From Podochytrium sp. JEL0797 (lineage: Eukaryota > Chytridiomycota > Chytridiomycetes > Chytridiales > Chytriomycetaceae): a stretch of 64,000 nt of DNA. The DNA is taken from positions 1-64,000 of the forward strand of contig JADGJG010000040.1 in the NCBI GenBank assembly GCA_027596195.1. Reading direction: 5' to 3'. The translations under genes and the position numbers were made by a program. Below the pieces are notes generated by a model. That model was given only the letters and a program-made list of their open reading frames with translations, was not told the DNA's origin and ran no database searches. This document shows, piece after piece, positions 1-64,000 of this stretch. Each line of letters opens with the position of its first letter. Positions within the stretch are counted from its first letter, which is position 1.

Positions 1-30
1 CGCCCCCCCGCCCCCCCCCCCCCCCCGCCC
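1..30. repeat. C-rich homopolymer tract at window edge
   Basis: The first 29 bases are almost pure C, with three interspersed G. The tract lies just before the Rad16-like exon. Similar C tracts recur at about 15740-15790, 18392-18411 and 54450-54522. Confidence 0.8.
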
Positions 31-78
31 ATCGGAGCATGTCACAGATTTTTGAATAATTTGATTTCGGCTCTGCAG

Positions 79-948
79 TTCTCGTCACAACCAAACTCGA
101 CATGAACGCAAACCAAGCCAACGAATCCCTCGTCTGCGGACTTTGCCAAGAAATCGCCGAAGCGCCATCCTCTCGAAATGCAAGCACGTGTTTTGTCGCG
201 AAGACGCGCGTGAATACATCCTCTCGTGTCCGGAGGGACAAGCGTGCAACTGTCCAGTGTGTTTCAAGCCCATGTCGATTGATTTGTCGCAGCAAGAGTA
301 TGAAAGTGTGAAGGGGAAGGGAGGGGCCAAGACTTCGATTGTGAATTATATTGATATGTCCAAGTGGAGGAGAAGTACCAAGATTGAAGGTGTGATTCTT
401 TTTTTGTGCCATGTGTGAGAATTTTAAAATGTGCGCACTAATGAGGCGACGGTTTGATTTAGCACTGGTGGAGGAGCTCACCATCATGCAACGCGAAGAT
501 GCGGCCATGAAATCTATTGTGTTTTCTCTCGACGGTCGAATGACCCCGCAAGCGCGACAAACGGTCAACAGTTTCATGACGGATCCGAACTGACCATTTT
601 TTTGGTTAGTCTGAAAGCGGGTGGGGTCGCGTTGAATTTGACGGAAGCGAGTCGCGTGTTAATTTTGGATCCGTGGTGAAATCCTGCAGGTTTGTATTTC
701 TTTATTTATTATTTATTACATCTAAATGTTTCTATGTAGTGGAAGATCAAGCGTTTGACCGAATCCATCGTCTCGGCCAACACCGCCCCATCCGCATTAC
801 GCGTCTGATTATCGAAAACTCGATCGAGTCGCGGATTCTGCAACTCCAGGAAAAAAAGAAGATGTTGTTCCAGTCCACAGTGGGGAAAGATATGGAAGCG
901 TTGGCGAAGCTTTCGGAGGAGGATTTGGCGTTCCTTTTTGTTTTGTGA
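79..948 (+). CDS. RAD16: Rad16-like SNF2 helicase/RING protein, C-terminal part, frame broken
   Basis: Rad16 is the SNF2-family ATPase with an inserted RING finger that acts with Rad7 in global-genome nucleotide excision repair. Visible here are a C3HC4 RING (CGLCQE, then CKHVFC, then CPVCF) at about 130-270 and the helicase C-terminal end: [25 protein letters not shown], and a closing FLF motif typical of Rad16. An exon probably starts after the AG at 78. Introns run about 389-460 and 691-740. The frame is damaged: one base is missing at about 162 between the RING Cys pairs; the usual ~25 residues between KSIVFS and LDGRM are absent at about 522; another base is missing at about 590; and the second Trp codon of DPWW reads TGA at 677. 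The N-terminal ATPase half lies off the window. It is either a pseudogene or error-rich sequence. Confidence 0.75.
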
Positions 949-1150
949 TTTATTGTTTTTTTTGTTTCGCGTACCGAACAACACTTTCGACTTTTGCTGT
1001 AGATTTCGTGATGCCCTCCCGTGATGGTTGGTGGGAGGGGAAAACCCCGCTGTTAAATGTGGGCAGAAATGCGGACAAGCTTCCAATTTTCGAAGATTTC
1101 CCTTTATGAAAGCGGGATCAAGGCACTCACTCGAACGATCGCGTAGCGAG

Positions 1151-2869
1151 ATGGTGACGAGTCCTCAGGACAAAATGGACCCGAAAACAGGCAAACCAGA
1201 GTCTGTCGGATCCGGCGCGTCGCGACGAGGTGACCTAAAAAAGACGCGTGCCTCACGAAATCTCAAAGCCTCATTGTTACCACAACCACACTCCCACTTT
1301 CACAGAATCAACTGATCCCGTCTGGTACGGCACCTTCACACAAGAAGAAATCGACACGCTCGGATCCAACGCGATCCAAAGGCTTCGAACAACGTATCAA
1401 GCGCAGAATATCAAACCGTTGATTGCCACGGATGTACTCAAACACGTGCAGGAAGCCGCGTTTTATATCCCGCGAAAGAAAAAGTGGTGGGCCAAATGGA
1501 AAAAGGGCCCGAAAGAGACGAAGGAGGAACTTGGTGGGTTTTGTGGTTTTTTGCTCCCAACAATTCCACGCGTTTTCTAAAACATACCTCCCCTTTTCCT
1601 ATACAAAAATTCACAATTCTGGTCAATCCGTATCACCCAGTAATGAGTGTAGCCCTCTGCAAATCCATCGAATACGCATCCATGCCCATCGGCTCCGAAA
1701 CCACCTTCAACCTCTGCCGCATCCCCATCATTGCACACGAATGTATAAGCTATCTCAAACTCCACGGCCTCAAAAGCAACGGCCTCTTTCGCGTCAACGG
1801 CAGTGAAAGGCGTATGGCGCAACTCGCGATTCAGTTCGACGCAGGGCCAAAGTATGGACTCGGGTTCAATTTCGAAGGGTATACAGTGTATGATGTGGCG
1901 GACTTTTTGAAAAAGTATGTGAGAGGGCTGCCGGAGCCGTTGTTGGCGTCGGATTTGTATCTGTATTTCATAAAGTCGTTGGGTGAGTGTCCTCGTTTTT
2001 TCGCCCTCCCCAATTTTGCAGAAGCGATAGCTCACTTTCTTTTCTGGTTAGAAATCCCTGTGGATAACGGATTGCGTATCAAAGTGTTTCGATGGTTATT
2101 AATGCTACTTCCACCCCCACACCTCGTTCTCATGCAACAACTTCTCGAACTCTTGTCCATGGTCGTTGAACATGCCGACGTGAACCAAATGACATCCAAC
2201 AACTTGGCACGGATATTTTCACCAAACATTTTGAAACCCAAATCGGAAAAGCAAGCATTGGGTAACACAATGAGAGAGCGAAATAGAGTTCCGATAACGA
2301 CATACTGAAACTTGTTCCATTTCAATTCTACATTAGAGGAATTCCAAAGCTGCTCATTCGTCTTGGAATTCATGATTGAGAATCACGAGCAGTTCGCGAT
2401 CGCTGCCGTGGATGTGAAACCGTTCGAAATCTTGGATATGGGATACATTACGCGACAGCAAAAGAAGCCAAAATATTTCCCCAAAATCGCACAAGACAGC
2501 CGTGACGATGTCACGGCGGCGGCAGCAGCAGCGGGGGCCGAGGCGGGGGATAAAGTGTTGGAATCAGCCAAAAGCAAAGGATCGATTGCTGGAGGAAGAG
2601 CTTCAACTGTTGCTGGTAGATCCTCTGTCACTATTCCTGGGGCGACGGGAGCCGTGATTGGAGGAGCAGCACCACGGGTTCCCGATCCGTCCGGCTCTGG
2701 AACTCGAAAAGTATATGAAGGGTCGGTCCTGCGGAAAACGAATTCCATCACACCAAAGACATCGGTTGTCGTGAAAGGGAATAGTTCTTTAAAAGAATCC
2801 ACTTCGCCGAGGGATTCTGCGGCAGTGAAGGCAGAAGAAGTGGCTGTTGAGAAGGTGTCGAGCTCTTGA
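1151..2869 (+). CDS. RhoGAP-domain protein
   Basis: Five exons (1151-1229, 1306-1533, 1641-1982, 2052-2261, 2337-2869) join without a frame break into 463 residues. The middle is a complete RhoGAP domain, which stimulates GTP hydrolysis by Rho/Rac/Cdc42-type GTPases. It has the arginine finger in GLFRVNGS, the YDVADFLKKYVRGLPEPLL motif, and the Asn-containing NLARIFSPNIL helix. An N-terminal segment precedes the domain (TDPVWYGTFTQEE, then a basic WWAKWKKGPKE stretch). A low-complexity Ala/Ser/Gly tail of about 130 residues follows it. The start is uncertain; ATG 1151 was chosen because it opens the first exon in frame, but 1172 would also work. The first donor, GTGACC, is weak. Part of the 3' tail reappears at 7437-7515. 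Confidence 0.8.
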
Positions 2870-2989
2870 TTGAAATAAATGGCTTATTGGGGAATTTGGT
2901 GATGAAAGGGGAAAGGAAAAGAGAAAGACGGATGATAAGGCGCATTTTTTTAGTTTTCCAACAAGCACACGCAAGATCAATAAACGTCA

Positions 2990-3950
2990 AAATACGAAAA
3001 TCAGCTCGAAACTCGCGTTTTCTGGATTCCGAGGGAAGACACACACGCGTTCACGTCTGTCACTCACTTTTCAGCTCCCAAGGAATACGCTTTTTGCTGT
3101 GGATGACGGCGAAGACGCCGCGGTTTGAGGAGCAGGCGGTGGGGTTGTTGGAAGCGGGGGAACCCGTTGGTGATTGATATGTTGAGTCTGAGGTTAAATG
3201 TACTTAGGAGCGTGGTGGAGGGGCGTCAAGAGATTCCGAAGACTGTTTTGAAGCTGATGCATACGAGTGAGGCGGAAGAGCTTTCTGGGAAATTTGCCGA
3301 GCTGCATCGCGCTTGGGTGGACATGAACCCGGGCCACTTGATTCCGCTCATGTCTCTCAAGCTTTAAATTTCCAAAGCTGGCTCAACGGATGGACATGTT
3401 CCGATCTTTCAAACACAGTGGGGGTTTACGCAGTTGGATACGGTTATCAGGAAACCCGTTAAAGACTGGAGTTTGAATTATCATTCGACCTGAATCGGGA
3501 TGGTAGGATCAAACTAACAAAGATGGACCCAACTTTGCCACCTCGACTCTCTTATTGATCCCAAATCACCCAATCATCAAGCGGTTCCTTTCCAAAATCA
3601 TGGATCTGATCCGCAGCAAGACTTCGGACCAACTCGTCCGATTCGATAACCGCTTTGCCTTTACGAATTCGAATGCTTCGTGTGTCAAGTATTGCAATCA
3701 AGGCATGAGTTTGATGTCAAAAAAACCTTTGACGCTACGCATTTGATTTGGGACGGGCATGTCGAGGTTGGCGACGCGTTGATGTTGAAAAAGCATTTTA
3801 TGAGCACGGGCGAAATAAAGCATCCGAATGCAATGGTGAAGTTGGAGAGTCGGTTGTTTGGTAAAAGAAGAAGGAAATGTGGTTTTGGTTCTGAAATTAA
3901 AATTGAATGCAAGCCAAAAAGAAAATCACGACGAGAAGCGATGCTTTGAA
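2990..3950 (+). pseudogene. Unresolved coding remnants
   Basis: Several short open stretches follow each other in different frames. One runs about 3060-3170 and continues after a one-base shift to about 3367, with LMHTSEAEELSGKFAELH. Another lies at about 3556-3740 with HPIIKRFLSKIMDL. A third runs 3680-3880 with THLIWDGHVEVGDALMLKKH. The residue composition looks like real protein, but no single frame or sensible intron set joins them, and stops at about 3490 and 3510 interrupt. I do not recognise the family. A decayed gene, or one damaged by indels, fits best. Confidence 0.35.
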
Positions 3951-4091
3951 TTTCCATCTCGAAATTATCGACTTTCATTTTTCATTATTTGGAGGAGACT
4001 GTATTTTCTATATTCAGAATGTTCCGTGGAATGAAAAGAACGGGGAAAACAAAGAAGTCTGTTCCTTTCATTTCGCTTCGAAAATTACAAG

Positions 4092-5375
4092 ATGTCGGAA
4101 CACGTCGCCCAGCTTCCCAGCTTTGACCTTTGCGCCCTCCTGTCGCAAGTTCACTTGAACCAAGAACAAATGAAGCGGGACTTCCAATCCCAGTTTCAGG
4201 AGCTAAAGCTCGCGATCCAAGAATCTACTTCTGCGCATATCGACACCATGCAAGCGTCACTCGCGGCCATGGAATCCCAGATGTCCAAGAATCACTTCCA
4301 ACTGTCGCACCAAATCTTGAAGCTCTCGAACCCAACAACAAAATATTACACCCAACTCACGCACCTCCCGCGTGAAGTCGTGGAAAAAATCCTCAGCTGT
4401 CTCCACCCAAAAGAGTCCTGGCTCCTTCGCGCTCTTTCCCGTTCTTTCAAGGAATCCATCGACTCCAGCGTTTTTGCCTGCATGAACCTTGTACGTTTCG
4501 TTCCTCCTGCTGATCCAAAAGTTCACGAATCCATGTGGCCCTCCGGGTACGACCAGATTTATTCGGAGTTTCCGGAGCCATATCCATCGGCATATGCCAA
4601 AATTAACTGGAAATACCTTACCACGCTTTCTTGGGGGTTGGACGAAAACAACCAGTATTCCCCATTTCACACTCAAGCTTTGACCAAGATTCCTGTTGGG
4701 TTGTTTCAATGCAAGAAGTTGGTCAAGCTGGCTCTAGTGCGCTGCAATCTCACTGGCCCGCTGTTGCCGGATATTTGTGAACTTCAGGCTCTTGAGAAAT
4801 TGGATTTGTGTTGGAACAACTTGAGCGGAGAAATTCCGCACACTATTGGCAGCTTGCGGCAGCTTCGCACACTGAAGCTGGACAGCAATGACTTCAGCGG
4901 AGAGATTCCGCGCGAGCTGGGGCAGCTTGACTCGCTGGTGTGCTTGTCAATCTGCGACAACATGACACTCCACGGACCACTGCCCACAGAGATCGGAAAC
5001 CTCAAGACACTCGAGTTTCTGCACATTGCGGAGGCAGGGGTTATTGGGGAGATTCCACCAGAGTGGGGGCAGCTTATCCTCCTGAAAACTCTCGAACTTG
5101 ACGGAAATCCCACCCTTGCAGGATCGATTCCAAACACTTTCAAAAATCTCTCCAGTATTACATACATGTCAATCTCAAACTGCTGTCTCACCGGGTTTAT
5201 TCCGTATGAGCTTGGACAGCTCAGTCTCTTGGAGGAACTGTACCTTGAGAACAATCTGCTGTCAGGGCATGTGCCAATTGAGTTGACGAATCTGGATCAT
5301 CTCAGGAGATGCCTTTTGGGTGGAAATCAGTTAATGCATGTTTTTGAGTTTCCTGCGGATGTAGTGTTCAATTAA
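4092..5375 (+). CDS. F-box-like, plant-type leucine-rich-repeat protein
   Basis: This is an uninterrupted 427-residue reading frame starting at ATG 4092. Residues about 15-75 are predicted coiled coil. About 90-130 look like a degenerate F-box (THLPREVVEKILSCLHPKE). From about 190 to the end there are roughly eight leucine-rich repeats of about 24 residues with the plant-specific consensus (LSGEIPHTIGSL, FSGEIPRELGQL, GSIPNTFKNL). LRRs of this kind bind proteins, and an F-box in front would place it in an SCF ubiquitin ligase as the substrate receptor. There is no signal peptide or membrane segment, so it is probably intracellular. Intronless structure in an intron-rich region suggests a recently amplified or retrocopied family member. 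The F-box call is tentative; the LRR call is firm. Confidence 0.8.
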   Translation: MSEHVAQLPSFDLCALLSQVHLNQEQMKRDFQSQFQELKLAIQESTSAHIDTMQASLAAMESQMSKNHFQLSHQILKLSNPTTKYYTQLTHLPREVVEKILSCLHPKESWLLRALSRSFKESIDSSVFACMNLVRFVPPADPKVHESMWPSGYDQIYSEFPEPYPSAYAKINWKYLTTLSWGLDENNQYSPFHTQALTKIPVGLFQCKKLVKLALVRCNLTGPLLPDICELQALEKLDLCWNNLSGEIPHTIGSLRQLRTLKLDSNDFSGEIPRELGQLDSLVCLSICDNMTLHGPLPTEIGNLKTLEFLHIAEAGVIGEIPPEWGQLILLKTLELDGNPTLAGSIPNTFKNLSSITYMSISNCCLTGFIPYELGQLSLLEELYLENNLLSGHVPIELTNLDHLRRCLLGGNQLMHVFEFPADVVFN

Positions 5376-5389
5376 AAACCTCCACGAAT

Positions 5390-7430
5390 TTTTTTCACCT
5401 CGTCCCTTGCCACGAAGAATGAGTCCAGCCATTAGTTTGGCACAGTTAAGTTTTTTTTTTTTTTGAATGAGAGAATTGATGCGCGATTTGCTTTGCTGGA
5501 AAGGAGACGGATTGTATCCGAAAATCAACACATCCGATACTCTTCTTCTCAAAGTCTACGAATTTTTGTTGCGAAACCATCCAACTCTGATTGGATTCCG
5601 AGTCGACCACAGTAGCGAAACGCATGCTCAAGGACGTGTAATTTATTGCATGATGACTTCTTCAAATGCTCTGAAAAACCACCAATCTCGTCGACAAATT
5701 CTTTGAGCGTTTTGTGACCCGCTTTTCCAACGAGAGGGCGCTGCTTCCCCGTCCGTTTGAATTACGCAGCGATGGTCGCTTCAAGAACTGCGTCCAATCG
5801 TGAATCGCTGCAGCCGTCGGAACGGGAGTCCGATCCAACGTGTCCAATACAAGAACGCCATCGTCTTGAGCGGAACGTCTTGTCTCTTGCCATTGACGAA
5901 GTCAAAGTCCGTGGATGATTTCTTGCTCTGGTGACTAGTTTTTTTCCCTTTCTTTTACGCAAAGTACAACTAATTGTCGTGTCCGGGACGCAAAGGCAGC
6001 TGCGGACCAGTTGCGCCAGTTTTTGATTTTTACCACCACCGTTGAGACAAGCCACTGTGTTTGGCGGCGCGTGCTGCGAAAGAGATTCTTTGCGCGACGC
6101 ATTCGGGAGTCTTGAACCTGCATGGGTTAGATATCGCGTCTTGGTGGACCTTGCTGTACGGAATCAGTTGAGTTGGAATGGATCCGCTATCGGTTGGGGG
6201 TGAGAGCAAGCGGTAGTGCTGCAATAATGGTAAGTGAGGGGAAGTAAAAAGTAAGGCGGTGGACGAGGCCTGCACACAGAGAAATGTGAAAACGGTTTTT
6301 TACCACGTTGCGTTGTAAATTTGTTTTATTTTTTTTTTTCAAACCGCATGGCAGCCGGCACATATCATGAAGTTGTGCGAGATGACACAGACCATGCACC
6401 CCAGGGCGATACGGTTCGGGTCCTTCCGGGAATCGGCAGTTGGGCGGGACAAATGCAATATTTTTGAGAATAATAAATATTAACGCGAAAAATAGGGCAC
6501 AAGGCTCCAAGATCTAAAGTATTCATCGCTTGCAAAACAATCACCCCTTCATTGCGGGTCGACAGCAAATATTTCAAAACCGGTATATGTATGAAAAGCC
6601 CCCCTCTTTGAACTTGAACTCCTCACTCAAAAAAATCCCTGCAACATGCGGCCGCCAATATATACTAAACCGAAGACGCTCAACAAGAACAGGTGGCTGG
6701 CGCCTTGTCCTGCTATTATACAATGAGGAGTTCGCCGTTGAAAATACGTGTTTTCTTTATTTTTGAGGGCCACTGTACTTCGCATTTTTTACAAAGTCGT
6801 TGATGAATCTTCTCCTTTCCTCTGCTAAAGTCTCGCACTGGAGTATGTTTTTGCCAGGGGAATTCCAACTGAAAACCCACATGTTCAAATGGGAAAAGGG
6901 GAGTCAACCACCAAATGAACCATTGGTCTCCCACCCTGGGTATCGGCTTTGCGGCCAGCAGGAACACTATACACAGACCGTATGCTTCAGGGAAAGAGTC
7001 AACGACATGTCTGGAGTTGTTGGGGGTGCTATGAGGTGGGTTTGAGGGGGAAATGAAAGTTGGTTTTTTGCTCTTTTTTCCTGGAACATCGCTATTTATT
7101 TTCTCTTGCGATGGTGTAATTTAAATATCAGGCCATGTTTCAAGAAGGAAAATCGATGAATTCAGTAGTCGTGTTGCACCCTCCGTTGTGCCAAAAAAAA
7201 ATTTGCACGTTGGGGTGCAACACGACAACCTTTTGTACGGTATTCAATATTCAAAAAGAATTCTAATTTATAATATTAATTAAGCGATTCGCTCCAAATG
7301 CACCACCTCCCTGCCACCTCCCCCGGGTGTTGCCTGCACACAAAAAAATTTTTGTTTAAATAAGTAGGCGGGTCAGAGACGTGCTGCTCGAAATTGGGCA
7401 GCACGTTTTCTAATTGGGCAACGATAGGTG
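5390..7430. other. Gene-poor stretch with decayed ORF remnants
   Basis: No convincing gene is visible on either strand over about 2 kb. Short open stretches exist, for example 5467-5706 on plus and 5762-6055 on minus, but they lack recognisable motifs and consistent splice sites. The stretch contains T- and A-runs and the hairpin at 7168-7226. It looks like old mobile-element or gene debris. Confidence 0.5.
7168..7226. repeat. Perfect 14-bp inverted repeat (hairpin)
   Basis: The arm GTCGTGTTGCACCC at 7168-7181 is exactly complemented by GGGTGCAACACGAC at 7213-7226, with a 31-base loop containing an A9 run. The loop can pair further in part (TTGTGC with GCACGTT). It lies in an AT-rich gene-poor stretch. 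It could be a minimal MITE or the paired ends of a decayed element. Confidence 0.7.
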
Positions 7431-7436
7431 TCGGAG

Positions 7437-7515
7437 TCCACTTCGCCGAGGAACTCTGCAGCGATGAAGCAGCAATAGAAGCTGCGGCTGCAGAGAAGGT
7501 GTCGAGCTCGTGATT
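7437..7515 (+). pseudogene. Duplicated 3' end of the RhoGAP gene
   Basis: The sequence from CCACTTCGCCGAGG to GGTGTCGAGCTC followed by TGATTAAAA matches the last ~80 coding bases and the stop region of the RhoGAP gene (about 2799-2875). By eye it is roughly four-fifths identical, and it keeps the terminal Ser-Ser-stop context. Nothing else of the gene is present, so this is a detached fragment. It sits about 160 bases upstream of the Sec24 start. Confidence 0.6.
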
Positions 7516-7673
7516 AAAAATAGTTGACAGAAAAGAGAAGGGCGTGTTATTATAGTTTTCCAATTAATGAATAGGATGCGAAATGAATGGTTGTAATGTG
7601 CAACCGTCATCAAAATCATCAAAGTTGGGGACCAGGCGGCAACACCAGAACAACTGGCCAAAAAAAAAGCCAG

Positions 7674-10600
7674 ATGTCTTCGCAGCCAGGCCCACCGTTG
7701 CAACCGCAGCGACCTCCACCACCACAGCCACAGCCACAGCCCGGCATGGGCAGCGCCCCTGGCGCAATGCGACCACCTGGCGCAGGAGGATTTCGGCCTC
7801 GTGAGTTTTTCGTTGTAAGGCAAAGTGTTTTTTTAACGAGAGCTTGTTCGCAGAAGCACCGATGGGGATGCGGCCGCCTCACCAGGGCGTGCCACAGCAC
7901 AACCAGGCGAGACCAGTGAACAACCAGGCGCAGATGATGGGTGCAAACCAGAGACCGATGATGCGTCCAATCCGGCCAATGCAGCAGCTGCCTGGTCCAA
8001 TGCAGCAACAACCCATCCCGCAGCAGCAGCCTCAGATCCAGCCCATCCAACCAGTCCAACAGATGCAGGCCCCTCCTGCCCAGGCTGCCCCGGGACGGAG
8101 AGCGTATCCACAGCCTCAACCACAACAACAGAACCAGTACGCACCTCCCGGTCCTGCCGCGTTCCAACAACAACAGCAAATGGGACAACACCAGCAAATT
8201 GGTCCTCAGAATCCAGTGATGCAGGTCTTGCAAAATCTTGCCTATGAATATACTCAGTTGATTGACGTGTTTTGCCTTTATATTGGACAAAGCAGGCCCC
8301 ACAACCCCCTCAATTCATCCAACCCGCCGGTGTCCCCCAGTTTGGCGCCCCTCGTCCACCCCAGTTTGGCGGTGCCCCGCCCCAACAACAGCAACCGGGA
8401 CTGCCTGCGTTTGGACAACCGATCCAGCCCGTTCAACCGGGTTACGGAGGACCCATGCCTCCGAACGGAATGATGCCTCAGCAGGGAATGAATCAATTGC
8501 AGAATGGAATGCAGAACATGAATATGGGTGGACAGCAGCATGGACAAGCCGTATGTTTTTTCAGTTTCTCGATCGATCCCCGCCACACACACACACAAAC
8601 TCCCCAACTAACTCGACAAATGCACAAAAGCCTGCCAACATCACAAACCTGCTCCAACGCCCCCCATCCGCCATAGACCTCCTGAACCTCACAACCCCAG
8701 CTAACATGTCCTTCCAATCCTCCATCTCCCAATCCCCCCACTCCATCTGCCCACCCTCTTACAAGCGATGCACCCTCAACTCAATCCCGCAAACCCAAGC
8801 CGTTCTGACCAAATCGAAAGTGCCGTTCGGTCTGATTGTGACGCCGTATCGAAGCATTCTGCCCGGTGAGGAGCCTGTGCCGGTTGTGAACCCGCCGCAG
8901 ATTGTGAGGTGTCGTCGGTGTAGGACGTATATCAATCCGTGGGTTCAGTTTGTGGAGCAGGGGACGAGGTGGAAGTGTAACATGTGTTTTTTGACGAATG
9001 AGGGTGAGTCATGCATGGTTTTTTTGCTTGTTTGGTTGGAGCTGCGATTGGTTCGATGGGATCCAGGACGGGATCCTTGAAAGAAATTCTAACTCGGAAC
9101 ATGCTTTTTTTCGTCTCCTGTTTTCTGCAGTTCCCGGATTCTTTGATTGGGACACGGAAACCCGTCAACAAGTCGACCGCATGAAACGTTTCGAATTGAC
9201 CCACTCGGTCGTGGAATACATTGCGCCCCAAGAATACATGGTCCGCCCGCCGCAACCGGTTGTGCTTTTCTTTGTGATTGACGTGTCGTTTGCGGCGGTC
9301 CAAAGCGGCATGGTGGAGTCCGTTGCTCAATCGATTCTGAAGCATTTGGATAAAGTGCCGAATTCGGATGGAAGGACCAAAGTTGCTTTTGTGGCCGTGG
9401 ATAGCTGTTTGCATTTTTTTAATTTGAATGTGAGTTTTTTAGTTGGTGGTGTTCGTCTTGTTTTGTTGCTCGTCTCCGTTCAACTTATTGTTCTTATGCG
9501 CCACCTTTCTTCTTTCTTCCAGGCTTCACTTGCGGAACCCCAGATTCTCGTTGTCTCGGATATCGAGGACGCGTTCTTGCCGTTGCCTGAAGACTTGCTG
9601 GTCACATTGACCGAGTCGCGCACGGTGATTGAAAAGCTGCTCATGGGATTGCCGGGCATGTTCAAGGGCACCAACAACTCGCGCAATGCGTTGGGACGTG
9701 CTTTGCAAATGGGATTCAAGATGATTGTTCGTTTATCTTCTGCTTTTTCGTTAACTGATTCGCTGCCGTGACCCAACTTCTAAACCCATTTTGGTTCCCA
9801 CTCCCACCCAAAACAACAACCAGAACGCGATTGGAGGCAAAATCGTCATTTTCCAAACGACCCTCCCGAACCTCAGCGAAGGCGAACTCAAAATGCGCGA
9901 AGACCCCAAACTGTTGGGGACCCCCAAAGAAGTTACGCTTCTGCAACCTTCCTCGCCGTTTTACAAATCATTTGCCGTCGATTGCTCGCGCACCCAGGTT
10001 GCCATTGACGTGTTTTGTTTCACGTCGAATTACCTCGACCTCGCGACACTTACGGGACTCTCCCGCGTGACGGGCGGAGCAACGTATTTTTACCCTACTT
10101 TCAACGCGCACACGAATCCGCATGAAGTAACGAAATTCGATACGGAGCTGTCCAACTTTTTCACGCGCCCCCTCGCGTTGGAAGCCGTGCTCCGCGTCCG
10201 CGCGAGCAAAGGGATCCGTATGACACGGTACCATGGCAACTTTTTCTTGCGCAGCACGGACTTGTTGGCACTTCCGGCTGTGAATCCGGACAACAGTTAT
10301 GGAATCGAGATGGAGATTACGGATACGTTGCCTTCTGCTGTGGCGTGTTTCCAGACGGCATTGTTGCATACGAATAGTAACGGGGAGAGGAGGATAAGAG
10401 TGATTACTTTAACTGTTCCTGTTTGCGATGGGATGGGGGACGTGTATACGCGCGCGGATGCGTATGCGATTGCGGCGTTGTGGAGTAAGAAGGGGGTCGA
10501 GAAGTGTTTGAGTAGTAACATTGAGGCAGCGCGGGAGGAAATGGTGGGACGGTTGGTGGAGTTGATTTTGGCGTACAAGAATGCGTTCACGAGTAGTGGA

Positions 10601-11623
10601 CAGAATGGGATGTTGCTTGTTCCCGAGAGTTTGAAGTGTTTGCCGGCGCTTGTGATGAGTGTTTTGAAGCATGTGAGTTTTTTTTTTTGGGGGGGGGGTG
10701 GGGTTGGGGGCTGATTTCTTGGTGTGTGGTAGACGGCGTTTAGGACGAGTGGAATTATTCCGAGCGATATTCGCTCCTTTGCGCAGGCCATGATGTGCGT
10801 GTACCCCGCCGAAGCGTTCGTGCCGAACGTGTATGCGCGTTTCTGGGCACTCCACAGCATGGACAGTCACGCCGGGACCGTGGATGAATCCACGGGACAA
10901 GTCGTGTTCCCACCCGTTTTGAATCTGTCGAGTGAGAAACTCGAGCGTCATGGGTTGTATCTGTTGGATGATGGATCCGATTTGTACTTGTGGGTGGGCA
11001 GGGCGATTGATGCGGATTTGTGTCGGTTGGTGTTTGGGCAGCCAGTGTATGATGGGATTGTTCCGGGGAAGGTTTGTGTGTTTTTTTGTTTTTGTGTTTG
11101 TTTTTGTGTGTGTGTGTGTGTGTGTGTGCGCGTGTGTGTGTATGTGTGGGAAGCGAGTTTTCTTTGCGCTTCGCGCTTTGACGCTTTGTGTCGACTTGCG
11201 CTACGTGTTACGCGTCTCCGCTTCGCTTCGCGCGTCTCCGCGTCGCGTCGCGCCTCAGCCCCGGCCCCGGCCCCGCCCCCCACTCCCCGCACCCCCTGCC
11301 CCACTAGACAAACCCCACTCAAATCACAAATCTCAAACAACTAAAAAAACCCCACATCAAAAAAACAGACGACACTCCCGCACCTCCCGAACGAATGGAA
11401 CCAACGCGTCAACAACCTCATTAGCAACCTGCAACAAACACGTACCCTCATGATGACAACGTATCCATGCGTGCATGTCGTGAAAGAAGACGGGGACGCT
11501 GCGTTACGGATGCAGTTTTTGTCGCGTTTGGTGGAAGACAAGTTGGAGAGTGGGAACAGCTATCCTTTGTTTTTGGGGTATTTGAGGGAGAGGATGAATA
11601 AGCCTTCGGGGATGTTTAGTTAA
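7674..11623 (+). CDS. SEC24: COPII coat cargo-binding subunit Sec24
   Basis: Sec24 pairs with Sec23 on the ER membrane and selects cargo into COPII vesicles. Nine exons (7674-7800, 7854-8224, 8293-8550, 8631-9003, 9131-9429, 9523-9726, 9824-10672, 10733-11071, 11369-11623) give an unbroken ~1,024-residue protein, close to the usual length. In order it shows a Pro/Gln/Gly-rich N-terminal ~270 residues, the zinc finger (CRRCRTYINP, then CNMC), the vWA-like trunk starting VLFFVIDVS, the beta-sandwich and helical domains, and a C-terminal gelsolin-like domain (GLYLLDDGSDLYLWVG). The start follows the Met that opens the Gln/Pro region. The intron at 9727-9823 uses an unusual GTTCGT donor, and the last intron is long (297 bases) with a GT microsatellite. 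The gene appears fully functional. Confidence 0.93.
11072..11368 (+). repeat. Long intron with GT microsatellite in Sec24
   Basis: This last Sec24 intron is 297 bases, four to five times the local norm. It contains a (GT)n/(GTTTTT)n tract at about 11080-11150, followed by CGCGTCTCCGCTTCG-like short repeats and a C-rich stretch. Confidence 0.6.
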
Positions 11624-11796
11624 GTTTTTTGAGGAAGGGTTGGGAGTGTTTTTGTGGTTGAGCTTTTTGGTTTTGGGTTGGTCGTGAGGGTGTTTTCTTT
11701 TTCTCGTTTGGTGGAGGGGTATTTTCCTCAGTAATAAGGAACAGAGTCTCTTGTTATCCAAAACATCCTCCATGATTTATTCTTCAAAAATTGTTG

Positions 11797-14240
11797 ATGT
11801 CCTCCAAGCGCCAGGCCAAGAACTACCTCACGTCCCAGAACGTGGGCCACGCCATGGACGATGATGAAGAAGAGCCCGTGGGACCCTTCAAGCAGGCCAG
11901 TGCGGAGCAGTTGCAGAAGAGGGTCATTGCAGCACCAAGGCGAAGGGCGGTGAGTGTTTATTTTTTATTTATTTTTTTTTAAAAACTTTGTAGGCAGCTT
12001 CTTCTTCTTCCTCTTCATCCAGTGCAGCGCCCAAGTCTTCTCTCTTTGGCGGCATTTCTCTTGTTTCTTCAACTTCTTCGCCCAAGCCTTCTCATCCCAA
12101 TTCATCGAACGCCTTTTCGTTTTCGTCTTCATCGGAGACGCCCATTTCGTTTTCTTCTTCATCTTCGCCCTTCTCTTTCGCCCCTTCGAATGCCCCTTCC
12201 ACTGCGACACCCGCTGCCCCCACTCCCTCCTTCTCCTTTGCCCAACAACCACCACCACAACAACAACAACAACAACAACAACAACCCCAGTTCTCGTTCG
12301 CTTCGCCGGCCCCAGCCCCGCGCGTTCCCACTGCCGCCCCCGTCCCCACTAAAGCCCCCGAATTGCCACCCACAATTAAACCCACCATCGCCCCCGCCAC
12401 TCCCATCGCCAAACCGCCGACATTCACATTCCAACCCATGACTCCCGCGATTCCCACTCCCGCTCCCACAATCCCCACTCCCACCCCCGCCGCCCCAACT
12501 CCAAAACCCACCCCCTCCCCAGAGATCCCCGAAAAATCGACCCCCGAAACCCGTCTCCTCGCACAATCCCTGCGCGGGCTCAACGAGTCGTTTTTGAAGT
12601 TTCTCCGCGACTCGATGGAAAAGGACCCATTCGCGGATCTCTGTTCGACTGCGGAAATGTATGTTGTGAATTACAAGGAGGTTTTGGTCAAGAATGCGAG
12701 GGGGGTGGAGATTTTGAGGGAGAGGAAGAGGGGGGGTGCTGGTGAGGTTGTTTCGGTTGAGAAGCTTGTTGAAAAGACTTCTTTTGGGTCTGGTGGATTT
12801 CAGTTTGGGTCTGGTGTGCTACCCCTGTGAAGCCTGCTACTGTCGGCGAGACTGCGGTGAAGCCTGTCATGGAAGGGTTTTCTTTTACCCCGTTGAGTGC
12901 GACTGTTGACGCTGCGACTCCGAAACCCACCGCTTTTGCTTCGACGCCCAAACCCGCTGTTGCAGCTGCTGCTGGACCACAATGGACGTGCGACGAATGT
13001 TTGGTTTCGAATCCGTCCGACAAGGTCAAGTGTATGGCGTGTGAGACGGACAAGCCGGGTTCTTCAGCGGCTGCGCCCGCTCCCGCTCCTACTGGTCCGT
13101 GGGTGTGCGATATTTGCATGGTCAACAACCCTGCGGATAAAGTCAAGTGCATGGCGTGTGAAGAGCCGAGGCCTGGTGTGGCAGTGGAGGCAAAGGCTGC
13201 TGTCTCGTTGTTTGGTTCTTCTTCGGCTGGGGCAACGGCTCCTCCGGCTTCCACGAGCGGTGCGGCGGCTCCTTCTGCGGCTGCGAGTTCGACGGGTGGG
13301 TTTACGTTTGGTGGTGGTGCTCCTGCGGCGGCTGCGTCGACTACTTCTGGAGGTTTCTCGTTCGGTGGTGCGGCTCCAAAACCTGCGGCTGGCGGTTTCT
13401 CGTTTGGTGCCCCACCGGCTGCATCTCCAACGGCCCCGGCGCCTTCCACCGGCGGATTCTCGTTTGGCCAAGCCGCCGCCACTGCGCCTTCAGCAGGTGG
13501 CTTTTCGTTTGGTTCTACAGCACCTCCAGCAACTTCCGGCGGTGGCTTCTCGTTTGGCAAACCCGCCGCACCTGCTGCTGCTTCCACTGAAAACGCGTCG
13601 TCGTCTCCCGCCAAACCCGCGTCCACGTTCTCTTTCGGTGCACCCACTGCTGCTGCTGCTGCTGCCGCGGCGCCAGCTTCGGCAACGAGCGGATTCTCGT
13701 TTGGATCGATGAATGCCGGAGGCCCAACCAGTTTCGGAGCGACACCCGCACCTGCATCTGCCGCCCCCACGTTTGGAGGATTCGGCGGTTTCGGAACCCT
13801 CACAACCCCCCAACAACCCATCACCACCACCACCACCATCACCGCCGCAGAAACCAACGACGATGACGAACCTGCTCCCGACGAACAAATCGACAACTCA
13901 TGCGCGGCGCCGGTGAAGCCGACGAAACGACCACGCACGAAGTCATGACGAAGATGTACTTTCTCAACAAGAAGGAGAACAAGTGGGATGACGTTGGCAA
14001 AGGGATTCTCAAGGTCAACTTGAACACTGCGACGGGCAAGGCGCGGTTGATTTTGCGGGCGGATGGGGTGGACGCGTTTTGTGAAATATGGCGACTTTTG
14101 CGGGCATGAGTCCGAGTGTGAAGGGCAAGACGGTGGCGTTTTTGGGGGTCAAGGATGAGGTGCCTTGTCAGTATAATACGAGGGTCAAGGATGAGGGGGC
14201 GGCCAAGGTGTTGTGTGAGGAGATTGTGAAGGTTCTTTGA
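11797..14240 (+). CDS. NUP50: Nup50/Nup2-type FG nucleoporin with RanBP2 zinc fingers, frame broken
   Basis: Nup50/Nup2 works at the nuclear basket, binding importin-alpha and Ran to recycle import complexes. The N-terminus (KRQAKNYLT and a following acidic stretch) matches the importin-alpha-binding segment. One intron is at about 11950-11992. Then come Ser/Phe and FSF-type FG repeats, a Q10 run (12260-12290), and the central Nup50 helix motif LRGLNESFLKFLRDSMEKDP. Unusually, two RanBP2-type zinc fingers follow (WTCDECLVSNPSDKVKCMAC and WVCDICMVNNPADKVKCMAC, about 12985-13165), as in Nup153. More GGFSFG repeats lead to a C-terminal Ran-binding domain (VMTKMYFLNKKENKW, KGKTVAFLGVKDE). The frame needs one added base at about 12820, 13890 and 14088, always a missing base. 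Conserved protein sequence continues on both sides of each break. Confidence 0.8.
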
Positions 14241-14439
14241 GGACAATGAACCTTGGAGTCTGAGGAATATCTCGTGTTGTTATTGATTTACAGTGGATCA
14301 AAAAGAAAGACGCGGAGTGGTTGAAGTTTGATGCGGGATTTGGTTGAAATCCGATGCTTTTCGAAGGCCCAGAAAAATGAGCAGCCTGAGAGCCGCCGAT
14401 GGACGACCACTCCCGCAGATCCCCGGCGACCTTCCCTAG

Positions 14440-14805
14440 GACGACAACACCCAAACCAAACTTATCGTGATCCACGGGCTATGCATGTTCCTCGCTTTCG
14501 CGGTACTTCCCGTCGTGGGCGTCTTTGTGGCCCGACATTTGCAAAAGATGCCTTACTGGATGTACCTCCACGGTGGGATCCACTTGTTGTTGGTAGCGCT
14601 GGTTGTGCTGGGTGTGTGGGTGATTGAGCAGGTGTGTGTGGCGTTTTGGTGGTGAGGGGATGATTCGTGTGTTTTTGTGTGTTGATCCACCTCGCCAGAT
14701 CCTCGATTCCCCATTCCGGTTTCCTTCCGTTCATGCCGGATTCGGTACCATTCTGGTACTCGTTGCAATTCCGATTCAGTTGGGTGGTAGTAACGCAACA
14801 CTCTA
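14440..14805 (+). CDS. Cytochrome b561-like membrane domain, partial
   Basis: A stretch at about 14445-14630 encodes IHGLCMFLAFAVLPVVGVF, then VARHLQ and YLHGGIHLLLVALVVLG. That is two hydrophobic helices with His residues placed like the heme ligands of cytochrome b561/ferric-reductase domains (HG near the start of a helix, AR at its end). After a probable intron (about 14631-14698, GTGTGTG to CGCCAG) a third helix follows (SVHAGFGTILVLVAIPIQLG). Such domains move electrons across membranes using ascorbate-type donors. I cannot find a complete N-terminus or a fourth helix in frame, so this may be a decayed gene or one with undetected exons. Confidence 0.4.
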
Positions 14806-14809
14806 TTTT

Positions 14810-17090
14810 GATTGCCGGAATTCGAATCCACACCGTCGGAGTAGTCACACGCAACCCAGAAGGATTAAACGAACCTCTTCCTTTCGCATTTAGGTCTCTA
14901 CACGACCTTTTCATGGGATCAAGCGAGAACGCGTACACCCATCGACGTCAAATTCCACCGCTGGTTTGGTACTTTCGAAAAACACCCCAACAACGTGCAC
15001 AATGCAAACCCCCGCCCCATCGAAGAAGAAGCCGAAATCAAGTACAAATACACTGTACAACCCAGTGTCTCCCGCTGCTAACGCCGTGGTCCTCTATGAG
15101 CCCAATTGGCACTTTGACTCACCGGCCTCACCTGCATTTGCAGCGATGCAAAAAAAAAACCACATCATCCTCTATGCACGGTCAACACTCGCCCTGAGCT
15201 GTAGTGCTGCGGCAAAGATCGTCAACCTAAATTTCCCCCTTTTTCCCTGTTTGCAACTTCTTTTCCCCACAATTTTTTTCCTCTTCTTCTTTGCTACCTC
15301 GCTCGTTTGCCCCTTGCCCTGGTTGCCGAAACAGGAATGTCACTGGACCGCTAATTCCCGCTCAACAACGGCCTGCTGCACCTGGCCACATCCGATGTGC
15401 TTAACTCACTATCGAATTTAATATGTTCTTCAATCGATTCCCTGCTGCCTGAATTCATTCGAAACCAACTCGATTCGTGCTATGAATTACGAAACCTTGC
15501 CATCTGCTGAACCGCGATCCTCCTCCTTTTGCGATTCTTCGATCTGCCTCGCGTTGAGTGAGAGAATCTTCCTTTTGGGACGCGAAAAAAAAGTGGACTT
15601 CCCTGGTCTGTTACTGCCGCGAATCTCCTTGTCGACAGACTCAACAGAGGGACCAAAATCGCAGGGCACGACAAGCAGAGGAACTTGGCACGCCAACATT
15701 CCCAACTCAAAAATGCGCCAGTATTCGTCCCAAAACGCTGTCACCCCCCCCCCCACCCCACCCCAACCCCCCCCCCCCCCCCCCCCCACCCACTACTCCT
15801 TGACCCCACCCCACAACCCGCACCTCCTCCTTCGCAAATCATCTGAAATCGGATTCGACAACATGGGCTTGCGTGTCTGAATTCAATCAAGCCATATACG
15901 TGAAACCCTGATCCCTGCCTCTTCTACGAAGCCTAGAACAGTATCTCATTACGAAATCGAAAGTATATGGAATTGTCCGTGTTTTTTTGCTTACATTGCT
16001 TACATCTCATCCTCCACCCCTACAATTCAAGATTTGGTACTAAAAAAATTAAAAAAATGAGATCCTCTCCACGGAATCCTCGAAAATGCAACACACCATT
16101 GCCCAGCATTGACACGCGATCCTTGCGGCTATGGAAACGCAGGGCATGACCGCATGATTTTTACATCGATCAAAATTAGTTTGAACCTGTCCTGAAATTG
16201 GTGAAAAAGGCAGGCGGAGGAATACTCTCACTTAGCTGAGTCGTTTGGATGCAAACACCTCAGGATCGGTGCCAGTTCGCTGTGTGATCGATATTAAGAA
16301 AATAAACAAACGAAGGAGTTTGAAAACGAAAGAGATTTGTTTTTCTTTTCGAAATCCAAACAAAGCAAAACAGCCACGCCTTGCGCCTGAGATGCAAAGC
16401 TGCCTTGCCATCACACGCACACACTCGTGGCCCAGGACTGCAGACCCCGACGAACCCTAATAACCCACCCCACACACGATCCTCAACGAACTCTTGAACT
16501 CCATCCCCTATTCAAACGCGTCCACCAACCCCACCACGACCTGATTGGCACCACGCGCCTCGCTCACCCCAGCCCTAAGACAAACCATCACCTCCAAATC
16601 CCACGTTTTTTACACCCTCTCTAGACGATGGATGCATCGCGAAGGCTTCAGCGAAGTTGAAAAATCCAAAGGAGGAAAGAGCTTTGTGAATATCTTCATT
16701 CTGATTCCGAATTTCCGATTGCGAACCCAATTCCGTACTTGTTGATATCCACGATACTTTTATTGACGAACCTGTAATCTCAACACCCAACGGTTTTTTC
16801 TTTCGGTCTTGCATCTTTCTCTTAAAAATAAAGTGCTGCCACTGAAAGTTTTAGAAAAGGAGAGAGATGACGGAGCCTCACACCCACAGCGTATCTGCTG
16901 CTCAGTCTCTCGACAGCCCCCGACGTGTTGTAGCTTTCAGAGCGGTTTCCGGATTCAAACCATTCATGAATAGATGCTGCGAAACGAATGGACTGAAATG
17001 TCCATAAATTATTTACAAGAGAAGCGGAATAGTCACTGGGCTGATTAAAGAAGTCTGAAAACGAATACTTTTTTTGCACTTCCCTTTTTA
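14810..17090. other. Mostly non-coding stretch
   Basis: I see no supportable gene here. Short open stretches occur, such as 14966-15240 with VVLYEPNWHFDSPASPAF, but they lack continuity. A C-rich low-complexity tract sits at about 15739-15795. Poly-A/T runs are frequent. Confidence 0.45.
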
Positions 17091-17097
17091 TTTCATT

Positions 17098-19545
17098 TAT
17101 TGCCTCAACGACCGACTTCGCCCCCGTGGCCCAATACTCCCACTTCGACTCATATTCCTCGCCCGCCCAACCTCTTTCAAACTCGCCTTCAACTCAACCC
17201 TCTCCATCGCCCCTTCATGCCCCAACCTCGCCGCCTCCTCAAACAACATCAAACTGCGCTCATAATCTCTCTCAACACCTCTCCCCTGTTCGTAGCAACA
17301 CGCAACAGAAAACAAACACCCCGCGTGGCCCTGCTTGGCACCCTCCGAAAAGTGTTCGAACGCGCCGATTTCATCAGCCTCGTTGTCGGGCATCCCGATT
17401 CCCAATTGTTTCATTTGTCCCATTAAGTTTAAGGCTTCGGAACTTCCCTTGTCGACGGCCTTTTGGAGGTGGGAGAGGGCTATTTCGGCGTCATTGAATC
17501 GAGGACTGGGAAGGGTGGTCAAGAGACTGGCTAGTCGAATTTGAGCTTTGGTTGAATCCTTGTGAAAGATCCCCCAATTTTATCAACACCGAGTATCCAA
17601 ACACAAAAACGCTTCCAACTCACGTGCTCCGAAGCGAGACGATACCACCGGATCGCGAGTTCCACGTTTTCATCGATAATTGGACCATCTGCGTCTTCGC
17701 ATCCAGACTCATACATTGTTCCAATATTGTAGGCCGCGTCTGCGCTTCCCAATGCCCAAGCGAGATGAAACAACTTGTGAGCTTCCATCCAATTTTTCTG
17801 CAGACTCTTGTAAGAACCATTTCTATCAAAAAAAAGCACGATAGTTACCTCCAACAGATGCATATACCCCAAATTATTCGTCGCACTCGGATGCTTCCCA
17901 TCACACGCAACCTTATACCACGTTTTAGCCAACACCAAATCCTTCACAACTCCTTTGCCCTCTTCATAACAAATCCCCAAATTATTCTGCGCATGTGCGT
18001 TCCCCAACTCAGCCCCCTTCTTGTACCACTGCACCGCCTCCCCATAATCCCTCTCAACCCCAACCCCGCGATAAAAACAACTCCCCAATGAATTCATTCC
18101 CCTCCCGAACCCGCCGTGACTCGCGGCCTTGTACCACTGCACGGCCAGCTCCTCGTCTTTTTGTTTCCCAAGCCCGTGTTCGAGAAGGTATCCGAGACTT
18201 ACCATGGCGTCGGGGTTGCCGAGCTCTGCGGCGCGGAGGTAGAAAGTGGAACTGAGGCTGAGGTCCTTTTGGACACTCGTTCCCGTTTCATAGATTCTCC
18301 CAAGATTGTTCAACGCCTCAGGACAATCCTTTTTAGCAGCTTGACTGAACCTGAAAAAATCACACACCCACGCGTCAACTCAAAAACACAAACAACCCCC
18401 CCCCCCCCCCCACTCGCATCGAATACCATTTAATCGCAGCAACCATATCCATCTCCCTTCCCATTCCCGTTTCACACATGACCCCCAACATGTTCATGGC
18501 ACCCGGGTGCTCGCACTGCGCGCTCGCGAGATAAGCTTTGAAAGCCAAGTCATACGACTTGGAAACACCCAGCCCAAGAATGTATTTTTCTCCACGCGCA
18601 AACAGGAGTCGACCGTCGTCGAGCGTTAAGTCTGTGATGTGTATGTGTAAGCCCTCTATTTCAATTAAAAAAAGATCTGTTTACCATCCCAATCTGGAGC
18701 CCCTGTCGCAATAGCCAGTTTGTGCAAATTCTTGGTCACAGTATTTGCAGTCCCAGAAGATTCACGTGCAATCGCGAGCGTCAAATGCATCATCTAATAC
18801 GGAAATTAGGACGCGTTTGAGTCCAGAGAACGCGGGACGGGATGGAATGCATACCAACGCTTGCCAGTACCTCTCCACTTCCTCCACCTCCTCCAAAACC
18901 CTCTGCCTTTTAAAATAAACAGGAACGACGCTATAATTCTTTTCAATCCCCAAGCTCGACGCACTGATCGGGCTCAATAGCTGCGAGAGTGTAAACGCGT
19001 GAATGTACAAATGATACAAATTGGACTGAAGGACAGTGAGTCTGGTGTCAGAGGTACAAGATTCATGAAGAGTTTGCACGGATCCCCCGCTTGGCGATGT
19101 GCTCGGGGTGAGTGGAGTCGTGGGGACGGGTTTCGTGTGTTTTTTGATGTCGTCTTTTCTACTCACGAAAGACTCCTACAAGAACGAATAAAGTCAGCAA
19201 AAAATGCACCAATAATAAACAAAACAAAACAAAACCAACATAAATCGCGTTCAAACACCGCGCAACGCGTCCTTGGTCCTTCAACCGCGTTCCAATCCGC
19301 GCCAAGGTTTCGCAGTTCTCAAACAAGACGCGATGCACGTCGCTGACGCGGATCGGATTTTTGATTTTGTAGTCTGCTGATTTTGTAGTTTGGAAGGTGG
19401 GGATGGAGAGTTTGGGCAAAAGCGAGATCAAGGACGCGCGGGGTGGTTCGGAGGTGGATGATTCTTTTTGAGGGTTTGCGGGTGCGTCATGGATGTGATC
19501 GGCGAGAGATGCGTTACTTGTACTGGTGGAAAAGGATGTCTGCAT
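17098..19545 (-). CDS. Sel1-repeat protein
   Basis: The minus-strand ATG at 19545 opens a Ser/Thr-rich N-terminus (exon 19240-19545). Further exons at about 18855-19175, 18685-18793, 18415-18631, 17640-18350 and 17098-17570 carry a long array of Sel1-like repeats: about ten helical hairpins of 36 residues with the A..LG..Y..G.GV..D...A..WY pattern, for example ALNNLGRIYETG, NLGICYEEGKGVVKDL and CCYEQGRGVERDYERSL. Sel1 repeats are protein-interaction scaffolds. In fungi they occur in chitin-synthase activators of the Chs4/Skt5 type and in signalling adaptors, but nothing here picks one. The C-terminus is basic (RSGSIGPRGRSRSLRQ). The exon 4/5 junction next to a G14 run (18392-18411) does not keep phase exactly, so a base may be missing there. 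Confidence 0.75.
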
Positions 19546-19889
19546 ATTTTGGCTTTTTGTTTGTCGGATTTGTCCAATTTGTATTTCTTTCCAATCGCAT
19601 ATAAAAATCCGCCATCCAAACCGCAAAGGACATCACCTCATCTCTCCTCGAAAAGAAACCCGTTGCCTGTGCCAACATTGTTCTTTTTCCGATATAATTT
19701 TTTAAGTTCCAATGTGTTTATTCCGCGTTATTCCAACAATGAAAATGAAAAACCTCACACTTTCCTCCTCTCCACCCTCATCCCTATCACCCTTCGATTC
19801 TGAAACCAAAAGTGTCCGTCTCCATTTTTCCTCATAAATTTAATCAAATGAGACCGATGGTGGGGTGACAGCCACAATCTTGAGGTGGT

Positions 19890-20803
19890 CTAGTTTGCGC
19901 AGGTTTGATCAGGAGACAAATTCGATAGAAGGCGCGTCGAGGGAATTTTCCATGCTTGAATCCGCGCGAGGAACCGTCGGTTGCGAGGGAAATTGATGGA
20001 GCGATCGGTGATAATCTCACAGCCTGGAAGTGAAGGAACCCTTGCATCCACCCGAGACTTTTCGAAAATCAACCAAGCGTCTTGGAAATCGAGCTCTGTA
20101 GTCGAGATGGGAGTCAATAAGGCGACCTGCATCCCTCGTCACATACGCCGAAAAACTCACCCTCCTCGACGCCCTCACACTGCCACCACCTCCCATCACC
20201 ATTGTCTGGACCCCTTGACATGATTTTTCATTGTCCATCAAGGACCCCCTCGGCCTTAACCCACCACCACAATCACTCCCCACACCTCCACTCTCCACAC
20301 CCACATCCTTCGTCTCCAAATCCCCATCCACCGACGACCCACGACTCGACCCAGACCCACACCCATCCTCCTCCTCCTCTTCCTCATCCGAAGTGAACAC
20401 TGTATCGCCCAAAAAATCGAGTGTATTTTTTTATCCCCACCGCAGCAGGCACCATCAACTCCCTCTCCTTCTTGCTCAGAATACTTCAAGTTCGCTGGTT
20501 GCACTTGCAAGGCTCGATAATGTCCACTCCATCTACTCACAATAAATTAAAAAAATAAGAACTGAGATTTAAGCGACGCGTTTCCCTGTCTCGAAACTTG
20601 CGTCTTTTATCACTCACCGCAGCATTATATACATCCTTTTCTGCCGCTCCAACTCCGCCACAGCGTCCACATCCGTCATGGTCCGTCGTCCTTCAAGCAT
20701 TTTCGCGATAATCGGGTCATGGATGGGCGGTGGTGGTAACGCCGGTGAAACAGCAGCCGCAGTAGGAATCGTTGTCGAAGTTGAACAAGGGGACGGAAAG
20801 AGC
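19890..20803 (-). CDS. Unknown acidic/Ser-rich protein
   Basis: I do not recognise this gene. A likely start at 20803 opens a Pro-rich N-terminus followed by MTDVDAVAELERQKRMY. A GTGAGT donor then leads to a second exon (about 20440-20540, RWSGHYRALQVQP). A third exon (about 20157-20420) begins VFTSDEEEEEEDG and is rich in Gly and Ser. After a short intron a fourth exon (VALLTPISTTELDFQDAW) runs to a stop near 19890. Phases agree for this four-exon model, giving about 300 residues. There is no membrane segment or signal peptide. The model is tentative because the conservation signal is weak. Confidence 0.4.
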
Positions 20804-20980
20804 ATTTTGTGTTTGATCGCGACTCTCCGACGGTGGAGCGAGATTTTCCCATTAATTTCTTATTGTCTGATTGTCCAATCGCCAACCAAAAAAAACCTGT
20901 TGAATCAGGAGAAAATTCTTTTTCGATATCCGCATAAAAGCAAAAAAAAACATTTCGAGCAGACTCTCTCTCCATACGTT

Positions 20981-22312
20981 TCAAACGGGTGTCAACAACC
21001 CAGCAGTCCGCTGCCCTTCCAAATACATTCCCCGAATAATGCTCTGGAAGTTATCCACCTACAAACACACATCATCAGAACCTCAAATCGTTCAAAAGAA
21101 AACAAAAAAAAAGACTCACCGTCAACCGCACACTCAAAGTTCTCCCCCTCGCACAAGTCGGACTATAACAAACTTGCCCAGCCTTACAAGTCGGCGAATA
21201 ACAACTCACACTGACCCCCTTTCCTTCCTCAATCAAACTCGCCGCCACATCCTTCGCCGTGCTCGTGATTGTCGCCGCCGTGGACACGGCCGTGCTTGAG
21301 AGGGTGTAGGCGGTGGATTTGGCGATATCGATCCAGTGGAACGTGGAAGAGAGGAGGGTCGACAGGCCCGTGTAGTTTGCAGTGGAGGACGCGAGTTGGG
21401 TGGCTTTGGCGGCTGTTTCGGTGGCCATTTGGGAGGCGGAGGTGGTGGCGTTGGTGGCGTATTGGCGGGCCGTGTTGGCGGCCTCGGTTGCGGTTTGGCT
21501 GTGTTTCGATGAGTGAGTGGATTGTTTTGAGAGCACAAAAGAAATACACACCTCGCCGAGTCGTACGTAGCGGACGCCATTTTGCTGTATACCAAGAAAT
21601 AGATAAAATTTCGAAACACGAATCAAAACAAAACAAATAACTCACGTGGCACTCTCCACCGCACTCTTTGCTTTATCCACGGCCACAGGCACCGCATCCA
21701 ACACCTTGTACTTCTCCAACACCTCCCCACCCGCCAGCGTGAGCTGCCCCACAGCACTCCTCAGCTGGGTCTCGTAGAACCCGCCAACGAGGGGAAGGTG
21801 CGACAAATACTCTGCAGCAACGTGCTTCTCTGTGTGCGAGACAATATACAGCTGGTTCGGCTTGGCTGGGTCCGTGGCTTCGAGTTGCAGTTGGATCGTC
21901 TGGTTGATGCGGATCGGGACAAGGCCGCCGAGGGCTTTGGGCTGCGAGATCTGCACGAGCGTGACAGTGGCAGCCTGGGAGGGTGCGTCGAAGACTAGAA
22001 GCCATGGTCAATATCAAAATAAGGATCTCTCCTATTACGCACCCACGGACTCAATCTGTCCATCCAGATCCATGTTGCTCTGCACAAGCGTCGAGTACGA
22101 CTTGATAATGTCCTCGCGGCCATTCAGGAGCTAAGAAAGCAGGATCAGGACAGGGCCAATTACCACGCATTAATAACTACCAGGTACGGGTTCGTGTACT
22201 TGGCATCCGCAGAATAGAAGGTGTTGATGGCCTTGGCACTGGCCGCAGAGTCGGGCGACGTGAGCGTCTTGAACAGCGCTGTGATTTGCTCGGGTACAGA
22301 CGAGGCGTCCAT
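20981..22312 (-). CDS. NTF2/SnoaL-like protein with C-terminal CYSPTC motifs
   Basis: The minus-strand ATG at 22312 starts MDASSVPEQITALFKTL and runs through five introns in consistent phase to a stop at 20981. Residues about 1-140 look like an NTF2/SnoaL cone domain (FYSADAKYTNPYL, MDLDGQIESV). The next part (HLPLVGGFYETQLRSAVGQL) and a ~90-residue Ala/Thr-rich amphipathic stretch (SASQMATETAAKATQL) resemble 11-mer lipid-droplet or LEA-type helices. The C-terminal ~60 residues carry two CYSPTC motifs and a final exon with VDNFQSIIRGMYLEGQR. Similar fungal proteins are annotated only as SigF-like/NTF2-like, and the function is unknown. The amphipathic segment suggests membrane or lipid-droplet association (inference). 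Confidence 0.6.
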
Positions 22313-23296
22313 TTTTGGAAAATTGCAATCAAAACGCCTCGTGGGTCGTTTGTTGCATTTCTGCCAAAATTAAAGGAAAATCCACGTGAAATTGTAAATC
22401 TTGGCAATCTTGTCGCCAATCTCCTTGGCCAACACGCCGAGCTTCGCGTGGTCCGTGTTCTGTTGCGACCACTCGATCCCGTCAAAATAAGTATTCCAAA
22501 ACCCAATGAGATATGCATGTGGAAGTGAACGTGGTCAACCAGATTGTCAGTCCGTCCGCCGGATCTAGGTCTAATGTCCATATCCGCACAAGCTCAATCG
22601 GCAAGATTCTCGTCTGTCAGCTGGTGCATAAACTGGCCTTGGGCGTGGTCTGTTTGATCGGAACATCATCAAATGAACAATTGAGACTCGAACGAGACCA
22701 ACAGTTCATTACTAGGTAGCGAAGATCATGCGGGTGAAAAGAGAGCAACCATACCGTGTGTCCACTACTGAGTGGAAGGAAAAAATTGCAATCGAAACAA
22801 GAAAAGGACGCGCACTGAAATCCGTGTCGGGCGCGTTCGTGGTAAAGGAGATCATCGCGCAGGTGGTCGCGATGTTTAAGCTTCCGCCGCTCATGCCGGC
22901 ATCGTGTTCATGGGGTTCCGAGGCCGCAATTGCCCCCGCTGCTGAAGCGTTGCATTATTTGAGTGCCGATCCACGCGGCGATACCAGTTTGACGCGTCGC
23001 GCTGCACTTTTCAACGGTTATGATTCGACTGCATACAAATTCCAACCAAGAGAATGCGAAAGGATCGAGAAATTCGTGGAAGAAGGAATCTGAAGGAATA
23101 TTTCGGATTCTTTACGATTAATGGTGAACTATTTTGACTCCGTAATGGGGGAGAGGAAGGGGAAGCACAAAAACTAAAGGAGTCACATCCCCCAACCTTT
23201 GATGAGTAATGCTTGGGATTTTATGTGACTCAATCTCAACCTTCACCTTTATATGAGTATGAGAGTGCATCACAAAAAAACCCAAACATCAAACAA
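22313..23296. other. Intergenic stretch with possible minus-strand exons
   Basis: On the minus strand, 22820-22896 (MSGGSLNIATTCAMISF) and about 22390-22510 (WNTYFDGIEWSQQNTDHA, then KLGVLAKEIGDKIAKIY) look protein-like. They do not connect in frame, and stops lie between them. They may belong to a decayed or indel-damaged gene upstream of the NTF2-like gene. The 121-residue plus-strand frame at 22728-23093 lies opposite these exons. Confidence 0.35.
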
Positions 23297-24240
23297 ATGA
23301 CTGACATCAGAGAAGAGATTGGCGACGGCAGAGCCGTCTTCGAAGTGAGACCCCCTCCCCCCCCCTCCTCCCACCCTCCTTCCCACTCTTTCATCTTCCC
23401 CACTCACCCAAAAACAAAAAAACAACACCCAGGCTTCGACCGACTTTGACGGCAAAAAAGGCATGCGCAGTTTCGCCGACGAATGCAACCGCTGCGCCTC
23501 GATCCTCGCCTCCTTCATCAACCCTTTGGACAACGAACCCACCATGGCCAAAACAATCCCCGACGAGATCCTCCAAAACGCCAAGGGACTTGGCATGCTA
23601 CGGGTCACTCGCGTCGGAACCGGTGGCAGTGTGCGTTTCGGAGCAGGGTTGGTGGTGAAACGAATCGGGGACAAGTGGAGCGCTCCTTCTTCAATCAAGA
23701 CAACTGGAGGGGTAAATTTTCCCTTCCATTAATCATCCCATGCAATTTATTCACCCCCCACAAATAAAGGGTCTCGGCGTCCAACTCAAACACGACGTGG
23801 TCGATTTCCTCCTCATCCTCAACACCACCCGTGTCGTCAAAGTCTTCCAACGCGGATGGGACATCCAAGTCGGCCCCTCATTCGAAATCACGCCCGGACC
23901 TTTTGCCGACAACCTCGCTCCAATCGACGAGGACACTGAATGCTTTTTGTACGCGAAGCACGCGGGGGAGTTCCTTCCCGCGTCGTTGGAAGGAGCGTAC
24001 ATCATGCAAGGGAAATATGAAAACGAGGACGCGTACGGCAGAGGCGTCTTTTCGGAGGTGGTGTTGAGCGGGAACGTGCCCCAGCCAAAATGTTCCGAGG
24101 AGCTTTACTTGTGAGTTTATATTTTTCATTTGGTTTCATACGAGATTTGCATGCTGAATTTGTTTGTTTCCTTGTGCAGGAACTTGGAGAAACGCATCAA
24201 CGCCGAGAACGCGGCCGAGTTTGCCCAGATGAGAATTTAA
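23297..24240 (+). CDS. SYLF-domain protein (Ysc84/SH3YL1 type)
   Basis: SYLF proteins bind phosphoinositides and actin and act at endocytic patches. Four exons (23297-23344, 23433-23711, 23770-24110, 24180-24240) give about 242 residues with one SYLF domain covering almost the whole length. Diagnostic segments are IPDEILQNAKGLGMLRV, GGSVRFGAGLVVKRIGDKWSAPS, and the repeated-LG part beginning GLGVQLKHDVVDFLLIL. The family's usual C-terminal SH3 domain is missing, so this is the SYLF-only form common in fungi. The start follows from the short first exon MTDIREEIGDGRAVFE, which splices cleanly. The gene is intact. Confidence 0.85.
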
Positions 24241-24874
24241 AACTCTCGCAATTTTTACTTTTTTATTATAAGATGCGACTCGTGTTCTCTTCGTTCTTTT
24301 CCCCCTTCTTTTCTCTTTATACATTTGAAAACTAAAGTGAAGATACATATTCATTTTGAAAATAAATGGTGTATATTACTTTATTTTTTAAAAAACTCGC
24401 TGTACTCAATTGGGCCATTCCACTCAACCCATTACCTAAGTACTGTCGGAAATTTTTGCTACCCGCCTTCCCCTCCCTTCCCGCACAGTCAAAGCGCGAT
24501 TCACATTACCCCGCATGCACTCACACGAATTGTTGACCGCGCTGCAGTTTCCGGAGAAACTCCTTCGTACCTCCCCTTACGGAGGAGTTCAGCATTTTTC
24601 AGCCACCCATCTCCAATCCTTTTAATTAAAGGGGCCCCGGTCCCTTAATCATTTTACGACCAAAAAAAAATCGCTAACTCGCGCCAGTCGTGACTGTTTG
24701 CTTTTGTCCTCGAGCTTACCACTTTAAGTATGACCGTGACCCCTGCGGGGAACCCTCTCTCCCCCTCCTTCCTCACTGCTCGGGATTCTGACCAAGATTG
24801 GCGTCCCACTTCCAACTGTCTCCCTCTTCTTTATTGAGGACACTGCCAGTCTCCACAACAAGCACAATCGTCAC
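24241..24874. other. Intergenic stretch
   Basis: No gene is seen. An AT-rich 3' flank of the SYLF gene is followed by C-rich sequence, a poly-A9, and small palindromes (TTTTAATTAAA, GGGGCCCC) near 24621-24640. Confidence 0.5.
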
Positions 24875-25485
24875 ATGGACGACGGTGAAAGACACCGGAT
24901 TCTTGGTTGGATCTCCGAACTGGAAGCCATGACACTCGCACCCGAGCAGGTTGAAGACGTTTCCAGTGTCAGCGCCGAAGCCCGCATCGCCGAGGTAAAG
25001 GCCATGATGGAGGAAAGGGAGAAGCTGTTGGCGGCGAGCCATGCTGCACGTGATGCCGATGCTGCCCGGAACGCGGCGAATATGCGCCTTTTTGAAAATC
25101 GCTTGCGTGCGTCGAATCTTGATGCGAAACGGGCTGAATTTCTCTCACAACGTAAGCAATTACTTTTTCAGTATCACCAGGAGCTAATATTCAAAAAACA
25201 GATTCGCACAGTCTTTCCACTCAGGACTTCTGCCATACTCTCTTGAACATGGTGGATTATGGTCGTGCTGTTGTGGTGATTCATGATAACGGGAAGTTTA
25301 ACGTGCACTTGGAAGATGGCGTTTCTCGTCGTATCGTAAAACTTGAGGGTGGGCGCACTTTTCAGGTGTGCACTGCGAAGAAAGGGTGGGTGAGAAATAA
25401 TGGTCCAAGAGGATTTGACCATTGGTGTGTAACTTCTCGTGGCCTCAAGCAATTGCATGAGGGCAATCTTATCACTTTTGGTTAG
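24875..25485 (+). CDS. Unknown small protein, two exons
   Basis: ATG 24875 opens MDDGERHRILGWISELEAM, an acidic, Ala-rich helical segment (HAARDADAARNAAN). A GTAAGC donor at 25152 and an AAACAG acceptor at 25201 join to a second exon (SLSTQDFCHTLLNMVDYGRA). That exon ends GLKQLHEGNLITFG before TAG at 25483-25485, about 187 residues in all. The second half has alternating hydrophobic residues typical of a small beta-rich domain (VVVIHDNGKFNVHLEDGVS). I do not recognise the family. There is no signal peptide or membrane segment. Confidence 0.5.
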
Positions 25486-26051
25486 TCTCATGGAAAAAAA
25501 AGGAAATACTCCGGATGACCTTTTATACAGCCGATGCTCTATCTAATTATAATAGCAATTCGAGCAAGCCGGGCTTATGTGCAACCATGTCGCCGAGGAG
25601 TCAGGGTTGTTGTTTTTGGCTGCAAAGATGGTAGGTCCAAAAGCGGCAAGACTTGTATCGACCAAACACCCCAGTCGCCTCGAACGGCACCCCTCAAACC
25701 GTATCCTTTGGCATCAACCCGCCCCCGTCCTTGATACGCTGGACCACCCCGCCGACACTTACCCAACTGATCTAAAAGATCCGCTTTTCCTGGACATTCT
25801 CCGGACATGCGGCGCCGTCAAACACGCCATCCCGGATGCGGAAACGGAATTCCTCGTGTGGCCGGGAATCATCCAATGAACCCCCAAATCGATCTTCAAA
25901 CGCGTGTCTGTCCGCCACCATCCCCGTCACACGGTCACGAAACTGCCGACTCTTCCACTGTTGCGCCAAACCCAGCACCTATAAGTACAGACATTTATTT
26001 TAAAAACTTCTTTCTTTCTAATACACTTTTTTCTGAAAACCTCTGAAAAAT

Positions 26052-26678
26052 CTATTTCGGCCCCTTTCCAGCGTTCTTTTGGTCCCCTCCCTTTGCTTTC
26101 CCATCGCCATTCTGGCAACAACTCAAAGCAGCATTTTCGGGACGAGAGCACCCGACATGGGAGTCAAAGAAACCGCAATTCTGAACATCGCTTTGCACGC
26201 CTGGCCAACACGCGACATTGCCACCGGCTTTGACGGACTCGGAGCATTGGTTTTGAATCATTGGAACGGCCTTGGCCAACAAGTCTGTGTTGCACTGAGC
26301 CGTCATGATAGCTTTCATACTGGAGCCAATCTGATCGCACTGAGACAGGCAAAGCCCCACGTTAATTGGCTGAGCTTGAGCAGCTGGACAAACCGAAGTG
26401 GCAGCGGCACTGCTGCATGCGTAGCTCAATTGATATTGAAGGCCGTCAAGGTCTGTCGCCGCCGGACAGCCAAAGAATCCAGCCATTGCAGTTGGGTTCA
26501 CTTGAGCCTTGATATACTTATTGAACCCGTCTTCGTTGGTGAAACCGAACTGAGTCGAGGAGATGAAAACTCCGGCAAAGGAGTTGCCGCAGACGGAGCC
26601 GGGAGACAGTTGGAAACAGGGCATTTTTGGAAAGGAGCTTCTGCATTCATTTCCCCCTTCTTCCAATTTTAAACACAC
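26052..26678 (-). CDS. Cys-rich protein, probably secreted, N-terminus unresolved
   Basis: This is a continuous frame on the minus strand. About 200 residues contain 15 or more cysteines in spaced pairs (GLCLSQCDQIGSSM, CNTDLLAKAVPMIQNQC, LSCCQNG). Spacing of this type is seen in fungal frizzled-like/Cys-rich extracellular domains, but I cannot assign a family with confidence. The tail is Lys/Gly-rich and hydrophilic. No signal peptide is visible. An AG at the GAATGCAG near 26649 suggests that the true first exon lies upstream, at higher coordinates, and was not found. MPC at about 26622 is the next Met. Confidence 0.5.
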   Translation of the reverse strand: MCLKLEEGGNECRSSFPKMPCFQLSPGSVCGNSFAGVFISSTQFGFTNEDGFNKYIKAQVNPTAMAGFFGCPAATDLDGLQYQLSYACSSAAATSVCPAAQAQPINVGLCLSQCDQIGSSMKAIMTAQCNTDLLAKAVPMIQNQCSESVKAGGNVACWPGVQSDVQNCGFFDSHVGCSRPENAALSCCQNGDGKAKGGDQKNAGKGPK

Positions 26679-26886
26679 CCATTAGGTCATATTTCGATTT
26701 GGATAAGCTGAAAATAATATTTTTCAGTTTCGGGTGTCGAAACAAAATTTCAAATTTCGCAATTAAGGCACAATGGGTTGGTGTATATCTTCACCAAGAG
26801 GCATAGCAACCCTAACTCCCCCTTTCATGAAAGGAAGTAAAAACGAGAATTTTTTTTGGAACTGAAACCTTAAACTAAGAAAGAAT

Positions 26887-29800
26887 TTAAGCCTGTTTCA
26901 CCAATGCGTTTCTGGCGAATTTCTTAATCAATCTGCTTTCGAAGAAAGGGCTTGATTTGACTTTGGTATGCGTTTGAGTTGGAACTTCGTCAAAATCGAA
27001 CACTTTCGTCCATACGGACTCATTCTTCTTCTTTTGCTTGGGAAACATCGTAGTTGGCTTTTGAAAGGCGGGCTGGGCTTTATCTTTCGAAAAAGTTAGT
27101 AGCGAAATGAAAAATGAAAAGACAACCTTTGAGCTCGACCGCTGGGAAAATTGAGCTTATGCCATCGACAAAGAGTCCGCCCATCGAATTGCGATTGACA
27201 ACAGGTTTCTGAACTTTGGAAGCAGCACCCTTCTGATCCTGGTTCACAAAAATTGAGCTGCCGCCGCCCTGTTGCTTCAATTGCGACTTCATTGTCTTCA
27301 GACCAGAAGCGACGCTATGTTGAAGCGAAGAGCTAGATTTTCCCGACGCGAGCTTCCCAATATTAGCCAATAATTTCAACAGGAATTTTGGCTCTTCAGA
27401 CTTGCTCAAAAATCCGGTCGATTTTGGTTCAGAATTAAATATCGAGCGAAAAGAGTCCGTTTTGGAGCTGGTATATGGCTGATGGCCGGTGACGAGAATG
27501 TCCGAAAGGAAACTTGAGGCAGTCGGGCTCCCAGCAGAAGCGACACGGTATAAATAGTTAAAGAAGTCAGAAATCGCGGCAGAAGATCCATGAGAAGCTG
27601 TTGATTCACCGACAGTCTCTTCGAAAATGCCCTGGAACGAAAATTTGGGGTCCTTGGCGTGTTTGCCCTTGAACAAGCTTGAGAGAAATGCAGATGATGA
27701 TACACTGCCAATAGATTCGAGGTAGTCTAAAAACTTGTCAATGGGCTCTTTGTCGTTGCTTTCACCCAAGGATTGCTGCGCGAAATAATTCGCGAAAATC
27801 TGATCCGCGGCACGCACAGAAGGATCCTTATCTTCTGGAGAAGCCAGAGCTTGGAAAAACTTTTTGATGAGGCCAGCAGCAACCACATTTCCAGATTCGG
27901 AAGCCTTCTTGAGGCTTTGGATCAATGGACTGACGGGTTCGTCGAACCAAGTTTCCTGCACCTTTTCTGAAGAGAAATTTGACCAAATACTCTCCAAAAA
28001 GGGCTCAGAATCTAATGAAACTTGTTTGTCCATGTCGAAGAGGCTTGTTAATAAAGTCTCCGCGGATTTGCTCCCTTTGATGGCAGCATTCGCCATTGAA
28101 CTCAGCAGGCTTGCCGCACCCAACGACTCGCGAGACGACGCTTCATAGTTTTGGTTGACAAAGAATCCTTTCAGTCCTCCAGCGCCTGGTGCTTGCTTGG
28201 TCGTTTCCTTGGGCACTTTGTCTGAAGTAAAAATTGGCCGCTTCTGAAACTCGCGACTTGAGGAAGGAGGATGTTGTCCAACCAAATAGTTGCTGAGCTC
28301 GGATTTGACCCGTTTGAACGCTGAAGTCATGTTACGCGAGATGGATGAAGAGGGATTCTCCAAAGAAACTCGAGAAATGTCGGATAATACTCCAACAAAA
28401 TCGTCAGCAAATATGGAGCCGTGGTTGTTTGGGCGTGTGATATTCGAAGACACTAACAATTCTGCGAGCAATCCTGCAGAAGCTGGATTTCCTCTCGCGC
28501 TTGACTTGGTCAAATAATTGACAAACTGGGAAATCGGAGAGATGTGGATGGACTGCACCCTGTCTTTCTCTAGGGCATCCGTGAAAATAGAGTCAAATGA
28601 AGCCGGCTGATAGTTTGATTTTCCATTGACAAGAATGTCACTCAGCGAGCTCGCAAATGAGGCCGCTGGACGACTTCCCGATTGAACTAAGCCCTTCACG
28701 AAGCTTAAAAACGATTCAACGGCGTCACCACTGGTCCCACTTTTCTCAGACTCGAAATATTCACGAAAGACTTGAGAATCCAGCTTTGAAGAGCTGCTGG
28801 GCCCACTCATGGTCAATGCATTAAAGAATTTTCTTAAAACTTCGGAGGCCAACACGTCGCCGTATCCGATGGATGACTTGAGACCCAAAACCAACGGAGC
28901 TACTGGCTCTTGTTGAACCCATACGTTTTGATTATCTTGGTTCAACTTGTTCACAATTTTGGCCAAGGGAGGTTCCGTCTTTTGAGAAACGAGCTTGTCG
29001 AAAAAAGTCAACTTCGACAACAGAGCCTCGGCAGCATCGCTTCCTTGAATTGCTGCCTTTTCAAGAGACCCAAGCAAGCCGGCAGTTTCGGCCTCGGGAT
29101 TTGGCTGAGTCGCAAGTTTTGCGGTTTGGTCAACGAAGAACCCGTTCAAAATGTTTCCTGATTCTCGCGCGCTCATGATTTTATCCCACTTGGACTTGAT
29201 AACCTCGATAGAATTTTTGTCTGTAGAAATGAATTTAAATCGATGACTTCCAAAAAATATGACGACAAACATGTGATTTCCGAACTGGATTTGAAAGCGG
29301 TAGAGTCGGCTGGAAAAGTGACAAATGACTTCTTGATACTGGAAAGTGTGGATTCCATACCCTTTTGTTCAGGTTTGCTTGGATTGTCGAAGGAAAAAGT
29401 CGATATGCTTTTCAAGAGATCAAGCGCGCGAGTCTTCGGAAACAACGATTCTGGGTCATATTCTTGAGGAATAAAGATCGGGCCATTTGAATCTTTGTAC
29501 TCTTTTGTGGACACGAGCATTTCTGCAAGAAGGCCGGTCGAAGCAGTGTTTCCGTGACTGCTCATTCGAGAAATGTAATTCACAAAATCCTTCAAGCCAG
29601 ATCCGAAAACTGATTCGGACGTTGAGTAGTCGCGAATTGAATCTGTAAACATGGATCGAAAATTGACGGGCTCATTGCTGCGTCTGGTGTTTCCGTTCAA
29701 GAAGACTTCGTTCATGAATGTTTTCGCCGACTTGCTTCCACGTCTCATCAGCCCTTCAACGAATTTCAAAAATTCATCCATCGGCTCGGCGTCATGCGTT

Positions 29801-31725
29801 GGGTTTTTCTTGGTCTCTTCAAAATAATCATTGAAGACTTCCTTGGCAGCTTTCTGCTCCGACTTTGACTCCGAGCTGACCAAAGTTCCAAAAAAGCTAC
29901 GCAAAAGACTGGATGCGACAGAGTCGCCTTGAGCCACAGCATTTTGAATGCTCAACAAAAGAGGCGCGACTGGCTCGTATTCTTGCTCTCGAAGGATTGG
30001 CATTTTATCGATGACCGCGGAGAGTTTTGGATCCGAGCCCTTTGAAGCCATCTTGTCGAAAAGAGAAAGCTTTGAAAAGAGGTAGTTTGCAGCTTGATTC
30101 CCTTGAGTGGCCGCGCTTTTCAAGGATTTTAGAAGTCGAGCGTCCTCGAGGTCCTCTGATTCATGAGAATGAAACTTGTTGGAATCTTCAAACATGAAAG
30201 ACGTCCACGATTCAGCCTGTTGTGGCTTCGCGAAGGGGGCTTCGGCTCTTGTCACTGGACTTTCGGTGTTCTTGGGTCTATCCGGTTGCTTTTCACGCTG
30301 GGATCTTGGTGTCTGGGTGACAAAGATGTTTGGTGCAAAATCCACCAGTTGAGAAAAAATATCAGCCGAAGACGAGCTCCCTTGGTTTGTAGCGCGAAGC
30401 AAATAATCCTTGAAAGAGTTCACTTCCGTGTCATGAAGCTGCTCCCCACCGAAATCAACAAAAATGTTTCCAGTGTCTCTGAAAGACCCGCCTTTTGGTG
30501 GTTTGCCGAGATTGGCGAGAAACTCTTTTGCCTTAACCCCGCCTGTTTTTGTAAAGTTGAGAAATCCGCTCAACGATGCAGGTCCGCTGGTGTCCTTGTC
30601 CGCCTCCTCAAAGTAGCTAGCAAAAATCTTGCCGTCATCTTTTCCGGCAGGAGTGTTTGGGCTGGCCAGAACAGTCATGAACTTGGACAGAATCGAGTTG
30701 GAAAGGTTATTCTTTGTGTCTTGCAGAGATTTCAAGAATGGACTGACTGGCTCGATTTCTTGCTCGAAATAATCCATGTCCTCGAAGATTTTCCAGTTTC
30801 CTTTGGGAAAGAGAGAGGCAAGGGGTTTTTGAACGGATTTGGCTGTTTCTTTCGGAGATTGGTGCACGTGAGGTTCCGTTGTTGCCGACGACGACGAATA
30901 CGCAGAAGACGCGGAAGAGAGCTCTTCGTCAATAGAAACCAATCTTCTGAGCAATCGAGCCGAAGCAACGCTCCCTTTTTTGTTTTGTTTTAGTCGGTTT
31001 CAAATAGGAAAAAATGCTAAATCTCACCTTTGGTCGCGGACTTGTACAGCGCCGACAACACTTTCGCAATATCCTCATCGTTCGCACTCGTTGGAGCAGA
31101 ACTCAAAATCCCGCTTGAAGTTGGTGACTTGTCGAATTTACCAGAGTTCTCGGGCAAGGACTTTTGATTTCCAGAATCTTTTACAACCCGGTTGGCCAAG
31201 AAGGAAAATAATGGGGCCTCGAGTTCGGCGGGAGTCGGTTGAAACTCTTGCTTGTCGAAGATTTCGCCGAAAAATGCGGTATGTTTCCCGTTGGATTTAT
31301 CCAGGACTCTCCATTGGTTCTGGGGCTCTAGTTATGTCCAGCAAATTGTTAGACGCCTAATGTTTCAATTCTTCGATGCTTACTTTCGCGTTTTGGCTCC
31401 ACTTTCACGGCGTTTCCGCCAACAAACAACTTTTGCGCCACTTGGGGAAGCGAGGCAAAGATATCTCCAGGGTGAAACTGCTCCTTTTCGGTTATCTTTT
31501 CTTGTCCCGCCGTGATGCTTTCTTTGTCGAAAACGTAATCGAACGAAGCCACGTTTTCGAAACCGCGCCCCTCACTTCCAAACTTTTCATAAAATACGAC
31601 ATAGAGTATTGCTGAGCGAGAGTTAACATTTCGCGGTGTAACAAAAAGAATAGGGCTCTACCTCCAATAATCAGCACAAAACGCGCCAATTGCAAAGAAC
31701 TGACGATCTTTGGTTGGTCGGACAT
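26887..31725 (-). CDS. Giant membrane-anchored tandem-repeat protein
   Basis: ATG at 31725 starts MSDQPKIVSSLQLARFVLII. A splice at about 31660-31612 continues the hydrophobic helix (GGAILYVVFYEK), giving one N-terminal membrane anchor. Further introns at about 31331-31379, 30991-31024, 29219-29271 and 27082-27126 keep phase, and the protein ends at 26887 (about 1,600 residues). After a linker come about four tandem units of ~330 residues, beginning near 30790 (partial), 30197, 29140 and 28155. Each contains several helical modules of the form F-L-x-x-L...G...A...L-L-x-x-L, for example PLVLGLKSSIGYGDVLASEV and SFLSFVKGLVQSGSRPAASF. Spacers are rich in Ser and charged residues. The C-terminus is basic. 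I know no family. It is probably a type II or signal-anchored scaffold. Neighbours on both upstream sides are related. Confidence 0.7.
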
Positions 31726-31947
31726 GTAAATCTTGAATCTTGTGGACAGAGATCAGCGATGAAAGGCGACACAGTAAAAGCACTCGTCAAACACACCTCT
31801 GTATATGACGCGTCGTCAATGGCGCACAAAAGCTTTTCCAATTTTTCAAATTTGATTGTCCCTGGGAACCACACAACATGAGCCAATCAGAGGGTTTGTC
31901 AAAATTCATTGTTCCAAAAAAAGAGAAAAAGAGAAAAAGAGATAAGG

Positions 31948-32885
31948 TTAAACAAGAACATTCTTCTTGGCCATTTTCCAAGCCTTCTTGGCGCTCTTGA
32001 ACCATTCCGAATGAGAAGCTTGAAAATCTCTCAAGTACACACTCGGCTCATGAGCGGGCTCATTTTTCACTTCGCGTTGCTTTCCCGCCACAAACACTGA
32101 CAAAAAAGATTCGGGAATCGGAATCGACGCGTACTTGCGCTGACTCAGAAATTGCGCCAATCTGTCAATCGGCTCCGCTCCACGCTCAGTCACTGAACTG
32201 CCTTTCCCACTCGAACTGTCCATGAAACCGGCAAAGACTGGGGACTTTACTGCTTCACGCTGATTCTGCTTGCTTCTGAAAAAGCTATCAGCCCATTTGT
32301 CCATGGCCGAGTCGTCGTTCTCATTCTGTTCGACCATAGGGGTTTCAACGCGCTTGATCGCCTCGCGCAGAGCGTGTTTGTATTGCTCAAGCTGTGCACG
32401 CAGCTCATGCACCTCAAGGACCAAACTGTCAATTGGGTCGACATTCGCCTTGGGACTCGGTGTTTCAAAAACGCTTGCGCGTGTTTCACGCTTAGACTCG
32501 ATCTCTTTGTGCTCAAGTGGACCTTGATCCGCGTTCACGTGAATCGTTGTAACCTGTTCAATCCACTTTTTCGATTCCGGCGAAAGGTATTCAAATGGAC
32601 TCGCCGCAGGTGGGACGCGCTCGAAATTCTCGGAACCTCCTTGGTCAAAGATGGCGTGGCGATCAAACACGTAATTGAGAGCCGTTTCAAGGGTCAGGTT
32701 TGACATCGAGATTCCGCCATGAGCTGCCGCGCTCAAGTTTTCGAACATGAAAGCGTATCCACCGGCTGTTTTTTCACTGGTCAGACCTATATCAAAGGGT
32801 GCCAATTGAAAGCATCGTACCGATAATAATGAGAACGAGCCCGATAAAGTGGAGAGCGGCTGGCGCGGAACCTGCTTTGGACATT
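31948..32885 (-). CDS. Membrane-anchored protein related to its neighbours
   Basis: ATG at 32885 starts MSKAGSAPAALHFIGLVLII, a signal anchor. A 34-base intron (about 32788-32821) joins to GLTSEKTAGGYAFMFENLS. The ~300-residue protein has a central coiled-coil (LVLEVHELRAQLEQYKHAL). Its C-terminal third resembles one repeat module of the large downstream protein: EPIDRLAQFLSQRK here against EPIDKFLDYLES there. Its early segment ALNYVFDRHAIFDQG also parallels SFDYVFDKESITAGQ of that protein. The function is unknown. It lies about 220 bases upstream of the giant gene on the same strand, as expected for a tandem gene family. Confidence 0.65.
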
Positions 32886-33035
32886 TTGTGTCGAAATCTA
32901 AAAATGGGTGAAAAGGAGGCGCCAGAGAACAAATAGAATCAGCGAAGCAAAAACGATTGGTCTTTTAATGATTCGCCATCTGGCCGATAGATAAGAAAAA
33001 TAGAGTGAAGAAATATGAAACGCGTGCACTCGAAT

Positions 33036-34833
33036 TCATTCGTGGGGCTGATGAACCAACACCGCATTGGCCTGATCTTTGAGGAACTCGAGAAATGGAG
33101 AGATTATTGCCAATGCTGGGCTCTCGATAAACTCAGACTCGCTCTCAACTTGATCCTCGGTCTCTTGAACTTGCACCCGCGGGTCAGTCGAGCCGACATT
33201 CTCACATCCACCATTCTCCTTAATAACTTGAAGAATAATTTCCGCCGTGTGCGACTTTCCGAACGTCACCGCCTGCCTCAATTGTTCAATCTGCGCACAA
33301 GCTTCGTCCATATCCGCACTTCGAATCTGAGAGGCCCAACCCGTTTCAGAAGCTCTGATTTCATTCTCAGTAGCCTCTCTTTCAGAAACGAGGGTATCCC
33401 ATTCCACCAAAGATTCACGCTCTTGCGAGTTAGCCGATTCGCAGCTCCTCGCGTCGCCTTGATGAACCACTTTCTCGGCCAACTCCACAACCAGCTCCTC
33501 GACACGCACAAACCGCTTCAACAGCTCCACAAAATCTCCATCAGTTTGAATCAAAACCTCCCGGGATATTGAATCCACAGATTCCCTAGAATGGTCCCGC
33601 ACCTTCGCCTTGGACACATCGACACGGTCGGATTCTACTTGCACCTCCACATCAGATTGAACATTCTCAGCCACAGGAACTTGCTCCAAAATCGGTTCGC
33701 TCTGCTTGCCATGAGGCTCGTCATTTTCGAAATTCTGCGCGCGGAAGATGGACCAACGGTTTGCACCCTCTTCCTTCCCTTGTCGCGTTTCGTCTTGCTT
33801 GATGAGACTCGGCTTTTTCGTTTCTTCCCGGCCTTGTGCATGCTGATCGTGAAATAAGGACATCCACCCACTTCCTCCGGGATTCCCGCCCTCCTTTTCC
33901 TCCTCACTCTTCTTGCCAGCGACCTCCTTTTGTTGACTTTCTTTCCCATCCCCCCCTTTCTTCACCTCATTCCACCCACCCGCACCCACCTTCTCCTTCT
34001 TGCCTCCTTCCCCAGCACCCTCCACGTCACCACCCTGACCAGGAAACACAGACCACCCATTCGTCTCGCCTCCCCCAACCTTCTTCTCCCCACCCGCGCT
34101 CATTTCCCGGGAATCCTCCTTACCGCGTTGACGACCACGGAACCCCGTCCAAACACTTTTTTCCACCGTTTTGGGACTCGTTTGAGCTACTCCTCCAGCT
34201 CCAGGACTCGTTCCCGTCGCGAGCAAATAGGAACTCGTTGACGCCGCGGTGGTGGTCGGAGCCGCCACCGATTGTGCCGGCCAAATCAGTTTGATAGCTC
34301 CACTGCTTCTCAAGACATAGATGAAAGCTGGATATAAAAGAAAACAAGCTGTTACTTTTGGGTAGAAATTAAAAAAAAAAAACGAAGGGCTCCTCACTCG
34401 ACACGAGAATGAAATACGCCGCCGCGTCCATCAAATAATTCAACGGCGTTGTGACACCCGTTTTCTGTTTCACAGTCTCTATTGCGTTACTCTTCAAACC
34501 CGGTTGATGCTGTTTTACCGCTGGTGGTGACGACGATGACGAGACAGGCCCCTCTGCCCTCGATTCCACCCCCAACACGCTCCCACGCGTTTCTTCATCG
34601 CGCCCGCCATCGCGTCCAACCCGCGATCTAGCCACCTCTCTCGTTGCACCACCTCCTTCCCCAGGAAACGCGTCACTGATTTCCACTTGCGGGGATCGAC
34701 TCGTAACCGGCGTGATGGACCGCGATCGCGTTTGCTTCAAAATGCGGTGCAACTCTTCTTTGGCGGTAGAATCTGGGACGGGCGTGGATGTGGAGTGAGT
34801 TCCAAAGTGTGGTGGGACAGTCGCGCCAGACAT
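33036..34833 (-). CDS. Membrane-anchored low-complexity protein, third member of cluster
   Basis: ATG at 34833 starts MSGATVPPHFGTHSTS. An arginine/Ser/Gly-rich ~140-residue N-terminus leads to a hydrophobic helix split by an intron (about 34327-34396): YLMDAAAYFILVS, then FIYVLRSSGAIKLIW. The following ~430 residues are Gly/Lys/Glu-rich with repeated short motifs ending in W-S-x-F or W-x-x-F (NGWSVFPGQ, NRWSIFRAQ, SGWMSLFHDQ). A coiled-coil comes next (VELLKRFVRVEELVVELAEK). The last 25 residues (ISPFLEFLKDQANAVL) look like a single module of the giant repeat protein. About 570 residues in all. Function unknown. It is distinct from its two downstream neighbours in having a long cytosolic-type N-terminus. 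Confidence 0.6.
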
Positions 34834-34924
34834 GATTTTTGGAAAATGATTTTGATTGGCACACACAAGAAAAATTTGCACACACAATAGATGCGCGTCA
34901 CCCTCCACACGCAAAACCACAACT

Positions 34925-36360
34925 ACTTATACGGATGCGCCCGATGCCCCTTCCCCTGCTGACCCCCGGCATACGAGGCTCCATACGCCCCACCCGGCGC
35001 CGCAACCTGTGCCTGCTGTGGATACCCCGGATATCCCGGCGCCGGAGCCGGATACGCATACGCTTGTGGTTGTTGCGAAGGGTACCCCGCAGTAGGAGCA
35101 GCAGAAGGGTATCCCACCGCCGCCGCCGCAGCGACAGGAGCAGCGCCTGCATATCTTGATTGCGCCGGTGGTTGCGCGTAAGCCGCTGCGGCCGCGTACT
35201 GGTTAATTTGGGGGTATCCAGAAGGAGGTTGCTGAGTATAAGCTTGCGAGGGAACGTATGATCCAGCAGGTCCGTATCCGACACGTTCAGAAGACTGAGG
35301 CGGGGGAATGTATCCGTTGTAAGAAGAAGTCGGGGCGGGAACAGGAGGAGGCGCGGCGCCCGGTTGCTGAGGCGCATAGTATCCAACAGCGGCAGCCACT
35401 TCGGCGGGAACCATCACCATTCCCGTTGGTTGAGGAAGAGTCGGACGCGAACTACCGGCTGCAGAGGGGGGAGGGTACGGAGCAGCATATTGTGACGTCG
35501 AGGGGCGGTAACTGTCGGATTGCTGCCCACCGCCATAGCGCTCTCGTCTGTCGTATTCGATTCGAGGGCGGTATTCTCTGCCTCCAGAATCTGATTCACG
35601 GCTTCTATAACCACCACCACCACCACCGCCTCCGCGACGTGGGGCGCCAGGTTCGCGAAGAGTGCCGGGGGGAGGAGGTGGCGGGATTTCGTACGGGTTC
35701 GAGAGACGCTGGTTGCGGAAGTGCTCGTCAAATTGCGGGTTCACGGCTTTGAGTTTGGGGGTAGCCTTCTTAAGGTCAATCTGTGAAACATGAAAAAAAA
35801 GGGTCAAAACAACACGGCGAAAAAAAGAGATTTGCAAAACGCACCCTTCTTCCATTCAACACAAACTGGTTTCTACTCTGCTCTTCCAACACACGTTCCA
35901 ACGTCTCCTCAGTGTCGAACGCAACAAACCCGAACCCACGACTCGCTTTGGTGTTGTTGTCCAGCATCTGATACGCCTCTGTGACGTTTCCAAAAGGCGC
36001 AAACAGGGCGTGGATGTCCGCATCACTCACACCGCCCGCTATGCCTCCAATAAAGAGCTTCGTCGCGTGCTGGGGCGGGATAAAACGGTCTCTCGATTCG
36101 CCCGTCTTGGGCACGGCACGTTTGATTTCAACCTGAAAGCAGAATGAGATTGCAGCCCAATATTGATAGAATATTCGGGAATAACTTACCGGCTTTCCGT
36201 CAATTTCGTGGCGCAATGTCAGACAGTGTTCGAGCATCGCACGTTCGCGGAACACGACGAATCCAAAGCAGCGCGACTTGAGAGTTTCTGGCTCTCTCAT
36301 GACCATCGCATCGTCCACGATTCCGAAGCGGTTGAAGTATTCTCCGAGCGAAGCTGAAAG
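34925..36360 (-). CDS. RRM RNA-binding protein (hnRNP A/B / Hrp1 type), 5' end not found
   Basis: Minus-strand exons at about 36187-36354, 35847-36133 and 34925-35781 encode the second half of RRM1 (SRCFGFVVF is RNP1), a complete RRM2 (KLFIGGIAGGVSD is RNP2; SRGFGFVAF is RNP1), then an Arg/Gly-rich block (GGGGGGGGYRSRES). A ~200-residue tail rich in Tyr/Pro/Gln/Ala follows. This architecture fits nuclear mRNA-binding proteins for 3' end processing or export (Hrp1/Musashi-like). The RNP2 strand of RRM1 should sit in an upstream exon, which I could not find up to 37150. Either a long intron separates it or the sequence is missing. A short open exon at about 36893-36961 (AYRDRDHHRGGPGREAVRYH) with a GTAAAT donor may be part of the 5' end. 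Confidence 0.75.
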
Positions 36361-37580
36361 AAAAAAGGAGTGAGAAACAACGTTGCCAACAAGAATAATA
36401 AGCTCTCTTCTGCTAGTGAATTGAATAGAAGGATATTCGCTTGTGAAAAGTGGAAGGGGGAAAGAGTTGGGTCAGCCTAATTGCTGCGCAGTTTTCAAAA
36501 AACGGCAAGGAGCTGCAGTCAGAGAGCGATTCTCTCGCAACTCAACGAAAGGATAGAAACCTATTTGACGCTCATCTCGCACTCTCTCTGCGGATCAAAA
36601 ACACTCCCCGATCCAAGATCGCTCGAAAATCTCTCTGCTATCATCCTTTTTCCACTATGCAAGCGATACTCTCTCCACGATACTCTCTCCACTAGGCACA
36701 ACTACACACGATACTACAGCTCCCACACTCGCACTGCACAAGAAACCCTACCTCCGTCAGTCTCGGGCGACAGTGCCGCACAAAACAGCTTGCTAAAGAC
36801 CAAACATAAACACAGCGCTACAGTCAGAACTCCTCTAGTCTCGCTAGTTGTTGTAGTATTTACTTCTCAAACGGCACATCCGCATTCAGCAGATCTCTGC
36901 GCTTCTCCTTCTCGTGGTATCGCACGGCTTCTCTGCCCGGTCCTCCGCGGTGATGGTCTCTGTCTCTGTAAGCCTGTGGGTGCGGGTTGTTGGTGGGGCG
37001 TGTCTATGGCAGTCTGTCTAGCTGTCTCTGCGCGGAGGAACTCACCATCGTACTTGAGTTTTTCAATTTTTTTTTTTAATAGTTTCCTGAACAAGAAAGA
37101 AGGATCTCGAGAACCCGCCATTCGCGCGCGGGATTCTCCCAAATTCCTTCGTATTCCTCACAATGAAAACTACTCAATTCTCGGCACACACTGACTTTTA
37201 AATCATTGACCTCCGCGTTTTTCTCTCGCATGCTTGACGCCGACAAGCGCTTTGCAGGACTGGCTCGAAAAAAGCCATCAGCCCTTCACAAAAGAAGAGA
37301 AAGGGAGAAGAGAGGAAAAAAGGGGAGGGCACAGGTATGCATCCTTGGACAAAAACGGAAAAAAATTGGGAGATCCACATTCCTTCAAGATCTTCCATAA
37401 AGGCCCAGTTTGGAGATCGCCCAGAAATCTCTCTCCCAAGCTGCGCTGCCTTTATTTGAGCGCCATTGAGACGATGATCAGCGTACGTAAATCTCTGGAT
37501 TCGTGTGCATTCGTTCCCCATTGTCTCCACCCTGCCCAAACTTGCCATTGTTTCCAAGCTCCCAATTTGATTCAAAACGA
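36361..37580. other. Long intergenic or 5' leader stretch
   Basis: No complete gene is visible. A perfect 14-base tandem duplication (GATACTCTCTCCAC twice) occurs at about 36665-36692. On the minus strand, about 36893-37050 looks like two joined short exons (MAYRDRDHHRGG...), possibly the RRM gene's first coding exons or a tiny separate protein. Confidence 0.4.
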
Positions 37581-37582
37581 CA

Positions 37583-39007
37583 ATGAAGCACGCTGCAAAG
37601 ACCAACATCCTGGTGCTCCACTACGTCAGCAACCTCAGCTTAAACGCTCCCTCCTCGTTCACGTCTTTCGTGTCCGACTCCGACAACGTGAATATCCTTC
37701 TCATCAGCAACAAGCTCTCAGACGCAGACAAAGCCCACTGCCTTGCCTGGGAAGAGGTTAAGAACATCGAATGCAACGGCCAAGTCGAACTATCAGCCTG
37801 GAAACTCTTCAAACAACACGGAATCGATCTCATCTACACCCAGCAAGAAGACTTGATCCTCCGCGCTTCCCACCTCCGTCTCCTATTCGGCCTGCCCGCC
37901 GCAGACCTCCTCCCCGAAGCAGCCCTCTGTTTCAGAGACAAGGTCCGCATGAAGGAAATCGCGTCGCAGGGCGGGTTCAAGGTGCCCGAGTTTCAGCGCG
38001 TGTGGTCGCCGGCGAATGTGATTGGATTCATTCACAAGAATGGATACCCGGTTGTCATGAAGCCGACTCTGGGATCGGCGTCGGCGAGTGTGGTGGTGTT
38101 GAGATCGGATCAGGATCGCGACCGATATTTGACGGAGGAATTTTTTAGCAAGATTGATGATGCGGGGAAGTGTATGGACTACAGGTATGCAAAAAACGCG
38201 TTCTTTTTCTTCCTATTTTACTCTCTTTACTAATCTCCATCCATTAGCGGAGACATCATGATCGAATCCTTCGCCCCTGGCACAATGGTCCACGTAAACG
38301 GATACGCCAACAACGGCAAAATCCAAATCGCCTGGCCCTTCACCTACATGAACACAAACCTCGGCTTCACATCCGGAACCGCATACGGCAACGTCCTCGT
38401 CCCTGCCGCATCCCCCCACCACTCCCACCTCCTCTCCGCCTCCCAACACCTCCTCTCAACCCTCCCCTGCCCAACCCACCTCTTTTTCCACCTCGAAATG
38501 TTTGAAACCACAGACATTTCCGGAACCCCAGTCTACACCCTGTGCGAAATCGCCGCCCGCAGACCAGGCGGGAGCATCGGAAACCTCATTCAACAATGCG
38601 AAATGGGGTCCACGACTCCACCACCAACTTCACCCCCTCTATTCCAAGAAATGGAATTCCGCCTGTCCTGCGGCCTCGGACTGCGCCACGACCGCACCCT
38701 TCACTCTCGATACGCGCGTGCGGATCCCGGGTACTCGATCGCGGATCTCATGGTTCCATTGAAAGTGGGAACGCTCGTTCAGATTCCGGATGGGAACGCG
38801 TGTCCTGTGGAAGGTGTGCGCGTGATTCAGGTTGCGAAGGTGGGGACAACGTATGCTGGGTTTGATATTAACGTGATGAACACATGTGTGAGGTTGGTGG
38901 CTGTTGCTAAGGATGGAGAGGGTGTGACGGAGGGAATGATGGTAGCGAGGTTGAATGACGCGCACAAGTGGTATAACGCTAATCTGTTGTACTTAGTGAG
39001 CAAATGA
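37583..39007 (+). CDS. ATP-grasp domain enzyme
   Basis: Two exons (37583-38184 and 38248-39007) join as DYS-GDIM to give about 453 residues. The N-terminal ~120 residues form a Rossmann-like pre-ATP-grasp region (ILVLHYVSNLSLN, GIDLIYTQQEDLILRASHL). The ATP-grasp fold follows: FRDKVRMKEIASQGGFKVPE, the adenine/phosphate loop GYPVVMKPTLGSASASVVVL, and the metal-binding EIAARRPGGSIGN. Enzymes of this superfamily make amide or ester-like bonds by acyl-phosphate formation (carbamoyl-phosphate synthase, D-Ala ligase and peptide ligases). The substrate cannot be told. No targeting signal is seen. The first Met of the exon was taken because it directly precedes the conserved beta strand. The gene is intact. 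Confidence 0.8.
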
Positions 39008-39057
39008 TCGAACCAGAGAATAAAACCAAACATCTTAAAATCATTGTCACTCACCTC

Positions 39058-40300
39058 TCAGAAAGGGTGAGTCTCTGAAACCTTTATTTTTGACGGGACG
39101 GGATCCAGAAGAATTTTTATCTTGGCCGTACCTACGGTGATGGCGCGTGCAGCTGGTGCATGCGGGATTCTTCTTCGATTTTCCATTTTGAGTGGTTTGA
39201 GCGCTATAAGAGCGCGTGTTTTTGCAGTTGAAAATCTAAACGTTTTCGAGCCTAATTGCTCCCTGCTTCTCCCTGGAACTCCTAACAGCACAAGTCCCGG
39301 TCTTGTATTCTCCCATTCTTTCCTACTCTCGTACTCTCAGACTCGAGTCCTAACATGCGCAGTGGGCCGGATCTCGCGCATTCCACTAACATTCATGCCG
39401 TCTCTGACCCAATAGGGCTCGGCAGATATTCGAGGATTCGCAGGATTCGGGTCGAATCCTCGGGATTCGCAGGATTCGCAGGATTCGCAAATTTGTCGGC
39501 AGATATTTCCTTCGAATCCAGAGGATTCGCGAGATTCGCAGGATTTGCAAGATTCGCCTCGTTCTCGGCAGATATTCGGGCGAAGACCCCTGGCATGCTT
39601 CATAGTATCACCCCTCACAAATCTGATGCCGATTTGCCAGCACGCTTGCTGGCAGCGATTCAAGGTGACGACATTCTTGCATGCCCTCCCCCAAAAGAAG
39701 TTGAAGACCTGGACTTCTCTCGCTGATTAACTTGTTTCCGCGTCCTTGTTTCTCCTCTTGTTCGTTTTTCTTTACTTCTTTTTTTTTATTCTTCTGAAAT
39801 AAATCCAAACAAAAAGGGTGAGTGCACTGCCCCACTGGGCCCTAATTTCTGACGGTACAGGACGGATCCAAAGAATTTTTTTTTCCGTTCCCAAGATTCT
39901 TCCTTTTTAGTTACAAGGGAACGAAAAGGGGAATTGAGCCATTGATACACGGCGTCTAACACCCAATAAATTCAATTACAGTAGAGGCGGGCACCACGCT
40001 TGACCAACATACCCCCCCCCCTCCCCCAATGAGCAGTAAATTGCAAAGATTGGGGACGTTAATTTTCATGCGTTGCTGTTTGGTTCGTCATACAGATTTT
40101 AAAACAAGAGGGAATGAAAAGTGGGACGCAAGATATCCGGCACGCCATGTCAGTCAGAAAGATTTGGACGTTTTTCCGAAATCCAAAATGACTAAACGCA
40201 GGTGTTTTTTTTTCCTCTTCATCAAAATAAAAAAATGCACTGCCCGCCCTAATTGACGCGAGTCAGATGAGTCATTCGGAGGGATCCGTATGACTCCACT
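39058..40300. other. Repeat-rich spacer between ATP-grasp and BAG genes
   Basis: No convincing gene is found. The stretch carries the GGATTCGCA minisatellite (39419-39576) and three related short motifs. At 39062 GGGTGAGT is followed by a GACGGGACGGGATCC-like block and GAATTTTT. At 39818 GGGTGAGTGCACTGCCC is followed by GGACGGATCC and GAATTTTT. At 40235 GCACTGCCC is followed by CCCTAATTGAC and GGGATCC. These look like ends of related decayed mobile elements. Confidence 0.45.
39419..39590. repeat. Nested minisatellite
   Basis: Units close to GGATTCGCA (9 bases; some GAATCC inverted variants) are repeated about fourteen times. They are set inside a higher-order unit marked by TCGGCAGATATT at 39419, 39496 and 39565 (spacing 77 and 69 bases). 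All reading frames stay open across it, giving Gly-Phe-Ala-type or Asn-Pro-Ala-type peptides, but there is no gene context. Confidence 0.75.
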
Positions 40301-40352
40301 TTTGCGTTTATTGCGAATTCCAAAACTTTCTCCCACACACCGATTCAAACAA

Positions 40353-40823
40353 ATGTCCGACGAACAATACATGGAACCCCCCAGCGACGACGAATCCATC
40401 TTGTCAAACACCGTCTCCGTTGCCTCCACCGACGCGGAGGACCAACAAACTGGACTCGCAACCTACCTCAACCCCGTCCTCGCCCTCACACAAGAATTCA
40501 ACACCGAGTTCCCCCTCTACCCAACAACCGTTGGTTCAACCAAAACAAAAGGATGGAAATCGCGACTCCGCGGGTTGTGCGAGAACCTCAAAATCGACCC
40601 AGTCACGCGGAAGCTTGTTCTGGGTGCCAAGGAGAACATGCCGCTGCTCGAGGTGGAAGAGAAGTTGACCAAGTTTTTGTTGAAGACGGATGAACTCGAA
40701 TCGGCTGGGTTTGTGATTGTTCGTGAAAAGAGACGCGCATTGGTCAAGGAGATTTTGGGCATGCTCAAGAACATTGACAAGGCCAAGAAGAGAGCGGTTC
40801 GGGAAGCTTGCAAGGATGAATAA
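40353..40823 (+). CDS. BAG-domain protein, copy 1
   Basis: This is a 156-residue single-exon protein. The N-terminus is acidic and Ser/Thr-rich. The C-terminal ~75 residues form a three-helix BAG-like domain: LLEVEEKLTKFLLKTDELES, then FVIVREKRRALVKEILGMLK, then NIDKAKKRAVREA. BAG domains bind the Hsp70 nucleotide-binding domain and trigger ADP release. The Arg in VREKR and the following basic helix correspond to the surface BAG domains use to contact Hsp70. It is followed 86 bases later by a paralogue on the same strand. Assignment to BAG is by pattern only. Start at ATG 40353 rather than the in-frame 40290, since the extra residues are not conserved in the paralogue. Confidence 0.65.
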   Translation: MSDEQYMEPPSDDESILSNTVSVASTDAEDQQTGLATYLNPVLALTQEFNTEFPLYPTTVGSTKTKGWKSRLRGLCENLKIDPVTRKLVLGAKENMPLLEVEEKLTKFLLKTDELESAGFVIVREKRRALVKEILGMLKNIDKAKKRAVREACKDE

Positions 40824-40908
40824 GATGAAAAAGGGTGCAATAAACGTACTTTCCTTACTTAAAGAAATTCATTAGAAGAAGAAGGAAAAAAAGATCGAAG
40901 AATTCTGT

Positions 40909-41400
40909 ATGTCGCCAATCATTCTGGGTTATCCGGGCTTTGACAACCCTGAGACATCCGAACCAGAATCCTCCGAATGCATCCCATGCGGAACAACTCC
41001 CTCCCCTCTCGATGTTTGCTCCCCCTTCGATGTCAAACAAAGCCTCAAAACCCTCGATGCCTTGGCACTCGCGTTTCACAGTGACTTCCCCGCCAAAGAC
41101 GACGACAACGTATTCCTCCACTCCACCATCCGATCCCTCTCTTCCACGCTCCAAGTGGACTCGGACGGACACGACTTGGACCCCGCAAATCCGGGGAACC
41201 GGGGGTTTCTGGACATGGAGAACAAGGTGGCGGGAATTCTGCGGCAGATGGAGAGTGTGCAGGCCAAGGGACATACGGTTGTGCGGTTTCGGAAGCAGAC
41301 GGTTGTGAGGGAGGTGCAGCGGGCGATGACGGCTCTGCGGGAAGCCAAGGTGGAGGCGATACGGCGGGCCAAGGGGGATTCATCATTGAAAGGGGAATAA
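40909..41400 (+). CDS. BAG-domain protein, copy 2 (tandem paralogue)
   Basis: This is a 163-residue single-exon protein aligned end-to-end with the preceding gene. Shared features are the acidic N-terminus, an early helix (LKTLDALALAFHSDFP matching LNPVLALTQEFNTEFP), and the BAG-like helices (MENKVAGILRQMESVQAKGH, then VVRFRKQTVVREVQRAMTAL). Identity is low by eye, so the duplication is old. The BAG arginine/lysine helix is kept, so the protein should still contact Hsp70 (inference). Confidence 0.6.
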   Translation: MSPIILGYPGFDNPETSEPESSECIPCGTTPSPLDVCSPFDVKQSLKTLDALALAFHSDFPAKDDDNVFLHSTIRSLSSTLQVDSDGHDLDPANPGNRGFLDMENKVAGILRQMESVQAKGHTVVRFRKQTVVREVQRAMTALREAKVEAIRRAKGDSSLKGE

Positions 41401-41597
41401 AGATATGTGTGGCAGTAGACTATTGAAGTGGAGACGTGAGAGAGGAGGTGTTATCATTCATCGACGCGTGGTATGACTCAGACCCTTGAACAATCATACG
41501 GTTTGCAGCCCGCTTCGATCGATTCAGTCGTTGGTAATGGAGAGCTCATTCATGACATTGAAAAATAGCGGGAGGTTGATTTTTCATCAGAAAAACA

Positions 41598-43483
41598 ATG
41601 TCAAAAATCGAGTTGACAAACCAAAACAAAAAACCAAATCGTCGTTCCGACAGCCCCTTACATGACGCGATCCAAACCCGGATCGTCACAAGTCTCAGCG
41701 GTCTCGCACTCTGCCTCCTCATTACTGCCGCATTCTCACTCGTGCTTGGAAAGGCCGCTTGGATCGTCGCGTCAGATTCTCAGTCAACCCGCCCCACCAT
41801 TTCGAACTCGAATGCATCAATCATTTCCCATATTTCCGTCACACTAGACCACAATCCTCCTCCTGCGCGACAGAAATTCATCGCCTTTGCTTCCCTCCCC
41901 ACAACTTCCTCCTTTTCATCCTCACAAACGAATTTAAAACACCTCGCCGAATGGATTTTAATCGCCAAACACCTGAACCGCACACTCGTCCTCCCACATC
42001 TCCAAAAATTCCGAACGACCGACAAGTCTTCACAATCAGTTTCACTCCTTTCCACACAAGACGCGACAACCGACGATCACGACACTGTCGCAATGGAGGA
42101 CTGGTTCCACGTGTTTCCTATCGCTGACGCAGCGCAACATTTGTATCCAAACACACTTAATGGGTATCACCAAAAATCGGATTCGATCGTTTCCCCCTTG
42201 TCAGAATATGCATCTGTGGTTGACTTTCACGATTGGCTCGGCGCCACTGAGCTGCGTCGCGCAACAGTCGCGTTTATCACAAACGCAGATGAAGGCGTTG
42301 AGTGCATTGAAGAGCATGATGCGGGTGTATGGCCGGAATGGACTGCGTGGATCTCGCCGGACCGTGCCGGGAGGGATATTTGCCTGCAATCTCCAGAAAT
42401 GGATGCGGTGATGGAGAGCTTGATTCTAGGCATCGATACAGCTACTGAAATGGAAAAACCGGATATTGAAGAAGCTGATGAGGAGGAAGAGGAAGGAGGG
42501 GGGGAAGGCCCCCAACCGCACGACGCACCCATCGCAAAAAGGCCAATCAACGCGCAAATCTCAAAGAGCGCGAGAATTCGCTTTGTGAATACGTATCAGC
42601 AGTCGATTTTGGATGTGTCCAATGCTCTTGTGGCCGACACGGCTGTAAGGAACGCGGAATTGCTAGTGGTTCGAAAACAGGTTTCGAAATTCACTTCGTT
42701 TTTGGCAGCTCAAGAGAATCTGAAACCTTTATATTCTAGGGAAACAATCAACTCTTTCCTTCCTCCTTCACATCCACTCTGTTGCAAGAGATGTTCCTGT
42801 TTCCCAACCAACAACTTTACGCGCTCATCCGGTCTGCCCTCCGAGCCTCGAACCTCCCCATCGTGGCATTCCGGTGGAACATGCCTACTTCCACGCTGAC
42901 TCCTGAATTATCTCGAACCTGTGCCGCCACTCTCTTCAAACACGTAAAACGAATCCTCAAAACACAAAACGCTGCATTTTTTGACTCCACCACAGACAAT
43001 GAAAACGAATTCCAAAAAACTGCCAACGTATACTTGAGTACAAGCCTATTTCCCGAATTCGACGCGCAAGACGTGTTTGTGAAACCCCTCAAACTAAACT
43101 CTGAACATCCCGCATCAATGCATCCACCACCACAACACCTCGTCTCTGCATACTGGTACCTTCGCAAACGGATCCCCGCATTCTTGGACGTCAGTTTCGT
43201 ATTCGAAAAATCCGAATTGGAAACGGTCCACCCGCTGTTTTGGCAGCTCGTGGACGAAGTGGTTTTTGAAGAGGCAGATGTGGTTGTTTTTGGTGTTGGA
43301 GAGTGTAATGGGGAGGGTGCGAGTGGATTGTGGGAGGAGGAGAGGCGGTTCGTGGACAAGATGAGAACGCGACGGAAGGCACGGGCGGTGGAGATTTTTC
43401 CGCCGGTTGGGGAGGACGATACGGACGCGCCGAGAGATGGGGACGGGAGGAAGGTAGTTTATCACAGCTTGACGTGGAAATAA
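41598..43483 (+). CDS. Type II membrane glycosyltransferase, O-fucosyltransferase-like
   Basis: Two exons (41598-42680, 42740-43483) join at RKQ-GNNQ with phase kept, giving about 608 residues. A short basic cytosolic tail precedes a membrane anchor (LSGLALCLLITAAFSLVLG, residues about 31-52). This is the layout of Golgi type II glycosyltransferases. The luminal part has the motif NLKHLAEWILIAKHLNRTLV followed by LPHL, which is characteristic of GDP-fucose protein O-fucosyltransferase folds. Later, LYALIRSALRASNLPIVAFR and VYLSTSLFPEF could supply the second half of the nucleotide-sugar site. An acidic insert (EEADEEEEEGGGEGP) near residue 295 is unusual. Donor and acceptor specificity cannot be told. 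Confidence 0.6.
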
Positions 43484-43687
43484 GATAAAAAAATAAGTAA
43501 CAAGAAATTTGGAGATTGGAGATTTCCTGTGAAGATTCCGCTTTACTGTGATTCTCCCGCAAGAAGCAACTTCCCACTTTTTAGTTTTGAACCTTGATTT
43601 GAAATTCAGAGGTTACCTAGGCACAGGGAAAGTAGGTATGCGAGATTTTTTGTTTCTTTTCTTGCCAACAAACGACTCAACCACAAA

Positions 43688-45262
43688 ATGGCTCGCACAC
43701 TCCCATCACTCACTGGCATACGCAAACAATACACTCACGCTTACAAACTATTGATTGCCGAACAGGTCATCACTCTCAACACAACACTCATTGCTGTACA
43801 CCCACACCGCAAACAACGCACTGGTGCACTCACAGCCATTGCCAAACAACACTCCCTCTCCCGTGCCATGGTCTCAAAGTGGGTGCGATCAATCGACACA
43901 CTGAGAGAACACAGGAAATCATTGCATGCCTCATTCCATCTGCCATGGGGCACCCGCATGGTGGGCGGAGGACACAAACACCACACTCGAATCGACACTC
44001 CCATTCCCTCTCTCGAACACATTGTTATTGACTACGACGGCGTGCCCTCTACCCTCACTCCCACTCCATCCATGGTGCGTTGCTTGTTTCCACAGGAGGA
44101 GGCCAAACTGTTTGCCATCGTGGCCGACCAGCGGAACCGCGGCCATGGCGTGTCTTGCTCGGACCTGTGCGACTGGATGCTGGCACTCGTCAAGGATCCC
44201 CTGACCCTCCTCGCGGATGCGATTCTGGACGAAGCAGCTGCGCGGCGCAGAGAGGACTTTGTCGCCTCGTCGTCGTGGCGCGCGGGATTCATGGATCGTT
44301 ACCGTCTGAGTCTCAGGGAAAAGTCGACTTCGAGGACATGTTCTCTCCTGGACCACAGCAACGAAACTCCCATTCCCCTTCCTTCTCTCCCTCTTCCTTT
44401 CTCAAAAATCAAAAACACACAAAAAAATAAACAAAATACAAAACAAACAAAACCATTCTTTATTCCTGTTTCTTCTTCGAATTCTAACATTGTCCAGGAT
44501 CCGAAGGTCGTTTCGTTTGACGACTTTGTTGATAGGAATGTCGAACGCGAACAACTCGCCATCCCAGCCATCAAAAACTTTGACCAGGCGCGTTTGTATT
44601 TCGACATGTCCACCAACCAGACAATCAACCCCACGGGGGCAAGAAATGTGATCATCAAGGACACGGGCAACGAATCCACTGGATTCTCCATTGGCCTCAC
44701 GTGTGCCGGAGACGGATCAAGACTGCCTCCTGTTGTGGTGTTCAAGGGTGCCAGAAACGGAATCTTGGCCAAGAAGGTGCCCGGGCAAGTTGCTGCAGCC
44801 GAGCTTGGCGTGCACGTCGCGTTCCAGAAGAACTCATGGTTCGACGCCGACGTCATGGAAAACGATTACATTCCCTCACTAACTGAGGGAGTGCAGGGAT
44901 CAGGCAAGACAATGCTGGTTCTCGACTCCTATCGCGCCCACTTGACCGATTCCGTCAAGGAAAAGTTCAAGGACGCCAACGTCATTCCCTGCGTCATTCC
45001 AGGTGGTTACACCTCCCAACTACAGCCACTCGACGTGGGAATCATCAAACCATTCAAGGACAGAATGCGCAAGTTGTGGAAGGACTGGATTCGAAAGCCA
45101 GTTGTGGACCCAAGTGAATTGGCCAAAAGCGGCCGCAAGAAACGGGCGTCGCATGTTCTCATGTGCACATGGATTGAGAAGGCATGGAATGACTTGGACG
45201 ATTCGGTGTTTGAGAATGCATTCCGCAAGGCGCTGTGGTCAAGGAGGAAGAGTGCACATTGA
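43688..45262 (+). mobile_element. Pogo/Tigger-type DDE transposase gene
   Basis: An open frame encodes a transposase of the Tc1/mariner-pogo group, which cuts and pastes DNA flanked by terminal inverted repeats. The N-terminus has a helix-turn-helix (ALTAIAKQHSLSRAMVSKWV). Next is a CENP-B-like second DNA-binding domain with CSDLCDWMLALVKDP and SWRAGFMDRYRLSLR. The DDE catalytic core follows: D in YFDMSTNQT, D in LVLDSYRAHLTD, and D in QLQPLDVGIIKPFKDRM. All three acidic residues are present, so it may be active. The segment at about 44345-44500 is low-complexity, Lys/Asn/Thr-rich, and ends CATTGTCCAG. It may be a retained in-frame intron. I could not find matching terminal inverted repeats close by. 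The giant Fanzor-like gene begins 494 bases downstream on the same strand. Confidence 0.85.
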
Positions 45263-45755
45263 GTGTGATTTTTAAAACATGTGGGGTCGGTAGAGGGATG
45301 GAGGCGACAAAGCAAAAGATAAAGCTTGTTTATTGCAAGCTGCTGCGTTTGGGGTTCGTGGCGTGGCGTCTCCTCGGAGCGTCATTCGTATTCCCCTGTT
45401 TTTGTCGACGGCACTTTCCGGCTGTTTGATGAAAGTGAATGGTGCATGTGTCCTGCTTGTGGTACCAGAAAACGGATGGCTTCTCTTCCCTGTTCTTTTT
45501 CTTTCTTTTCTATTTTTTAATTGAAATTTATTTTATGGGTTTATAAACGAGAAAAGTCACACGCCACACACACGCCACTGCTCGCGGGGTTATCGACAGA
45601 CAGACGGCATCCTGAACAATTCTGAAGGCGTAGGTTCATGGTGTTAATGACCACCTGACAATTTTTTTTTGTCTCCTCCTAAACTTCGACAAAAACCCCC
45701 TCCCCCTTCCCATCGTCTAAAGTTCCTCTACATCAAAATCTTAAGGCTGTGTAAG
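45263..45755. other. Spacer between transposase and Fanzor-like gene
   Basis: No gene is found here. It is AT-rich with a T9 run (about 45661) and CACACGCCACACACACGCCAC near 45560. It presumably contains the transposase 3' end and the promoter of the following gene. Confidence 0.5.
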
Positions 45756-48700
45756 ATGGATCACCCAGATCCACCAGTTGCTCAACTTCCAGACCCCGGT
45801 CGACATGCAACGTGAGTTAAACGCGTTGCGTGCATTATTCGGCTGCTGTTCCTTCGTTCCCTTGCTGACACCATCTCTTTCCATTTCTTCACAGTAACGT
45901 TGCGCCGAACAAACCACTCCAGACAAATCATGAACTCCCGGCTTCCAAGCGCAGGAAGAAGGTAACAAGAGAATACATACCTGATTGCCTTTTCAATGTG
46001 TTGACCCAAGTTTTGTTTGTAGGTTAAGGCCAAACCAGCCACACCAGCCACACCAGCCACACCAACTATCTCGACTTTGTTCAGCAACGCCCTCTCGTCA
46101 CATCCAGACCACACCCTCAACGGACTGACCCCTCTGGAATATGCGTTGTTTGGTAAAGGCGCCATTGGCAGCTTCCAAGAGCCAGGATTCCTCCAACGCG
46201 CCATGAACGTCCGAATTGATATCTGGAATTGTCTCCAGCAGAATGATCGAAACCTCGAAGGCGCACTTCCACTGTACAAGTTCCTCTATAAAGAAGAGCT
46301 TCGTAACAACCCAGTTGCCACTCACCCTCAGGCGAAAATGTTCCTCGAGAAACACAAGAGCGGGATTATATCGTTGACCCTGTTGTTTCATATGGAATGT
46401 GGGATTCGTCATAATCTTGGCGCGGATGGGAATCACGGTGAGTTTATGGTTTTCACTGCAACTTTTTTTTCCGCGTTGGCGTGATCTTACACCACCATTC
46501 CGCCATTACAGGTCTCACATCCTATTTCATCTACAAGCTCGGTCAAACATTCCTCAAGACATGCAAGAGCTTTGGCTACATTTCCGAATCTGTGGACTTG
46601 ACACCAGAATGGCTCGAGACCGTTCAAGGGAAGGAGTTCGCGGCATCTTTGGCTTTCCTCTTCACTGAGCACAAGCCATGGTGTCATGGGTTTGCCCTTG
46701 ACGCAGCAGCTCCATGCAACGCCAACGCTCCATGTAACGCGTCTGGGACCTGTAACGCCGCCGCCCCATGCAACTCTACCGGTGCCCCTTGCAACGCAGG
46801 TTCGACAACAAGCCAGGGCAAGGGCTCTTCTTCCTTGGTGGACCCCAGGATTTACGATGTCCTAATGGACATAACGTTAATGCTCGCTGGAGCCGCTGGA
46901 TTCAAAATTGTCCATGTTCACGCCATGGGCAAGTTTGCACAAGACTACTGGAAATCGCGTAATGTTCCCATAAAGTGCATGTTCTCTCCATCTACCAAGA
47001 AGATTGGAAAGCGGCAACCTTGCGACACTGACAAGTACCTTCCCGCCGTGAAATTCGTGTATGGCTTTGACCACCCCGCCGCCATGGCATACAACACCAA
47101 GTTCATGGCTTCTATCAAATCGGACGAGCCTATCAAATCGGCAGAGTACTTCATGTGTTTCGTCCTGGAGGCGCATTTCCGCGGCGGCTTCATGGACCTT
47201 GTCGGTGTTCCGGAGTCTGACCACACGCGGTTCCTCGACGCTTGGTACGCCCTTTTTTATGCGGATGTCAAGGAATCGCCGCTTTACTCTTGGTTGGTTG
47301 TCTTCAAGACATTTCCTGGAGTGTTTACGGCCGCCAAGAACCTGAAACCCGAGGCTGCACGGAACCTCATTCGCTCCGAAAACTTTGGCAAGGCCAACGT
47401 GAACCCCAAGTATGTTCAACGAGCTGACCATCAGAAGACTGTCAAGGGTGATTTGTATGGCTTCATTGGTGGCCACATTGTTGGGCCCGAATTTTCACAT
47501 TCGCCGCCAAGGGTATGCCATTTTCACATTCTCTGTTTTTCTTTATTCTCGAGCTTCTGTTTCTGACTCTTTTTAATCAGATTCCCAAACAAACCTCAAT
47601 CCACTTTCCCGCTCGCCTGATGAACGGGGTCGTTTCCTTGCCGTCAAAACTCCTCGAAAAAGCGGTGGCAGTTCGTACCTGGATGGGATTTATTGCTGGT
47701 TACTTCATGGTTGCTGTGAATATCCTGAACCTTCGTGGTGACTCGAACATGACGAAAATGCGGTCTGGGAATGACGCGGCCTCATTGCATGAGGCTGTGT
47801 TTCTTACGTTGATGCTGGAATACCGAATCAGCAACCCAACCTACACGCTCATTCTCATTTCGGTTAGTTTTCAATTGTGCCCGGTATCCAAGACCACGCC
47901 GATGGCGGATTTTCTGGGCCATGTGAGCCGCAACATCAATTCGGCAAAGCAGTTTTACATCCGTGACATTGCTGAGTTGGAAGCAATTGGTGTGTTCAAC
48001 GCGGCAGGGGAGTTGGTGAACGTGCATATTGTTGCGACGCGGATGATTCACCTTTCGAGCTTTTCGGGTCAAAACACAGAGGATGGCGTTGGGAAGCTGT
48101 GTGCGCTTGCGAGCGTACTGGGGAGTGATGGATTGAATGGGATGGTTGTGGGGTATTACGGCAAGTCGGAGGATGGGAGGGGGAGTGTTGGCCACAGCAT
48201 GATCGCTACACCGGGGTCTGAAGTCATGGACCGTGTTCGAATCCAAGCTCGAAAGATGCAAGATGCCAACTCTCTGTGTCTCAAGGACCACCTCATTGAC
48301 GTTGACAAGGCCAAGAACGAGTTACCTCTTCGCGTGATCGAAAACATCGTTCAATGGGATTCCAAAACCCTCCCACCCCACTCGTCTCTCCACAACAAAT
48401 ACCGAGCACCTCACGTTATCGTTGGTAATCTTTTCAAAACCATGGTGGAGCTGGCGCAAAAGAATCAGCAAGTGCCTCTTGAGATTGCTCTCGCTCTCAA
48501 CTCGTTGCGGGATATTTACGGCCGGCACAACAAGGAAGTCTCGCCACGGAAACCTTCAACAAAATCGGATTCTGCAGCCAAAGCGGCGACTGTTGATGCG
48601 TTCAAGAGATTTACACCATCGAAAATCGACTTCGACTTGAAGACTCTTCCACCACACAGCAAGAAGAACAAGGAGTCGATGCTTCAGATTCAGTGCCAGT

Positions 48701-51700
48701 TGCTTGGCGGTGTTGGAGTGGAGCCAAATCCGGTTGACGGTTCAGTGACTTGCAGTCTCGCCATTGTTGGGACAGGAATCGTTCTGAGTGTTGAATTGGA
48801 GTCTAACGAGCATTGTGGGCATTTTGAGAAGCAGTCTACCGGACAATTCGAGAATCGAACGTTTGAGTTGCGTGCAGCACCCTCCGCAAAGTCCGTGTCG
48901 AGCCCGGCGCATCAGTTTAAAATCCATCCTTGCCGTCGCGACCATCTTCCCAGCCAAGGAATACTCAACCCTGAGAAACAAGAACCAACAGCAATCAGCG
49001 TGCCACCACCCGCGCCACCCCCGCCACCACCCTCAACCAGCTCCACACCACCATCTCCCTCTGCACATTCATCAACATCCGCGAGCTCAAACAACCGCTT
49101 TTCTCCTCTAATCGACGAGAGCTCTCACATGGATGAGAAGGAGGAGGAGGACGAGGATGTCAAGATGCTGGAAGTGGGCGACGACGCCGAAATAGCGAGT
49201 GCGGATTATTTCGTCAAACTGTATGACAACGCCATGCCAAAGTTGGAGGAGGTGAAGACTGGATTGAAAACGAAACCGAATGTCATCAACGGAATCCAAA
49301 CCAAGAATGGTGGGAGTATTTTTTATTTCCTACAACTAAACTCATGCCTCTTCACAGCCGTGTTCGCGGTGGATACTACACCGGAGGTGCGAGCCAGTAC
49401 TTTGGCTCTGCAAGAGGGTTTGGATATGTGAGTTCTTGGTTTTTGTTTGAATGTTTTCGACAAGGTTGACTGATTTATGGAACTATTCGACACAGGGTCA
49501 AGAAAACAATGCGTTCCATCCTTGGTGACATGTTCGACTGTCGTCTAGCTCTTCAACTTCAACTTTATCGACGCTGTATAGACAAGGAGATTCCTTTCGG
49601 TTCAGAGTCAATGAGCTCCCAGATTCGCAACCTCACAACTCTGTTCGACGCACGCTTCAGATTTTCTCAGTTTGACGCTTCTCGCGGACTCACGTACAAG
49701 GATCTTAAAGGGCTCTCTTGGTGCGCCGAGGACATTCAGTTGTTTGTGGATACAACTCGGCACGGAATTCAGTCGAACCCACTCCTGTCTCTTATCCATG
49801 AGTGTCATGAGCTCCGCTCCATCACTGCAGACAAGTCTGGAATTTGGGGGGCTGTCTTCTTCCAAATTGTCACCCTCGATCCCAACAACGAGCAAGGACA
49901 TATTGTCTGCATTCGCATCAAGGAAACTGGAGTCGACAAAGTCAACAAAGTAACCAAACTCATCAATCAAGGAGCCCCGTACATGGTTGTTGAGGACCAG
50001 GATGGTCTTGAGTTTTGGACACTTGCTCTGTACTGGAATGGCGTCATTCCCGACTCTGATGTCCAAGATGTGACCGAGTTTCTTCTCAAGCGCGTTTTCG
50101 AAATCGGCTTTCCTGACCACACGGATCCACTTCATGCAAAGATTCTCGAAATCCAAGCCGCTGTCGGGAAGCCTGTTCATGTTCCTGGTTCGGGGCTGCC
50201 GGATTATGCAGCGAAATTGTGGGAGTATCATTGCCAGTTGGAAGCCGATTTGAAGGTAACAATTTTGTACATGTTCAACTCGAATGTATTTCGCGATTCT
50301 GAATTTGTTGATTTGTCAGGAAGAGGAAGGAGGTCCCCCAGTTCCCCTTCCCTCAACAGTTCTCCACATTTACCCATCCGAGATCTACAACACGATGCTG
50401 GGCGCTGGAATCCCCGACATATTCAACCCGTATAAACTGGAAAACGGAGTCGTCAACAGAAAAGACGAGAAGAACAAAAAAACCAAAGCACTCTTGATCC
50501 AGCTTGAGGCCGAGTTGGACGCCCTGGGTGATGAGGCTGCTCGCAAACTCCACGAGCTAATGTGGAATCCGTCCGATCCTGCCAACACCAAAGTCAAGTC
50601 TCACTCCATTGATCTCGTGATTGTTGCCATCGCCGCTGATTCCTCAATTCATATTCTTAACCATTCCCTCGGATCGTTGACGTATGCGCAGAAAGTGGTA
50701 TCTCTTGCGACCCTTACTCGTCCCACGGGCAGACAACCCTCGACTGGAATGCCCCTTTTTGCCTACCACAACGGATCCAGCTTCAGCGAGAGCTTCCTGC
50801 CTGCCCCATACCAGGTGGAGTGGCGCAAAAAGTCGGACTTGTCTCTGTGGGATGTTGCCACTGTCCTTGCGTCTTGGTGTACCAACCACGGCTTGTCCGA
50901 CTCGAATTCAGTGACTTTGAGAAACAAGCAGCTTCTATATGACGGTTCCCTCGCAAATCTCCTTGGTTCTGTTGCAGTTGGTGCTCATGGTTACAAATTC
51001 AGCAAAACGGCCAATCGCGGTGTCGATCGGAGTGGGAAGAAGAAGGGGGGCAAGAAAACGGAGGAGGGAGGCGGGGACGATGGTGTCGAGGATCCGGAGG
51101 AGGGGGGTGATGGCAAGGGTGTTCAATCGGAACAGGGGGGCAAGAAGAAGAAGGACAAGAACAAGCCATACTTTGTTGGAGGGAAGACCAATGCGGAGAT
51201 GCAAGCCATCCACGACTTTGTGGGTTTTGCGTATTCCTTGGACAATCTGTTCAGCAAGGAAGTCGGTTTGGTCGGGATTGTCTCGCGGGGTGTGAGCAAC
51301 AACAACTCTCAACTCTTTCAGGGTTGCTCCAAGGACATCAAATCGAATGTGGCGTCATTCAAGGCGAATGTGTTGCTCAAGGGTGAGTTTTTATTTTTGT
51401 TTTTCGATTCGACTCTTTGCGATTCTAATCGTTTTATTTTCGCAGACGACAAGAAGAACATCAACATTGCAATTGTCAACTTCAGTTCAGAGTTTTGGAA
51501 GGATGGTGTTGTGACCAAGCATCTGCCTGCTCAACCTCTCCATTTTCCTGTAGACAAGCTCTTTTACGCGTTCCACGGAAACACTGCGAAAGCCACCTTG
51601 AAGGCTGCGCTCACCGATCCTAAAGGGAATCGTTACTTTGCAACTACAAAAGAGACTACTGCACGAGCTCATCAGTTCTCCAACGACGACAAGAAGCGGC

Positions 51701-53366
51701 CCAAACTCCAAGTCACATCCGTCTGTGTTCTACTCGGCCTTCGCGGTGCCAATGGCAAGAATGTGAACGTGAACGTCTTCTTTGATGTCAAAGAAACGAC
51801 GCCGGTGTGCATCATCAATGACTACACCATCATGTTGGACGACAAAAAGTGTCCGCGCGCAGACCGTCGCAAGATGAACTTGACGTTGGGTGGAACTACC
51901 GGGTTCTTCACCGCGGATGGCTCCTCCTTCCATACACCACTGAAACGGAAGAAGGACGATTTCGATCATCCGGATGCTCCTCGAGTGAACAATGATGGGA
52001 CGCCTTGGACGAAACCCATGGCGAGATGGGAACCGAAACGTGAGTTCTGATTTTTTATTTTCTCATTCAGGTTAACTAAACTCCACAAATAGAGTCACAA
52101 CGTGCCAAGAGACGCGCTGCCAAGATGGAAGAGTCCCAGAGACGCGCTGACAAGACGAAAGAGGCCAAGAGAGACGATGCCATGAATATCGACCTTGCTC
52201 CAACTGCCGCCGACGCTGCGCCACCACCACCAACTCCTCCCAATGATCCACGTGACTTGAATCCGAAATTTCAACCGTTCTACTTTCGCGAGGGTCAAGC
52301 CGGGGAAAATCTCCGGCGCCATGAGCCATTCTTAAAGAAACACACTATGGTACAAGTTCGAAATACCAACAGCACCGTCGAGTTCAATGTAGAAAGCCTC
52401 TACAGTGTTGGTGGAGATTTGGGAGACGGCACGACGATTGTTGGTGGGTTCCGGAATGGCGATCGAATCAAAACGCGGAGCAACGAGGAAATTCCTCGAC
52501 GCGAGGAGCTCAAGAGCGATATTCGATCCGCGTGGGATCGCGGTGTGAATGCGCATGACGATATCGTGGATTTGAATGCCGAACTGCTTCGCCTCAAGGA
52601 GGATGAGGCCGAGAAGCGGTTGAAACGGGATCGTTGGATGAAGGCACATGGGTTGGATTCGGATGTCGGATTGGTTGGTCAGGCTGTGGAAATGCGGCTT
52701 CAAATCAAGGAGGCGGAGGATGCGGTTGCGGAGTGTAAGGGGCGGCTGACTTTGCGGGAGGCTGCGGTGCGGCCGGAAGTGAATGCGGCGAGGAAGGCGG
52801 AACAGTTTCGAAACCGCAGACGGCTTGAGGCGGAGCGCAAGGCGCGACACGTTGCTGCGGGCGGAGATGGCGGGCGCGCTCGACTGGGCAAGTTTGTGGC
52901 GCGGTCGTATTCCGAGGAACTGGAGCACCAGGATGCGAAAATCGCGAAACACGTCGCGGTGATGCACAAGGTCATCGAGATTCTCGCCACGTGCTGCCAC
53001 GCGCTGCTGCTGCCAAAGTACTTTGCCACGGGTCGCTGGGCGGTGCTCTCGTACGGCCGTCTGTATGACAAGATCAAGTGGATCAACTTTTGGCGCGGCG
53101 GATTCCTCACCTTCGTCAACGAGGACCACACCAGCGGAACTTGCTCGCGCTGCGGCTGCTACTCCCCCCCAGGCTGGAGCCGCGAGTTCCACTGCAGCAA
53201 CTTCTTGTGCAGATACAAGGACGGCCGCGACGAAAACGCCCAAAGGGGCATCTACCTCACTTCCCTCACTCGTGGAGCGGAGGTGACAAACATCATCTAC
53301 GACCAGCTTAACGTCCATCCAAGGGCAGGTCTCTCGTTGGCGAATACGAGGACCCCCAGTCAATAG
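45756..53366 (+). CDS. ~2,342-residue protein with C-terminal Fanzor/TnpB-like nuclease domain
   Basis: Ten exons (45756-45811, 45895-45961, 46023-46437, 46512-47512, 47581-49309, 49358-49427, 49496-50255, 50320-51382, 51446-52039, 52093-53366) join with every phase kept. Features in order: nuclear-localisation-like SKRRKKVKAKP (about 36-46), PAT repeats, a Cys/Asn repeat (PCNAS, PCNST; about 248-276), unknown globular regions, a Pro/Ser linker (about 987-1020), an acidic stretch, a Lys/Gly-rich loop (about 1604-1648), and an Arg-rich helix from 1919. The C-terminus shows LLLPKYF (2223-2229), FVNEDHTSGTCSRCG (Glu 2262; Cys 2269 and 2272), a second Cys pair (2286 and 2291) and GRDENAQRG (Asp 2298). 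That is the OrfB/TnpB zinc ribbon plus RuvC-III signature of Fanzor nucleases, which are RNA-guided DNA endonucleases. RuvC-I Asp could not be placed. The N-terminal ~1,900 residues match nothing I know. Confidence 0.75.
46715..46803 (+). repeat. Cys-Asn repeat within the Fanzor-like protein
   Basis: Six units of about five residues beginning Cys-Asn (CNANAP, CNASGT, CNAAAP, CNSTGA, CNAG) are encoded by repeats of the type TGCAACGCC or TGTAACGC. Regular Cys spacing in an otherwise intracellular-looking protein could bind metal or form a flexible crosslinked linker. Confidence 0.7.
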
Positions 53367-53467
53367 CCGTGAGTCATCTTTCTTTTTATGTGAAAAAAGG
53401 TTCGAAATTCTAAATCACTTCTTGCTCCTCAAACGTAGTACAAAGGATGAATATGAAGTTCATTATT

Positions 53468-54368
53468 CACCAATCAGATACGCGAGTTGAACATGAAAGT
53501 GTTAAGTCGCTCGCAAGTCGCTCATTTCTCTCCTTCCCTTTTTCCCTCTGCGCACCCCATCACCGCTTCTATTTGATGATGGCAAAAATATTTGTGTGGC
53601 CATTGGAGAAAGATTTTTGCCTATCATCTCGTGAGTCCCCAGTTTTACCACAATTTTGAAATGCGAGAAGGACCAGCTCATTCCAATGCATGAAGAATCA
53701 GATTCTTCCTTTGTGGTGATTCTTTATCCCAAGGCAATTTTTTTAAATAAACACGACAAATAACCTCCTCCCCACCCAAACACGTCATCCATATTCCCAA
53801 CCATAATGGCGCGTCAAAAAGGATCAGATTTGACCAGATGCCCGGCAAGAATACGGCGGACGGCTTCAAGCCACACCCTGCACAACAGGAAAGGCCAATA
53901 GCAGAGCCAGTACTCTTTATCCGCCTCCTTTTGGCGAAGCTTGGCCATGAGGGTGTTGGCAACCGCCGCTGGAACGTCCACCTGGCTCGAAGAACGGGGA
54001 ATCGGCAGATCAGGACCACAGTACCTCGAATCATGGGGTGATGTGGAGAGTCAATCGAAATAAACACGAACGGCGGAATTCGAGCAAGGACGGCGGAATC
54101 GAGAAACGACGGGCAACGACAAGAAACCGAATCAAAACGCGCGACGTAATAATAAAAGACCACTGTTGGAATAGCACGCAGCATGTAGGGCTACTAAGAG
54201 GGAAAAAATAGTCGTAGTGGTATTAGGGGGAAATGGAGAGTAGGGGAGTGATAACAACGAGGTTGCTGTGATCGCCCCCCTGAATTAAAGCAAGTTCTTA
54301 AAGAGTTTGTGTTTTTTGGCTTTCATTTTCGCGGCGCTTTCATGCTCAACTCGCGTATCTGATTGGTG
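53468..54368. mobile_element. ~0.9-kb element bounded by 32-base inverted repeats
   Basis: The left arm at 53468-53499 (beginning CACCAATCAGATACGCGAGT) is the reverse complement of 54337-54368 (ending CGCGTATCTGATTGGTG) with one mismatch in 32 bases. The arms enclose about 840 bases without a convincing gene. A 168-residue minus-strand frame (53678-54184) shows no recognised motif. The structure fits a non-autonomous DNA transposon or MITE. It begins 101 bases after the stop codon of the Fanzor-like gene. I see no clear target-site duplication outside the arms. Confidence 0.7.
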
Positions 54369-54376
54369 TAAAGCGG

Positions 54377-54447
54377 GAGGGGGGGGGGGGGGGGGGGGGG
54401 GGGGTATTCCCCACCCAAATAAAAATTTATAAAATTTTTTTTAAAAT

Positions 54448-54522
<75 letters not shown>
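54377..54522. repeat. Poly-G / poly-C snap-back
   Basis: A run of about 30 G (54377-54404, one A near the start) is followed by GTATTCC, an AT-rich spacer, then AAAATA and about 70 C (54450-54522). The G tract and C tract are inverted copies, extended by GGGTATT/AATACCC, so the strand can fold into a long G:C hairpin. Such tracts are hard to sequence, so the lengths are unreliable. Confidence 0.75.
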
Positions 54523-54812
54523 TATGACCCTCCGAAATGAATATTATTCAAATTTTTTTTAAAAGTCACTCTATTCATTTGTTAACATTCCTCCATTTCG
54601 TTTCCTCTCCTTTCCTGACGTGGCCCAACATACCCCAAAGATCATCAAGGGCGATAAAACACGAATTAAATTTTTCTGATTTCTGATAATACTCGCATGG
54701 ATGACATTCGAACAAGATTTTAATGATTCAGGACTTTATCAAAAGAGCAATAAAAAACCCTCCCGACAGTTCCCCTCCCTTGAATACTCTTCCTAGAAAA
54801 CATTTTAAAAAC

Positions 54813-55385
54813 ATGCTTCCCACCCTGTTCTCCTTCAGCCTCCTGTTCGCCTCGACCATCACCGCGCAAACCCACACCCCAACAGACTGCAAGACAGTCA
54901 ACGAATTCCTCTGCCAAACCCAATGCGGAAAAGTCTTGATCCAATGCACGGGTGTGGGCATTGGTGCCGCATTGGAAGCATTGGATGAGCCCGCGGCTGT
55001 TTGTAATAATGGAAAGATCGATTTCGCGACCAACTGCAAGACAAATGCTGCAGCGCCTGCGCCTACGGCCGCGGGTGGTGCGGCCAAAAATACCACGCAA
55101 GCTAAGGCCAAGAAGCCCAAGGCTGCTGCTACTGCTGCTGCTGCCAAGAACGCCCCTGCAACGCACGTCGCGGCTGTTCCTGCCGCTGCTCCCAATGCCG
55201 GCGCTGCAACTCACACTGCCGCGGAATGCACTGTTGCGAACCAGTTTTTGTGCCAAACCCAATGCGGCAAAGTCTTGATCCAGTGCACGGGTGTGGGCAT
55301 TGGTGCTGCATTGGAAGCCTTGGATGAGCCCGCGGCTGTTTGTAATAATGGAAAGATTGACTTTGCGCAGAATTGTAAGGTTTAA
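54813..55385 (+). CDS. Small secreted protein with two near-identical Cys domains
   Basis: ATG 54813 starts a signal peptide (MLPTLFSFSLLFASTITAQ). The mature ~170-residue protein has two copies of a ~45-residue domain with six Cys (FLCQTQCGKVLIQCTGVGIG, then AALEALDEPAAVCNNGKIDF, closing NCK). An Ala/Thr/Lys/Pro-rich linker of about 65 residues separates them. The two domain copies differ at only one or two residues, and their DNA (about 54905-55030 and 55241-55366) is also nearly identical, so the duplication is recent or kept alike by gene conversion. Size, Cys content and signal peptide fit a cell-wall or effector-type secreted protein, but no specific family is recognised. Single exon. 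Confidence 0.75.
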   Translation: MLPTLFSFSLLFASTITAQTHTPTDCKTVNEFLCQTQCGKVLIQCTGVGIGAALEALDEPAAVCNNGKIDFATNCKTNAAAPAPTAAGGAAKNTTQAKAKKPKAAATAAAAKNAPATHVAAVPAAAPNAGAATHTAAECTVANQFLCQTQCGKVLIQCTGVGIGAALEALDEPAAVCNNGKIDFAQNCKV

Positions 55386-55554
55386 AAACGCGTTTTGTTC
55401 TCTCTCTCTCTTCTCTCTTTCTTCGTTCAATCATTTTATCAAAAAAAATTCATTCTCATTTTTCGCTTTGTCTTTCACCAATCGAAAGGGTCTTGTACAG
55501 TTGAATCGGGGAGGGGGCGGGGGTTTGGATTCCAGTTTGGATTCCCGTCAAAAC

Positions 55555-56502
55555 ATGACCCGCAAAAAAATGTCACAAAAACTCACCATTTTCATTGTGG
55601 GACCGCCCAAAGTGGGCAAAACGGCGATCGCGAATTACCTTGCCGATTTGACCGACTCGTTGAATGGGGATGTGTATCACCCGACGCAGGGTGTGAGGTG
55701 ACGACTCTGTTGTGTTGTTTTTTTTCGCGTTTTGTTTGTTTGTTAAACCCAACGTTTCCAGAATCTTGGAATTCGAGAAGCTGTTGAGTCAATCAAAGGG
55801 AAAGGATATTTCCATCGCGGGTAAAACCCTTTGTTCTTTTGCTGTGCGCGTTTTGACAGCGCTGGGTGTCCCGCGAAATACCAACAAATTCGAAAACAAC
55901 ACAAAGTGGAGGCATGGGATTGTAGTGGAGATCCGTCCTTCATGTCCGTCTGGCCGGCCGTTGCGTCTTCGGCGTCTGCAGTGGTGTTTGTCTGCACGCC
56001 CGAGAAAAAACAGGACAAGGATTTGGAGGCTTGGTATGTGTACGCATGTTTTTGCTGTCCCTCCCCATTTTAATATCGTAATGGACTGGATCATTTTGAG
56101 ATTGGTCGATTGGAATATTTTTACTTGCCCTGAATCTCAAGAAAACACGCGATTCTGATCTCACCCCACTTTTTGATCAAACCAGGTATTCCATGTTCTC
56201 CTTCTTGAATCCAACCACCCAAATGTGCATCTTTTACAACAAAATCGGAGCGCAGGGGGCGAATTTGGTCAAGATACCGAAACCCAAATTTGGTAAGAAA
56301 CACACACAAAACACGCGAATGCATTCGACTCAAAAAACAAAACTGCACAGGGAAAGTGCTTTCCAAAATCCCCGTGTATCACACCAATTTCGCCGATGAG
56401 AACGACACGTCGCGGTCTGATTTCGAAACGCTTTTGTTTACGGCGTATAACGCGCATCACGAAAACCGAGAGCGGGAGGAGCAGTTAGTGTTGAATCATT
56501 GA
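55555..56502 (+). CDS. IFT22: IFT22/RABL5-like intraflagellar-transport GTPase
   Basis: IFT22 is a Rab-like small GTPase of the IFT-B complex needed for building flagella, here those of zoospores. Exons at 55555-55697, about 55762-56034 (possibly split by a 39-base intron at 55821-55859), about 56187-56291 and 56350-56502 encode the P-loop VGPPKVGKTAIANYL, the switch-like HPTQGVRILEFE, the family's WDCSGDPSF (IFT22 has WDCGGD), and WYSMFSFLNP. The tail ENREREEQLVLNH resembles the SRDREEMSII end of animal RABL5. One base appears missing at about 55905 between FENNTK and EAWDCSGD. Elsewhere the frame is clean. Compared with animal IFT22 it has an insert of about 16 residues before WDCSGD. Confidence 0.8.
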
Positions 56503-56595
56503 GAGTGTGAATGCGGTGAGGGGGGAATGGTGTTTGCGTTTGGCGACCAAGGAAGGTCGGAACCAAAAAAAACAAAAACAAAAAAAACTTGTTTT

Positions 56596-59500
56596 ATGGC
56601 ACCCGTCACGTTTTCGACACGGAGCGAGTTTGTGACTGCGATCCAGTCGAAACGCAGCACGTACTCGAGTGCTGAGTTTGCGGCATATCTGGATGAGCAG
56701 AAAGGGGCGATTGCGGGGCTGCTGGACTGTGAGTGACGAGTTTTCGCATGGCTGGCATTGCCTAGCTAGGACCTGGCTAGGGCCTGGCATTGCCTGGCAT
56801 CGCCTCGTTAGGAGCTGTATAGGAACTAAGACTTGGCTTGCAGACTTCACTGCGCCCTCTGGGACAGCACGCCCTGGTGGAGAAAAGGCAGGCGAGGCAG
56901 CGTTTGTGTCGCGGTTCAGCGCTGTTGCGCAGCTCAGCGAGACGCAGAGTGTTGCGCTGCTCCGCGCTTTTGTGGCAGCGCAGCTGCGCGGCAACAAGCA
57001 AGTCTTGCTCGACTACACCGACGCGACACTCGACGCGCTGCTTGTTTTCTACTACGACGAGCGCAGCGCACACCTTGCCTCGACAGCGGCGCTTCTCCGC
57101 GCAGCCTCCGACGCGACGCATCCTTTTTACGCAGAAATCGCCTCCCTTTTCGCCACGCCTTTTTCCACGCAACTCGCCACCGCCGCAGAAAACCAGCTTC
57201 TGCCCGCGCTGCAGCGCCGCGTCCCGCCGCGTCTCGAACGCAGCCCGCACCGCGCCCAGGCTTGGGCCGCACAGAACCTGAAGGAGCAGCGCGCGCTTCT
57301 CGAGATTCTTTTCTTGGTCTATTACGACCCTGTGCGCTGCAAGCCAAAACACGCTGCTGCAATCGTCGACTTGCTCGACCAGGCCCGCTTTGCACTCGAC
57401 CAGCCGAATGCCCCGCTGTTTGACGAGAGTGCGCATCAGACCTGGCGCGAGGTTTCCCATCTGTGTATCCTACTCACTCTCACGGTTCTCAACTTGGAGG
57501 ATGTGGGTGCTTCCGCTGGCGATGATGCCATGACGGAGGTGGAGTCGGGAGACAAGGAGCCCGCTTTGACAGAATGCACGAACCATCTCTACGAGCTGTC
57601 GAAGCTGTTTGCCAAATACTCGCACACCACAAACCCGAGCGAAGGCGCCGTCCTGTCCCCTCTCCTCCTCGCCTGGGGATCCATTCTGCAGCGCATCTCG
57701 GGAACCCCTTCTGCCGAAAAACTGCAGCAAGACTATGGCATCCACGCGTCGTCTGCATCCCTCAAATTCATCCAAGCCGCCAACGACTTCAAAGTCTTTG
57801 AATCCCTCGTACACTCCATCAAATCCTACACCCACTCGGACAATCACCTCAACTCGGTCGGATACAAGAGTGTCCTCAAGGGCCTCCTCAAACTCTTTAT
57901 CCAATGCTTCAACGTGGACGATACCCCCAAATTCAACGACCTCGCCGAATGCTTCATCCAAATCTTTACAGACTGTCCCGAAATTGCCGAGCAGTTTTGG
58001 ATCCAGGATTACCCCCTCGACGACTGCCGCTCGCTCCTCGACGCGGCGCGCGCGCGGTTCCCGTATGAGCAACGCACATTTGTACGACTCCTCGGGTCTC
58101 TCTGCGAAAACGAAACCACCGCCGCGTTCGTGTTTGAGTACCTGAAGCAAGTCCAAACCTTTACGGGTCCGTTTGAAGATTCGATGGTGCATACAGGGAC
58201 TGGGGGTGTCACCACACTCGCTCGGGAGTACGATTTGGCGCAGGGCGCGTCGAGCCGGTTTCCGTTATACGCCGTGCGTGGATGTCCCGTGCGTATTTTG
58301 TCAGTGAACCCACCCGTCCTTCATATCCACGTGAGCTATTCCGCGTTCCACCTCTTCATCTCGCATATGGACGCGTTCCTCGAAACAGCGGGAGAAGGCG
58401 TCACGGGACCCGCAGCAACGGGACAAACCAAAGTGTCGTGCGAAGTCATGTCCGATTGGCTCCACCTCATCAACAACCTCCTCCTCAACGCGAATGCAGA
58501 CGACGCCGAAACGATCATGGACCATTTGTGCGAGTTGCCTGGATCCGTGCGACCGCTGGATGGATTCAATGCGCGCGATTTGGCGGCGACGCTGTGTCGC
58601 GTGTTTTCACGCGCTTGTTTGTTGGATACGCTCCCCACGCAGTTGTTGACGGTTTGCTTGAAAACGTTGGCGATTTTGCTGCCTACCCAGCCTGGGGTAT
58701 GGAGTCTGTTGAGGCAGGAGATGCCGATTCCGCGGTACACGAATGATGCGGTTGCTGTGACGGTTTCGGGGCGGTACATGCAGCAACGGTTGTTGCCGTA
58801 TGAGAGGTCGATTGGGGTGTATGCGACGACGTTGGCGTTTTTGGAGCTCGTGTTGGTGATGGTGAGGCAGTGTCGCGTGGAGGTGGGGGGAGGGGAGAAT
58901 GTGGTGCAGGCGGAGGTGGTGGCGTCTTGTGTCAAGTATATTCATGCGGAGATTTTTCCGACGTATGGGTCGTGGAGGTTTGCGCGGTTGGGGGATAAGT
59001 TGAGCATTGGGTTCAAAGTGTTGCAGGTGAGGGAGCTTTTCGTATTTCCCTTCCGTCGTTTTCTTTTCCTTTGCTAAGATGTTCTTGACCAAACTCAGAT
59101 CTACAACCTCGTCCTGCGCGACTTCACCGTCACAAAAACCTCCCCGACCCTCTCGACCCTCCGCCACTTCCTCCTCCAAAACTACCTCAACGGCTCCCTC
59201 TTCCAACTCTCCCCCCTCCTCACCCTCCTCGGCTCCGGCGTCGACTCCCCCGTCGCCTTCTTCCGCGCCCTCAAACACCGCGAAGGGACCATCCTGCAGG
59301 ACTCGATTGCCGAAGCGTTGCAGTTTGTTAAGACCCTGTTGATGGAACGGAAGAGGGGGGAAGAGCGGAATTGTGTGTTGGAGCATGCGATTTTGGATCA
59401 TACGGTTAAGAGTGAGGAAGGGGATGGGAGAGGGGGTGGGGGTGGGAAGGAGGAGGTGAGGGAGTTGGTGCATGTTGTGGCGTTGTATAGTTCTTATGAG

Positions 59501-62449
59501 TATTGTTTGGAGATTCCGAGGTTGAGTGCGGAGGTAAAAACCACCATTTCTCCCCTTCCCCTTTTTCATGTAGTCACCTTCGAGAACGGAATCTAAACGG
59601 ATTTTTTCTGCTTCTCCCCTCCGGGGCTTTTTAGGTCCTCATCCTGCTCTGCTCCGTCGCCTCCGAATGGACCCCGCGCCCGCCCTCCTTCATTGGATAC
59701 TTTGGCTCGGACGCACTCCCCATCGTGTCTTACTTTGTCACCCTCGCGGGGGACACGGACCTCGACAACGACGCGACCCAAGACCCGGCCATCCTCGCCG
59801 CCAAGGAATCCATCCAACGCACCGCAATTGATTTCGTGACGGTTGTGGTGCAAACTCAACCGGGGCTTGGGACCATGTTTTTGGAGGGGACTGAGTCCGT
59901 AACGAGCCTGTCCACACCGGTGGGCGGGAAGAAACTAGGCGGTACGCGTGGTGTATCCAAAAAAGACGCCATCCCATCTGGATCCATCCTCTCCGCCGTC
60001 ACCCGCATTCTGAAAGACTGGAAATCGTTCATGAAGCTCCGACCCACCGTCGTCCCCGCCGTGTTGAGACTCCTCTGCGTGTTGTGGAAGGGAGCTTCCG
60101 AGTTCCAAGGCGCTCTCGCGCGGTTGAGACGTGTCGATGGGTTTTGGGACGCCTTGTGGCAGATTTTTGCGGCACCTACCGAGGCAGGAGAGGGTGTGCA
60201 GTGGTTGGATGTGTGTCGAGGCAGTTTGTACCTCATTTTCGCGAACGAGGTTTTCCACGCGGGAGCGGGACAAGTGGACGCGGTGGTGTTGAAGGCGGTC
60301 AAGAAGGTCGGAGACCTCTCGGCGATGCGGAGGGTGTTTGAGAGTGGGGTTGAGGAAGCCGCTGTGGAAGCCAAGAAGCGGCTGAGCGAGGTGATGCAGG
60401 AGGAAGGTGTTGTGATTGATTTGGAAGTATTCGAGAAGCCCCGCGTTGCTGGGTTGGAGGACGCGTTTCATACGTATGGGGAAGAGTTTTGGTACGACGT
60501 CGAGTTGCTGGAGGTGAAGGGTGCCGAGGTTTTAGAGACTAGGGAAGGCAGGTGTGTAGTGGAAGGAGTGAGGGAATTGAATGGGGTGATTTCGAAGGGA
60601 GTCGTGGATGTGGTTGGGGTGAAGGGGTTATGCTGTTTCTTGAAGATTGCCACGTTCAAGTTGGGTGCCTCCGTATGGGCGGGTGGGAACCCGGCAGAAG
60701 CGTTGGTGAAAGTGTGTACCTTGGTGTGCGAGATTCTCGGGAAGATGGATGATTTCTCGGTACAGAGGTTGCAAGTGTGTGCCGAGTTGAGTTCGCTGTT
60801 GACACTCTTGTTGAACCTCTGGGCCAAGGAAGTGGCTAAGCCTGGAGGTGCGGTGAAATCTCAGTTGGTTGGCCTCGCACCGCTTCTCGCGGCTCTTGAA
60901 ACGTGCGTCTCGAACCCGCGGTTCCGAGAATTTGTGTTTTCGAATCACCGACTCGCGCATTCGTTCTACAACCAAATCTGGACGTCTCATTTGGTTGTCG
61001 TGCGAGCCATTACGGAGATGACTGCGAATGGGAAGGAGGAGGGACAAGTGACGCGCATGTGTGCTGAATTTTGTTGCGCTGTCTTGCCGTATGCGGTTCG
61101 ACCCCTCGAACAGATCTTGGCGGCTCCGATGCAAGTACACACGGCGCATCATTCGATCGTGTTGACTTCTCTTGTGATGGAGTTGGTCATGTTTGTGGAT
61201 CAAACGGGGGACAAGGTGGATTCGTGTGTGGGGTTGCTCTGCGGTTCGGACCTCGTGTCGATTTTGATCAACTTTGTGTGCAGCGTTGGAGGAGGCGCGG
61301 ATTCGAACGACCTGTTTGAACTCGAGTTTTTGAACTGCGAAGCAGCGTTGCAACTGTTGCTACAATGCGCGCGCGTGAAGGAGTTGTCGGATTGTATGGT
61401 TTCGAATGGGTTGATGGCGTCGTTTTGTAACAGTGTGTTGTCGCAGCAGGTGGTGGAGTCGGGGATTGCGGGGTATATCGGGCAAGACCGTAACGCGGTG
61501 CATCGGTTGTGGTGTTTGATGGTCAAGGTTGTGAGTGCCGTGTTGAGGCGTGTGAGTGACCCGCAGTCGTTCCAGTGGAGTGTGGTTGGGTTCTTGAAGA
61601 TGCATTGGACGCAGGTGCAAGGGTTGCTCGGGGCGCCGTTTGAAACAGTGTTGAATTGCGGCGCGTTGGAGGAGATGGAGTGTTTTACCGAGTTGATGAG
61701 TGGGATGGTGGCTGCGAGTGTGTTGGTTGAGGATGGGGATGTGGATGATGCGTTTGTGGGGCAGTGTCGGGAAGTGATGGTGCATGTGTATCGACAGAGT
61801 GTGTACTTTTTGAGACATCCGGGCACGTTGAAGGCGCGGGCAGTGTATATGGGGCGAGAGGATATTGAAGGGGTCACGAGTGTGGGGGAGAAGGAGTTTC
61901 ATGATGTGTTTGTGAATCATGTGAAGGCTTTGGTGTTGTTGATTGGTGAGTTTGTTTTTTTGTTTTGGGTGGGTGGTCTAGAGGGGTTTTGCTGATGCCA
62001 TTTTTCAATTTGAACGACCAGACCGCAACGTTGTTTCCTTCCTCTGTGTCGCGTTCAACGTCGAAGCCTGTTTATCCATCGGCGACACATCGCGCTTCAC
62101 AAGCGAAGGCTTGACCATGAGCACCCTCTGTGAAAGCCTCGCACACGCCTGCGACACATTATCAAAGCCACAAACCCCACCGGCACCACAAGACCTTGTC
62201 CAACAAACCGCGTTCGATGCCGCCAACTTGTGCCTGTACGTGTCGCAGGTCATGAGTCTGATTCTGTGTTTTGTGATTGCGAGTCCCCTGACTGCGGCGG
62301 GGAGTGGGGAGGAAGGGCGGCGACGCGACGCCGAGGAGAATTTGGCGCAGACCAAGAATGTGATGGAGGTGATGGTGAGGGAGGGGAAGGGGGGTCAGGC
62401 TGTGAAGGAGGCTGTGAAGGAGATTGAGAGGATGTTGGAGCGGATTTGA
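56596..62449 (+). CDS. NUP188: Inner-ring scaffold nucleoporin, Nup188-like
   Basis: Five exons (56596-56728, 56844-59026, 59099-59533, 59635-61945, 62022-62449) join without frame break into about 1,829 residues, the size of Nup188/Nup192 (Nup205) family proteins. These are all-helical superhelical scaffolds of the nuclear pore inner ring that bind Nic96/Nup93. The sequence is helical throughout, with segments such as SIGVYATTLAFLELVLVMVR and IFPTYGSWRFARLGDKLSIG, then a long C-terminal helical array. I favour Nup188 over Nup192 on length and the GSW...KLSIGFKVLQIYNLVLRD segment, but the two are distant relatives. Codon use in the first 2 kb is strongly GC-rich (ALLRAF, AQLRGN region) compared with its neighbours. 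The first intron (56729-56843) holds short CTGGCATTGCC-type direct repeats. Confidence 0.65.
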
Positions 62450-62541
62450 GGTTTTGGAATTGAAAAGAAGAATAAATATTACTTTATTTTTTTGCGTATT
62501 ATCCAATATGAAAGGAAGAGAGAGAAAGGGGGGTTTCAAAG

Positions 62542-62967
62542 TCATTCCAGTTCCAATTGCTCAACGATTGCATCAAGCTGAAGTTGCAAACGCTTCAAGT
62601 GTTGCTCGGCAGCGGATTTAACCGTCTTTTTTAGTACACTTTGCAGCAGTGGGTATTCCTTTCGGCGAATGATTAGTTTGGGAAACAGCACGGCTGTGAC
62701 AATGTGCAGCGATTCCTTCATTTCACCAATCTCTTGGTGGATCGAAAGGGTGGGCGTGGTGCTTGATTCATGAGGTTGAGGAGATTCTTGCGACTTTTGA
62801 ATGGGGTCTTGCGAATCCTTGAGAATGATGAAGCGGGAGAAAGCTTCTGCGGCGCGTCTGTTTTGACAGTGTGTTGTTGGGAGTGTTGTGGATTCTGCAG
62901 GTTCATTGGGATTGCTTGAATGCTCGCTGGTTTGCAGCAAAGGGGAGTGGTGTGTTTCGGACATCAA
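62542..62967 (-). CDS. Unknown small protein with C-terminal coiled coil
   Basis: A single-exon minus-strand frame has two adjacent start Met codons at 62967 and 62964 (about 141 residues). The N-terminal half is Ser/Thr/Pro/His-rich and disordered. The C-terminal half is helical, with EIGEMKESLHIVTAVLFPKL and a leucine-periodic end (LKRLQLQLDAIVEQLELE). It is divergent from the following gene, with starts about 43 bases apart, suggesting a shared promoter. No family is recognised. Confidence 0.5.
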   Translation of the reverse strand: MMSETHHSPLLQTSEHSSNPNEPAESTTLPTTHCQNRRAAEAFSRFIILKDSQDPIQKSQESPQPHESSTTPTLSIHQEIGEMKESLHIVTAVLFPKLIIRRKEYPLLQSVLKKTVKSAAEQHLKRLQLQLDAIVEQLELE

Positions 62968-63009
62968 TTCGCGGAATTAATTTTTTTTCTTGTCCAAGTC
63001 CAAGTGAAA

Positions 63010-64000
63010 ATGGAGACAGTTTTCGCGACTCTCCGGGCGACACTCGAAAACGCAGAAAACGCCGCAAACAGCTGTGCACTGCAAGGCGACGACACGGCGC
63101 ACAAGCTGCGTGTTCTTGCCGACGACTTTGAGTTCAACCTTTCGCTTCTTCAAGAGAGAGACGAGGAACTCGAAAAGTGCGACGAGGCGATGCGTGTTTT
63201 GCGCAGAGAAGCGAGCGACAAGTAAACTACTATTTATTTATTTATTTATTTATTTGTTAAAGCTCTCCAAGAGACGCCCTCCTCTCAGACCTCCACATGC
63301 GCCTCGCTGACAAATCCGCCGACTTTGACAACCTCAAGGCATTCCACCACAACCAGGACATGCACCACACGGACCAGATGCGCAAAATCCGCCGTGATCA
63401 TGAAGTAGGGATCCTCACCTACGAAACATTGACCCCGAATTAAAGCGAATCAATCACAGGCCGCCATCCAGGAATACATCCAAACCGCATCCCTGAAACA
63501 GCAAGAAATGAACGACCTGCAAACAACCTGCGACTTGAAGATCAAATCATACACGGACGAAATCGCATCGCTGAGGTTTGGCGTTTCTGGGAACAAAGTC
63601 GAATCTCATTCAAACACCTAGAGACGTCGAAAAGAGATGGAAGGAAACCCAATGGGAACTAATGGACTACAAGAAACAAACCTCGACCGAACTCGCCCTT
63701 CTGAAACACGAACTCCACAAGGTTGTTTGCCTCCCAAAATCCCTTTCGAAAACTCGCCCCACTCATTCCCGTATCGAAACAACAGACCAGTCAGCAATTG
63801 GAGTCTCAATCCGCCTATCATGATTCCCAAACCTCCTTTGAACGAACAGAATTCGAATCCAAAGAAAAGGTTGTTTTTTCGCGAGGAGAAAAATCGATCG
63901 CTCGCGAATCACTGACTTTCCCCCCCTCAGACTCTCAAAACGCATATCCTCACGCTTCAACACGAAATTGAAACTCTCTCGGAAACGAACCTGAATCTCG
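63010..64000 (+). CDS. CCDC57-like coiled-coil protein, 3' end beyond window
   Basis: ATG 63010 opens METVFATLRATLENAENAAN. Exons at 63010-63221, 63272-63404, 63460-63575, 63622-63721, about 63794-63869 and 63932 onward keep phase and encode continuous coiled coil. The segment DFEFNLSLLQERDEELEKCD matches the N-terminal signature of CCDC57 (a DF-NL-LQERD-ELE-D pattern), a centriolar/ciliary protein of animals and flagellated protists. The protein would act in centriole or basal-body structure. A (TTTA)n microsatellite sits in the first intron (63229-63256). The gene runs off the window. The identity call is by pattern only. Confidence 0.6.

Follow-up and report, generated by a model that had tools for sequence, protein, structure and literature searches.

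A giant Fanzor-like gene beside a pogo-type transposase in the chytrid Podochytrium sp. JEL0797: a candidate single transposable element

The DNA that we analyzed, a 64,000-nucleotide stretch of the Podochytrium sp. JEL0797 genome (the window), contains a gene whose predicted product of 2,342 residues ends in sequence resembling the TnpB and Fanzor nucleases. This gene, giant-1, raises two questions: is its C terminus that of an RNA-guided nuclease, and does the gene belong to the host or to a mobile element?

The giant-1 gene and its nuclease-like end

We modeled giant-1 as ten exons between positions 45756 and 53366 of the forward strand by picking GT-AG splice sites by eye. The exon phases close to give one frame of 2,342 residues (7,029 nt) with a single terminal stop, and the nine introns are 48–83 nt each. 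Exon 1 (45756–45811) is followed by exon 2 (45895–45961), with a basic KRRKK at residue 37 that we take to be nuclear-localization-like; exon 3 (46023–46437); exon 4 (46512–47512), with a cysteine-rich stretch of repeats, among them NAPCN at residue 251; exons 5 (47581–49309), 6 (49358–49427), and 7 (49496–50255); exon 8 (50320–51382), with a K/G/E-rich linker (KKKGGKK at 1606 and KKKKDK at 1641); exon 9 (51446–52039); and exon 10 (52093–53366; residues 1919–2342), which carries the nuclease-like end. An exon-finding script returned exactly the same ten exons, which serves as a consistency check only, as its tables were partly trained on giant-1 and its settings were altered after a first version returned 15 exons. 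The GenBank model of the locus, HDU98_007583 (P0001; 2,313 aa; 99%), spans the same exons and lacks two short stretches (10 and 19 residues) of our model. Thus, the claim of an earlier, sequence-only reading that the ten exons splice without a frame error as one gene was borne out.

That reading had also proposed a TnpB/Fanzor-type nuclease end with a CX2C...CX4C ribbon and an RDENAQRG motif, and both motifs are present. The Pfam profile PF07282 (TnpB/Cas12f1, zinc ribbon) matches the C terminus with 44.4 and 38.6 bits (cut-off, 26.3), and three acidic residues lie at the places expected of such a nuclease. These are D2027 (52416–52418), the proposed RuvC1 aspartate, in the motif GGDLG; E2262 (53121–53123), a RuvC2 glutamate in the alternative position, six residues ahead of the first cysteine; and D2298 (53229–53231), the proposed RuvC3 aspartate, in GRDENAQRG. 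All three, like the zinc ribbon (C2269–C2272/C2286–C2291; 53142–53210), are encoded on the forward strand, and D, E, and D do not vary when giant-1 is aligned with two other loci of the same genome. The glutamate follows a rule given in PMC10711439, that Fanzors typically carry this residue at an alternative position, six residues ahead of the zinc ribbon. The pattern E-x6-CxxC-x(10,20)-C-x(2,4)-C-x(4,8)-D occurs once in giant-1, at 2262, and in 1 of 20,000 protein shuffles. The Fanzor motif D-X(125,275)-[TS][TS]XX-C4-X(5,50)-RD, as quoted from PMC3627910, is also present (D2027...TS2265...RD2297); 13 aspartates fit its spacing, and only D2027 has a RuvC1-like context.

Giant-1 departs from published Fanzors at several positions. 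According to PMC10711439, DPG at RuvC1 is near exclusive in Fanzors, bacterial TnpBs typically have a hydrophobic residue following the RuvC1 aspartate, and the zinc ribbon pattern used is CxxC...CxxC. Giant-1 reads DLG, the second knuckle of its ribbon is CX4C, and the TDG motif (Fanzor1 WED) is absent from the whole protein. Because of the DLG and the CX4C knuckle, we call giant-1 Fanzor-like and place it in neither Fanzor1 nor Fanzor2.

The comparison with profiles that the sequence-only reading had suggested succeeded for part of the C terminus. Among solved structures, TnpB, Cas12, and a viral TnpB-like protein are significantly similar to it over ~75–150 residues around RuvC2, the zinc ribbon, and RuvC3; RuvC1, which alone is not significant by profile, is placed by its motif and by the three-sequence alignment, all from the same genome. 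With profile A2, the best solved match is the viral TnpB-like chain 9b0l (mimivirus L79, 520 aa; E = 5e-8 over ~78 positions), which we take to be a mimivirus IS607 Fanzor2, and a transposase chain, 8hr5, matches with E = 1e-5; no chain among the 19 matches is named Fanzor. The NCBIfam model guided_TnpB matches the nuclease end weakly (26.5 bits; cut-off, 100), as do PADLOC models labeled Csx1 (E = 1.7e-4) and Cas12u/Cas12f (E = 0.001–0.01). From these motifs and matches, the last ~330 residues are predicted to form a Fanzor-like nuclease core.

Like the RNA-guided Fanzor1 nucleases SpuFz1, GtFz1, and PpFz1 (PMC10432273, PMC11423790), giant-1 has RuvC-type acidic residues and a zinc ribbon towards its C terminus. 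Most published Fz1 proteins have 600–700 aa, and some up to about 800. Bacterial TnpB and Cas12f share PF07282 with giant-1, which differs from bacterial TnpB (~400 aa) in its Fanzor-type glutamate position, its introns, and its roughly six-fold larger size.

The N-terminal ~1,900 residues had been described as unassigned, and Pfam agrees, finding no family there at E values up to 1. Outside the nuclease end, giant-1 also matches no PDB sequence at E up to 1. Protein searches with full-length giant-1, its C-terminal 374 residues, and full-length giant-2 (see below) returned only Podochytrium sp. JEL0797 proteins. The two full-length searches were limited to scoring the ~8,000 candidates with most words in common, so that distant relatives could escape, and all three were limited to targets 0.55–1.75 times the query length, so that shorter ones could. 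In a scan of viral contigs, none of 156 pattern matches was confirmed as a relative with the three-sequence alignment, and 1 of 16 was confirmed with an ordinary Fanzor of the same genome (C106). The suggestion that the locus may represent an undescribed class of Fanzor-bearing element is in keeping with the literature, since we found no description of the giant type in those parts of the Fanzor and TnpB papers that were searched.

Other giants and candidate guide RNAs

Two further kinds of giant are encoded in the same genome. The giant-2 family (about 1,600 aa) has two diverged intact copies, at contigs C459 and C322 (P0002 and P0003); their dN/dS is 0.36 across 1,542 codons and 0.29 for the first 500 residues. 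Synonymous divergence is low near the giant-2 end (dS = 0.20, codons 1477–1577); we rejected this as a special sign, as codons 944–1044 are also low (0.23). Giant-3 is a gene model of 2,545 aa (C656). The three giants share only their motif layout. Neither blastp (best E = 0.55) nor phmmer links giant-1 to giant-2; the one match between giant-1 and giant-3 covers 37 residues at the zinc ribbon (E = 0.13), and the best between giant-2 and giant-3 has E = 0.9.

The motifs of these loci vary. PF07282 is borderline in giant-2 (24.4–31.6 bits, around the cut-off of 26.3). The E-x6 glutamate is also found in both giant-2 copies and at C277, C157, and C106, and in giant-3 it precedes CxC instead of CxxC. 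The RuvC1 triplet is DMG or DLG in giant-2, DQG in giant-3, and DIG at C157; DPG occurs only at C277 and C106. As a strict pattern, D-X(125,275)-[TS][TS]XX-C4-X(5,50)-RD is absent from giant-2 and giant-3. C106 encodes an ordinary Fanzor-like protein (a 579-aa frame) with HTH_OrfB_IS605 and a strict CxxC...CxxC ribbon.

We infer that the giants are RNA guided, and examined where a guide might be encoded. The RNA scaffold of SpuFz1 is described as lying downstream of its gene, in 75 conserved nt that span the inverted repeat (PMC10432273, PMC11423790). In giant-1, the 74 nt from the stop codon to the right end of the enclosing repeat (53367–53440, forward strand) have the same place and length, and a scaffold would be expected there. 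Neither a 150-nt nor a 74-nt fold of this right end was more stable than shuffles (z = +0.64), and 11 sliding windows contained no stable fold (lowest z = -1.8). The left end and linker gave a lowest z of -2.5, at 45683, among 13 windows on both strands, and no Rfam family matched in 43300–54700.

The giant-2 right ends fold with z = -4.4 and -6.7 (160 random windows: mean, 0.09; SD, 1.15; minimum, -4.5), and the two hairpins into which this 3′ end folds are a candidate guide-RNA scaffold. In the consensus fold of four sequences, in effect two independent, 13 of the 46 pairs have a break or a gap in one sequence, two have changed on both sides, and four on one side, and the covariation term is unfavorable (+1.75).

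These results bear on the possibility that giant-1 is Fanzor-like by descent and no longer an RNA-guided cutter. Its C terminus would then be DNA-binding or inactive, and its giant part would serve the transposase, in targeting or synapsis, or counter silencing. The DLG in place of DPG, the CX4C ribbon, the missing TDG, the lack of a stable RNA at the giant-1 right end, and the eroded motif of giant-3 all fit such a loss. However, giant-1 and giant-2 retain the three acidic residues, the hydrophobic residue after the RuvC1 aspartate has its counterpart in bacterial TnpBs (PMC10711439), and the giant-2 right end is structured. On balance, we consider such a loss unlikely.

A dispersed repeat encloses the transposase and giant-1

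The sequence-only reading had missed the edges of a dispersed repeat that encloses giant-1. The repeat begins near 43544, upstream of a transposase gene, and extends to about 53440, which is 74 bp beyond the giant-1 stop. Its left edge is common to C322, C107, and C662 at 92–100% identity (four contigs counting the window's) and its right edge to C238 and C45 at 97–100% (three counting the window's); on both sides, the flanks of the copies are unrelated. Sequence common to the right-edge copies extends to 53442. In the window copy, TA is found at both edges. The left terminal sequence (TACTGTGATTCTCCCGCAAGAAG...; 43544–43603, forward strand) and the right one (reverse complement, TACTACGTTTGAGGAGCAAGAAG...; 53381–53440, reverse strand) are imperfect inverted repeats, with 22 of 40 ungapped matches (shuffle P = 5e-5) and GCAAGAAG in register; a gapped test was weaker (P = 0.018). 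We also considered the CA that follows TA at all three giant-1 right ends as a transposon-adjacent motif, and rejected it, as none of four giant-2 right ends shares it and three copies are too few.

Between these ends, an open single-exon gene (43688–45262, forward strand) encodes a 524-aa transposase of the DDE_1 (pogo/Tigger) type (PF03184, 88.9 bits; cut-off, 22). HTH_Tnp_Tc5 matches its N terminus at 13.9 bits, below the cut-off of 22.2. Among the five copies compared, dN/dS was 0.22 (C107), 0.11 (C349), 0.18 (C402), and 0.52 (C476); C322 was too alike to yield a value. A linker (45263–45755, forward strand) separates the transposase from giant-1. Of the giant-1 elements on the contigs found, only the window's is assembled end to end, the others being contig-end pieces or fragments.

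The unrelated flanks around further copies of both edges, together with the imperfect inverted repeats and adjoining TA at the two ends, make a single 9.9-kb transposon the likeliest unit (43544–53440; 9,897 bp, TA to TA). We give a probability of roughly 0.55 to the locus being one pogo/Tigger-type DNA transposon that carries its own DDE transposase and a giant Fanzor-like cargo; that the two genes share one element is the reading we favor rather than a proven fact.

The locus could also consist of two neighbors: a pogo transposon with its end somewhere in the linker and, next to it, an independent mobile giant gene with no transposase, comparable to SPu-1, which has a Fanzor only. The giant-2 gene at C322 has no transposase match upstream apart from a 3–938 piece that belongs to another copy, and the 1.2 kb read there shows no terminal pattern. 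The right end of the giant-1 repeat matches the left one imperfectly; in giant-2, the likeness of right end to left is weak ungapped (P = 0.006–0.048) and absent gapped (P = 0.47), and the right ends of giant-1 and giant-2 are not alike (P = 0.10–0.29). The linker evidence points both ways. A 92-bp piece (45346–45437) recurs at 91% identity upstream of giant-2 at C459, and in C349 the transposase copy is followed by ~35 bp resembling 45600–45635 (score 35, against at most 28 in 300 shuffles), both of which argue against separate elements. But the C459 match covers only 92 bp, ~375 bp before the gene, and the two linkers are otherwise unlike (score 23; shuffles, up to 32), and for this reason we lowered our confidence in one element and raised that in two. 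Against two elements, no second 18-base left or 16-base right terminus was found in 42001–56000 on either strand at up to four mismatches; 15-base versions gave four further matches, each with four mismatches (45340, 47712, 51168, and 54264), about as many as our arithmetic gives for chance. We consider separate neighbors unlikely.

The sequence-only reading had offered domestication as an alternative and had taken intact splicing as a sign of selection. Point estimates of dN/dS (0.36–0.48) support selection, of a kind that fits a mobile element's own gene. That giant-1 is a single-copy host gene of Fanzor origin is very unlikely: only one intact copy is assembled and dN/dS is below 1, but copies of the edges lie among unrelated flanks in other contigs, the related copy at C516 carries stops, and an open transposase gene adjoins giant-1. 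Equally improbable is that the ten exons are two or more genes wrongly joined, for although the N-terminal parts match no Pfam family and the ten-exon model is a prediction from sequence, the GenBank model covers the same exons, and giant-2 shows the same plan in two diverged copies with dN/dS < 0.65 in each of six segments.

The single-element reading has precedents. Fanzor1 proteins have been described in the Tc1/mariner elements PGv-1 and PUl-1 and in SPu-1, an element of the chytrid Spizellomyces punctatus (PMC3627910; Bao and Jurka, 2013). These place a TnpB-like protein in an element with TA duplications (putative for SPu-1), as the giant-1 locus would with TA at both edges, and carriage by a eukaryotic DNA transposon is a Fanzor1 trait that giant-1 shares, inside a dispersed repeat beside a DDE_1 transposase. 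A further likeness is that the described elements form sets in which the transposase end is common and the 3′ cargo differs. Unlike the Tc1/mariner elements, the window's element has a pogo-type transposase, and whereas SPu-1 is described as encoding 633 aa in one frame, giant-1 encodes 2,342 aa in ten exons.

A possible mechanism and its meaning

If the locus is one transposon, the transposase would excise the element and insert it at TA. The C-terminal nuclease of the giant may be guided by an RNA copied from the right end of the element and the flanking DNA, and would cut either the vacated site or the allelic one; repair would then restore the element by copying, the model put forward for TnpB and Fanzor. 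The N-terminal 1,000–2,000 residues, which are specific to each family, may bind the guide RNA together with its target, or interact with partners, for example the transposase.

In its broadest form, the idea is a long shot: that chytrids have new OMEGA effectors, giant multi-exon Fanzor-tailed proteins (1,600–2,550 aa) in which different huge N-terminal modules were fused to one nuclease core or grew from it, and which are paired with a pogo transposase in one element. A guide RNA from the right end may then direct insertion or the restoring of a lost copy, a eukaryotic counterpart of RNA-guided transposition. The giants are two to four times the size of published Fanzors, with the nuclease core at the extreme C terminus, and their family-specific N termini would show that very large modules can be tolerated or recruited in the Fanzor lineage, comparable to the growth of Cas12 from TnpB. 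Since giant-1 adjoins a transposase and giant-2 has two diverged intact copies, the role of a Fanzor for its transposon is testable in one chytrid strain.

The nuclease-like end of a ten-exon giant gene

The gene that we call giant-1 (45756-53366) splices from ten exons into 2,342 residues without an internal stop and is represented in GenBank by HDU98_007583 (Podochytrium sp. JEL0797; 2,313 aa; PF07282). Its Pfam match to PF07282 exceeds the cut-off, and at E up to 1 no other family was found anywhere in the protein. Exon 10, which encodes residues 1919-2342, matched PDB chains 8hr5 (a transposase; E = 7e-5) and 9b0l (the TnpB-like L79; E = 0.0014) using phmmer; three unrelated proteins made up the rest of the matches at E up to 10. 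When a profile of the nuclease end was built from giant-1 and the ends on contigs C277 and C157, which are 26-27% identical to giant-1, 9b0l was matched at E = 5e-8 and 8hr5 at E = 1e-5. The profile returned 19 matches with E no higher than 1; three are unrelated, and the names of the other 16 identify them as TnpB, Cas12, or related nucleases. Significance is confined to the last ~75-150 residues of giant-1; RuvC1 lies in register with 8hr5 and 9nzq, though the scores there are meaningless on their own.

Invariant in the three-sequence alignment are D2027 and E2262, two of the proposed acidic residues; the four ribbon cysteines; and R2297-D2298. The spacing in giant-1 (D-237 residues-TS-xx-C4-RD) agrees with the Fanzor/TnpB signature given in passages of PMC3627910. 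E2262 is located six residues ahead of the first ribbon cysteine, the position described as typical of Fanzors in passages of PMC10711439. Passages of the same paper describe the Fanzor RuvC1 motif as nearly always DPG, whereas giant-1 has DLG.

Across the assembly (24.4 Mb in 995 contigs, with the window inside C335, of 66,102 bp), PF07282 was matched 12 times at E ≤ 0.001, on 11 contigs, and 11 of these matches exceed the cut-off. The genome also contains an ordinary, single-frame Fanzor-like gene on C106 (L038 3321-5060, forward strand), whose 579-aa open frame contains HTH_OrfB_IS605, PF07282, DPG, and the alternative glutamate.

Edges of the probable transposon carrying giant-1

Searching the genome with its own DNA, we found a left repeat edge at 43543/43544, ahead of the DDE_1 transposase gene (43688-45262). 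From TTACTGTGATTCTCC onward, four contigs share sequence: the window, C322 (99%), C107 (92%), and C662 (100% over 65 bp, after which it parts again); the sequences preceding TTACTGTGATTCTCC are unrelated. Left-end matches in C48, C582, C281, and C665 (78-79% identity) start 19-37 bp further inward. On the right, the window, C238 (97%), and C45 (100%) agree through ...CAAACGTAGTACA (53442) and differ past this edge. The C238 and C45 copies reach it from their own contig ends, and their inner parts are not assembled there. A fourth match, in C221 (82% over 53273-53348), ends about 90 bp before the edge.

When the left end was compared with the reverse complement of the right end, both started with TACT and carried GCAAGAAG at the same place. 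The ends agree at 22 of 40 positions ungapped (5e-5 of shuffles; gapped, P = 0.018), and an in-register run as long as GCAAGAAG occurs in 0.059% of random genomic pairs. AAGAAG occupies columns 18-23 in all four ends compared, including two right ends of a second giant family, giant-2. Beyond AAGAAG, the similarity between the giant-2 right end and the left end is weak (P = 0.006-0.048 without gaps, 0.47 with gaps), and the right ends of giant-2 and giant-1 are not alike (P = 0.10-0.29). Neither the 18-base left terminus nor the 16-base right terminus recurred between 42001 and 56000 when up to four mismatches were allowed; 15-base versions gave four matches, each with four mismatches. The simplest reading is that 43544-53440 is a single unit of 9,897 bp with TA at each end.

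The transposase gene has an open frame of 524 aa. Its dN/dS was 0.22 against C107 (312 codons), 0.11 against C349 (406 codons), 0.18 against C402 (134 codons), and 0.52 against C476 (249 codons); the C322 copy is almost identical across 312 codons. Behind the transposase copy in C349 lie ~35 bp that are similar to window 45600-45635 (score 35; up to 28 in 300 shuffles).

Starting 28 bp beyond the right end is a separate ~0.9-kb element (53468-54368) with 32-bp inverted repeats (97%; CACCAATCAGATACGCGAGTTGAACATGAAAG) and related pieces in C119, C344, and C8. Runs of ~30 G (54375-54404) and ~70 C (54450-54523), possibly an assembly artifact, flank a short AT-rich stretch. A 117-bp direct repeat (54912-55028 and 55251-55367; 94%) lies in a frame with a repeated cysteine-containing domain.

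Other giant genes in the genome

The giant-2 gene on C459 was modeled as ten exons and 1,600 aa (1,634 aa in GenBank; P0002) and is 69% identical to that on C322 (P0003; 1,628 aa); further fragments are in C396, C457, and C727. PF07282 scores are borderline against the cut-off of 26.3 bits, both for the last open frames (27.5 and 31.6 bits) and for the whole GenBank proteins (24.4 and 28.1 bits). By eye, the zinc ribbons of both genes contain a ~230-residue acidic stretch between the first and last CxxC. Right ends in C459, C322, C236, and C294 have ...TGAATGTA in common, beyond which they diverge; in C704 and C939, the copies already differ ahead of this point.

We detected no similarity between the giant-1 and giant-2 proteins. 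At the C459 contig end, 92 bp lying about 375 bp upstream of the giant-2 start are 91% identical to window 45346-45437, within the linker behind the transposase (45263-45755), so that the same linker part precedes two dissimilar giants. In this they are like the chimeric Fanzor elements described in passages of PMC3627910, which resemble one another at the transposase end and carry different cargo. The C459 upstream stretch outside the 92 bp does not resemble the window linker. The C322 giant-2 gene has no transposase upstream, which counts against this reading.

Point estimates of dN/dS, made without a significance test, indicate that giant parts besides the nuclease end are under constraint as protein. 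For the two giant-2 genes, dN/dS was 0.36 over 1,542 codons (NG86), and six segments from N to C terminus gave 0.29, 0.40, 0.61, 0.40, 0.25, and 0.28. Giant-1 gave 0.48 in comparison with C415 over 89 codons and 0.37 in comparison with C516 over 232 codons; the C516 copy now carries stops.

On C656 (L061), three transposase matches on one strand (at ~31.9, 41.9, and 51.8 kb) recur every 9,945 bp, a spacing that suggests a tandem array. In the single stretch of this kind that was read (31500-41400), we modeled a third giant, giant-3 (ten exons, 2,545 aa), adjoining a partial DDE_1 domain with weak C2H2 zinc-finger matches below the cut-off. Its C terminus reads E-x6-CxC...RDAKSAE; because this end has no Pfam match even at E of 10, giant-3 is placed in the family by motif layout alone. 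Separately, C157 carries two TnpB-like nuclease ends on the same strand (49133 and 58679), separated by 9,546 bp, again near 10 kb.

Passages of PMC3627910, PMC10432273, PMC10711439, and PMC11423790 report no Fanzor above about 800 residues. Judged by these passages, giant Fanzor-like proteins are provisionally not in print; a published plot of sizes is Extended Data Fig. 1 of PMC10432273.

Right-end folds and a possible role in transposon persistence

As candidate guide RNAs, we folded 150-nt stretches ending 4 nt beyond the giant-2 right edge. The z scores were -4.4 (C459) and -6.7 (C322), each reached by none of 200 shuffles, compared to a mean of 0.09 (sd 1.15; minimum -4.5) for 160 random 150-nt windows from a pool that took in both contigs. 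These ends have two hairpins in common. Among the 46 pairs of the consensus, both bases changed in 2 and a single base in 4, and 13 were disrupted or gapped in one of the four sequences. The covariation term was unfavorable (+1.75), and the four amount to two independent sequences. Since the second hairpin extends to the element terminus, the structure could belong to the transposon end as DNA. The giant-1 right end has no stable fold (z +0.64; +1.27 for a 74-nt stretch). As z scores downstream of C277 (-0.5), C157 (-2.1), C656 (+1.0), and the ordinary C106 gene (-1.6) range from -2.1 to +1.0, a missing strong fold is no disproof.

RNA-guided cutting by TnpB and Fanzor is proposed to help their transposons persist. 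At the giant-1 locus, repeat edges enclose both an open transposase gene and an open giant gene. By analogy with TnpB and Fanzor work, including passages of PMC10432273 and PMC11423790, we infer that the giant nuclease-like end may cut DNA under RNA guidance, which would help the probable transposon carrying giant-1 to persist.
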